Of a stretch of 64,000 nt of DNA, positions 1-64,000 are shown in pieces. The stretch comes from Saccoglossus kowalevskii. Lineage: Eukaryota > Hemichordata > Enteropneusta > Harrimaniidae. Positions within the stretch are counted from its first letter, which is position 1. Every line of letters starts with the position of its first letter. Where the stretch lies: positions 62,001-126,000 of the forward strand of contig NW_003151367.1 in NCBI RefSeq assembly GCF_000003605.2, given 5' to 3'. Both the position numbers and the translations under genes were made by a program. Below the pieces are notes generated by a model. The model worked only from the letters and a program-made list of their open reading frames with translations, made no database searches and was not told the origin of the DNA.

Positions 1-951
1 CACAGTGCGTTTTTAGCTGTTAACGTGGCGTGAAAAGTTGCGCAAAGTGAATTCAAAGTTGTGTAAAGTGATTGCAAGTTTGTAGATTTATTTGTATGTT
101 TGACCTAAGTTGTTTGCACATAAAAAACGGCAGTGTAAATCAAAAATGAATAAAAGCCAGATAAAAGCAGTCTATATTAGCAGAATATCACATGAGCTGA
201 CTGACTTTAAAATTGTTAGAAAACAGCGTGAAAAGTTGGTAAAAACGTTCGAAACGTTGGCGGAGTTGCTTCTATATTTAACATAAGTCATTGGAATGAC
301 AACCCCGCAGTTAAATTCAGAAAACATTGAGTAAATGTCTAGAAAATGCCCCATATATAAGCAGATTATCGCAACTGCGAGCCGAAAAATCGAAGGCAAA
401 CTGCTTACAAAGTTGTTAAAAGCGATTGCAAAGTTTGTAGATTCGTTTGGAAACGGTACACAGGATATTATATTGACGGGTCGCATAGTTAAAACTTCGA
501 AAACGTGAATAAATATTTCTTAAAATGCCGTTAAAGTAGCGTCGTGTTACTGGGAGCATGTACAGGTCATAGGTCAATTCAAGAAGTTACTTGTGCAAAC
601 GCTATCAATTTTAAAACACTTTCAAACATAAAATAGCCGCCAATTCTGGACAATTTCAAATTATTTAAGCAGTAGCGTGGGTAAGTAATCGAACAAAATC
701 TAAAGTTAAGCTCAATCGGGCGTGGTTAGTAGTTGCATGGGAGACTTCTTGAGTGACCTAGCTGGAGAAATTTTATTTGTTCATCACACACATGTCAAAG
801 ATATGAGGCAACGTTCTTGCATCTTTTTTTACTGTGATGTCATTTATTAATAGTAGAAAGACATGGAAATTTATTTATTTTTTCAAATTCATGAAAAGTT
901 TTTCCAATTTTCCTATTATTTTCAAAGAACAATTTGTTGATGCTGACGGCA
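1..951 (+). repeat. First monomer, starting exactly in phase at the window edge
   Basis: This copy has several single-base losses within its first 150 bases (GATTGCAAGTTTG, GGCAGTGTAAATC, CAAAAATG) compared with its neighbours. Its 3' part carries CTGGACAATTTC, GCAGTAGCG and the ATTTTATTTG form of the T-run, a haplotype shared with the monomer starting at 27286. Confidence 0.9.
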
Positions 952-3851
952 CACAGTGCGTTTTTAGCTGTTAACGTGGCGTGAAAAGTTGCGCAAAGTG
1001 AATTCAAAGTTGTGTAAAGTGATTGCAAAGTTTGTAGATTTATTTGTATGTTTGACCTAAGTTGTTTGCACATAAAAAACGGCAGTTGTAAAATCAAAAA
1101 ATGAATAAAAGCCAGATAAAAGCAGTCTATATTAGCAGAGTATCACATGAGCTGACTGACTTTAAAATTGTTAGAAAACAGCGTGAAAAGTTGGTAAAAA
1201 CGTTCGAAACGTTGGCGGAGTTGCTTCTATATTTAACCTAAGTCATTGGAATGACAACCCCGCAGTTAAATTCAGAAAACATTGAGTAAATGTCTAGAAA
1301 ATGCCCCACATATAAGCAGATTATGGCAACTGCGAGCCGAAAAATCGAAGACAAACTGCTTACAAAGTTGTTAAAAGCGATTGCAAAGTTTGTAGATTCG
1401 TTTGGAAACGGTACACAGGATATTATATTGACGGGTCGCATAGTTAAAACTTCGAAAACGTGAATAAATATTTCTTAAAATGCCGTTAAAGTAGCGTCGT
1501 GTTACTGGGAGCATGTACAGGTCATAGGTCAATTCAAGAAGTTACTTGTGCAAACGCTATCAATTGTAAAACACTTTCAAACATAAAATAGCCGCCAATT
1601 CAGGCCAATTTCAAATTACTTAAGCAGTAGTGTGGGTAAGTAATCGAACAAAATCTAAAGTTAAGCTCAATCGGGCGTGATAGTAGTTGCATGGAGACTT
1701 CTTGAGTGACCTAGCTGGAGAAATTGTTTTTGTTCATCACACACATGTCAAAGAATCTGAGGCAACGTTCTTGCATCTTTTTTTACTGTGATGTCATTTA
1801 TTAATAGTAGAAAGACATGGAAATTTATTTATTTTTCAAATTCATGAAAAGTTTTTTCAATTTCCTATTATTTTCAAAGAACAACTTGTTGATGCTGACG
1901 GCACACAGTGCGTTTTTAGCTGTTAACGTGGCGTGAAAAGTTGCGCAAAGTGAATTCAAAGTTGTGTAAAGTGATTGCAAAGTTTGTAGATTTATTTGTA
2001 TGTTTGACCTAAGTTGTTTGCACATAAAAAACGGCAGTTGTAAAATCAAAAAATGAATAAAAGCCAGATAAAAGCAGTCTATATTAGCAGAGTATCACAT
2101 GAGCTGACTGACTTTAAAATTGTTAGAAAACAGCGTGAAAAGTTGGTAAAAACGTTCGAAACGTTGGCGGAGTTGCTTCTATATTTAACCTAAGTCATTG
2201 GAATGACAACCCCGCAGTTAAATTCAGAAAACATTGAGTAAATGTCTAGAAAATGCCCCATATATAAGCAGATTATCGCAACTGCGAGCCGAAAAATCGA
2301 AGGCAAACTGCTTACAAAGTTGTTAAAAGCGATTGCAAAGTTTGTAGATTCGTTTGGAAATGGTACACAGGATATTATATTGACGGGTCGCATAGTTAAA
2401 ACTTCGAAAACGAGAATAAATATTTCTTAAAATGCCGTTAAAGTAGCGTCGTGTTACTGGGAGCATGTACAGGTCATAGGTCAATTCAAGAAGTTACTTG
2501 TGCAAACGCTATCAATTTTAAAACACTTTCAAACATAAAATAGCCGCCAATTCAGGACAATTTCAAATTACTTAAGCAGTAGTGTGGGTAAGTAATCGAA
2601 CAAAATCTAAAGTTAAGCTCAATCGGGCGTGGTTAGTAGTTGCATGGGAGACTTCTTGAGTGACCTAGCTGGAGAAATATTTTTTTGTTCATCACACACA
2701 TGTCAAAGATCTGAGGCAACGTTCTTGCATCTTTTTTATTACTGTGATGTCATTTATTAATAGTAGAAAGACATGGAAATTTATTTATTTTTTCAAATTC
2801 ATGAAAAGTTTTTTCAATTTTCCTATTATTTTCAAAGAACAACTTGTTGATGCTGACGGCACACAGTGCGTTTTTAGCTGTTAACGTGGCGTGAAAAGTT
2901 GCGCAAAGTGAATTCAAAGTTGTGTAAAGTGATTGCAAAGTTTGTAGATTTATTTGTATGTTTGACCTAAGTTGTTTGCACATAAAAAACGGCAGTTGTA
3001 AAATCAAAAAATGAATAAAAGCCAGATAAAAGCAGTCTATATTAGCAGAGTATCACATGAGCTGACTGACTTTAAAATTGTTAGAAAACAGCGTGAAAAG
3101 TTGGTAAAAACGTTCGAAACGTTGGCGGAGTTGCTTCTATATTTAACCTAAGTCATTGGAATGACAACCCCGCAGTTAAATTCAGAAAACATTGAGTAAA
3201 TGTCTAGAAAATGCCCCATATATAAGCAGATTATGGCAACTGCGAGCCGAAAAATCGAAGGCAAACTGCTTACAAAGTTGTTAAAAGCGATTGCAAAGTT
3301 TGTAGATTCGTTTGGAAACGGTACACAGGATATTATATTGACGGGTCGCATAGTTAAAACTTCGAAAACGTGAATAAATATTTCTTAAAATGCCGTTAAA
3401 GTAGCGTCGTGTTACTGGGAGCATGTACAGGTCATAGGTCAATTCAAGAAGTTACTTGTGCAAACGCTATCAATTTTAAAACACTTTCAAACATAAAATA
3501 GCCGCCAATTCAGGCCAGTTTCAAATTACTTAAGCAGTAGTGTGGGTAAGTAATCGAACAAAATCTAAAGTTAAGCTCAATCGGGCGTGTTAGTAGTTGC
3601 ATGGGAGACTTCTTGAGTGACCTAGCTGGAGAAAATATTTTTTTGTTCATCACACACATGTCAAAGATCTGAGGCAACGTTCTTGCATCTTTTTTTTACT
3701 GTGATGTCATTTATTAATAGTAGAAAGACATGGAAATTTATTTATTTTTTCAAATTCATGAAAAGTTTTTTCAATTTTCCTATTATTTTCAAAGAACAAC
3801 TTGTTGATGCTGACGGCACACAGTGCGTTTTTAGCTGTTAACGTGGCGTGA

Positions 3852-3893
3852 AAAGTTGCGCAAAGTGAATTCAAAGTTGTGTAAAGTGATTGC
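3852..3893 (+). repeat. Two adjacent 21-bp direct repeats at the head of the monomer
   Basis: Bases 3852-3872 and 3873-3893 match each other at 17 of 21 positions, both following the pattern AAAGTTGYGYAAAGTGA plus four bases. A weaker third copy starts at 3894 (AAAGTTTGTAGATT). The heads of R2 (from 4054) and R3 (from 4231) show the same ~20-21-bp beat of AAAGTTG-like or AAACGTTG-like starts. This suggests that the ~178-bp subrepeat itself grew from a ~21-bp unit. Confidence 0.75.
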
Positions 3894-4053
3894 AAAGTTT
3901 GTAGATTTATTTGTATGTTTGACCAAAGTTGTTTGCACATAAAAAACGGCAGTTGTAAAATCAAAAAATGAATAAAAGCCAGATAAAAGCAGTCTATATT
4001 AGCAGAGTATCACATGAGCTGACTGACTTTAAAATTGTTAGAAAACAGCGTGA
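3873..4053 (+). repeat. Internal subrepeat R1 (~181 bp)
   Basis: First of the diverged internal copies. Landmarks shared with R2 are the AAAGTTG head, a TNTATNTTNACC(T)AAGT block about 45 bases in, a GCAGTT(GT)AAA block, and TATATTAGCAGAGTATC at 3996-4012. The last is matched by TATATAAGCAGATTATG in R2 at an offset of about 180 bases. It holds the start of most open frames in this half of the monomer, none of which looks coding. Confidence 0.75.
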
Positions 4054-4230
4054 AAAGTTGGTAAAAACGTTCGAAACGTTGGCGGAGTTGCTTCTATATT
4101 TAACCTAAGTCATTGGAATGACAACCCCGCAGTTAAATTCAGAAAACATTGAGTAAATGTCTAGAAAATGCCCCATATATAAGCAGATTATGGCAACTGC
4201 GAGCCGAAAAATCGAAGGCAAACTGCTTAC
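4054..4230 (+). repeat. Internal subrepeat R2 (~177 bp)
   Basis: Second internal copy. It starts AAAGTTGGTAAAAACGTTCG and carries the ACCTAAGTCATTGG block, GCAGTTAAATTCAGAAAAC, AGTAAATGTCTAGAAAATGCC and TATATAAGCAGATTATG. Its second half also matches the second half of R3: GTTAAA, GAAAAC, TAAAT and AAAATGCC recur in the same order about 178 bases later. It is the segment most of which is lost in the net 80-bp deletion monomers at 12439 and 41613. Confidence 0.75.
4109..4122. repeat. Short inverted repeat GTCATTGGAATGAC
   Basis: Six-base arms GTCATT and AATGAC flank a central GG. It lies in R2 and is conserved in most monomers; in several variants one arm base changes (GTCGTT near 10819 and 11775, GCCATT near 19921 and 31390). 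It could be a dimeric protein site or chance. Confidence 0.35.
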
Positions 4231-4405
4231 AAAGTTGTTAAATGCGATTGCAAAGTTTGTAGATTCGTTTGGAAACGGTACACAGGATATTATATTGACG
4301 GGTCGCATAGTTAAAACTTCGAAAACGTGAATAAATATTTCTTAAAATGCCGTTAAAGTAGCGTCGTGTTACTGGGAGCATGTACAGGTCATAGGTCAAT
4401 TCAAG
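4231..4405 (+). repeat. Internal subrepeat R3 (~175 bp)
   Basis: Third internal copy, starting AAAGTTGTTAAATGCGATTG here (AAAAGCGATTG in most monomers). It shares the 20-base block GATTGCAAAGTTTGTAGATT with R1, 358 bases earlier. That shared block is where the 599-bp monomer at 19032 recombined. It also contains the GGGTCGCAT phase marker (4301-4308) and the CENP-B-box-like stretch. Confidence 0.75.
4263..4280 (+). other. CENP-B-box-like sequence (one base too long)
   Basis: ATTCGTTTGGAAACGGTA resembles the mammalian 17-bp CENP-B box (YTTCGTTGGAARCGGGA), but has one extra T in the spacer and GGTA where the box has GGGA. The version at 62076-62091 lacks the extra T and then differs at one of 16 positions, but it lies in a patch of doubtful sequence quality. 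A chance match is quite possible. Confidence 0.25.
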
Positions 4406-4475
4406 AAGTTACTTGTGCAAACGCTATCAATTTTAAAACACTTTCAAACATAAAATAGCCGCCAATTCAGGACAA
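4406..4475 (+). repeat. Partial, diverged fourth subrepeat R4
   Basis: AAGTTACTTGTGCAAACG at 4406 resembles the subrepeat head, and CATAAAATAGCCGC at 4449 resembles the CATAAAAAACGGC of R1, but 22 bases closer to the head, as if one 21-bp unit is missing. Similarity fades before the 5S-derived part, so the 5S segment seems to interrupt or replace the rest of this copy. The exact end is uncertain. Confidence 0.45.
4449..4458 (+). promoter_or_regulatory. TATA-like CATAAAATAG upstream of the inferred 5S-like start
   Basis: This AT-rich element lies about 18-27 bases before the position that would be +1 if the 5S-like part kept normal spacing. Some invertebrate and fungal 5S genes need a TATA-like element near -30. 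It is nearly invariant between monomers, but so is most of the monomer, so the functional reading is weak. Confidence 0.25.
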
Positions 4476-4523
4476 TTTCAAATTACTTAAGCAGTAGTGT
4501 GGGTAAGTAATCGAACAAAATCT

Positions 4524-4594
4524 AAAGTTAAGCTCAATCGGGCGTGGTTAGTAGTTGCATGGGAGACTTCTTGAGTGACCTAGCTGGAGAAATA
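4524..4594 (+). pseudogene. 5S rRNA-derived segment with type 1 Pol III internal promoter boxes
   Basis: AAGTTAAGC, ATCGGGCGTGGTTAGTA and ATGGGAGAC occur in the order and spacing of the 3' half of eukaryotic 5S rRNA. On 5S numbering, the A box (+50 to +64) maps to 4525-4539, the intermediate element to about 4542-4547, and the C box (+80 to +97) to 4555-4572, with 14 of 18 bases matching a vertebrate C box. The A-to-C spacing is unchanged. Against an arthropod-like 5S sequence recalled from memory, about 37 of 44 bases agree from AAGTTAAGC to GAC. The 5' half of 5S (+1 would fall near 4476) is not recognisable, so this cannot make a normal 5S rRNA. The segment recurs once per monomer, always on this strand; only a few copies (for example 18780-18845) are degraded. 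It could be a dead relic, or a retained TFIIIA/TFIIIC docking site. Known parallels are 5S-derived satellites of fish and frogs and 5S-headed SINE3 elements. Confidence 0.85.
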
Positions 4595-4601
4595 TTTTTT
4601 T
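4595..4601 (+). terminator. T-run at the expected 5S transcript end (Pol III-type terminator)
   Basis: Seven T residues start at the position equal to +120 of a 5S gene counted from the A box, just after GCTGGAGAAATA. Pol III terminates at four or more T. The exact sequence is the most variable site of the monomer (ATTTTATTTG, ATATTTTTTTG, ATTGTTTTTG, plain runs of 8 to 11 T). Yet nearly all copies I read keep at least four consecutive T; the clear exception is near 49962-49971, where the run is split by G. Confidence 0.55.
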
Positions 4602-4775
4602 GTTCATCACACACATGTCAAAGATCTGAGGCAACGTTTTTGCATCTTTTTTTTACTGTGATGTCATTTATTAATAGTAGAAAGACATGGAAATTTATTT
4701 ATTTTTTCAAATTCATGAAAAGTTTTTTCAATTTTCCTATTATTTTCAAAGAACAACTTGTTGATGCTGACGGCA
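4602..4775 (+). repeat. T-rich, AT-rich monomer tail without recognisable gene
   Basis: This stretch links the 5S-like part to the next monomer. It contains GTTCATCACACACATGTC, a TGATGTCATTTATTAATAG block, and a strongly T-rich run (TTTATTTATTTTTTC, then TTTTTTCAATTTTCC) around 4693-4740. Two linked haplotypes occur across the array: TTTTTTC with GAACAACTTG, as here, and TTTTTCC with GAACAATTTG. I cannot align it convincingly to the ~178-bp subrepeats or to a mobile element. Confidence 0.7.
4647..4654 (+). terminator. Second T-run, about 50 bp further on
   Basis: Eight T residues follow GCATC. The tract is 6 to 9 T in other monomers and could act as a back-up Pol III stop, or may simply be a homopolymer of the T-rich tail. 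Confidence 0.3.
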
Positions 4776-7638
4776 CACAGTGCGTTTTTAGCTGTTAACG
4801 TGGCGTGAAAAGTTGCGCAAAGTGAATTCAAAGTTGTGTAAAGTGATTGCAAAGTTTGTAGATTTATTTGTATGTTTGACCTAAGTTGTTTGCACATAAA
4901 AAACGGCAGTTGTAAAATCAAAAAATGAATAAAAGCCAGATAAAAGCAGTCTATATTAGCAGAGTATCACATGAGCTGACTGACTTTAAAATTGTTAGAA
5001 AACAGCGTGAAAAGTTGGTAAAAACGTTCGAAACGTTGGCGGAGTTGCTTCTATATTTAACCTATGTCATTGGAATGACAACCCCGCAGTTAAATTCAGA
5101 AAACATTGAGTAAATGTCTAGAAAATGCCCCATATATAAGCAGATTATCGCAACTGCGAGCCGAAAAATCGAAGGCAAACTACTTACAAAGTTGTTAAAA
5201 GCGATTGCAAAGTTTGTAGATTCGTTTGGAAATGGTACACAGGATATTATATTGACGGGTCGCATAGTTAAAACTTCGAAAACGAGAATAAATATTTCTT
5301 AAAATGCCGTTAAAGTAGCGTCGTGTTACTGGGAGCATGTACAGGTCATAGGTCAATTCAAGAAGTTACTTGTGCAAACGCTATCAATTTTAAAACACTT
5401 TCAAACATAAAATAGCCGCCAATTCAGGACAATTTCAAATTACTTAAGCAGTAGTGTGGGTAAGTAATCGAACAAAATCTAAAGTTAAGCTCAATCGGGC
5501 GTGGTTAGTAGTTGCATGGCAGACTTCTTGAGTGACCTAGCTGGAGAAATTTTTTTTGTTCATCACACACATGTCAAAGATATGAGGCAACGTTCTTGCA
5601 TCTTTTTTTACTGTGATGTCATTTATTAATAGTAGAAAGACATGGAAATTTATTTATTTTTTCAAATTCATGAAAAGTTTTTCCAATTTTCCTATTATTT
5701 TCAAAGAACAATTTGTTGATGCTGACGGCACACAGTGCGTTTTTAGCTGTTAACGTGGCGTGAAAAGTTGCGCAAAGTGAATTCAAAGTTGTGTAAAGTG
5801 ATTGCAAAGTTTGTAGATTTATTTGTATGTTTGACCTAAGTTGTTTGCACATAAAAAACGGCAGTTGTAAAATCAAAAAATGAATAAAAGCCAGATAAAA
5901 GCAGTCTATATTAGCAGAGTATCACATGAGCTGACTGACTTTAAAATTGTTAGAAAACAGCGTGAAAAGTTGGTAAAAACGTTCGAAACGTTGGCGGAGT
6001 TGCTTCTATATTTAACCTAAGTCATTGGAATGACAACCCCGCAGTTAAATTCAGAAAACATTGAGTAAATGTCTAGAAAATGCCCCATATATAAGCAGAT
6101 TATCGCAACTGCGAGCCGAAAAATCGAAGGCAAACTGCTTACAAAGTTGTTAAAAGCGATTGCAAAGTTTGTAGATTCATTTGGAAACGGTACACAGGAT
6201 ATTATATTGACGGGTCGCATAGTTAAAACTTCGAAAACGTGAATAAATATTTCTTAAAATGCCGTTAAAGTAGCGTCGTGTTACTGGGAGCATGTACAGG
6301 TCATAGGTCAATTCAAGAAGTTACTTGTGCAAACGCTATCAATTTTAAAACACTTTCAAACATAAAATAGCCGCCAATTCTGGACAATTTCAAATTATTT
6401 AAGCAGTAGCGTGGGTAAGTAATCGAACAAAATCTAAAGTTAAGCTCAATCGGGCGTGGTTAGTAGTTGCATGGGAGACTCTGAGTGACCTTAGCTGGAG
6501 AAATGTTTTGTTCATCACACACATGTCAAAGATCTGAGGCAACGTTCTTGCATCTTTTTTTACTGTGATGTCATTTATTAATAGTAGAAAGACATGGAAA
6601 TTTATTTATTTGTTCAAGTTCATGAAAAGTTTTTCAATTTTCCTATTATTTTCAAAGAACAACTTGTTGATGCTGACGGCACACAGTGCGTTTTTAGCTG
6701 TTAACGTGGCGTGAAAAGTTGCGCAAAGTGAATTTCAAAGTTGTGTAAAGTGATTGCAAAGTTTGTAGATTTATTTGTATGTTTGACCTAAGTTGTTTGC
6801 ACATAAAAAACGGCAGTTGTAAAATCAAAAAATGAATAAAAGCCAGATAAAAGCAGTCTATATTAGCAGAGTATCACATGAGCTGACTGACTTTAAAATT
6901 GTTAGAAAACAGCGTGAAAAGTTGGTAAAAACGTTCGAAACGTTGGCGGAGTTGCTTCTATATTTAACCCAAGTCATTGGAATGACAACCCCGCAGTTAA
7001 ATTCAGAAAACATTGAGTAAATGTCTAGAAAATGCCCCATATATAAGCAGATTATCGCAACTGCGAGCCGAAAAATCGAAGGCAAACTGCTTACAAAGTT
7101 GTTAAAAGCGATTGCAAAGTTTGTAGATTCGTTTGGAAATGGTACACAGGATATTATATTGACGGGTCGCATAGTTTAAACTTCGAAAACGAGAATAAAT
7201 ATTTCTTAAAATGCCGTTAAAGTAGCGTCGTGTTACTGGGAGCATGTACAGGTCATAGGTCAATTCAAGAAGTTACTTGTGCAAACGCTATCAATTTTAA
7301 AACACTTTCAAACATAAAATAGCCGCCAATTCAGGACAATTTCAAATTACTTAAGCAGTAGTGTGGGTAAGTAATCGAACAAAATCTAAAGTTAATCCCA
7401 ATCGGGCGTGGTTAGTAGTTGCATGGGAGACTTCTTGAGCGACCTAGCTGGAGAAATTTTTTTTTGTTCATCACACACATGTCAAAGATATGAGGCAACG
7501 TTCTTGCATCTTTTTTTACTGTGATGTCATTTATTAATAGTAGAAAGACATGGAAATTTATTTATTTTTTCAAATTCATGAAAAGTTTTTTCAATTTTCC
7601 TATTATTTTCAAAGAACAACTTGTTGATGCTGACGGCA

Positions 7639-8599
7639 CACAGTGCGTTTTTAGCTGTTAACGTGGCGTGAAAAGTTGCGCAAAGTGAATTCAAAGTTGT
7701 GTAAAGTGATTGCAAAGTTTGTAGATTTATTTGTATGTTTGACCTAAGTTGTTTGCACATAAAAAACGGCAGTTGTAAAATCAAAAAATGAATAAAAGCC
7801 AGATAAAAGCAGTCTATATTAGCAGAGTATCACATGAGCTGACTGACTTTAAAATTGATAGAAAACAGCGTGAAAAGTTGGTAAAAAACGTTCTAAACGT
7901 TGGCAGAGTTGCTTCTATATTTAACCTAAGTCATTGGAATGACAACCCCGCAGTTAAATTCAGAAAACATTGAGTAAATGTCTAGAAAATGCCCCATATA
8001 TAAGCAGATTATCGCAACTGCGAGCCGACAAATCGAAGGCAAACTGCTTACAAAGTTGTTAAAAGCGATTGCAAAGTTTGTAGATTCGTTTGGAAACGGT
8101 ACACAGGATATTATATTGACGGGTCGCATAGTTAAAACTTCGAAAACGTGAATAACTATTTCTTAAAATGAACGTTAAAGTAGCGTCGTGTTACTGGGAG
8201 CATGTACAGGTCATAGGTCAATTCAAGAAGTTACTTGTGCAAACGCTATCAATTTTAAAACACTTTCAAACATAAAATAGCCGCCAATTCAGGTCAATTT
8301 CAAATTACTTAAGCAGTAGTGTGGGTAAAGTAACCGAACAAAATCTAAAGTTAAAGCTCAATCGGGCGTGGTTAGTAGTTGCATGGGAGACTTCTTGAGT
8401 GACCTAGCTGGAGAAATTTTTTTTTTGTTCATCACACACATGTCAAAGATATGAGGCAACGTTCTTGCATCTTTTTTTACTGTGATGTCATTTATTAATA
8501 GTAGAAAGACATGGAAATTTATTTATTTTTTCAAATTCATGAAAAGTTTTTTCAATTTTCCTATTATATTAAAAGAACAACTTGTTGATGCTGACGACA
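7639..8599 (+). repeat. Monomer with linked AATAAC / TGAACG variants
   Basis: This 961-bp copy reads AATAACTATTTC and AAAATGAACGTTAAAG where most copies read AATAAATATTTC and AAAATGCCGTTAAAG. The same pair is found in the monomers starting at 19032, 53012 and 59707. It also has ATTGATAG in place of ATTGTTAG, and GTAACCGAAC before the 5S-like part. Confidence 0.85.
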
Positions 8600-11483
8600 C
8601 ATAGTGCGTGCGTTTTTAGCTGTTAACGTAGCGTGAAACGTTGCGCAAAGTGAATTCAAAGTTGTGTAAAGTGATTGCAAAGTTTGTAGATTTATTTGTA
8701 TGTTTGACCTAAGTTGTTTGCACATAAAAAACGGCAGTTGTAAAATAAAAAAAAATGAATAAAAGCCTGATAAAAGCAGTCTATATTAGCAGAGTATCAC
8801 ATGAGCTGACTGACTTTAAAATTGATAGAAAACAGCGTGAAAAGTTGGTAAAAACGTTCGAAACGTTGGCGGAGTTGCTTCTATATTTAACCTAAGTCAT
8901 TGGAATGACAACCCCGCAGTTAAATTCAGAAAACATTGAGTAAATGTCTAGAAAATGCCACATATATAAGCAGATTATCGCAACTGCGAGCCGAAAAATC
9001 GAAGGCAAACTGCTTACAAAGTTGTTAAAAGCGATTGCAAAGTTTGTAGATTCGTTTGGAAACGGTACACAGGATATTATATTGACGTGTCGCATAGTTA
9101 AAACTTCGAAAACGTGAATAAATATTTCTTAAAATGCCGTTAAAGTAGCGTCGTGTTACTGGGAGCATGTACAGGTCATAGGTCAATTCAAGAAGTTACT
9201 TGTGCAAACGCTATCAATTTTAAAACACTTTCAAACATAAAATAGATGCCAATTCAGGTCAATTTCAAATTACTTAAGCAGTAGTGTGGGTAAGTAATCG
9301 AACAAAATCTAAAGTTAAGATCAATCGGGCGTGGTTAGTAGTTGCATGGGAGACTTCTTGAGTGACCTAGCTGGAGAATTTTTGTTTTGTTCATCACACA
9401 CATGTCAAAGATATGAGGCAACGTTCTTGCATCTTTTTTTTACTGTGATGTCATTTATTAATAGTAGAAAGACATGGAAATTTATTTATTTTTTCAAATT
9501 CATGAAAAGTTTTTTTCAATTTTCCTATTATTTTCAAAGAACAACTTGTTGATGCTGACGGCACATAGTGCGTGCGTTTTTAGCTGTTAACGTGGCGTGA
9601 AAAGTTGCCCAAAGTGAATTCAAAGTTGTGTAAAGTGATTGCAAAGTTTGTAGATTTATTTGTATGTTTGACCTAAGTTGTTTGCACATAAAAAACGGCA
9701 GTTGTAAAATCAAAAAATGAATAAAAGCCAGATAAAAGCAGTCTATATTAGCAGAGTATCACATGAGCTGACTGACTTCAAAATTGATAGAAAACAGCGT
9801 GAAAAGTTGGTAAAAAACGTTCGAAACGTTGGCGGAGTTGCTTCTATATTTAACCTAAGTCACTGGAATGACAACCCCGCAGTTAAATTCAGAAAACATT
9901 GAGTAAATGTCTAGAAAATGCCCCATATATAAGCAGATTATCGCAACTGCGAGCCGGAAAATCGAAGGCAAACTGCTTACAAAGTTGTTAAAAGCGATTG
10001 CAAAGGTTGTAGATTCGTTTGGAAACGGTACACAGGATATTATATTGACGGGTCGCATAGTTAAAACTTCGCAAACGTGAATAAATATTTCTTAAAATGC
10101 CGTTAAAGTAGCGTCGTGTTACTGGGAGCATGTACAGGTCATAGGTCAATTCAAGAAGTTACTTGTGCAAACGCTATCAATTTTAAAACATTTTCAAACA
10201 TAAAATAGCCGCCAATTCAGGTCAATTTCAAATTACTTAAGTAGTAGTGTGGGTAAGTAATCGAACAAAATCTAAAGTTAAGCTCAATCGGGCGTGGTGA
10301 GTAGTTGCATGGCAGACTTCTTGAGTTACCTAGCTGGAGAATTTTTTTTTTGTTCATCACACACATGTCAAAGATATGAGGCAACGTTCGTGCATCTTTT
10401 TTACTGTGATGTCATTTATTAATAGTAGAAAGACATGGAAATTTATTTATTTTTTCAAATTCATGAAAAGTTTTTTCAATTTTCCTATTATTTTCAAAGA
10501 ACAACTTGTTGATGCTGACGGCACATAGTGCGTGCGTTGTTAGCTGTTAACGTGGCGTGACAAGTTGCGCAAAGTGAATTCAAAGTTGTGTAAAGTGATT
10601 GCAAAGTTTGTAGATTTATTTGTATGTTTGACCTAAGTTGTTTGCACATAAAAAACGGCAGTTGTAAAATCAAAAAATGAATAAAAGCCAGATAAAAGCA
10701 GTCTATATTAGCAGAGTATCACATGAGCTGACTGACTTTAAAATTGATAGAAAACAGCGAGAAAAGTTGGTAAAAACGTTCGAAACGTTGGCGGAGTTGC
10801 TTCTATATTTAACCTAAGTCGTTGGAATGACAACCCCGCAGTTAAATTCAGAAAACATTGAGTAAATGTCTAGAAAATGCCCCATATATAAGCAGATTAT
10901 CGCAACTGCGAGCCGAAAAATCGAAGGCAAACTGCTTACAAAGTTGTTAAAAGCGATTGCAAAGTTTGTAGATTCGTTTGGAAACGGTACACAGGATATT
11001 ATATTGACGGGTCGCATAGTTAAAACTTCGAAAACGTGAATAAATATTTCTTAAAATGCCGTTAAAGTAGCGTCGTGTTACTGGGAGCATGTACAGGTCA
11101 TAGGTCAATTCAAGAAGTTACTTGTGCAAACGCTATCAATTTTAAAACACTTTCAAACATAAAATAGCCGCCAATTCAGGCCAATTTCAAATTACTTAAG
11201 CAGTAGTGTGGGTAAGTAATCGAACAAAATCTAAAGTTAAGCTCAATCGGGCGTGGTTAGTAGTTGCATGGGAGACTTCTTGAGTGACCTAGCTGGAGAA
11301 ATTTTTTTTTGTTCATCACACACATGTCAAAGATATGAGGCAACGTTCTTGCATCTTTTTTTACTGTGATGTCATTTATTAATAGTAGAAAGACATGGAA
11401 ATTTATTTATTTTTTCAAATTCATGAAAAGTTTTTTCAATTTTCCTATTATTTTCAAAGAACAACTTGTTGATGCTGACGGCA
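8600..11483 (+). repeat. Block of three monomers with CATAGTGCGTGCG start
   Basis: Three consecutive copies (starts 8600, 9564, 10524; 964, 960 and 960 bp) have CATAGTGCGTGCGTT at the phase point instead of CACAGTGCGTTT, a 4-base TGCG duplication. The only other example is at 23454. All three also carry ATTGATAG, pointing to local spread of one variant. Confidence 0.85.
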
Positions 11484-12438
11484 CACAGTGCGTTTTTAGC
11501 TGTTAACGTGGCGTGAAAAGTTGCGCAAAGTGAATTCAAAGTTGTGTAAAGTGATTGCAAAGTTTGTAGATTTATTTGTATGTTTGACCTAAGTTGTTTG
11601 CACATAAAAAACGGCAGTTGTAAAATCAAAAAATGAATAAAAGCCAGATAAAAGCAGTCTATATTAGCAGAGTATCACATGAGCTGACTGACTTTAAAAT
11701 TGTTAGAAAACAGCGTGAAAAGTTGGTAAAAACGTTCGAAACGTTGGCGGAGTTGCTTCTATATTTAACCTAAGTCGTTGGAATGACAATCCCGCAGTTA
11801 AATTCAGAAAACATTGAGTAAATGTCTAGAAAATGCCCCATATATAAGCAGATTATCGCAACTGCGAGCCGAAAAATCGAAGGCAAACTGCTTACAAAGT
11901 TTTTAAAAGCGATTGCAAAGTTTGTAGATTCGTTTGGAAACGGTACACAGGATATTATATTGACGGGTCGCATAGTTAAATCTTCGAAAACGTGAATAAA
12001 TATTTCTTAAAATGCCGTTAAAGTAGCGTCGTGTTACTGGGAGCATGTACAGGTCATAGGTCAATTCAAGAAGTTACTTGTGCAAACGCTATCAATTTTA
12101 AAACACTTTCAAACATAAAATAGCCGCCAATTCAGGACAATTTCAAATTACTTAAGCAGTAGTGTGGGTAAGTAATCGAACAAAATCTAAAGTTAAGCTC
12201 AATCGGGCGTGGTTAGTAGTTGCATGGGAGACTTCTTGAGTGACCTAGCTGGAGAAATTTTATTTGTTCATCACACACATGTCAAAGATATGAGGCAACG
12301 TTCTTGCATCTTTTTTTACTGTGATGTCATTTATTAATAGTAGAAAGACATGGAAATTTATTTATTTTTTCAAATTCATGAAAAGTTTTTCCAATTTTCC
12401 TATTATTTTCAAAGAACAATTTGTTGATGCTGACGGCA

Positions 12439-13313
12439 CACAGTGCGTTTTTAGCTGTTAACGTGGCGTGAAAAGTTGCGCAAAGTGAATTCAAAGTTGT
12501 GTAAAGTGATTGCAAAGTTTGTAGATTTATTTGTATGTTTGACCTAAGTTGTTTGCACATAAAAAACGGCAGTTGTAAAATCAAAAAATGAATAAAAGCC
12601 AGATAAAAGCAGTCTATATTAGCAGAGTATCACATGAGCTGACTGACTGACATTGGAATGACAACCCCGCAGTTAAATTCAGAAAACATTGAGTAAATGT
12701 CTAGAAAATGCCCCATATATAAGCAGATTATCGCAACTGCGAGCCGAAAAATCGAAGGCAAACTGCTTACAAAGTTGTTAAAAGCGATTGCAAAGTTTGT
12801 AGATTCGTTTGGAAACGGTACACAGGATATTATATTGACGGGTCGCATAGTTAAAACTTCGAAAACGTGAATAAATATTTCTTAAAATGCCGTTAAAGTA
12901 GCGTCGTGTTACTGGGAGCATGTACAGGTCATAGGTCAATTCAAGAAGTTACTTGTGCAAACGCTATCAATTTTAAAACACTTTCAAACATAAAATAGCC
13001 GCCAATTCAGGCCAATTTCAAATTACTTAAGCAGTAGTGTGGGTAAGTAATCGAACAAAATCTAAAGTTAAGCTCAATCGGGCGTGGTTAGTAGTTGCAT
13101 GGGAGACTTCTTGAGTGACCTAGCTGGAGAAATTTTTTTTGTTCATCACACACATGTCAAAGATATGAGGCAACGTTCTTGCATCTTTTTTTACTGTGAT
13201 GTCATTTATTAATAGTAGAAAGACATGGAAATTTATTTATTTTTTCAAATTCATGAAAAGTTTTTCCAATTTTCCTATTATTTTCAAAGAACAATTTGTT
13301 GATGCTGACGGCA
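12439..13313 (+). repeat. Short monomer (875 bp), net 80-bp deletion in R2
   Basis: The junction GAGCTGACTGACTGACATTGG near 12636-12656 joins the end of R1 directly to CATTGGAATGAC, removing the ATTGTTAG-to-CCTAAGT stretch and adding an extra TGAC. The same junction occurs in the monomer starting at 41613. The 5S-like part, its T-run and R3 are intact. Confidence 0.9.
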
Positions 13314-16300
13314 CACAGTGCGTTTTTAGCTGTTAACGTGGCGTGAAAAGTTGCGCAAAGTGAATTCAAAGTTGTGTAAAGTGATTGCAAAGTTTGTAGA
13401 TTTATTTGTATGTTTGACCTAAGTTGTTTGCACATAAAAAACGGCAGTTGTAAAATCAAAAAATGAATAAAAGCCAGATAAAAGCAGTCTATATTAGCAG
13501 AGTATCACATGAGCTGACTGACTTTAAAATTGTTAGAAAACAGCGTGAAAAGTTGGTAAAAACGTTCGAAACGTTGGCGGAGTTGCTTCTATATTTAACC
13601 TAAGTCATTGGAATGACAACCCCGCAGTTAAATTCAGAAAACATTGAGTAAATGTCTAGAAAATGCCCCATATATAAGCAGATTATCGCAACTGCGAGCC
13701 GAAAAATCGAAGGCAAACTGCTTACAAAGTTGTTAAAAGCGATTGCAAAGTTTGTAGATTCGTTTGGAAACGGTACACAGGATATTATATTGACGGGTCG
13801 CATAGTTAAAACTTCGAAAACGTGAATAAATATTTCTTAAAATGCCGTTAAAGTAGCGTCGTGTTACTGGGAGCATGTACAGGTCATAGGTCAATTCAAG
13901 AAGTTACTTGTGCAAACGCTATCAATTTTAAAACACTTTCAAACATAAAATAGCCGCCAATTCATTTCAATTTCAAATTACTTAAGCAGTAGTGTGGGTA
14001 AGTAATCGAACAAAATCTAAAGTTAAGCTCAATCGGGCGTGGTTAGTAGTTGCATGGGAGACTTCTTGAGTGACCTAGCTGGAGAAATATTTTTTTGTTC
14101 ATCACACACATGTCAAAGATCTGAGGCAACGTTCTTGCATCTTTTTTTTTACTGTGATGTCATTTATTAATAGTAGAAAGACATGGAAATTTATTTATTT
14201 TTTCAAATTCATGAAAAGTTTTTTCAATTTTCCTATTATTTTCAAAGAACAATTTGTTGATGCTGACGGCACACAGTGCGTTTTTAGCTGTTAACGTGGC
14301 GTGAAAAGTTGCGCAAAGTGAATTCAAAGTTGTGTAAAGTGATTGCAAAGTTTGTAGATTTATTTGTATGTTTGACCTAAGTTGTTTGCACATAAAAAAC
14401 GGCAGTTGTAAAATCAAAAAATGAATAAAAGCCAGATAAAAGCAGTCTATATTAGCAGAGTATCACATGAGCTGACTGACTTTAAAATTGTTAGAAAACA
14501 GCGTGAAAAGTTGGTAAAAACGTTCGAAACGTTGGCGGAGTTGCTTCTATATTTAACCTAAGTCATTGGAATGACAACCCCGCAGTTAAATTCAGAAAAC
14601 ATTGAGTAAATGTCTAGAAAATGCCCCATATATAAGCAGATTATGGCAACTGCGAGCCGAAAAATCGAAGGCAAACTGCTTACAAAGTTGTTAAAAGCGA
14701 TTGCAAAGTTTGTAGATTCGTTTGGAAACGGTACACAGGATATTATATTGACGGGTCGCATAGTTAAAACTTCGAAAACGTGAATAAATATTTCTTAAAA
14801 TGCCGTTAAAGTAGCGTCGTGTTACTGGGAGCATGTACAGGTCATAGGTCAATTCAAGAAGTTACTTGTGCAAACGGTATCAATTTTAAAACACTTTCAA
14901 ACATAAAATAGCCGCCAATTCAGGACAATTTCAAATTACTTAAGCAGTAGTGTGGGTAAGTAATCGAACAAAATCTAAAGTTAAGCTTAATCGGGCCGTG
15001 GTTAGTAGTTGCATGGGAGACTTCTTGAGTGACCTAGCTGGAGAAATATTTTTTTGTTCATCACACACATGTCAAAGATCTGAGGCAACGTTCTTGCATC
15101 TTTTTTATTACTGTGATGTAATTTATTAATAGTAGAAAGACATGGAAATTTATTTATTTTTTCAAATTCATGAAAAGTTTTTTCAATTTTCCTATTATTT
15201 TCAAAGAACAACTTGTTGATGCTGACGGCACACAGTGCGTTTTTAGCTGTTAACGTGGCGTGAAAAGTTGCGCAAAGTGAATTCAAAGTTGTGTAAAGTG
15301 ATTGCAAAGTTTGTAGATTTATTTGTATGTTTGACCTAAGTTGTTTGCACATAAAAAACGGCAGTTGTAAAATCAAAAAATGAATAAAAGCCAGATAAAA
15401 GCAGTCTATATTAGCAGAGTATCACATGAGCTGACTGACTTTAAAATTGTTAGAAAACAGCGTGAAAAGTTGGTAAAAACGTTCGAAACGTTGGCGGAGT
15501 TGCTTCTATATTTAACCTAAGTCATTGGAATGACAACCCCGCAGTTAAATTCAGAAAACATTGAGTAAATGTCTAGAAAATGCCCCATATATAAGCAGAT
15601 TATGGCAACTGCGAGCCGAAAAATCGAAGGCAAACTGCTTACAAAGTTGTTAAAAGCGATTGCAAAGTTTGTAGATTCGTTTGGAAACGGTACACAGGAT
15701 ATTATATTGACGGGTCGCATAGTTAAAACTTCGAAAACGTGAATAAATATTTCTTAAAATGCCGTTAAAGTAGCGTCGTGTTACTGGGAGCATGTACAGG
15801 TCATAGGTCAGTTCAAGAAGTTACTTGTGCAAACGCTATCAATTTTAAAACACTTTCAAACATAAAATAGCCGCCAATTCAGGACAATTTCAAATTACTT
15901 AAGCAGTAGTGTGGGTAAGTAATCGTACAAAATCTAAAGTTAAGCTCAATCGGGCGTGGTTAGTAGTTGCATGGGAGACTTCTTGAGTGACCTAGCTGGA
16001 GAAATATTTTTTTGTTCATCACACACATGTCAAAGATCTGAGGCAACGTTCTTGCATCTTTTTTTTACTGTGATGTCATTTATTAATAGTAGAAAGACAT
16101 GGAAATTTATTTATTTTTTCAAATTCATGAAAAGTTTTTTCAATTTTCCTATTATTTTCAAAGAACAACTTGTTGATGCTGACGGCACACAGTGCGTTTT
16201 TAGCTGTTAACGTGGCGTGAAAAGTTGCGCAAAGTGAATTCAAAGTTGTGTAAAGTGATTGCAAAGTTTGTAGATTTATTTGTATGTTTGACCTAAGTTG

Positions 16301-17143
16301 TTTGCACATAAAAAACGGCAGTTGTAAAATCAAAAAATGAATAAAAGCCAGATAAAAGCAGTCTATATTAGCAGAGTATCACATGAGCTGACTGACTTTA
16401 AAATTGTTAGAAAACAGCGTGAAAAGTTGGTAAAAACGTTCGAAACGTTGGCGGAGTTGCTTCTATATTTAACCTAAGTCATTGGAATGACAACCCCGCA
16501 GTTAAATTCAGAAAACATTGAGTAAATGTCTAGAAAATGCCCCATATATAAGCAGATTATCGCAACTGCGAGCCGAAAAATCGAAGGCAAACTGCTTACA
16601 AAGTTGTTAAAAGCGATTGCAAAGTTTGTAGATTCGTTTGGAAACGGTACACAGGATATTATATTGACGGGTCGCATAGTTAAAACTTCGAAAACGTGAA
16701 TAAATATTTCTTAAAATGCCGTTAAAGTAGCATCGTGTTACTGGGAGCATGTACAGATCATAGGTCAATTCAAGAAGTTACTTGTGCAAACGCTATCAAT
16801 TTTAAAACACTTTCAAACATAAAATAGCCGCCAATTCAGGACAATTTCAAATTACTTAAGCAGTAGTGTGGGTAAGTAATCGAACAAAATCTAAAGTTAA
16901 GCTCAATCGGGCGTGGTTAGTAGTTGCATGGGAGACTTCTTGAGTGACCTAGCTGGAGAAATTGTTTTTGTTCATCACACACATGTCAAAGATATGAGGC
17001 AACGTTCTTGCATCTTTTTTTTACTGTGATGTCATTTATTAATAGTAGAAAGACATGGAAATTTATTTATTTTTTCAAATTCATGAAAAGTTTTTTCAAT
17101 TTTCCTATTATTTTCAAAGAACAACTTGTTGATGCTGACGGCA

Positions 17144-18080
17144 CACAGTGCGTTTTTAGCTGTTAACGTGGCGTGAAAAGTTGCGCAAAGTGAATTCAAA
17201 GTTGTGTAAAGTGATTGCAAAGTTTGTAGATTTATTTGTATGTTTGACCTAAGTTGTTTGCACATAAAAAACGGCAGTTGTAAAATCAAAAAATGAATAA
17301 AAGCCAGATAAAAGCAGTCTATATTAGCAGAGTATCACATGAGCTGACTGACTTTAAAATTGTTAGAAAACAGCGTGAAAAGTTGGTAAAAACGTTCGAA
17401 ACGTTGGCGGAGTTGCTTCTATATTTAACCTAAGTCATTGGAATGACAACCCCGCAGTTAAATTCAGAAAACATTGAGTAAATGTCTAGAAAATGCCCCA
17501 TATATAAGCAGATTATCGCAACTGCGAGCCGAAAAATCGAAGGCAAACTGCTTACAAAGTTGTTAAAAGCGATTGCAAAGTTTGTAGATTCGTTTGGAAA
17601 CGGTACACAGGATATTATATTGACGGGTCGCATAGTTAAAACTTCGAAAACGTGAATAAATATTTCTTAAAATGCCGTTAAAGTAGCGTCGTGTTACTGG
17701 AAGCATGTACAGGTCATAGGTCAATTCAAGAAGTTACTTGTGCAAACGCTATCAATTTTAAAACACTTTCAAACATAAAATAGCCGCCAATTCATTACAA
17801 TTTCAAATTACTTAAGCAGTAGTATGGGTAAGTAATCGAACAAAATCTAAAGTAAGCTCAATCGGGCGTGGTTAGTAGTTGCATGGGAGACTTCTTGAGT
17901 GACCTAGCTGGAGAAGTTTTTTTTGTTCATCACACACATGTCAAAGATATGAGCACGTTCTTGCATCTTTTTTTACTGTGATGTCATTATAATAGTAGAA
18001 AGACATGGAAATTATTATTTTTCAAATCATGAAAGTTTTTCAATTTCTATATTTCAAGACAACTGTTGATGCTGACGGCA
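17144..18080 (+). repeat. Monomer with a degraded 3' end (937 bp)
   Basis: From about 17850 onward the copy loses single bases repeatedly, mostly from short homopolymers (GAGCACG for GAGGCAACG, GTCATTATAATAG, GGAAATTATTATTTTTC, CAATTTCTATATTTC), about 20 bases in all. The first 700 bases are normal. Clustered homopolymer losses look like consensus error as much as true decay. Confidence 0.8.
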
Positions 18081-19031
18081 CACAGTGCGTTTTTAGCTGT
18101 TAACGTGGCGTGAAAAGTTGCGCAAAGTGAATTCAAAGTTGTGTAAAGTGATTGCAAAGTTTGTAGATTTATTTGTATGTTTGACCTAAGTTGTTTGCAC
18201 ATAAAAAACGGCAGTTGTAAAATCAAAAAAAGAATAAAAGCCAGATAAAAGCAGTCTATATTAGCAGAGTATCACATGAGCTGACTGACTTTAAAATTGT
18301 TAGAAAACAGCGTGAAAAGTTGGTAAAAACGTTCGAAACGTTGGCGGAGTTGCTTCTATATTTAACCTAAGTCATTGGAATGACAACCCCGCAGTTAAAT
18401 TCAGAAAACATTGAGTAAATGTCTAGAAAATGCCCCATATATAAGCAGATTATCGCAACTGCGAGCCGAAAAATCGAAGGCAAACTGCTTACAAAGTTGT
18501 TAAAAGCGATTGCAAAGTTTGTAGATTCGTTTGGAAACGGTACACAGGATATTATATTGACGGGTCGCATAGTTAAAACTTCGAAAACGTGAATAACTAT
18601 TTCTTAAAATGCCGTTAAAGTAGCGTCGTGTTACTGGGAGCATGTACAGGTCATAGGTCAATTCAAGAAGTTACTTGTGCAAACGCTATCAATTTTAAAA
18701 CACTTTCAAACATAAAATAGCCGCCAATTCTGGACAATTTCAAATTATTAAGCAGTAGCGTGTGTAAGTAATCTAACAAATCTAAGGTTAGCTCAATCGG
18801 GCGTGCTTAGTAGTGCATGGGAGACTTCTTGATGACCTACTGGAGAAAGTTTTTTTGTTCATCACACGCATGTCAAAGATATGAGGCAACGTTCTTGCAT
18901 CCTTTTTTACTGTGATGTCATTTATTAATATTAGAAAGACATGGAAATTTATTTATTTTTTCAAATTCATGAAAAGTTTTTTTTCAATTTTCCTATTATT
19001 TTCAAAGAACAACTTGTTGATGCTGACGGCA
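18081..19031 (+). repeat. Monomer with a degraded 5S-like segment (951 bp)
   Basis: The 5S-like part has base losses and changes (AAGGTTAGCTCAATC, TTAGTAGTGCATGGG, TTGATGACCTACTGG) at about 18785-18845. Both boxes are damaged here, unlike in nearly all other copies. The translation start region reads AAAAAAAGAATAAAAG instead of AAAAAATGAATAAAAG near 18230, showing that the frames around it are not protected. Confidence 0.8.
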
Positions 19032-19630
19032 CACAGTGCGTTTTTAGCTGTTAACGTGGCGTGAAAAGTTGCGCAAAGTGAATTCAAAGTTGTGTAAAGT
19101 GATTGCAAAGTTTATAGATTCGTTTGGAAACGGTACACAGGATATTATATTGACGGGTCGCATAGTTAAAACTTCGAAAACGTGAATAACTATTTCTTAA
19201 AATGAACGTTAAAGTAGCGTCGTGTTACTGGGAGCATGTACAGGTCATAGGTCAATTCAAGAAGTTACTTGTGCAAACGCTATCAATTTTAAAACACTTT
19301 CAAACATAAAATAGCCGCCAATTCAGGTCAATTTCAAATTACTTAAGCAGTAGTGTGGGTAAGTAACCGAACAAAATCTAAAGTTAAGCTCAATCGGGCG
19401 TGGTTAGTAGTTGCATGGGAGACTTCTTGAGTGTCCTAGCTGGAGAATTTTTTTTTGTTCATCACACACATGTCAAAGATATGAGGCAACGTTCTTGCAT
19501 CTTTTTTTACTGTGATGTCATTTATTAGTATTAGAAAGACATGGAAATTTATTTATTTTTTCAAATTCATGAAAAGTTTTTTTCAATTTTCCTATTATTT
19601 TCAAAGAACAACTTGTTGATGCTGACGGCA
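19032..19630 (+). repeat. Truncated monomer (599 bp) with an exact 358-bp loss
   Basis: GTGATTGCAAAGTTTATAGATTCG at about 19101 joins the R1 head directly to R3. The start-to-marker distance is 131 instead of 489 bases, a loss of exactly 358, which is the R1-to-R3 offset in a normal monomer. This fits unequal exchange at the shared GATTGCAAAGTTTGTAGATT block. R1 remainder and R2 are gone; the 5S-like part and tail remain. Confidence 0.92.
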
Positions 19631-22600
19631 CACAGTGCGTTTTTAGCTGTTAACGTGGCGTGACAAGTTGCGCAAAGTGAATTCAAAGTTGTGTAAAGTG
19701 ATTGCAAAGTTTGTAGATTTATTTGTATGTTTGACCTAAGTTGTTTGCACATAAAAAACGGCAGTTGTAAAATCAAAAAATGAATAAAAGCCAGATAAAA
19801 GCACTCTATATTAGCAGAGTATCACATGAGCTGACTGACTTTAAAATTGATAGAAAACAGCGTGAAAAGTTGGTAAAAAACGTTCGAAACGTTGGCGGAG
19901 TTGCTTCTATATTTAACCTAAGCCATTGGAATGACAACCCCGCAGTTAAATTCAGAAAACATTGAGTAAATGTCTAGAAAATGCCCCATATATAAGCAGA
20001 TTATCGCAACTGCGAGCCGAAAAATCGAAGGCAAACTGCTTACAAAGTTGTTAAAAGCGATTGCAAAGTTTGTAGATTCGTTTGGAAACGGTACACAGGA
20101 TATTATATTGACGGGTCGCATAGTTAAAACTTCGAAAACGTGAATAACTATTTCTTAAAATGCCGTTAAATTAGCGTCGTGTTACTGGGGGCATGTACAG
20201 GTCATAGGTCAATTCAAGAAGTTACTTGTGCAAACGCTATCAATTTTAAAACACTTTCAAACATAAAATAGCCGCCAATTCAGGTCAATTTCAAATTATT
20301 TAAGCAGTAGTATGGGTAAGTAATCGAACAAAATCTAAAGTTAAGCTCAATCGGGCGTGGTTAATAGTTGCATGGGAGACTTCTTGAGTGACCTAGCTGG
20401 AGAATTTTTTTTTTCATCACACACATGTCAAAGATATGAGGCAACGTTCTTGCATCTTTTTTTACTGTGATGTCATTTATTAATAGTAGAAAGACATGGA
20501 AATTTATTTATTTTTTCAAATTCATGAAAAGATTTTTCAATTTTCCTATTATTTTCAAAGAACAACTTGTTGATGCTGACGGCACACAGTGCGTTTTTAG
20601 CTGTTAACGTGGCATGAAAAGTTGCGCAAAGTGAATTCAAAGTTGTGTAAAGTGATTGCAAAGTTTGTAGATTTATTTGTATGTTTGACCTAAGTTGTTT
20701 GCACATAAAAAACGGCAGTTGTAAAATCAAAAAATGAATAAAAGCCAGATAAAAGCAGTCTATATTAGCAGAGTATCACATGAGCTGACTGACTTTAAAA
20801 TTGTTAGAAAACAGCGTGAAAAGTTGGTAAAAACGTTCGAAACGTTGGCGGAGTTGCTTCTATATTTAACCTAAGTCATTGGAATGACAACCCCGCAGTT
20901 AAATTCAGAAAACATTGAGTAAATGTCTAGAAAATGCCCCATATATAAGCAGATTATCGCAACTGCGAGCCGAAAAATCGAAGGCAAACTGCTTACAAAG
21001 TTGTTAAAAGCGATTGCAAAGTTTGTAGATTCGTTTGGAAACGGTACACAGGATATTATATTGACGGGTCGCATAGTTAAAACTTCGAAAACGTGAATAA
21101 ATATTTCTTAAAATGCCATTAAAGTAGCGTCGTGTTACTGGGAGCATGTACAGGTCATAGGTCAATTCAAGAAGTTACTTGTGCAAACGCTATCAATTTT
21201 AAAACACTTTCAAACATAAAATAGCCGCCAATTCAGGTCAATTTCTAATTACTTAAGCAGTAGTGTGGGTAAGTAATCGAACAAAATCTAAAGTTAAGCT
21301 CAATCGGGCGTGGTTAGTAGTTGCATGGGAGACTTCTTGAGTGACCTAGCTGGAGAAATTTGTTTTTGTTCATCACACACATGTCAAAGATAAGAGGCAA
21401 CGTTCTTGCATCTTTTTTTACTGTGATGTCATTTATTAATAGTAGAAAGACATGGAAATTTATTTATTTTTTTCAAATTCATGAAAAGTTTTTCCAATTT
21501 TCCTATTATTTTCAAAGAACAATTTGTTGATGCTGACGGCACACAGTGCGTTTTTAGCTGTTAACGTGGCGTGAAAAGTTGCGCAAAGTGAATTCAAAGT
21601 TGTGTAAAGTGATTGCAAAGTTTGTAGATTTATTTGTATGTTTGACCTAAGTTGTTTGCACATAAAAAACGGCAGTTGTAAAATCAAAAAATGAATAAAA
21701 GCCAGATAAAAGCAGTCTATATTAGCAGAATATCACATGAGCGGACTGACTTTAAAATTGTTAGAAAACAGCGTGAAAAGTTGGTAAAAACGTTCGAAAC
21801 GTTGGCGGAGTTGCTTCTATATTTAACCTAAGTCATTGGAATGACAACCCCGCAGTTAAATTCAGAAAACATTGAGTAAATGTCTAGAAAATGCCCCATA
21901 TATAAGCAGATTATCGCAACTGCGAGCCGAAAAATCGAAGGCAAACTGCTTACAAAGTTGTTAAAAGCGATTGCAAAGTTTGTAGATTCGTTTGGAAACG
22001 GTACACAGGATATTATATTGACGGGTCGCATAGTTAAAACTTCGAAAACGTGAATAAATATTTCTTAAAATGCCGTTAAAGTAGCGTCGTGTTACTGGGA
22101 GCATGTACAGGTCATAGGTCAATTCAAGAAGTTACTTGTGCAAACGCTATCAATTTTAAAACACTTTCAAACATAAAATAGCCACCAATTCAGGCCAGTT
22201 TCAAATTATTTAAGCAGTAGTGTGGGTAAGTAATCGAACAAAATCTAAAGTTAAGCTCAATCGGGCGTGGTTAGTAGTTGCATGGGAGACTTCTTGAGTG
22301 ACCTAGCTGGAGAAATTGTTTTTGTTCATCACACACATGTCAAAGATATGAGGCAACGTTCTTGCATCTTTTTTTACTGTGATGTCATTTATTAATAGTA
22401 GAAAGACATGGAAATTTATTTATTTTTTCAAATTCATGAAAAGTTTTTTCAATTTTCCTATTATTTTCAAAGAACAACTTGTTGATGCTGACGGCACACA
22501 GTGCGTTTTTAGCTGTTAACGTGGCGTGAAAAGTTGCGCAAAGTGAATTCAAAGTTGTGTAAAGTGATTGCAAAGTTTGTAGATTTATTTGTATGTTTGA

Positions 22601-24415
22601 CCTAAGTTGTTTGCACATAAAAAACGGCAGTTGTAAAATCAAAAAATGAATAAAAGCCAGATAAAAGCAGTCTATATTAGCAGAGTATCACATGAGCTGA
22701 CTGACTTTAAAATTGTTAGAAAACAGCGTGAAAAGTTGGTAAAAACGTTCGAAACGTTGGCGGAGTTGCTTCTATATTTAACCTAAGTCATTGGAATGAC
22801 AACCCCGCAGTTAAATTCAGAAAACATTGAGTAAATGTCTAGAAAATGCCCCATATATAAGCAGATTATGGCAACTGCGAGCCGAAAAATCGAAGGCAAA
22901 CTGCTTACAAAGTTGTTAAAAGCGATTGCAAAGTTTGTAGATTCGTTTGGAAACGGTACACAGGATATTATATTGACGGGTCGCATAGTTAAAACTTCGA
23001 AAACGTGAATAAATATTTCTTAAAATGCCGTTAAAGTAGCGTCGTGTTACTGGGAGCATGTACAGGTCATAGGTCAATTCAAGAAGTTACTTGTGCAAAC
23101 GCTATCAATTTTAAAACACTTTCAAACATAAAATAGCCGCCAATTCATTTCAATTTCAAATTACTTAAGCAGTAGTGTGGGTAAGTAATCGAACAAAATC
23201 TAAAGTTAAGCTCAATCGGGCGTGGTTAGTAGTTGCATGGGAGACTTCTTGAGTGACCTAGCTGGAGAAATATTTTTTTGTTCATCACACACATGTCAAA
23301 GATCTGAGGCAACGTTCTTGCATCTTTTTTTTACTGTGATGTCATTTATTAATAGTAGAAAGACATGGAAATTTATTTATTTTTTCAAATTCATGAAAAG
23401 TTTTTTCAATTTTCCTATTATTTTCAAAGAACAACTTGTTGATGCTGACGGCACATAGTGCGTGCGTTTTTAGCTGTTAACGTGGCGTGAAAAGTTGCGC
23501 AAAGTGAATTCAAAGTTGTGTAAAGTGATTGCAAAGTTTGTAGATTTATTTGTATGTTTGACCTAAGTTGTTTGCACATAAAAAAACGGCAGTTGTAAAA
23601 TCAAAAAATGAATAAAAGCCAGATAAAAGCAGTCTATATTAGCAGAGTATCACATGAGCTGACTGACTTTAAAATTGTTAGAAAACAGCGTGAAAAGTTG
23701 GTAAAAACGTTCGAAACGTTGGCGGAGTTGCTTCTATATTTAACCTAAGTCATTGGAATGACAACCCCGCAGTTAAATTCAGAAAACATTGAGTAAATGT
23801 CTAGAAAATGCCCCATATATAAGCAGATTATGGCAACTGCGAGCCGAAAAATCGAAGGCAAACTGCTTACAAAGTTGTTAAAAGCGATTGCAAAGTTTGT
23901 AGATTCGTTTGGAAACGGTACACAGGATATTATATTGACGGGTCGCATAGTTAAAACTTCGAAAACGTGAATAAATATTTCTTAAAATGCCGTTAAAGTA
24001 GCGTCGTGTTACTGGGAGCATGTACAGGTCATAGGTCAATTCAAGAAGTTACTTGTGCAAACGCTATCAATTTTAAAACACTTTCAAACATAAAATAGCC
24101 GCCAATTCAGGACAATTTCAAATTACTTAAGCAGTAGTGTGGGTAAGTAATCGAACAAAATCTAAAGTTAAGCTCAATCGGGCGTGGTTAGTAGTTGCAT
24201 GGGAGACTTCTTGAGTGACCTAGCTGGAGAAATATTTTTTTGTTCATCACACACATGTCAAAGATCTGAGGCAACGTTCTTGCATCTTTTTTTTACTGTG
24301 ATGTCATTTATTAATAGTAGAAAGACATGGAAATTTATTTATTTTTTCAAATTCATGAAAAGTTTTTTCAATTTTCCTATTATTTTCAAAGAACAACTTG
24401 TTGATGCTGACGGCA

Positions 24416-25372
24416 CACAGTGCGTTTTTAGCTGTTAACGTGGCGTGAAAAGTTGCGCAAAGTGAATTCAAAGTTGTGTAAAGTGATTGCAAAGTTTGTA
24501 GATTTATTTGTATGTTTGACCAAAGTTGTTTGCACATAAAAAACGGCAGTTGTAAAATCAAAAAATGAATAAAAGCCAGATAAAAGCAGTCTATATTAGC
24601 AGAGTATCACATGAGCTGACTGACTTTAAAATTGATAGAAAACAGCGTGCAAAGTTGGTAAAAAACGTTCGAAACGATGGCGGAGTTGCTCCTATATTTA
24701 ACCTAAGTCATTGGAATGATAACCCCGCAGTTAAATTCAGAAAACATTGAGTAAATGTCTAGAAAATGCCCCATATATAAGCAGATTATCGCAACTGCGA
24801 GCCGAAAAATCGAAGGCAAACTGCTTACAAAGTTGTTAAAAGCGATTGCAAAGTTTGTAGATTCGTTTGGAAATGGTACACAGGATATTATATTGACGGG
24901 TCGCATAGTTAAAACTTCGAAAACGAGAATAAATATTTCTTAAAATGCCGTTAAAGTAGCGTCGTGTTACTGGGAGCATGTACAGGTCATAGGTCAATTC
25001 AAGAAGTTACTTGTGCAAACGCTATCAATTTTAAAACACTTTCAAACATAAAATAGCCGCCAATTCATTTCAATTTCAAATTACTTAAGCAGTAGTGTGG
25101 GTAAGTAATCGAACAAAATCTAAAGTTAAGCTCAATCGGGCGTGGTTAGTAGTTGCATGGGAGACTTCTTGAGTGACCTAGCTGGAGAAATATTTTTTTG
25201 TTCATCACACACATGTCAAAGATATGAGGCAACGTTCTTGCATCTTTTTTTACTGTGATGTCATTTATTAATAGTAGAAAGACATGGAAATTTATTTATT
25301 TTTTCAAATTCATGAAAAGTTTTTCCAATTTTCCTATTATTTTCAAAGAACAATTTGTTGATGCTGACGGCA
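24416..25372 (+). repeat. Variant monomer twinned with the copy at 36838
   Basis: It shares GACCAAAG, GCGTGCAAAGTTGG, ACGATGGCGG, GCTCCTATATT, AATGATAACC and the linked GGAAATGG plus AACGAGAATA changes with the monomer 12,422 bases away. The two differ after the marker (CATTTCAATTT here, CAGGACAATTT there) and in the T-run, so the shared tract ends inside the monomer. Confidence 0.88.
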
Positions 25373-26327
25373 CACAGTGCGTTTTTAGCTGTTAACGTGG
25401 CGTGAAAAGTTGCGCAAAGTGAATTCAAAGTTGTGTAAAGTGATTGCAAAGTTTGTAGATTTATTTGTATGTTTGACCTAAGTTGTTTGCACATAAAAAA
25501 CGGCAGTTGTAAAATCAAAAAATGAATAAAAGCCAGATAAAAGCAGTCTATATTAGCAGAGTATCACATGAGCTGACTGACTTTAAAATTGTTAGAAAAC
25601 AGCGTGAAAAGTTGGTAAAAACGTTCGAAACGTTGGCGGAGTTGCTTCTATATTTAACCTAAGTCATTGGAATGACAACCCCGCTGTTAAATTCAGAAAA
25701 CATTGAGTAAATGTCTAGAAAATGCCCCATATATAAGCAGATTATCGCAACTGCGAGCCGAAAAATCGAAGGCAAACTGCTTACAAAGTTGTTAAAAGCG
25801 ATTGCAAAGTTTGTAGATTCGTTTGGAAATGGTACACAGGATATTATATTGACGGGTCGCATAGTTAAAACTTCGAAAACGAGAATAAATATTTCTTAAA
25901 ATGCCGTTAAAGTAGTGTCGTGTTACTGGGAGCATGTACAGGTCATAGGTCAATTCAAGAAGTTACTTGTGCAAACGCTATCAATTTTAAAACACTTTCA
26001 AACATAAAATAGCCGCCAATTCAGGACAATTTCAAATTACTTAAGCAGTAGCGTGGGTAAGTAATCGAACAAAATCTAAAGTTAAGCTCAATCGGGCGTG
26101 GTTAGTAGTTGCATGGGAGACTTCTTGAGTGACCTAGCTGGAGAAATTTTATTTGTTCATCACACACATGTCAAAGATATGAGGCAACGTTCTTGCATCT
26201 TTTTTTACTGTGATGTCATTTATTAATAGTAGAAAGACATGGAAATTTATTTATTTTTTCAAATTCATGAAAAGTTTTTCCAATTTTCCTATTATTTTCA
26301 AAGAACAATTTGTTGATGCTGACGGCA

Positions 26328-27285
26328 CACAGTGCGTTTTTAGCTGTTAACGTGGCGTGAAAAGTTGCGCAAAGTGAATTCAAAGTTGTGTAAAGTGATT
26401 GCAAAGTTTGTAGATTTATTTGTATGTTTGACCTAAGTTGTTTGCACATAAAAAACGGCAGTTGTAAAATCAAAAAATGAATAAAAGCCAGATAAAAGCA
26501 GTCTATATTAGCAGAGTATCACATGAGCTGACTGACTTTAAAATTGTTAGAAAACAGCGTGAAAAGTTGGTAAAAACGTTCGAAACGTTGGCGGAGTTGC
26601 TTCTATATTTAACCTAAGTCGTCATTGGAATGACAACCCCGCAGTTAAATTCAGAAAACATTGAGTAAATGTCTAGAAAATGCCCCATATATAAGCAGAT
26701 TATCGCAACTGCGAGCCGAAAAATCGAAGGCAAACTGCTTACAAAGTTGTTAAAAGCGATTGCAAAGTTTGTAGATTCGTTTGGAAACGGTACACAGGAT
26801 ATTATATTGACGGGTCGCATAGTTAAAACTTCGAAAACGTGAATAAATATTTCTTAAAATGCCGTTAAAGTAGCGTCGTGTTACTGGGAGCATGTACAGG
26901 TCATAGGTCAATTCAAGAAGTTACTTGTGCAAACGCTATCAATTGTAAAACACTTTCAAACATAAAATAGCCGCCAATTCATTTCAATTTCAAATTACTT
27001 AAGCAGTAGTGTGGGTAAGTAATCGAACAAAATCTAAAGTTAAGCTCAATCGGGCGTGGTTAGTAGTTGCATGGGAGACTTCTTGAGTGACCTAGCTGGA
27101 GAAATTTTTTTTGTTTATCACACACATGTCAAAGATATGAGGCAACGTTCTTGCATCTTTTTTTACTGTGATGTCATTTATTAATAGTAGAAAGACATGG
27201 AAATTTATTTATTTTTTCAAATTCATGAAAAGTTTTTCCAATTTTCCTATTATTTTCAAAGAACAATTTGTTGATGCTGACGGCA
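26328..27285 (+). repeat. Monomer with a GTC duplication in the inverted repeat
   Basis: It reads AAGTCGTCATTGGAATGAC at 26617, a 3-base tandem duplication at the left arm. Its AATTGTAAAAC and GTTTATCAC variants recur together in the monomer at 43443, which lacks the GTC duplication, so the exchanged tract is partial. Confidence 0.85.
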
Positions 27286-28240
27286 CACAGTGCGTTTTTA
27301 GCTGTTAACGTGGCGTGAAAAGTTGCGCAAAGTGAATTCAAAGTTGTGTAAAGTGATTGCAAAGTTTGTAGATTTATTTGTATGTTTGACCTAAGTTGTT
27401 TGCACATAAAAAACGGCAGTTGTAAAATCAAAAAATGAATAAAAGCCAGATAAAAGCAGTCTATATTAGCAGAGTATCACATGAGCTGACTGACTTTAAA
27501 ATTGTTAGAAAACAGCGTGAAAAGTTGGTAAAAACGTTCGAAACGTTGGCGGAGTTGCTTCTATATTTAACCTAAGTCATTGGAATGACAACCCCGCAGT
27601 TAAATTCAGAAAACATTGAGTAAATGTCTAGAAAATGCCCCATATATAAGCAGATTATCGCAACTGCGAGCCGAAAAATCGAAGGCAAACTGCTTACAAA
27701 GTTGTTAAAAGCGATTGCAAAGTTTGTAGATTCGTTTGGAAACGGTACACAGGATATTATATTGACGGGTCGCATAGTTAAAACTTCGAAAACGTGAATA
27801 AATATTTCTTAAAATGCCGTTAAAGTAGCGTCGTGTTACTGGGAGCATGTACAGGTCATAGGTCAATTCAAGAAGTTACTTGTGCAAACGCTATCAATTT
27901 TAAAACACTTTCAAACATAAAATAGCCGCCAATTCTGGACAATTTCAAATTATTTAAGCAGTAGCGTGGGTAAGTAATCGAACAAAATCTAAAGTTAAGC
28001 TCAATCGGGCGTGGTTAGTAGTTGCATGGGAGACTTCTTGAGTGACCTAGCTGGAGAAATTTTATTTGTTCATCACACACATGTCAAAGATATGAGGCAA
28101 CGTTCTTGCATCTTTTTTTACTGTGATGTCATTTATTAATAGTAGACAGACATGGAAATTTATTTATTTTTTCAAATTCATGAAAAGTTTTTCCAATTTT
28201 CCTATTATTTTCAAAGAACAATTTGTTGATGCTGATGGCA

Positions 28241-29187
28241 CACAGTGCGTTTTTAGCTGTTAACGTGGCGTGAAAAGTTGCGCAAAGTGAATTCAAAGTT
28301 GTGTAAAGTGATTGCAAAGTTTGTAGATTTATTTGTATGTTTGACCTAAGTTGTTTGCACATAAAAAACGGCAGTTGTAAAATCAAAAAATGAATAAAAG
28401 CCAGATAAAAGCAGTCTATATTAGCAGAGTATCACATGAGCTGACTGACTTTAAAATTGTTAGAAAACAGCGTGAAAAGTTGGTAAAAACGTTCGAAACG
28501 TTGGCGGAGTTGCTTCTATATTTAACCTAAGTCATTGGAATGACAACCCCGCAGTTAAATTCAGAAAACATTGAGTAAATGTCTAGAAAATGCCCCATAT
28601 ATAAGCAGATTATCGCAACTGCGAGCAGAAAAATCGAAGGCAAACTGCTTACAAAGTTGTTAAAAGCGATTGCAAAGTTTGTAGATTCGTTTGGAAACGG
28701 TACACAGGATATTATATTGACGGGTCGCATAGTTAAAACTTCGAAAACGTGAATAAATATTTCTTAAAATGCCGTTAAAGTAGCGTCGTGTTACTGGGAG
28801 CATGTACAGGTCATAGGTCAATTCAAGAAGTTACTTGTGCAAACGCTATCAATTTTAAAACACTTTCAAACATAAATAGCCGCCAATTCAGATGAATTTC
28901 AAATTACCTAAGCAGTAGTGTGGGTAAGTAATCGAAAAAAATCTAAAGTTAAGCTCAATCGGGCGTGGTTAGTAGTTGCATGGGAGACTTCTTGAGTGAC
29001 CTAGCTGGAGAATTTTTCTTTTCATCACACATATGTCAAAGATATGAGGCAACGTTCTTGCATCTTTTTTACTGTGATGTCATTTATTAATAGTAGAAAG
29101 ACATGGAAATTTATTTATTTTTTCAAATTCATGAAAAGTGTTTTCAATTTTCCTATTACTTCTTACAACTTGTTGATGATGACGGCA
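28241..29187 (+). repeat. Divergent monomer (947 bp)
   Basis: Before the 5S-like part it reads CAGATGAATTTC, and its tail has CTATTACTTCTTACAACTTG in place of the usual CTATTATTTTCAAAGAACAACTTG. The T-run is interrupted by C (TTTTTCTTTTC), though five T remain. It precedes the first of the TATTA-variant monomers. Confidence 0.85.
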
Positions 29188-30143
29188 CATAGTGCGTTTT
29201 TAGCTGTTAACGTAGCGTGAAAAGTTGGGTAAAGTGAATTCAAAGTTGTGTAAAGTGATTGCAAAGTTTGTAGATTTATTTGTATGTTTGACTTAAGTTG
29301 TTTGCACATAAAAAACGGCAGTTGTAAAATCAAAAAATGAATAAAATCCAGATAAAAGCAGTCTATATTAGCAGAGTATCACATGAGCTGACTGACTTTA
29401 AAATTGATAGAAAACAGCGTGAAAAGTTGGTAAAAACGTTCGAAACGTTGGCGGAGTTGCTTCTATATTTAACCTAAGTCATTGGAATGACTACCCCGCA
29501 GTTAAATTCAGAAAACATTGAGTAAATGTCTAGAAAATGCCCCATATATAAGCAGATTATCGCAACTGCGAGCCGGAAAATCGAAGGCAAACTGCTTACA
29601 AAGTTGTTAAAAGCGATTGCAAAGTTTGTAGATTCGTTTGGAAACGGTACACAGGATATTATATTATATTATATTATAGTTAAAACTTCAAAAACGTGAA
29701 TAAATATTTCTTAAAGTGCCATTAAAGTAGCGTCGTGTTACTGGGAGCATGTACAGGTCATAGGTCAATTCAAGAAATTACTTGTGCAAACGCCATCAAT
29801 TTTAAAACACTTTCAAACATAAAATAGCCGCCAATTCAGGTCAATTTCAAATTACTTAAGCAGTAGTGTGGGTAAGTAATCGAACAAAATCTAAAGTTAA
29901 GCTCAATCGGGCGTGGTTAGTAGTTGCATGGGAGACTTCTTGAGTGACCTAGCTGGAGAAAGTTTTTTTGTTCATCACACACATGTCAAAGATATGAGGC
30001 AACGTTCTTGCATCTTTTTTTACTGTGATGTCATTTATTAATATTAGAAAGACATGGAAATTTATTTATTTTTTCAAATTCATGAAAAGTTTTTTTCAAT
30101 TTTCCTATTATTTTCAAAGAACAACTTGTTGATGCTGACGGCA
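29188..30143 (+). repeat. TATTA-variant monomer 1
   Basis: After ACACAGGATATTATATT the usual GACGGGTCGCA is replaced by further TATTA copies (about 29661-29677), removing the phase marker. Linked changes are CTTCAAAAACG, CTTAAAGTGCCATTAAAG, AAGAAATTAC and ACGCCATC, all also in the monomer at 32057. Confidence 0.9.
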
Positions 30144-32056
30144 CACAGTGCGTTTTTAGCTGTTAACGTGGCGTGAAAAGTTGCGCAAAGTGAATTCAAA
30201 GTTGTGTAAAGTGATTGCAAAGTTTGTAGATTTATTTGTATGTTTGACCTAAGTTGTTGCACATAAAAAAAGGCAGTTGTAAAATCAAAAAATGAATAAA
30301 AGCCAGATAAAAGCACTCTATATTAGCAGAGTATCACATGAGCTGACTGACTTTAAAATTGATAGAAAACAGCGTGAAAAGTTGGTAAAAAACGTTCGAA
30401 ACGTTGGCGGAGTTGCTTCTATATTTAACCTAAGTCATTGGAATGACAACCCCGCAGTTAAATTCAGAAAACATTGAGTAAATGTCTAGAAAATGCCCCA
30501 TATATAAGCAGATTATGGCAACTGCGAGCCGAAAAATCGAAGGCAAACTGCTTACAAAGTTGTTAAAAGCGATTGCAAAGTTTGTAGATTCGTTTGGAAA
30601 TGGTACACAGGATATTATATTGACGGGTCGCATAGTTAAAACTTCGAAAACGAGAATAAATATTTCTTAAAATGCCGTTAAAGTAGCGTCGTGTTACTGG
30701 GAGCATGTACAGGTCATAGGTCAATTCAAGAAGTTACTTGTGCAAACGCTATCAATTTTAAAACACTTTCAAACATAAAATAGCCGCCAATTCAGGTCAA
30801 TTTCAAATTACTTAAGCAGTAGTGTGGGTAAGTAATCGAACAAAATCTAAAGTTAAGCTCAATCGGGCGTGCTTAGTAGTTGCATGGGAGACTTCTTGAG
30901 TGACCTAGCTGGAGAAATTTTTTTTTGTTCATCACACACATGTCAAAGATATGAGGCAACGTTCTTGCATCTTTTTTTACTGTGATGTCATTTATTAATA
31001 GTAGAAAGAAATGGAAATTTATTTATTTTTTCAAATTCATGAAAAGTTTTTTCAATTTTCCTATTATTTTCAAAGAACAACTTGTTGATGCTGACGGCAC
31101 ACAGTGCGTTTTTAGCTGTTAACGTGGCGTGAAAAGTTGCGCAAAGTGAATTCAAAATTGTGTAAAGTGATTGCAAAGTTTGTAGATTTATTTGTATGTT
31201 TGACCAAAGTTGTTAGCACATAAAAAACGGCAGTTGTAAAATCAAAAAATGAATAAAAGCCAGATAAAAGCAGTCTATATTAGCAGAGTATCACATGAGC
31301 TGACTGACTTTAAAATTGATAGAAAACAGCGTGAAAAGTTGGTAAAAAACGTTCGAAACGTTGGCGGAGTTGCTTCTATATTTAACCTAAGCCATTGGAA
31401 TGACAACCCCGCAGTTAAATTCAGAAAACATTGAGTAAATGTCTAGAAAATGCCCCATATATAAGCAGATTATCGCAACTGCGAGCCGAAAAATCGAAGG
31501 CAAACTGCTTACAAAGTTGTTAAAAGCGATTGCAAAGTTTGTAGATTCGTTTGGAAACGGTACACAGGATATTATATTGACGGGTCGCATAGTTAAAACT
31601 TCGAAAACGTGAATAACTATTTCTTAAAATGCCGTTAAAGTAGCGTCGTGTTACTGGGAGCATGTACAGGTCATAGGTCAATTCAAGAAGTTACTTGTGC
31701 AAACGCTATCAATTTTAAAACACTTTCAAACATAAAATAGCCGCCAATTCAGGTCAATTTTAAATTACTTAAGCAGTAGTGTGGGTAAGTAATCGAACAA
31801 AATCTAAAGTTAAGCTCAATCGGGCGTGGTTAGTAGTTGCATGGGAGACTTCTTGAGTGACCTAGCTGGAGACATTTTTTTTTGTTCATCACACACATGT
31901 CAAAGATATGAGGCAACTTTCTTGCATCTTTTTTTACTGTGATGTCATTTATTAATAGTAGAAAGACATGGAAATTTATTTATTTTTTCAAATTCATGAA
32001 AAGTTTTTTCAATTTTCCTATTATTTTCAAAGAACAACTTGTTGATGCTGACGGCA

Positions 32057-33013
32057 CTTAGTGCGTTTTTAGCTGTTAACTTAGCGTGAAAATTTGGGTA
32101 AAGTGAATTCAAAGTTGTGTAAAGTGATTGCAAAGTTTGTAGATTTATTTGTATGTTTGACCTAAGTTGTTTGCACATAAAAAACGGCAGTTGTAAAATC
32201 AAAAAATGAATAAAAGCCAGATAAAAGCAGTCTATATTAGTAGAGTATCACATGAGCTGACTGACTTTAAAATTGATAGAAAACAGCGTGAAAAGTTGGT
32301 AAAAACGTTCGAAACGTTGGCGGAGTTGCTTCTATATTTAACCTAAGTCATTGGAATGACAACCCCGCAGTTAAATTCAGAAAACATTGAGTAAATGTCT
32401 AGGAAATGCCCCATATATAAGCAGATTATCGCAACTGCGAGCCGAAAAATCGAAGGCAAACTGCTTACAAAGTTGTTAAAAGCGATTGCAAAGTTTGTAG
32501 ATTCGTTTGGAAACGGTACACAGGATATTATATTATATTATATTATAGTTAAAACTTCAAAAACGTGAATAAATATTTCTTAAAGTGCCATTAAAGTAGC
32601 GTCGTGTTATTGGGAGCATGTACAGGTCATAGGTCAATTCAAGAAATTACTTGTGCAAATGCCATCAATTTTAAAACACTTTCAAACATAAAAATAGCCG
32701 CCAATTCACGTCAATTTCAAATTACTTAAGCAGTAGTGTGGGTAAGTAATCGAACAAAATCTAAAGTTAAGCTCAATCGGGCGTGGTTAGTAGTTGCATG
32801 GGAGACTTCTTGAGTGACCTAGCTGGAGAAATTTTTTTTTGTTCATCACACACATGTCAAAGATATGAGGCAACGTTCTTGCATCTTTTTTTACTGTGAT
32901 GTCATTTATTAATAGTAGAAAGACATGGAAATTTATTTATTTTTTCAAATTCATGAAAAGTTTTTCCAATTTTCCTATTATTTTCAAAGAACAATTTGTT
33001 GATGCTGATGGCA
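32057..33013 (+). repeat. TATTA-variant monomer 2
   Basis: Same replacement as the copy 2,869 bases upstream, with the same linked changes downstream. It starts CTTAGTGCG, and the reading GGGTAAAGTGAATTC near its head is shared with the copy at 29188. It lies exactly three monomers after the first TATTA copy. Confidence 0.9.
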
Positions 33014-34923
33014 CACAGTGCGTTTTTAGCTGTTAACGTGGCGTGAAAAGTTGCGCAAAGTGAATTCAAAGTTGTGTAAAGTGATTGCAAAGTTTGTAGA
33101 TTTATTTGTATGTTTGACCTAAGTTGTTTGCACATAAAAAACGGCAGTTGTAAAATCAAAAAATTAATAAAAGCCAGATAAAAGCAGTCTATATTAGCAG
33201 AGTATCACATGAGCTGACTGACTTTAAAATTGTTAGAAAACAGCGTGAAAAGTTGGTAAAAACGTTCGAAACGTTGGCGGAGTTGCTTCTATATTTAACC
33301 TAAGTCATTGGAATGACAACCCCGCAGTTAAATTCAGAAAACATTGAGTAAATGTCTAGAAAATGCCCCATATATAAGCAGATTATCGCAACTGCGAGCC
33401 GAAAAATCGAAGGCAAACTGCTTACAAAGTTGTTAAAAGCGATTGCAAAGTTTGTAGATTCGTTTGGAAACGGTACACAGGATATTATATTGACGGGTCG
33501 CATAGTTAAAACTTCGAAAACGTGAATAAATATTTCTTAAAATGCCGTTAAAGTAGCGTCGTGTTACTGGGAGCATGTACAGGTCATAGGTCAATTCAAG
33601 AAGTTACTTGTGCAAACGCTATCAATTTTAAAACACTTTCAAACATAAAATAGCCGCCAATTCAGGACAATTTCAAATTACTTAAGCAGTAGTGTGGGTA
33701 AGTAATCGAACAAAATCTAAAGTTAAGCTCAATCGGGCGTGGTTAGTAGTTGCATGGGAGACTTCTTGAGTGACCTAGCTGGAGAAATTTTTTTTGTTCA
33801 TCACACACATGTCAAAGATATGAGGCAACGTTCTTGCATCTTTTTTTACTGTGATGTCATTTATTAATAGTAGAAAGACATGGAAATTTATTTATTTTTT
33901 CAAATTCATGAAAAGTTTTTCCAATTTTCCTATTATTTTCAAAGAACAATTTGTTGATGCTGACGGCACACAGTGCGTTTTTAGCTGTTAACGTGGCGTG
34001 AAAAGTTGCGCAAAGTGAATTCAAAGTTGTGTAAAGTGATTGCAAAGTTTGTAGATTTATTTGTATGTTTGACCTAAGTTGTTTGCACATAAAAAACGGC
34101 AGTTGTAAAATCAAAAAATGAATAAAAGCCAGATAAAAGCAGTCTATATTAGCAGAGTATCACATGAGCTGACTGACTTTAAAATTGTTAGAAAACAGCG
34201 TGAAAAGTTGGTAAAAACGTTCGAAACGTTGGCGGAGTTGCTTCTATATTTAACCTAAGTCATTGGAATGACAACCCCGCAGTTAAATTCAGAAAACATT
34301 GAGTAAATGTCTAGAAAATGCCCCATATATAAGCAGATTATCGCAACTGCGAGCCGAAAAATCGAAGGCAAACTGCTTACAAAGTTGTTAAAAGCGATTG
34401 CAAAGTTTGTAGATTCGTTTGGAAACGGTACACAGGATATTATATTGACGGGTCGCATAGTTAAAACTTCGAAAACGTGAATAAATATTTCTTAAAATGC
34501 CGTTAAAGTAGCGTCGTGTTACTGGGAGCATGTACAGGTCATAGGTCAATTCAAGAAGTTACTTGTGCAAACGCTATCAATTTTAAAACACTTTCAAACA
34601 TAAAATAGCCGCCAATTCATTTCAATTTCAAATTACTTAAGCAGTAGTGTGGGTAAGTAATCGAACAAAATCTAAAGTTAAGCTCAATCGGGCGTGGTTA
34701 GTAGTTGCATGGGAGACTTCTTGAGTGACCTAGCTGGAGAAATTTTTTTTGTTCATCACACACATGTCAAAGATATGAGGCAACGTTCTTGCATCTTTTT
34801 TTACTGTGATGTCATTTATTAATAGTAGAAAGACATGGAAATTTATTTATTTTTTCAAATTCATGAAAAGTTTTTCCAATTTTCCTATTATTTTCAAAGA
34901 ACAATTTGTTGATGCTGATGGCA

Positions 34924-35880
34924 CACAGTGCGTTTTTAGCTGTTAACGTGGCGTGAAAAGTTGCGCAAAGTGAATTCAAAGTTGTGTAAAGTGATTGCAA
35001 AGTTTGTAGATTTATTTGTATGTTTGACCTAAGTTGTTTGCACATAAAAAACGGCAGTTGTAAAATCAAAAAATGAATAAAAGCCAGATAAAAGCAGTCT
35101 ATATTAGCAGAGTATCACATGAGCTGACTGACTTTAAAATTGTTAGAAAACAGCGTGAAAAGTTGGTAAAAACGTTCGAAACGTTGGCGGAGTTGCTTCT
35201 ATATTTAACCTAAGTCATTGGAATGACAACCCCGCAGTTAAATTCAGAAAACATTGAGTAAATGTCTAGAAAATGCCCCATATATAAGCAGATTATCGCA
35301 ACTGCGAGCCGAAAAATCGAAGGCAAACTGCTTACAAAGTTGTTAAAAGCGATTGCAAAGTTTGTAGATTCGTTTGGAAACGGTACACAGGATATTATAT
35401 TATATTATATTATAGTTAAAACTTCAAAAACGTGAATAAATATTTCTTAAAATGCCGTTAAAGTAGCGTCGTGTTACTGGGAGCATGTACAGGTCATAGG
35501 TCAATTCAAGAAGTTACTTGTGCAAACGCTATCAATTTTAAAACACTTTAAAACATAAAATAGCCGCCAATTCAGGACAATTTCAAATTACTTAAGCAGT
35601 AGTGTGGGTAAGTAATCGAACAAAATCTAAAGTTAAGCTCAATCGGGCGTGGTTAGTAGTTGCATGGGAGACTTCTTGAGTGACCTAGCTGGAGAAATAT
35701 TTTTTTGTTCATCACACACATGTCAAAGATCTGAGGCAACGTTCTTGCATCTTTTTTTTACTGTGATGTCATTTATTAATAGTAGAAAGACATGGAAATT
35801 TATTTATTTTTTCAAATTCATGAAAAGTTTTTTCAATTTTCCTATTATTTTCAAAGAACAACTTGTTGATGCTGACGGCA
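34924..35880 (+). repeat. TATTA-variant monomer 3 (recombinant)
   Basis: It carries the TATTA replacement (35397-35413) and CTTCAAAAACG, three monomers (2,867 bases) after the second copy. It then returns to the majority sequence (AAAATGCCGTTAAAG, AAGAAGTTAC). The variant tract is therefore shorter than in its two relatives, as expected from a conversion tract or a crossover just downstream. Confidence 0.9.
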
Positions 35881-36837
35881 CACAGTGCGTTTTTAGCTGT
35901 TAACGTGGCGTGAAAAGTTGCGCAAAGTGAATTCAAAGTTGTGTAAAGTGATTGCAAAGTTTGTAGATTTATTTGTATGTTTGACCTAAGTTGTTTGCAC
36001 ATAAAAAAACGGCAGTTGTAAAATCAAAAAATGAATAAAAGCCAGATAAAAGCAGTCTATATTAGCAGAGTATCACATGAGCTGACTGACTTTAAAATTG
36101 TTAGAAAACAGCGTGAAAAGTTGGTAAAAACGTTCGAAACGTTGGCGGAGTTGCTTCTATATTTAACCTAAGTCATTGGAATGACAACCCCGCAGTTAAA
36201 TTCAGAAAACATTGAGTAAATGTCTAGAAAATGCCCCATATATAAGCAGATTATGGCAACTGCGAGCCGAAAAATCGAAGGCAAACTGCTTACAAAGTTG
36301 TTAAAAGCGATTGCAAAGTTTGTAGATTCGTTTGGAAACGGTACACAGGATATTATATTGACGGGTCGCATAGTTAAAACTTCGAAAACGTGAATAAATA
36401 TTTCTTAAAATGCCGTTAAAGTAGCGTCGTGTTACTGGGAGCATGTACAGGTCATAGGTCAATTCAAGAAGTTACTTGTGCAAACGCTATCAATTTTAAA
36501 ACACTTTCAAACATAAAATAGCCGCCAATTCAGGACAATTTCAAATTACTTAAGCAGTAGTGTGGGTAAGTAATCGAACAAAATCTAAAGTTAAGCTCAA
36601 TCGGGCGTGGTTAGTAGTTGCATGGGAGACTTCTTGAGTGACCTAGCTGGAGAAATATTTTTTTGTTCATCACACACATGTCAAAGATATGAGGCAACGT
36701 TCTTGCATCTTTTTTTACTGTGATGTCATTTATTAATAGTAGAAAGACATGGAAATTTATTTATTTTTTCAAATTCATGAAAAGTTTTTCCAATTTTCCT
36801 ATTATTTTCAAAGAACAATTTGTTGATGCTGACGGCA

Positions 36838-37790
36838 CACAGTGCGTTTTTAGCTGTTAACGTGGCGTGAAAAGTTGCGCAAAGTGAATTCAAAGTTGTG
36901 TAAAGTGATTGCAAAGTTTGTAGATTTATTTGTATGTTTGACCAAAGTTGTTTGCACATAAAAAACGGCAGTTGTAAAATCAAAAAATGAATAAAAGCCA
37001 GATAAAAGCAGTCTATATTAGCAGAGTATCACATGAGCTGACTGACTTTAAAATTGATAGAAAACAGCGTGCAAAGTTGGTAAAAAACGTTCGAAACGAT
37101 GGCGGAGTTGCTCCTATATTTAACCTAAGTCATTGGAATGATAACCCCGCAGTTAAATTCAGAAAACATTGAGTAAATGTCTAGAAAATGCCCCATATAT
37201 AAGCAGATTATCGCAACTGCGAGCCGAAAAATCGAAGGCAAACTGCTTACAAAGTTGTTAAAAGCGATTGCAAAGTTTGTAGATTCGTTTGGAAATGGTA
37301 CACAGGATATTATATTGACGGGTCGCATAGTTAAAACTTCGAAAACGAGAATAAATATTTCTTAAAATGCCGTTAAAGTAGCGTCGTGTTACTGGGAGCA
37401 TGTACAGGTCATAGGTCAATTCAAGAAGTTACTTGTGCAAACGCTATCAATTTTAAAACACTTTCAAACATAAAATAGCCGCCAATTCAGGACAATTTCA
37501 AATTACTTAAGCAGTAGTGTGGGTAAGTAATCGAACAAAATCTAAAGTTAAGCTCAATCGGGCGTGGTTAGTAGTTGCATGGGAGACTTCTTGAGTGACC
37601 TAGCTGGAGAAATTTTTTTTGTTCATCACACACATGTCAAAGATATGAGGCAACGTTCTTGCATCTTTTTTTACTGTGATGTCATTTATTAATAGTAGAA
37701 AGACATGGAAATTTATTTATTTTTCAAATTCATGAAAAGTTTTTCAATTTCCTATTATTTTCAAAGAACAACTTGTTGATGCTGACGGCA
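36838..37790 (+). repeat. Variant monomer twinned with the copy at 24416
   Basis: See the copy at 24416 for the shared changes. This monomer is 953 bp because the T-rich tail loses bases (TTTATTTTTCAAATT, TTTTTCAATTTCC at 37715-37755). Confidence 0.88.
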
Positions 37791-40700
37791 CACAGTGCGT
37801 TTTTAGCTGTTAACGTGGCGTGAAAAGTTGCGCAAAGTGAATTCAAAGTTGTGTAAAGTGATTGCAAAGTTTGTAGATTTATTTGTATGTTTGACCTAAG
37901 TTGTTTGCACATAAAAAACGGCAGTTGTAAAATCAAAAAATGAATAAAAGCCAGATAAAAGCAGTCTATATTAGCAGAGTATCACATGAGCTGACTGACT
38001 TTAAAATTGTTAGAAAACAGCGTGAAAAGTTGGTAAAAACGTTCGAAACGTTGGCGGAGTTGCTTCTATATTTAACCTAAGTCATTGGAATGACAACCCC
38101 GCAGTTAAATTCAGAAAACATTGAGTAAATGTCTAGAAAATGCCCCATATATAAGCAGATTATGGCAACTGCGAGCCGAAAAATCGAAGGCAAACTGCTT
38201 ACAAAGTTGTTAAAAGCGATTGCAAAGTTTGTAGATTCGTTTGAAAACGGTACACAGGATATTATATTGACGGGTCGCATAGTTAAAACTTCGAAAACGT
38301 GAATAAATATTTCTTAAAATGCCGTTAAAGTAGCGTCGTGTTACTGGGAGCATGTACAGGTCATAGGTCAATTCAAGAAGTTACTTGTGCAAACGCTATC
38401 AATTTTAAAACACTTTCAAACATAAAATAGCCGCCAATTCAGGACAATTTCAAATTACTTAAGCAGTAGTGTGGGTAAGTAATCGAACAAAATCTAAAGT
38501 TAAGCTCAATCGGGCGTGGTTAGTAGTTGCATGGGAGACTTCTTGAGTGACCTAGCTGGAGAAATATTTTTTTGTTCATCACACACATGTCAAAGATCTG
38601 AGGCAACGTTCTTGCATCTTTTTTTACTGTGATGTCATTTATTAATAGTAGAAAGACATGGAAATTTATTTATTTTTTCAAATTCATGAAAAGTTTTTTT
38701 AATTTTCCTATTATTTTCAAAGAACAACTTGTTGATGCTGACGGCACACAGTGCGTTTTTAGCTGTTAACGTGGCGTGAAAAGTTGCGCAAAGTGAATTC
38801 AAAGTTGTGTAAAGTGATTGCAAAGTTTGTAGATTTATTTGTATGTTTGACCTAAGTTGTTTGCACATAAAAAACGGCAGTTGTAAAATCAAAAAATGAA
38901 TAAAAGCCAGATAAAAGCAGTCTATATTAGCAGAGTATCACATGAGCTGACTGACTTTAAAATTGTTAGAAAACAGCGTGAAAAGTTGGTAAAAACGTTC
39001 GAAACGTTGGCGGAGTTGCTTCTATATTTAACCTAAGTCATTGGAATGACAACCCCGCAGTTAAATTCAGAAAACATTGAGTAAATGTCTAGAAAATGCC
39101 CCATATATAAGCAGATTATCGCAACTGCGAGCCGAAAAATCGAAGGCAAACTACTTACAAAGTTGTTAAAAGCGATTGCAAAGTTTGTAGATTCGTTTGG
39201 AAATGGTACACAGGATATTATATTGACGGGTCGCATAGTTAAAACTTCGAAAACGAGAATAAATATTTCTTAAAATGCCGTTAAAGTAGCGTCGTGTTAC
39301 TGGGAGCATGTACAGGTCATAGGTCAATTCAAGAAGTTACTTGTGCAAACGCTATCAATTTTAAAACACTTTCAAACATAAAATAGCCGCCAATTCAGGA
39401 CAATTTCAAATTACTTAAGAAGTAGTGTGGGTAAGTAATCGAACAAAATCTAAAGTTAAGCTCAATCGGGCGTGGTTAGTAGTTGCATGGGAGACTTCTT
39501 GAGTGACCTAGCTGGAGAAATTTTTTTTGTTCATCACACACATGTCAAAGATATGAGGCAACGTTCTTGCATCTTTTTTTACTGTGATGTCATTTATTAA
39601 TAGTAGAAAGACATGGAAATTTATTTATTTTTTTCAAATTCATGAAAAGTTTTTCCAATTTTCCTATTATTTTCAAAGAACAATTTGTTGATGCTGACGG
39701 CACACAGTGCGTTTTTAGCTGTTAACGTGGCGTGAAAAGTTGCGCAAAGTGAATTCAAAGTTGTGTAAAGTGATTGCAAAGTTTGTAGATTTATTTGTAT
39801 GTTTGACCTAAGTTGTTTGCACATAAAAAACGGCAGTTGTAAAATCAAAAAATGAATAAAAGCCAGATAAAAGCAGTCTATATTAGCAGAGTATCACATG
39901 AGCTGACTGACTTTAAAATTGTTAGAAAACAGCGTGAAAAGTTGGTAAAAACGTTCGAAACGTTGGCGGAGTTGCTTCTATATTTAACCTAAGTCATTGG
40001 AATGACAACCCCGCAGTTAAATTCAGAAAACATTGAGTAAATGTCTAGAAAATGCCCCATATATAAGCAGATTATGGCAACTGCGAGCCGAAAAATCGAA
40101 GGCAAACTGCTTACAAAGTTGTTAAAAGCGATTGCAAAGTTTGTAGATTCGTTTGGAAACGGTACACAGGATATTATATTGACGGGTCGCATAGTTAAAA
40201 CTTCGAAAACGTGAATAAATATTTCTTAAAATGCCGTTAAAGTAGCGTCGTGTTACTGGGAGCATGTACAGGTCATAGGTCAATTCAAGAAGTTACTTGT
40301 GCAAACGCTATCAATTTTAAAACACTTTCAAACATAAAATAGCCGCCAATTCATTTCAATTTCAAATTACTTAAGCAGTAGTGTGGGTAAGTAATCGAAC
40401 AAAATCTAAAGTTAAGCTCAATCGGGCGTGGTTAGTAGTTGCATGGGAGACTTCTTGAGTGACCTAGCTGGAGAAATTGTTTTTGTTCATCACACACATG
40501 TCAAAGATCTGAGGCAACGTTCTTGCATCTTTTTTTACTGTGATGTCATTTATTAATAGTAGAAAGACATGGAAATTTATTTATTTGTTCAAGTTCATGA
40601 AAAGTTTTTTCAATTTTCCTATTATTTTCAAAGAACAACTTGTTGATGCTGACGGCACACAGTGCGTTTTTAGCTGTTAACGTGGCGTGAAAAGTTGCGC

Positions 40701-41612
40701 AAAGTGAATTCAAAGTTGTGTAAAGTGATTGCAAAGTTTGTAGATTTATTTGTATGTTTGACCTAAGTTGTTTGCACATAAAAAACGGCAGTTGTAAAAT
40801 CAAAAAATGAATAAAAGCCAGATAAAAGCAGTCTATATTAGCAGAGTATCACATGAGCTGACTGACTTTAAAATTGTTAGAAAACAGCGTGAAAAGTTGG
40901 TAAAAACGTTCGAAACGTTGGCGGAGTTGCTTCTATATTTAACCTAAGTCATTGGAATGACAACCCCGCTGTTAAATTCAGAAAACATTGAGTAAATGTC
41001 TAGAAAATGCCCCATATATAAGCAGATTATCGCAACTGCGAGCCGAAAAATCGAAGGCAAACTGCTTACAAAGTTGTTAAAAGCGATTGCAAAGTTTGTA
41101 GATTCGTTTGGAAATGGTACACAGGATATTATATTGACGGGTCGCATAGTTAAAACTTCGAAAACGAGAATAAATATTTCTTAAAATGCCGTTAAAGTAG
41201 CGTCGTGTTACTGGGAGCATGTACAGGTCATAGGTCAATTCAAGAAGTTACTTGTGCAAACGCTATCAATTTTAAAACACTTTCAAACATAAAATAGCCG
41301 CCAATTCAGGACAATTTCAAATTACTTAAGCAGTAGCGTGGGTAAGTAATCGAACAAAATCTAAAGTTAAGCTCAATCGGGCGTGGTTAGTAGTTGCATG
41401 GGAGACTTCTTGAGTGACCTAGCTGGAGAAATTTTATTTGTTCATCACACACATGTCAAAGATATGAGGCAACGTTCTTGCATCTTTTTTTACTGTGATG
41501 TCATTTATTAATAGTAGAAAGACATGGAAATTTATTTATTTTTTCAAATTCATGAAAAGTTTTTCCAATTTTCCTATTATTTTCAAAGAACAATTTGTTG
41601 ATGCTGACGGCA

Positions 41613-42487
41613 CACAGTGCGTTTTTAGCTGTTAACGTGGCGTGAAAAGTTGCGCAAAGTGAATTCAAAGTTGTGTAAAGTGATTGCAAAGTTTGTAGAT
41701 TTATTTGTATGTTTGACCTAAGTTGTTTGCACATAAAAAACGGCAGTTGTAAAATCAAAAAATGAATAAAAGCCAGATAAAAGCAGTCTATATTAGCAGA
41801 GTATCACATGAGCTGACTGACTGACATTGGAATGACAACCCCGCAGTTAAATTCAGAAAACATTGAGTAAATGTCTAGAAAATGCCCCATATATAAGCAG
41901 ATTATCGCAACTGCGAGCCGAAAAATCGAAGGCAAACTGCTTACAAAGTTGTTAAAAGCGATTGCAAAGTTTGTAGATTCGTTTGGAAACGGTACACAGG
42001 ATATTATATTGACGGGTCGCATAGTTAAAACTTCGAAAACGTGAATAAATATTTCTTAAAATGCCGTTAAAGTAGCGTCGTGTTACTGGGAGCATGTACA
42101 GGTCATAGGTCAATTCAAGAAGTTACTTGTGCAAACGCTATCAATTTTAAAACACTTTCAAACATAAAATAGCCGCCAATTCATTTCAATTTCAAATTAC
42201 TTAAGCAGTAGTGTGGGTAAGTAATCGAACAAAATCTAAAGTTAAGCTCAATCGGGCGTGGTTAGTAGTTGCATGGGAGACTTCTTGAGTGACCTAGCTG
42301 GAGAAATTTTTTTTGTTCATCACACACATGTCAAAGATATGAGGCAACGTTCTTGCATCTTTTTTTACTGTGATGTCATTTATTAATAGTAGAAAGACAT
42401 GGAAATTTATTTATTTTTTCAAATTCATGAAAAGTTTTTCCAATTTTCCTATTATTTTCAAAGAACAATTTGTTGATGCTGACGGCA
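41613..42487 (+). repeat. Second short monomer (875 bp), same net 80-bp deletion
   Basis: It has the same junction as the copy at 12439 (GAGCTGACTGACTGACATTGG near 41810), 29,174 bases away. The upstream neighbours of both also share the ATTTTATTTG T-run form and the TTTTTCC / GAACAATTTG tail. The 3' part differs (CATTTCAATTT here, CAGGCCAATTT there). Confidence 0.9.
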
Positions 42488-45400
42488 CACAGTGCGTTTT
42501 TAGCTGTTAACGTGGCGTGAAAAGTTGCGCAAAGTGAATTCAAAGTTGTGTAAAGTGATTGCAAAGTTTGTAGATTTATTTGTATGTTTGACCTAAGTTG
42601 TTTGCACATAAAAAACGGCAGTTGTAAAATCAAAAAATGAATAAAAGCCAGATAAAAGCAGTCTATATTAGCAGAGTATCACATGAGCTGACTGACTTTA
42701 AAATTGTTAGAAAACAGCGTGAAAAGTTGGTAAAAACGTTCGAAACGTTGGCGGAGTTGCTTCTATATTTAACCTAAGTCATTGGAATGACAACCCCGCA
42801 GTTAAATTCAGAAAACATTGAGTAAATGTCTAGAAAATGCCCCATATATAAGCAGATTATCGCAACTGCGAGCCGAAAAATCGAAGGCAAACTGCTTACA
42901 AAGTTGTTAAAAGCGATTGCAAAGTTTGTAGATTCGTTTGGAAACGGTACACAGGATATTATATTGACGGGTCGCATAGTTAAAACTTCGAAAACGTGAA
43001 TAAATATTTCTTAAAATGCCGTTAAAGTAGCGTCGTGTTACTGGGAGCATGTACAGGTCATAGGTCAATTCAAGAAGTTACTTGTGCAAACGCTATCAAT
43101 TTTAAAACACTTTCAAACATAAAATAGCCGCCAATTCATTTTAATTTCAAATTACTTAAGCAGTAGTGTGGGTAAGTAATCGAACAAAATCTAAAGTTAA
43201 GCTCAATCGGGCGTGGTTAGTAGTTGCATGGGAGACTTCTTGAGTGACCTAGCTGGAGAAATTTTTTTTGTTCATCACACACATGTCAAAGATATGAGGC
43301 AACGTTCTTGCATCTTTTTTTACTGTGATGTCATTTATTAATAGTAGAAAGACATGGAAATTTATTTATTTTTTCAAATTCATGAAAAGTTTTTCCAATT
43401 TTCCTATTATTTTCAAAGAACAATTTGTTGATGCTGACGGCACACAGTGCGTTTTTAGCTGTTAACGTGGCGTGAAAAGTTGCGCAAAGTGAATTCAAAG
43501 TTGTGTAAAGTGATTGCAAAGTTTGTAGATTTATTTGTATGTTTGACCTAAGTTGTTTGCACATAAAAAACGGCAGTTGTAAAATCAAAAAATGAATAAA
43601 AGCCAGATAAAAGCAGTCTATATTAGCAGAGTATCACATGAGCTGACTGACTTTAAAATTGTTAGAAAACAGCGTGAAAAGTTGGTAAAAACGTTCGAAA
43701 CGTTGGCGGAGTTGCTTCTATATTTAACCTAAGTCATTGGAATGACAACCCCGCAGTTAAATTCAGAAAACATTGAGTAAATGTCTAGAAAATGCCCCAT
43801 ATATAAGCAGATTATCGCAACTGCGAGCCGAAAAATCGAAGGCAAACTGCTTACAAAGTTGTTAAAAGCGATTGCAAAGTTTGTAGATTCGTTTGGAAAC
43901 GGTACACAGGATATTATATTGACGGGTCGCATAGTTAAAACTTCGAAAACGTGAATAAATATTTCTTAAAATGCCGTTAAAGTAGCGTCGTGTTACTGGG
44001 AGCATGTACAGGTCATAGGTCAATTCAAGAAGTTACTTGTGCAAACGCTATCAATTGTAAAACACTTTCAAACATAAAATAGCCGCCAATTCATTTCAAT
44101 TTCAAATTACTTAAGCAGTAGTGTGGGTAAGTAATCGAACAAAATCTAAAGTTAAGCTCAATCGGGCGTGGTTAGTAGTTGCATGGGAGACTTCTTGAGT
44201 GACCTAGCTGGAGAAATTTTTTTTGTTTATCACACACATGTCAAAGATATGAGGCAACGTTCTTGCATCTTTTTTTACTGTGATGTCATTTATTAATAGT
44301 AGAAAGACATGGAAATTTATTTATTTTTTCAAATTCATGAAAAGTTTTTCCAATTTTCCTATTATTTCAAAGAACCAACTTGTTGATGCTGACGGCACAC
44401 AGTGCGTTTTTAGCTGTTAACGTGGCGTGAAAAGTTGCGCAAAGTGAATTCAAAGTTGTGTAAAGTGATTGCAAAGTTTGTAGATTTATTTGTATGTTTG
44501 ACCTAAGTTGTTTGCACATAAAAAACGGCAGTTGTAAAATCAAAAAATGAATAAAAGCCAGATAAAAGCAGTCTATGTTAGCAGAGTATCACATGAGCTG
44601 ACTGACTTTAAAATTGTTAGAAAACAGCGTGAAAAGTTGGTAAAAACGTTCGAAACGTTGGCGGAGTTGCTTCTATATTTAACCTAAGTCATTGGAATGA
44701 CAACCCCGCAGTTAAATTCAGAAAACATTGAGTAAATGTCTAGAAAATGCCCCATATATAAGCAGATTATCGCAACTGCGAGCCGAAAAATCGAAGGCAA
44801 ACTGCTTACAAAGTTGTTAAAAGCGATTGCAAAGTTTGTAGATTCGTTTGGAAACGGTACACAGGATATTATATTGACGGGTCGCATAGTTAAAACTTCG
44901 AAAACGTGAATAAATATTTCTTAAAATGCCGTTAAAGTAGCGTCGTGTTACTGGGAGCATGTACAGGTCATAGGTCAATTCAAGAAGTTACTTGTGCAAA
45001 CGCTATCAATTTTAAAACACTTTCAAACATAAAATAGCCGCCAATTCAGGACAATTTCAAATTACTTAAGCAGTAGTGTGGGTAAGTAATCGAACAAAAT
45101 CTAAAGTTAAGCTCAATCGGGCGTGGTTAGTAGTTGCATGGGAGACTTCTTGAGTGACCTAGCTGGAGAAATTTTATTTGTTCATCACACACATGTCAAA
45201 GATATGAGGCAACGTTCTTGCATCTTTTTTTACTGTGATGTCATTTATTAATAGTAGAAAGACATGGAAATTTATTTATTTTTTCAAATTCATGAAAAGT
45301 TTTTTCAATTTTCCTATTATTTTCAAAGAACAACTTGTTGATGCTGACGGCACACAGTGCGTTTTTAGCTGTTAACGTGGCGTGAAAAGTTGCGCAAAGT

Positions 45401-46309
45401 GAATTCAAAGTTGTGTAAAGTGATTGCAAAGTTTGTAGATTTATTTGTATGTTTGACCTAAGTTGTTTGCACATAAAAAACGGCAGTTGTAAAATCAAAA
45501 AATGAATAAAAGCCAGATAAAAGCAGTCTATATTAGCAGAGTATCACATGAGCTGACTGACTTTAAAATTGTTAGAAAACAGCGTGAAAAGTTGGTAAAA
45601 ACGTTCGAAACGTTGGCGGAGTTGCTTCTATATTTAACCTAAGTCATTGGAATGACAACCCCGCAGTTAAATTCAGAAAACATTGAGTAAATGTCTAGAA
45701 AATGCCCCATATATAAGCAGATTATGGCAACTGCGAGCCGAAAAATCGAAGGCAAACTGCTTACAAAGTTGTTAAAAGCGATTGCAAAGTTTGTAGATTC
45801 GTTTGGAAACGGTACACAGGATATTATATTGACGGGTCGCATAGTTAAAACTTCGAAAACGTGAATAAATATTTCTTAAAATGCCGTTAAAGTAGCGTCG
45901 TGTTACTGGGAGCATGTACAGGTCATAGGTCAATTCAAGAAGTTACTTGTGCAAACGCTATCAATTTTAAAACACTTTCAAACATAAAATAGCCACCAAT
46001 TCAGGCCAGTTTCAAATTACTTAAGCAGTAGTGTGGGTAAGTAATCGAACAAAATCTAAAGTTAAGCTCAATCGGGCGTGGTTAGTAGTTGCATGGGAGA
46101 CTTCTTGAGTGACCTAGCTGGAGAAATATTTTTTTGTTCATCACACACATGTCAAAGATCTGAGGCAACGTTCTTTCATCTTTTTTTTACTGTGATGTCA
46201 TTTATTAATAGTAGAAAGACATGGAAATTTATTTATTTTTTCAAATTCATGAAAAGTTTTTTCAATTTTCCTATTATTTTCAAAGAACAACTTGTTGATG
46301 CTGACGGCA

Positions 46310-49186
46310 CACAGTGCGTTTTTAGCTGTTAACGTGGCGTGAAAAGTTGCGCAAAGTGAATTCAAAGTTGTGTAAAGTGATTGCAAAGTTTGTAGATTTA
46401 TTTGTATGTTTGACCTAAGTTGTTTGCACATAAAAAACGGCAGTTGTAAAATCAAAAAATGAATAAAAGCCAGATAAAAGCAGTCTATATTAGCAGAGTA
46501 TCACATGAGCTGACTGACTTTAAAATTGTTAGAAAACAGCGTGAAAAGTTGGTAAAAACGTTCGAAACGTTGGCGGAGTTGCTTCTATATTTAACCTAAG
46601 TCATTGGAATGACAACCCCGCAGTTAAATTCAGAAAACATTGAGTAAATGTCTAGAAAATGCCCCATATATAAGCAGATTATCGCAACTGCGAGCCGAAA
46701 AATCGAAGGCAAACTACTTACAAAGTTGTTAAAAGCGATTGCAAAGTTTGTAGATTCGTTTGGAAATGGTACACAGGATATTATATTGACAGGTCGCATA
46801 GTTAAAACTTCGAAAACGAGAATAAATATTTCTTAAAATGCCGTTAAAGTAGCGTCGTGTTACTGGGAGCATGTACAGGTCATAGGTCAATTCAAGAAGT
46901 TACTTGTGCAAACGCTATCAATTTTAAAACACTTTCAAACATAAAATAGCCGCCAATTCAGGACAATTTCAAATTACTTAAGCAGTAGTGTGGGTAAGTA
47001 ATCGAACAAAATCTAAAGTTAAGCTCAATCGGGCGTGGTTAGTAGTTGCATGGGAGACTTCTTGAGTGACCTAGCTGGAGAAATTTTTTTTTTTGTTCAT
47101 CACACACATGTCAAAGATCTGAGGCAACGTTCTTGCATCTTTTTTTTACTGTGATGTCATTTATTAATAGTAGAAAGACATGGAAATTTATTTATTTTTT
47201 CAAATTCATGAAAAGTTTTTTCAATTTTCCTATTATTTTCAAAGAACAACTTGTTGATGCTGACGGCACACAGTGCGTTTTTAGCTGTTAACGTGGCGTG
47301 AAAAGTTGCGCAAAGTGAATTCAAAGTTGTGTAAAGTGATTGCAAAGTTTGTAGATTTATTTGTATGTTTGACCTAAGTTGTTTGCACATAAAAAACGGC
47401 AGTTGTAAAATCAAAAAATGAATAAAAGCCAGATAAAAGCAGTCTATATTAGCAGAGTATCACATGAGCTGACTGACTTTAAAATTGTTAGAAAACAGCG
47501 TGAAAAGTTGGTAAAAACGTTCGAAACGTTGGCGGAGTTGCTTCTATATTTAACCTAAGTCATTGGAATGACAACCCCGCAGTTAAATTCAGAAAACATT
47601 GAGTAAATGTCTAGAAAATGCCCCATATATAAGCAGATTATCGCAACTGCGAGCCGAAAAATCGAAGGCAAACTGCTTACAAAGTTGTTAAAAGCGATTG
47701 CAAAGTTTGTAGATTCGTTTGGAAACGGTACACAGGATATTATATTGACGGGTCGCATAGTTAAAACTTCGAAAACGTGAATAAATATTTCTTAAAATGC
47801 CGTTAAAGTAGCGTCGTGTTACTGGGAGCATGTACAGGTCATAGGTCAATTCAAGAAGTTACTTGTGCAAACGCTATCAATTTTAAAACACTTTCAAACA
47901 TAAAATAGCCGCCAATTCAGGACAATTTCAAATTACTTAAGCAGTAGTGTGGGTAAGTAATCGAACAAAATCTAAAGTTAAGCTCAATCGGGCGTGGTTA
48001 GTAGTTGCATGGGAGACTTCTTGAGTGACCTAGCTGGAGAAATTTTTTTTTTTGTTCATCACACACATGTCAAAGATCTGAGGCAACGTTCTTGCATCTT
48101 TTTTTTACTGTGATGTCATTTATTAATAGTAGAAAGACATGGAAATTTATTTATTTTTTCAAATTCATGAAAAGTTTTTTCAATTTTCCTATTATTTTCA
48201 AAGAACAACTTGTTGATGCTGACGGCACACAGTGCGTTTTTAGCTGTTAACGTGGCGTGAAAAGTTGCGCAAAGTGAATTCAAAGTTGTGTAAAGTGATT
48301 GCAAAGTTTGTAGATTTATTTGTATGTTTGACCTAAGTTGTTTGCACATAAAAAACGGCAGTTGTAAAATCAAAAAATGAATAAAAGCCAGATAAAAGCA
48401 GTCTATATTAGCAGAGTATCACATGAGCTGACTGACTTTAAAATTGTTAGAAAACAGCGTGAAAAGTTGGTAAAAACGTTCGAAACGTTGGCGGAGTTGC
48501 TTCTATATTTAACCTAAGTCATTGGAATGACAACCCCGCAGTTAAATTCAGAAAACATTGAGTAAATGTCTAGAAAATGCCCCATATATAAGCAGATTAT
48601 GGCAACTGCGAGCCGAAAAATCGAAGGCAAACTGCTTACAAAGTTGTTAAAAGCGATTGCAAAGTTTGTAGATTCGTTTGGAAACGGTACACAGGATATT
48701 ATATTGACGGGTCGCATAGTTAAAACTTCGAAAACGTGAATAAATATTTCTTAAAATGCCGTTAAAGTAGCGTCGTGTTACTGGGAGCATGTACAGGTCA
48801 TAGGTCAATTCAAGAAGTTACTTGTGCAAACGCTATCAATTTTAAAACACTTTCAAACATAAAATAGCCGCCAATTCAGGACAATTTCAAATTACTTAAG
48901 CAGTAGTGTGGGTAAGTAATCGAACAAAATCTAAAGTTAAGCTCAATCGGGCGTGGTTAGTAGTTGCATGGGAGACTTCTTGAGTGACCTAGCTGGAGAA
49001 ATTTTTTTTTTTGTTCATCACACACATGTCAAAGATCTGAGGCAACGTTCTTGCATCTTTTTTTTACTCTGATGTCATTTATTAATAGTAGAAAGACATG
49101 GAAATTTATTTATTTTTTCAAATTCATGAAAATTTTTTTCAATTTTCCTATTATTTTCAAAGAACAACTTGTTGATGCTGACGGCA
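46310..49186 (+). repeat. Run of three 959-bp monomers with an 11-T tract
   Basis: Copies starting at 46310, 47269 and 48228 are each 959 bp. All carry a plain run of 11 T after GGAGAAA, the longest in the window, with CAGGACAATTT and AAGATCTGAGG. They differ by few substitutions (the first has the GGAAATGG / AACGAGAATA pair), so this looks like a recent local triplication of at least the 3' half. Confidence 0.85.
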
Positions 49187-50143
49187 CACAGTGCGTTTTT
49201 AGCTGTTAACGTGGCGTGAAAAGTTGCGCAAAGTGAATTCAAAGTTGTGTAAAGTGATTGCAAAGTTTGTAGATTTATTTGTATGTTTGACCTAAGTTGT
49301 TTGCACATAAAAAACGGCAGTTGTAAAATCAAAAAATGAATAAAAGCCAGATAAAAGCAGTCTATATTAGCAGAGTATCACATGAGCTGACTGACTTTAA
49401 AATTGTTAGAAAACAGCGTGAAAAGTTGGTAAAAACGTTCGAAACGTTGGCGGAGTTGCTTCTATATTTAACCTAAGTCATTGGAATGACAACCCCGCAG
49501 TTAAATTCAGAAAACATTGAGTAAATGTCTAGAAAATGCCCCATATATAAGCAGATTATCGCAACTGCGAGCCGAAAAATCGAAGGCAAACTGCTTACAA
49601 AGTTGTTAAAAGCGATTGCAAAGTTTGTAGATTCGTTTGGAAACGGTACACAGGATATTATATTGACGGGTCGCATAGTTAAAACTTCGAAAACGTGAAT
49701 AAATATTTCTTAAATTGCCGTTAAAGTAGCGTCGTGTTACTGGGAGCATGTACAGGTCATAGGTCAATTCAAGAAGTTACTTGTGCAAACGCTATCAATT
49801 TTAAAACACTTTCAAACATAAAATAGCCGCCAATTCAGGACAATTTCAAATTACTTAAGCAGTAGTGTGGGTAAGTAATCGAACAAAATCTAAAGTTAAG
49901 CTCAATCGGGCGTGGTTAGTAGTTGCATGGGAGACTTCTTGAGTGACCTAGCTGGAGAAATATTTGTTTGTTCATCACACACATGTCAAAGATCTGAGGC
50001 AACGTTCTTGCATCTTTTTTTTACTGTGATGTCATTTATTAATAGTAGAAAGACATGGAAATTTATTTATTTTTTCAAATTCATGAAAAGTTTTTTCAAT
50101 TTTCCTATTATTTTCAAAGAACAACTTGTTGATGCTGACGGCA
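49187..50143 (+). repeat. Monomer whose first T-run is broken
   Basis: The T-run after the 5S-like part reads ATATTTGTTTG, leaving two runs of only three T at about 49963-49970. The second T-run (8 T at about 50012-50019) is intact. It is the only copy I found without four consecutive T at this site. Confidence 0.85.
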
Positions 50144-53100
50144 CACAGTTCGTTTTTAGCTGTTAACGTGGCGTGAAAAGTTGCGCAAAGTGAATTCAAA
50201 GTTGTGTAAAGTGATTGCAAAGTTTGTAGATTTATTTGTATGTTTGACCTAAGTTGTTTGCACATAAAAAACGGCAGTTGTAAAATCAAAAAATGAATAA
50301 AAGCCAGATAAAAGCAGTCTATATTAGCAGAGTATCACATGAGCTGACTGACTTTAAAATTGTTAGAAAACAGCGTGAAAAGTTGGTAAAAACGTTCGAA
50401 ACGTTGGCGGAGTTGCTTCTATATTTAACCTAAGTCATTGGAATGACAACCCCGCAGTTAAATTCAGAAAACATTGAGTAAATGTCTAGAAAATTCCCCA
50501 TATATAAGCAGATTATGGCAACTGCGAGCCGAAAAATCGAAGGCAAACTGCTTACAAAGTTGTTAAAAGCGATTGCAAAGTTTGTAGATTCGTTTGGAAA
50601 CGGTACACAGGATATTATATTGACGGGTCGCATAGTTAAAACTTCGAAAACGTGAATAAATATTTCTTAAAATGCCGTTAAAGTAGCGTCGTGTTACTGG
50701 GAGCATGTACAGGTCATAGGTCAATTCAAGAAGTTACTTGTGCAAACGCTATCAATTTTAAAACACTTTCAAACATAAAATAGCCGCCAATTCATTTCAA
50801 TTTCAAATTACTTAAGCAGTAGTGTGGGTAAGTAATCGAACAAAATCTAAAGTTAAGCTCAATCGGGCGTGGTTAGTAGTTGCATGGGAGACTTCTTGAG
50901 TGACCTAGCTGGAGAAATTTTTTTTGTTCATCACACACATGTCAAAGATATGAGGCAACGTTCTTGCATCTTTTTTTACTGTGATGTCATTTATTAATAG
51001 TAGAAAGACATGGAAATTTATTTATTTTTTCAAATTCATGAAAAGTTTTTCCAATTTTCCTATTATTTTCAAAGAACAATTTGTTGATGCTGACGGCACA
51101 CAGTGCGTTTTTAGCTGTTAACGTGGCGTGAAAAGTAGCACAAAGTGAATTCAAAGTTGTGTAAAGTGATTGCAAAGTTTGTAGATTTATTTGTATGTTT
51201 GACCTAAGTTGTTTGCACATAAAAAACGGCAGTTGTAAAATCAAAAAATGAATAAAAGCCAGATAAAAGCAGTCTATATTAGCAGAGTATCACATGAACT
51301 GACTGACTTTAAAATTGTTAGAAAACAGCGTGAAAAGTTGGTAAAAACGTTCGAAACGTTGGCGGAGTTGCTTCTATATTTAACCTAAGTCATTGGAATG
51401 ACAACCCCGCAGTTAAATTCAGAAAACATTGAGTAAATGTCTAGAAAATGCCCCATATATAAGCAGATTATCGCAACTGCGAGCCGAAAAATCGAAGGCA
51501 AACTGCTTACAAAGTTGTTAAAAGCGATTGCAAAGTTTGTAGATTCGTTTGGAAACGGTACACAGGATATTATATTGACGGGTCGCATAGTTAAAACTTC
51601 GAAAACGTGAATAAATATTTCTTAAAATGCCGTTAAAGTAGCGTCGTGTTACTGGGAGCATGTACAGGTCATAGGTCAATTCAAGAAGTTACTTGTGCAA
51701 ACGCTATCAATTTTAAAACACTTTCAAACATAAAATAGCCGCCAATTCAGGTCAATTTCAAATTACTTAAGCAGTAGTGTGGGTAAGTAATCGAACAAAA
51801 TCTAAAGTTAAGCTCAATCGGGCGTGGTTAGTATTTGCATGGGAGACTTCTTGAGTGACCTAGCTGGAGAAAGTTTTTTTTGTTCATCACACACATGTCA
51901 AAGATATGAGGCAACGTTCTTGCATCTTTTTTTACTGTGATGTCATTTATTAATAGTAGAAAGACATGGAAATTTATTTATTTTTTCAAATTCATGAAAA
52001 GTTTTTTCAATTTTCCTATTATTTTCAAAGAACAACTTGTTGATGCTGACGGCACACAGTGCGTTTTTAGCTCTTAACGTGGCATGAAAAGTTGCGCAAA
52101 GTGAATTCAAAGTTGTGTAAAGTGATTGCAAAGTTTGTAGATTTATTTGTATGTTTGACCTAAGTTGTTTGCACGTAAAAAACGGCAGTTGTAAAATCAA
52201 AAAATGAATAAAAGCCAGATAAAAGCAGTCTATATTAGCAGAGTATCACATGAGCTGACTGACTTTAAAATTGTTAGAAAACAGCGTGAAAAGTTGGTAA
52301 AAACGTTCGAAACGTTGGCGGAGTTGCTTCTATATTTAACCTAAGTCATTGGAATGACAACCCCGCAGTTAAATTCAGAAAACATTGAGTAAATGTCTAG
52401 AAAATGCCCCATATATAAGCAGATTATCGCAACTGCGAGCCGAAAAATCGAAGGCAAACTGCTTACAAAGTTGTTAAAAGCGATTGCAAAGTTTGTAGAT
52501 TCGTTTGGAAACGGTACACAGGATATTATATTGACGGGTCGCATAGTTAAAACTTCGAAAACGTGAATAACTATTTCTTAAAATGCCGTTAAAGTAGCGT
52601 CGTGTTACTGGGAGCATGTACAGGTCATAGGTCAATTCAAGAAGTTACTTGTGCAAACGCTATCAATTTTAAAACACTTTCAAACATAAAATAGCCGCCA
52701 ATTCATTTCAATTTCAAATTACTTAAGCAGTAGTGTGGGTAAGTAATCGAACAAAATCTAAAGTTAAGCTCAATCGGGCGTGGTTAGTAGTTGCATGGGA
52801 GACTTCTTGAGTGACCTAGCTGGAGAAAGTTTTTTTTGTTCATCACACACATGTCAAAGATATGAGGCAACGTTCTTGCATCTTTTTTTACTGTGATGTC
52901 ATTTATTAATAGTAGAAAGACATGGAAATTTATTTATTTTTTCAAATTCATGAAAAGTTTTTTTCAATTTTCCTATTATTTTCAAAGAACAACTTGTTGA
53001 TGCTGACGGCACACAGTGCGTTTTTAGCTGTTAACGTGGCGTGAAAAGTTGCGCAAAGTGAATTCAAAGTTGTGTAAAGTGATTGCAAAGTTTGTAGATT

Positions 53101-56100
53101 TATTTGTATGTTTGACCTAAGTTGTTTGCACATAAAAAACGGCAGTTGTAAAATCAAAAAATGAATAAAAGCCAGATAAAAGCACTCTATATTAGCAGAG
53201 TATCACATGAGCTGACTGACTTTAAAATTGATAGAAAACAGCGTGAAAAGTTGGTAAAAACGTTCGAAACGTTGGCGGAGTTGCTTCTATATTTAACCTA
53301 AGTCATTGGAATGACAACCCCGCAGTTAAATTCAGAAAACATTGAGTAAATGTCTAGAAAATGCCCCATATATAAGCAGATTATCGCAACTGCGAGCCGA
53401 AAAATCGAAGGCAAACTGCTTACAAAGTTGTTAAAAGCGATTGCAAAGTTTGTAGATTCGTTTGGAAACGGTACACAGGCTATTATATTGACGGGTCGCA
53501 TAGTTAAAACTTCGAAAACGTGAATAACTATTTCTTAAAATGAACGTTAAAGTAGCGTCGTGTTACTGGGAGCATGTACGGGTCATAGGTCAATTCAAGA
53601 AGTTACTTGTGCAAACGCTATCAATTTTAAAACACTTTCAAACATAAAATAGCCGCCAATTCAGGTCAATTTCAAATTACATAAGCAGTAGTGTGGGTAA
53701 GTAACCGAACAAAATCTAAAGTTAAGCTCAATCGGGCGTGGTTAGTAGTTGCATGGGAGACTTCTTGAGTGTCCTAGCTGGAGAATTTTTTTTTGTTCAT
53801 CACACACATGTCAAAGATATGAGGCAACGTTCTTGCATCTTTTTTTTACTGTGATGTCATTTATTAATAGTAGAAAGACATGAAAATTTATTTATTTTTT
53901 CAAATTCATGAAAAGTTTTTTCAATTTTCCTATTATTTTCAAAGAACAACTTGTTGATGCTGACGGCACACAGTGCGTTTTTAGCTGTTAACGTGGCATG
54001 AAAAGTTGCGCAAAGTGAATTCAAATTTGTGTAAAGTGATTGCAAAGTTTGTAGATTTATTTGTATGTTTGACCTAAGTTGTTTGCACATAAAAAACGGC
54101 AGTTGTAAAATCAAAAAATGAATAAAAGCCAGATAAAAGCAGTCTATATTAGCAGAGTATCACATGAGCTGACTGACTTTAAAATTGTTAGAAAACAGCG
54201 TGAAAAGTTGGTAAAAACGTTCGAAACGTTGGCGGAGTTGCTTCTATATTTAACCTAAGTCATTGGAATGACAACCCCGCAGTTAAATTCAGAAAACATT
54301 GAGTAAATGTCTAGAAAATGCCCCATATATAAGCAGATTATCGCAACTGCGAGCCGAAAAATCGAAGGCAAACTGCTTACAAAGTTGTTAAAAGCGATTG
54401 CAAAGTTTGTAGATTCGTTTGGAAACGGTACACAGGATATTATATTGACGGGTCGCATAGTTAAAACTTCGAAAACGTGAATAAATATTTCTTAAAATGC
54501 CGTTAAAGTAGCGTCGTGTTACTGGGAGCATGTACAGGTCATAGGTCAATTCAAGAAGTTACTTGTGCAAACGCTATCAATTTTAAAACACTTTCAAACA
54601 TAAAATAGCCGCCAATTCATTACAATTTCAAATTACTTAAGCAGTAGTATGGGTAAGTAATCGAACAAAATCTAAAGTTAAGCTCAATCGGGCGTGGTTA
54701 GTAGTTGCATGGGAGACTTCTTGAGTGACCTAGCTGGAGAAAGTTTTTTTTGTTCATCACACACATGTCAAAGATATGAGGCAACGTTCTTGCATCTTTT
54801 TTTACTGTGATGTCATTTATTAATAGTAGAAAGACATGGAAATTTATTTATTTTTTCAAATTCATGAAAAGTTTTTTCAATTTTCCTATTATTTTCAAAG
54901 AACAACTTGTTGATGCTGACGGCACACAGTGCGTTTTTAGCTGTTAACGTGGCATGAAAAGTTGCGCAAAGTGAATTCAAAGTTGTGTAAAGTGATTGCA
55001 AAGTTTGTAGATTTATTTGTATGTTTGACCTAAGTTGTTTGCACATAAAAAACGGCAGTTGTAAAATCAAAAAATGAATAAAAGCCAGATAAAAGCAGTC
55101 TATATTAGCAGAGTATCACATGAGCTGACTGACTTTAAAATTGTTAGAAAACAGCGTGAAAAGTTGGTAAAAACGTTCGAAACGTTGGCGGAGTTGCTTC
55201 TATATTTAACCTAAGTCATTGGAATGACAACCCCGCAGTTAAATTCAGAAAATATTGAGTAAATGTCTAGAAAATGCCCCATATATAAACAGATTATGGC
55301 AACTGCGAGCCGAAAAATCGAAGGCAAACTGCTTACAAAGTTGTTAAAAGCGATTGCAAAGTTTGTAGATTCGTTTGGAAACGGTACACAGGATATTATA
55401 TTGACGGGTCGCATAGTTAAAACTTCGAAAACGTGAATAAATATTTCTTAAAATGCCGTTAAAGTAGCGTCGTGTTACTGGGAGCATGTACAGGTCATAG
55501 GTCAATTCAAGAAGTTACTTGTGCAAACGCTATCAATTTTAAAACACTTTCAAACATAAAATAGCCACCAATTCAGGCCAGTTTCAAATTACTTAAGCAG
55601 TAGTGTGGGTAAGTAATCGAACAAAATCTAAAGTTAAGCTTAATCGGGCGTGGTTAGTAGTTGCATGGGAGACTTCTTGAGTGACCTAGCTGGAGAAATA
55701 TTTTTTTGTTCATCACACACATGTCAAAGATCTGAGGCAACGTTCTTGCATCTTTTTTTTACTGTGATGTCATTTATTAATAGTAGAAAGACATGGAAAT
55801 TTATTTATTTTTTCAAATTCATGAAAAGTTTTTTCAATTTTCCTATTATTTTCAAAGAACAACTTGTTGATGCTGACGGCACACAGTGCGTTTTTAGCTG
55901 TTAACGTGGCGTGAAAAGTTGCGCAAAGTGAATTCAAAGTTGTGTAAAGTGATTGCAAAGTTTGTAGATTTATTTGTATGTTTGACCTAAGTTGTTTGCA
56001 CATAAAAAACGGCAGTTGTAAAATCAAAAAATGAATAAAAGCCAGATAAAAGCAGTCTATATTAGCAGAGTATCACATGAGCTGACTGACTTTAAAATTG

Positions 56101-59100
56101 TTAGAAAACAGCGTGAAAAGTTGGTAAAAACGTTCGAAACGTTGGCGGAGTTGCTTCTATATTTAACCTAAGTCATTGGAATGACAACCCCGCAGTTAAA
56201 TTCAGAAAACATTGAGTAAATGTCTAGAAAATGCCCCATATATAAGCAGATTATCGCAACTGCGAGCCGAAAAATCGAAGGCAAACTGCTTACAAAGTTG
56301 TTAAAAGCGATTGCAAAGTTTGTAGATTTGTTTGGAAATGGTACACAGGATATTATATTGACGGGTCGCATAGTTAAAACTTCGAAAACGAGAATAAATA
56401 TTTCTTATAATGCCGTTAAAGTAGCGCCGTGTTACTGGGAGCATGTACAGGTCATAGGTCAATTCAAGAAGTTACTTGTGCAAACGCTATCAATTTTAAA
56501 ACACTTTCAAACATAAAATAGCCGCCAATTCAGGACAATTTCAAATTACTTAAGCAGTAGTGTGGGTAAGTAATCGAACAAAATCTAAAGTTAAGCTCAA
56601 TCGGGCGTGGTTAGTAGTTGCATGGGAGACTTCTTGAGTGACCTAGCTGGAGAAATTGTTTTTGTTCATCACACACATGTCAAAGATCTGAGGCAACGTT
56701 CTTGCATCTTTTTTTACTGTGATGTCATTTATTAATAGTAGAAAGACATGGAAATGTATTTATTTTTTCAAGTTCATGAAAAGTTTTTTCAATTTTCCTA
56801 TTATTTTCAAAGAACAACTTGTTGATGCTGACGGCACACAGTGCGTTTTTAGCTGTTAACGTGGCGTGAAAAGTTGCGCAAAGTGAATTCAAAGTTGTGT
56901 AAAGTGATTGCAAAGTTTGTAGATTTATTTGTATGTTTGACCTAAGTTGTTTGCACATAAAAAACGGCAGTTGTAAAATCAAAAAATGAATAAAAGCCAG
57001 ATAAAAGCAGTCTATATTAGCAGAGTATCACATGAGCTGACTGACTTTAAAATTGTTAGAAAACAGCGTGAAAAGTTGGTAAAAACGTTCGAAACGTTGG
57101 CGGAGTTGCTTCTATATTTAACCTAAGTCATTGGAATGACAACCCCGCAGTTAAATTCAGAAAACATTGAGTAAATGTCTAGAAAATGCCCCATATATAA
57201 GCAGATTATCGCAACTGCGAGCCGAAAAATCGAAGGCAAACTGCTTACAAAGTTGTTAAAAGCGATTGCAAAGTTTGTAGATTCGTTTGGAAACGGTACA
57301 CAGGATATTATATTGACGGGTCGCATAGTTAAAACTTCGAAAACGTGAATAAATATTTCTTAAAATGCCGTTAAAGTAGCGTCGTGTTACTGGGAGCATG
57401 TACAGGTCATAGGTCAATTCAAGAAGTTACTTGTGCAAACGCTATCAATTTTAAAACACTTTCAAACATAAAATAGCCGCCAATTCAGGTCAATTTCAAA
57501 TTACTTAAGCAGTAGTGTGGGTAAGTAATCGAACAAAATCTAAAGTTAAGCTCAATCGGGCGTGGTTAGTAGTTGCATGGGAGACTTCTTGAGTGACCTA
57601 GCTGGAGAAAGTTTTTTTTGTTCATCACACACATGTCAAAGATATGAGGCAACGTTCTTGCATCTTTTTTTACTGTGATGTCATTTATTAATAGTAGAAA
57701 GACATGGAAATTTATTTATTTTTTCAAATTCATGAAAAGTTTTTTCAATTTTTCTATTATTTTCAAAGAACAACTTGTTGATGCTGACGGCACACAGTGC
57801 GTTTTTAGCTGTTAACGTGGCATGAAAAGTTGCGCAAAGTGAATTCAAAGTTGTGTAAAGTGATTGCAAAGTTTGTAGATTTATTTGTATGTTTGACCTA
57901 AGTTGTTTGCACATAAAAAACGGCAGTTGTAAAATCAAAAAATGAATAAAAGCCAGATAAAAGCAGTCTATATTAGCAGAGTATCACATGAGCTGACTGA
58001 CTTTAAAATTGATAGAAAACAGCGTGAAAAGTTGGTAAAAAACGTTCGAAACGTTGGCGGAGTTGCTTCTATATTTAACCTAAGTCACTGGAATGACAAC
58101 CCCGCAGTTAAATTCAGAAAACATTGAGTAAATGTCTAGAAAATGCCCCATATATAAGCAGATGATCGCAACTGCGAGCCGAAAAATCGAAGGCAAACTG
58201 CTTACAAAGTTGTTAAAAGCGATTGCAAAGTTTGTAGATTCGTTTGGAAACGGTACACAGGATATTATATTGACGGGTCGCATAGTTAAAACTTCGAAAA
58301 CGTGAATAAATATTTCTTAAAATGCCGTTAAAGTAGCGTCGTGTTACTGGGAGCATGTACAGGTCATAGGTCAATTCAAGAAGTTACTTGTGCAAACGCT
58401 ATCAATTTTAAAACACTTTCAAACATAAAATAGCCGCCAATTCATTTCAATTTCAAATTGCTTAAGCAGTAGTGTGGGTAAGTAATCGAACAAAATCTAA
58501 AGTTAAGCTCAATCGGGCGTGGTTAGTAGTTGCATGGGAGACTTCTTGAGTGACCTAGCTGGAGAAATATTTTTTTGTTCATCACACACATGTCAAAGAT
58601 CTGAGGCAACGTTCTTGCATCTTTTTTTTTACTGTGATGTCATTTATTAATAGTAGAAAGACATGGAAATTTATTTATTTTTTCAAATTCATGAAAAGTT
58701 TTTTCAATTTTCCTATTATTTTCAAAGAACAACTTGTTGATGCTGACGGCACACAGTGCGTTTTTAGCTGTTAACGTGGCGTGAAAAGTTGCGCAAAGTG
58801 AATTCAAAGTTGTGTAAAGTGATTGCAAAGTTTGTAGATTTATTTGTATGTTTGACCTAAGTTGTTTGCACATAAAAAACGGCAGTTGTAAAATCAAAAA
58901 ATGAATAAAAGCCAGATAAAAGCAGTCTATATTAGCAGAGTATCACATGAGCTGACTGACTTTAAAATTGTTAGAAAACAGCGTGAAAAGTTGGTAAAAA
59001 CGTTCGAAACGTTGGCGGAGTTGCTTCTATATTTAACCTAAGTCATTGGAATGACAACCCCGCAGTTAAATTCAGAAAACATTGAGTAAATGTCTAGAAA

Positions 59101-61620
59101 ATGCCCCATATATAAGCAGATTATCGCAACTGCGAGCCGAAAAATCGAAGGCAAACTGCTTACAAAGTTGTTAAAAGCGATTGCAAAGTTTGTAGATTCG
59201 TTTGGAAACGGTACACAGGATATTATATTGACGGGTCGCATAGTTAAAACTTCGAAAACGTGAATAAATATTTCTTAAAATGCCGTTAAAGTAGCGTCGT
59301 GTTACTGGGAGCATGTACAGGTCATAGGTCAATTCAAGAAGTTACTTGTGCAAACGCTATCAATTGTAAAACACTTTCAAACATAAAATAGCCGCCAATT
59401 CAGGCCAATTTCAAATTACTTAAGCAGTAGTGTGGGTAAGTAATCGAACAAAATCTAAAGTTAAGCTCAATCGGGCGTGGTTAGTAGTTGCATGGGAGAC
59501 TTCTTGAGTGACCTAGCTGGAGAAATTGTTTTTGTTCATCACACACATGTCAAAGATCTGAGGCAACGTTCTTGCATCTTTTTTTACTGTGATGTCATTT
59601 ATTAATAGTAGAAAGACATGGAAATTTATTTATTTTTTCATGTTCATGAAAAGTTTTTTCAATTTTCCTATTATTTTCAAAGAACAACTTGTTGATGCTG
59701 ACGGCACACAGTGCGTTTTTAGCTGTTAACGTGGCGTGAAAAGTTGCGCAAAGTGAATTCAAAGTTGTGTAAAGTGATTGCAAAGTTTGTAGATTTATTT
59801 GTATGTTTGACCTAAGTTGTTTGCACATAAAAAACGGCAGTTGTAAAATAAAAAAATGAATAAAAGCCAGATAAAAGCAGTCTATATTAGCAGAGTATCA
59901 CATGAGCTGACTGACTTTAAAATTGTTAGAACACAGCGTGAAAAGTTGGTAAAAACGTTCGAAACGTTGGCGGAGTTGCTTCTATATTTAACCTAAGTCA
60001 TTGGAATGACAACCCCGCAGTTAAATTCAGAAAACATTGAGTAAATGTCTAGAAAATGCCCCATATATAAGCAGATTATCGCAACTGCGAGCCGAAAAAT
60101 CGAAGGCAAACTGCTTACAAAGTTGTTAAAAGCGATTGCAAAGTTTGTAGATTCGTTTGGAAACGGTACACAGGATATTATATTGACGGGTCGCATAGTT
60201 AAAACTTCGAAAACGTGAATAACTATTTCTTAAAATGAACGTTAAAGTAGCGTCGTGTTACTGGGAGCATGTACAGGTCATAGGTCAATTCAAGAAGTTA
60301 CTTGTGCAAACGCTATCAATTTTAAAACACTTTCAAACATAAAATAGCCGCCAATTCAGGTCAATTTCAAATTACTTAAGCAGTAGTGTGGGTAAGTAAT
60401 CGAACAAAATCTAAAGTTAAGCTCAATCGGGCGTGCTTAGTAGTTGCATGGGAGACTTCTTGAGTGACCTAGCTGGAGAAATTTTTTTTTGTTCATCACA
60501 CACATGTCAAAGATATGAGGCAACGTTCTTGCATCTTTTTTTACTGTGATGTCATTTATTAATAGTAGAAAGAAATGGAAATTTATTTATTTTTTCAAAT
60601 TCATGAAAAGTTTTTTCAAATTTCCTATTATTTTCAAAGAACAACTTGTTGATGCTGACGGCACACAGTGCGTTTTTAGCTGTTAACGTGGCGTGAAAAG
60701 TTGCGCAAAGTGAATTCAAAGTTGTGTAAAGTGATTGCAAAGTTTGTAGATTTATTTGTATGTTTGACCTAAGTTGTTTGCACATAAAAAACGGCAGTTG
60801 TAAAATCAAAAAATGAATAAAAGCCAGATAAAAGCACTCTATATTAGCAGAGTATCACATGAGCTGACTGACTTTAAAATTGTTAGAAAACAGCGTGAAA
60901 AGTTGGTAAAAACGTTCGAAACGTTGGCGGAGTTGCTTCTATATTTAACCTAAGTCATTGGAATGACAACCCCGCAGTTAAATTCAGAAAACATTGAGTA
61001 AATGTCTAAAAAATGCCCCATATATAAGCAGATTATCGCAACTGCGAGCCGAAAAATTGAAGGCAAACTGCTTACAAAGTTGTTAAAAGCGATTGCAAAG
61101 TTTGTAGATTCGTTTGGAAACGGTACACAGTATATTATATTGACGGGTCGCATAGTTAAAACTTCGAAAACGTGAATAAATATTTCTTAAAATGCCGTTA
61201 AAGTAGCGTCGTGTTACTGGGAGCATGTACAGGTCATAGGTCAATTCAAGATGTTACTTGTGCAAACGCTATCAATTTTAAAACACTTTCAAACATAAAA
61301 TAACCGCCAATTCACGTCAATTTCAAATTACTTAAGCAGTAGTGTGGGTAAGTAATCAAACAAAATCTAAAGTTAAGCTCAATCGGGCGTGGTTAGTAGT
61401 TGCATGGGAGACTTCTTGAGTGACCTAGCTGGATAAAGTTTTTTTGTTCATCGCACTCATGTCAAAGATATGAGGCAACGTTCTTGCATCTTTTTTTACT
61501 GTGATGTCATTTATTAATAGTAAAAAGACATGGAAATTTATTTATTTTTTTCAAATTCATGAAAAGGTTTTTTCGATTTACCTATTATTTTCAAAGAACA
61601 ACTTGTTGATGCTGACGGCA

Positions 61621-62585
61621 CAAAGTGCGTTTTTAAATGTTAACGTGGCGTGAAAAGTTGCGCAAAGTGAATTCAAGTTGTGTAAAGTGATTGCAAAGTT
61701 TGTAGATTTATTTGTATGTTTGACCTAAGTTGTTTGCACATAAAAACCGGGCAGTTGTAAAATCAAAAAAATGAATAATAACCCAAATAAAAGCAGTTCT
61801 ATATTAACCAGAGTATCACATGAGCTGACTGAACTTTAAAAATTGTTTTGAAAACAGCGTGCAAAGTTGGGTAACAAACGTTCGAAACGTTGGGCGGAGT
61901 TGCTTTCTATATATTGACTTAGTCATGGAAATGACAACCCCGCAGTTAAATTCAGAAAACATTGATAAATGTTTAGAAAATGCCCCATATATAAGCAGAT
62001 TATCGCAACTGCGAGCCGAAAAATCGAAGGCAAACTGCTTACAAAGTTGTTAAAAGCGATTGCAAAGTTTGTAGATTCGTTGGAAACGGTACACAGGATA
62101 TTATATTGACGGGTCGCACAGTTAAAACTTTGAAAACGTGAATAACTATTTCTTTAAAATGCCGTTAAAGTAGCGTCGTGTTACTGGGAGCATGTACAGG
62201 TCATAGGTCAATTCAAGAAGTTACTTGTGCAAACGCTATCAATTTTAAAACACTTTCAAACATAAAATAGCCGCCAATTCTGGACAATTTCAAATTATTT
62301 AAGCAGTAGCGTGGGTAAGTAATCGAACAAAATCTAAAGTTAAGCTCAATCGGGCGTGGTTAGTAGTTGCATGGGAGACTTCTTGAGTGACCTAGCTGGA
62401 GAAATTGTTTTTGTTCATCACACACATGTCAAAGATATGAGGCAACGTTCTTGCATCTTTTTTTACTGTGATGTCATTTATTAATAGTAGAAAGACATGG
62501 AAATTTATTTATTTTTTCAAATTCATGAAAAGTTTTTTCAATTTTCCTATTATTTTCAAAGAACAACTTGTTGATGCTGACGGCA
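61621..62585 (+). repeat. Most divergent monomer (965 bp), dense indels in its first 550 bases
   Basis: Between about 61600 and 62150 there are many insertions and substitutions (AAAAACCGGGCAG, ATAACCCAAATAAAAG, GTTCTATATTAACCAG, AAAAATTGTTTTGAAAAC, GTTGGGTAACAAACG, GCTTTCTATATATTGAC) and the phase marker reads GGGTCGCAC. From about 62160 the copy is normal again, including an intact 5S-like part. It is either a decayed monomer or an unpolished stretch. Confidence 0.8.
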
Positions 62586-63542
62586 CACAGTGCGTTTTTA
62601 GCTGTTAACGTGGCGTGAAAAGTTGCGCAAAGTGAATTCAAAGTTGTGTAAAGTGATTGCAAAGTTTGTAGATTTATTTGTATGTTTGACCTAAGTTGTT
62701 TGCACATAAAAACGGCAGTTGTAAAATCAAAAAATGAATAAAAGCCAGATAAAAGCAGTCTATATTAGCAGAGTATCACATGAGCTGACTGACTTTAAAA
62801 TTGTTAGAAAACAGCGTGAAAAGTTGGTAAAAACGTTCGAAACGTTGGCGGAGTTGCTTCTATATTTAACCTAAGTCATTGGAATGACAACCCCGCAGTT
62901 AAATTCAGAAAACATTGAGTAAATGTCTAGAAAATGCCCCATATATAAGCAGATTATCGCAACTGCGAGCCGAAAAATCGAAGGCAAACTGCTTACAAAG
63001 TTGTTAAAAGCGATTGCAAAGTTTGTAGATTCGTTTGGAAATGGTACACAGGATATTATATTGACGGGTCGCATAGTTAAAACTTCGAAAACGAGAATAA
63101 ATATTTCTTAAAATGCCGTTAAAGTAGCGTCGTGTTACTGGGAGCATGTACAGGTCATAGGTCAATTCAAGAAGTTACTTGTGCAAACGCTATCAATTTT
63201 AAAACACTTTCAAACATAAAATAGCCGCCAATTCAGGACAATTTCAAATTACTTAAGCAGTAGTGTGGGTAAGTAATCGAACAAAATCTAAAGTTAAGAT
63301 CAATCGGGCGTGGTTAGTAGTTGCATGGGAGACTTCTTGAGTGACCTAGCTGGAGAAATATTTTTTTTGTTCATCACACACATGTCAAAGATCTGAGGCA
63401 ACGTTCTTGCATCTTTTTTTTACTGTGATGTCATTTATTAATAGTAGAAAGACATGGAAATTTATTTATTTTTTCAAATTCATGAAAAGTTTTTTCAATT
63501 TTCCTATTATTTTCAAAGAACAACTTGTTGATGCTGACGGCA

Positions 63543-64000
63543 CACAGTGCGTTTTTAGCTGTTAACGTGGCGTGAAAAGTTGCGCAAAGTGAATTCAAAG
63601 TTGTGTAAAGTGATTGCAAAGTTTGTAGATTTATTTGTATGTTTGACCTAAGTTGTTTGCACATAAAAAACGGCAGTTGTAAAATCAAAAAATGAATAAA
63701 AGCCAGATAAAAGCAGTCTATATTAGCATAGTATCACATGAGCTGACTGACTTTAAAATTGTTAGAAAACAGCGTGAAAAGTTGGTAAAAACGTTCGAAA
63801 CGTTGGCGGAGTTGCTTCTATATTTAACCTAAGTCATTGGAATGACAACCCCGCAGTTAAATTCAGAAAACATTGAGTAAATGTCTAGAAAATGCCCCAT
63901 ATATAAGCAGATTATGGCAACTGCGAGCCGAAAAATCGAAGGCAAACTGCTTACAAAGTTGTTAAAAGCGATTGCAAAGTTTGTAGATTCGTTTGGAAAC
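63543..64000 (+). repeat. Partial last monomer, cut by the window end
   Basis: The first 458 bases of a normal copy (ATTGTTAG, TTATGGCAACTGC variants) run to GGAAAC in R3. The array evidently continues past the window; its 5S-like part would lie outside. Confidence 0.95.

Follow-up and report, generated by a model that had tools for sequence, protein, structure and literature searches.

A satellite superfamily of Saccoglossus kowalevskii that retains the internal control region of the 5S rRNA gene

The satellite array

The window, i.e., the whole 64,000-nucleotide stretch of DNA that was analysed (G000:C4155:62001-126000), belongs to a 572-Mb assembly which also contains the true 5S genes of the host. 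It is filled by a satellite whose features are listed in Table 1. BLAST with a 955-base unit (4700-5654) tiles the whole window with pieces that are 95–100% identical and lie in a single orientation. The consensus monomer (n = 63 full copies) has 956 bases, and the mean divergence is 1.1% per site. The contig outside the window consists of the same monomer: 9,987–10,000 bases are covered per 10,000, and the final stretch is covered over its full 615 bases (this check took in all parts of the contig outside the window except 60001-62000).

Table 1. Features of the window. Those of the monomer are given for one example copy; 5S numbering starts at +1.
Feature	Positions	Strand	Remarks
Satellite array	1..64000	+	monomers of ~955-956 bp, 67 5S-derived cores, uniform orientation
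Two adjoining non-5S blocks	4073..4160	+	conservation among four families equal to or higher than that of the 5S core
Upstream element ATAAAATAGCCGCCAATT	4450..4467	+	-27 to -10; candidate TATA-like/upstream promoter part
5S-derived cassette, example copy	4477..4595	+	5S +1 to +119; in-register flanks 28/75
Conserved core	4525..4567	+	5S nt 49-91; identity with host 5S 39/43
A box	4526..4540	+	5S 50-64; identity 12/15 with host 5S and 10/15 with human 5S
Intermediate element	4543..4548	+	5S 67-72; 6/6 identical to host 5S
C box	4556..4573	+	5S 80-97; 14/18 identical to host 5S, four changes at 92-95
T-run, possible Pol III terminator	4595..4601	+	T4+ in 66/67 copies

The original prediction was that every monomer carries a cassette derived from 5S rRNA, which amounts to about 67 potential TFIIIA sites in 64 kb. 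A 43-nt core (AAGTTAAGC...GGGAGAC) is indeed found in 67 copies on the plus strand and in none on the minus strand (within 7 edits); 51 of these copies are exact, and the full 48-nt consensus is intact in 50 of the 67. The predicted number of potential sites is thus confirmed and, judging from its boxes, the cassette may bind TFIIIA and Pol III.

The example unit (4700-5654) contains three related stretches of about 120–145 bp, with a spacing of about 180 bp and identities of 63–66%, which make up about half of the monomer. The monomers at 12648 and 41822, which are far apart, both lack the same ~79 bp, and this is a sign of unequal exchange or of segment copying within the array. The CpG observed/expected ratio in the window is 1.1. 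Positions 4263-4278 (ATTCGTTTGGAAACGG) resemble a CENP-B box with one extra base; this sequence is not retained in the sister families that were aligned. The monomer has no match in plasmids, and the exact box C gives 0 matches in viral and prokaryote collections.

Identity of the core

The limits of the A box, the intermediate element and the C box, and the human, Drosophila and C. elegans 5S sequences used for comparison, are those which we take to be standard. When nt 49 is placed at 4525, +1 falls at 4477, and the A box and the C box start at 4526 and 4556, i.e., 30 bases apart. The example copy thus has the A box, the intermediate element and the C box of a type 1 (5S) Pol III promoter at the spacing of 5S, as had been predicted. 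The mismatches between the core and nt 49–91 of the host 5S are located at 59–61 and 78, and the identity (39/43) is higher than with human 5S (35/43); the proposed 5S origin therefore survives the comparison with the host's own genes.

Local alignment of the monomer gives a score of 54 against human 5S (28 for the best of 500 dinucleotide shuffles) and of 50 against Drosophila 5S (34 for the best of 500), while the score against C. elegans 5S, 36, is equalled by the best of 500 shuffles. The 5S model RF00001, which had been suggested as a check, gave a divided answer. On the isolated stretch, it recognizes a local match at 4524-4596 with 23.6 bits (E = 0.0022), as expected, but this is below the gathering score of 38, and the 47 host 5S genes that were scored reach 105–113 bits. 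The value for nt 49–97 alone is 18.1 bits (E = 0.04). RF00001 is absent from the gathering scan of the whole window, and from a 2.5-kb scan up to E = 5. The repeat is organized in tandem and its sequence derives from the host 5S gene, as in the 5S-derived satellites.

A T-run had been predicted near +120. In agreement with this prediction, 66 of the 67 copies have a run of four or more T that begins at +116 to +121 (at +119 in the example copy), and the T-run of the host 5S gene itself begins at +119. By chance, a T4+ run would begin at most 2 nt from a set place in about 4% of cases. The idea that the terminator-like run is specially retained within the array was rejected, as it is kept in 62/63 copies and the other T-runs of the monomer in 58–63/63. 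Within the monomer, variability is highest in the 24-base stretch which holds the terminator-like run.

The upstream element ATAAAATAGCCGCCAATT may be a TATA-like sequence or another upstream part of the promoter. The motif GCCGCCAAT is exact in the families or clusters C124, C203 and C115 and in one C6 copy, and it recurs with one or two changes in C324, C389, C74 and C482 (these sister families are described below).

Remains of a complete gene

The original prediction considered the first ~50 nt of 5S to be unrecognizable in the monomer. This is true by eye, since the visible match ends at nt 49 and nt 91, and it is not true statistically, since the first 48 nt are recognizable in register. 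The flanks (nt 1–48 and 92–118), compared ungapped and in register with the host 5S, are identical at 28/75 positions (a count which varies by one between comparisons, as do the host 5S variants by one base), and the mean over registers on both strands is 17.3. In the window, only 7 of 1912 registers, the true one among them, do as well as 28/75. The 1–48 part is matched as well by 0.6% of the registers and the 92–118 part by 12%; with gaps allowed, neither flank is significant (9% for 1–48, 31% for 92–118). Among the sister families, the one with a 728-base unit has 33/75 identities in the flanks, a value reached by 1/1456 registers, which is the true one. The corresponding figures are 28 for C389 (5/1882 registers), 25 for C324 (44/1888) and 24 for C124 (77/1890).

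The in-register identity of the flanks and the position of the T-run indicate that the ancestor was a complete 5S gene, including its terminator. At the level of sequence comparison, what is left of a complete 5S rRNA gene from the host lineage is thus shown to lie, still in register, in each monomer.

This gene has decayed unequally: the identity to the host 5S is 91% in nt 49–91 and 37% in the flanks (39/43 versus 28/75, Fisher p = 7e-9). The flanks of the host 5S and of human 5S are still alike at 60/75 positions, which indicates that the decay of the flanks took place in the satellite. Judging from these alignments, nearly all of the ancestral 5S gene has decayed, except the internal control region. 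The spacers of the host 5S genes have no similarity to the satellite outside the core, in the stretches that were compared.

Sister families in the genome

The promoter-only cassette is not unique to the array of the window: several such families are present in the genome. A box-C pattern with one free base gives 2,282 + 1,565 matches genome-wide, and a 30-base core with at most 3 mismatches gives 5,172 + 3,347 = 8,519; the reversed controls give 0 + 0 in both cases. The copy number of 5S-derived cores is therefore high, although both counts include the true 5S genes and the 8,519 matches also include a 216-bp satellite. A block of the monomer that is unrelated to 5S is found 3,166 + 1,654 times with at most 2 mismatches (4 + 2 for the control).

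Among the matches listed, the tandem families are C4155 (956 bases, the family of the window), C324 (944), C389 (941), C124 (945) and C115 (728). The units of C74 and C482 are about 937–944 bases long, based on the spacings of the matches listed, and C6 and C203, two contigs of 531 kb, carry short degenerate clusters. Since only the first ~100 matches per search were listed, other families may exist. The four families of ~945 bases are 77–86% identical over the monomer, and C115 is 60–61% identical to them. The 100 box-C matches listed (of 2,282 + 1,565) fall in 8 contigs, including C6, C203 and C115, and in the examined parts of these contigs they form arrays or short clusters, with not a single isolated copy.

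The satellite with a 216-base unit (contigs C111 and C242, loci L024 and L025) is of another kind, as its unit includes an almost complete copy of 5S. It had been considered as support for promoter-only decay, and it was discarded when the gapped alignment revealed the nearly intact 5S copy.

Conservation of the core and of the flanks

The inequality between core and flanks is seen in each of 11 cassettes from 9 contigs, which were representatives picked by the analyst: compared with the host 5S, 34–39 of the 43 positions are identical in the core and 25–35 of 75 in the flanks (Fisher p ≤ 3e-5 each). The conservation of nt 70–91 in C115, C6 and C203 is biased, because these families were found by means of the exact box C. 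When places were picked with the block that is independent of 5S, a cassette was found in 16 of the 18 evaluable ones (L033 and L043, which have no cassette, were scored as misses; of the 20 stretches sampled, one lay beyond its contig and L049 was dropped). In 15 of these 16, a T4+ run begins at +116 to +123. Nucleotides 64–91 of these 16 cassettes differ from the host 5S by 0–4 edits. Pairwise identity averages 0.89 for the core and 1.0 for the intermediate element in seven cassettes from 6 contigs, none of them picked by box C, versus 0.75 for nt 1–48 and 0.78 for nt 92–116. The values are 0.90, 0.76 and 0.77 for the core, nt 1–48 and nt 92–116, respectively, in a set whose C324 and C389 copies come from stretches that had been selected by box C.

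Selection was also looked for inside the array and is not visible there, as the core ranks only at the 44th percentile among the 43-bp windows of the monomer. Between four families, the core is in the top 3.4% of the windows, and two other blocks are better conserved. Between these four families, conservation in the monomer is highest at 4109-4122, which lies in the non-5S blocks of Table 1 and is not derived from 5S. This part has a palindrome, GTCATTGGAATGAC, which reads GTCATTATCATGAC in C324 and C389, and is possibly another protein-binding site.

The cassettes are not all intact. Box C is altered in C74 (four copies, 2–4 edits in nt 64–91) and in C124 (four copies, 1–3 edits). Internal T4+ runs, at which transcription could terminate prematurely, are present in C324 (at +45), in C482a (at +7) and in single copies of C6 and C74.

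RNA fold

The predicted fold of the cassette of the window is no more stable than those of shuffled sequences (z = +0.72), and RNAalifold on 14 cassettes predicts 19 pairs, of which 0/19 have a change on both sides. The helices of 5S are lost: 11 cassettes keep 12–16 of the 34 pairs, against 12.2–15.8 for slid partners, and the cassette of the window keeps 15/34 (12.2 for the slid control). In contrast, two of the 216-base units keep 27 and 28 of the 34 pairs. The loss of the fold and the absence of covarying pairs imply that the force which preserved the core acted on the DNA, as expected for an internal promoter.

An RNA product with a conserved fold is thus disfavoured, and it is highly improbable that the cassette is a structured non-coding RNA gene, be it a 5S variant or a spliced-leader RNA. 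The latter was considered on account of GGTAAGTAA, which lies in a hairpin in the window, and of an Sm-like T-run with a G after it; the 8-bp hairpin which holds GTAAGT is the only perfect one of at least 8 bp (loop of 3–25 nt) in the consensus. The donor-like site is missing from 13 sister cassettes, so that the spliced-leader gene was rejected. Together with the fold statistics and the loss of the 5S helices, this means that the structured-RNA reading is already largely refuted.

Comparison with other 5S-derived repeats

5S-derived satellites are known, and the promoter-only superfamily is a new variant among them. At the level of titles and abstracts, no satellite that keeps only the 5S control region was found described in the literature, which is no proof of absence. 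The centromeric satellite of Hoplias malabaricus and PLsatB of Plantago lagopus are also 5S-derived and tandem, in other hosts, to judge from their descriptions; the former is presumably the one called 5SHindIII-DNA. SINE3 elements have a 5S-related head and hence a 5S-type internal promoter, a feature that they share with the cassette. They are dispersed retroposons, whereas the cassettes of the window form tandem arrays.

PcP190, in hyloid frogs, is described as a tandem satellite derived from 5S rDNA (PMC11675491, PMC4201667, PMC4877019). Selection on its conserved 5S-like part is offered as one hypothesis (PMC4201667), and its transcription is reported from RNA-seq (PMC11675491). Like the satellite of the window, PcP190 pairs a conserved 5S-like part with variable DNA (PMC4201667). 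The reported unit is of ~190 bp with a 120-bp region similar to transcribed 5S, while the units found here are of ~941–956 or 728 bp and only nt 49–91 are clearly similar. By this description, the 216-bp satellite of the host (C111, C242) is a closer match to PcP190 than the satellite of the window.

The Cassandra elements are reported to have 5S promoter boxes at a fixed spacing in a variable neighbourhood (PMC10853983), and to carry Pol III promoters and terminators and form tandem arrays (PMC7215508). They are LTR retroelements of plants, and neither an LTR nor a conserved primer-binding site was seen here in a limited look. In Tribolium freemani, where 5S rDNA has satellite-like spacers, 5S and satellite DNA are reported to be intertwined in arrays, as here, and some 5S copies to have a 30-bp deletion at their start. 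These arrays are said to hold full-length 5S genes, which the window does not.

Possible reasons for the retention of the promoter

The fact that only the internal switch of a 5S gene is kept in thousands of copies suggests that this switch mattered for a long time. The most likely reading, although in our opinion at no better than even odds, is that a TFIIIA-type Pol III promoter persists in the repeat because its binding or transcription helps the array to exist or to spread, whatever RNA is made. The internal promoter (the TFIIIA site) and its distance to the terminator would be preserved by selection, acting either on the host or on the repeat's own propagation, and the transcribed sequence would be free to change. 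Each monomer would be a TFIIIA-binding site from which Pol III could initiate near +1 (4477) and then terminate in the T-run, so that short RNAs without structure would be made. The effect would come from the binding or from transcription itself, by way of the chromatin state, of clustering with 5S loci, or of recombination that spreads the array; the structure of the RNA would play no part. The extension of this reading to the whole superfamily is tentative: selection, or the spread of the repeats themselves, would maintain thousands of TFIIIA/Pol III promoters irrespective of the RNA, and the binding or passage of the factors would help arrays to form, cluster and expand.

The interpretation that came with the original prediction is partly supported: the analysis bears out the 5S derivation, the boxes with their spacing, and the terminator-like T-run. 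It also proposed that the array may produce a ~120-nt RNA, may titrate TFIIIA, or may be a relic. That the array is a neutral relic, a 5S gene caught in a satellite and homogenised with it, the core being kept by chance or by past constraint only, is an unlikely but serious alternative. It would account for a core that, inside the array, is no better conserved than the rest of the monomer, for other blocks that are equally or better conserved between families, for the lost 5S fold and for the altered box C of some families, and the core may have been constrained only at an earlier stage. A relic alone is not easily reconciled with a core at 91% beside flanks that are still in register at 37%, which even decay would not give, and this asymmetry is present in 11/11 of the cassettes tested.

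It is quite improbable, in our view, that the cassette is the former head of a 5S-derived SINE (SINE3-like) or a part of a Cassandra-like TRIM, whose promoter was kept as long as it was mobile, the satellite being a tandemised descendant. The conserved boxes with their spacing, the variable neighbourhood and the tandem arrays described for Cassandra (PMC10853983, PMC7215508) are what such a past would predict, and the short degenerate clusters in the two 531-kb contigs also fit. Neither a conserved primer-binding site nor a clean element end was found in a limited look; outside the core there is one conserved TGG block, and this block is changed in C115. The lack of solitary copies in the examined parts of the 8 contigs (100 matches listed) also argues against mobility.

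Whatever the reason for its retention, the control region belongs to a graded series within one genome, from true 5S genes to the 216-bp satellite with its near-complete 5S and to the satellites of 728 to 956 bp that keep the control region only. To our knowledge, satellites are usually thought to have no conserved function, and their transcription by Pol III is little documented. The graded series makes it possible to ask whether Pol III factors shape satellite arrays and whether the extra sites, thousands in number, compete with the 5S genes for TFIIIA.

Other observations

The 5S genes of the host are mostly spaced by about 1139 and 1579 bases. They occur in at least two types of arrays (units of ~1139 and 1579 bp; loci L001 and L010; contigs C3485, C2212 and C3801), whose spacers are unrelated by eye. 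Another contig, C4830 (L052), has a COX1 match with seven in-frame TGA codons and is therefore probably mitochondrial; a frame near COX1, which we take to be ND1, hints at an invertebrate, as it has AAA at a presumably conserved Lys and AGA at a presumed Ser position.
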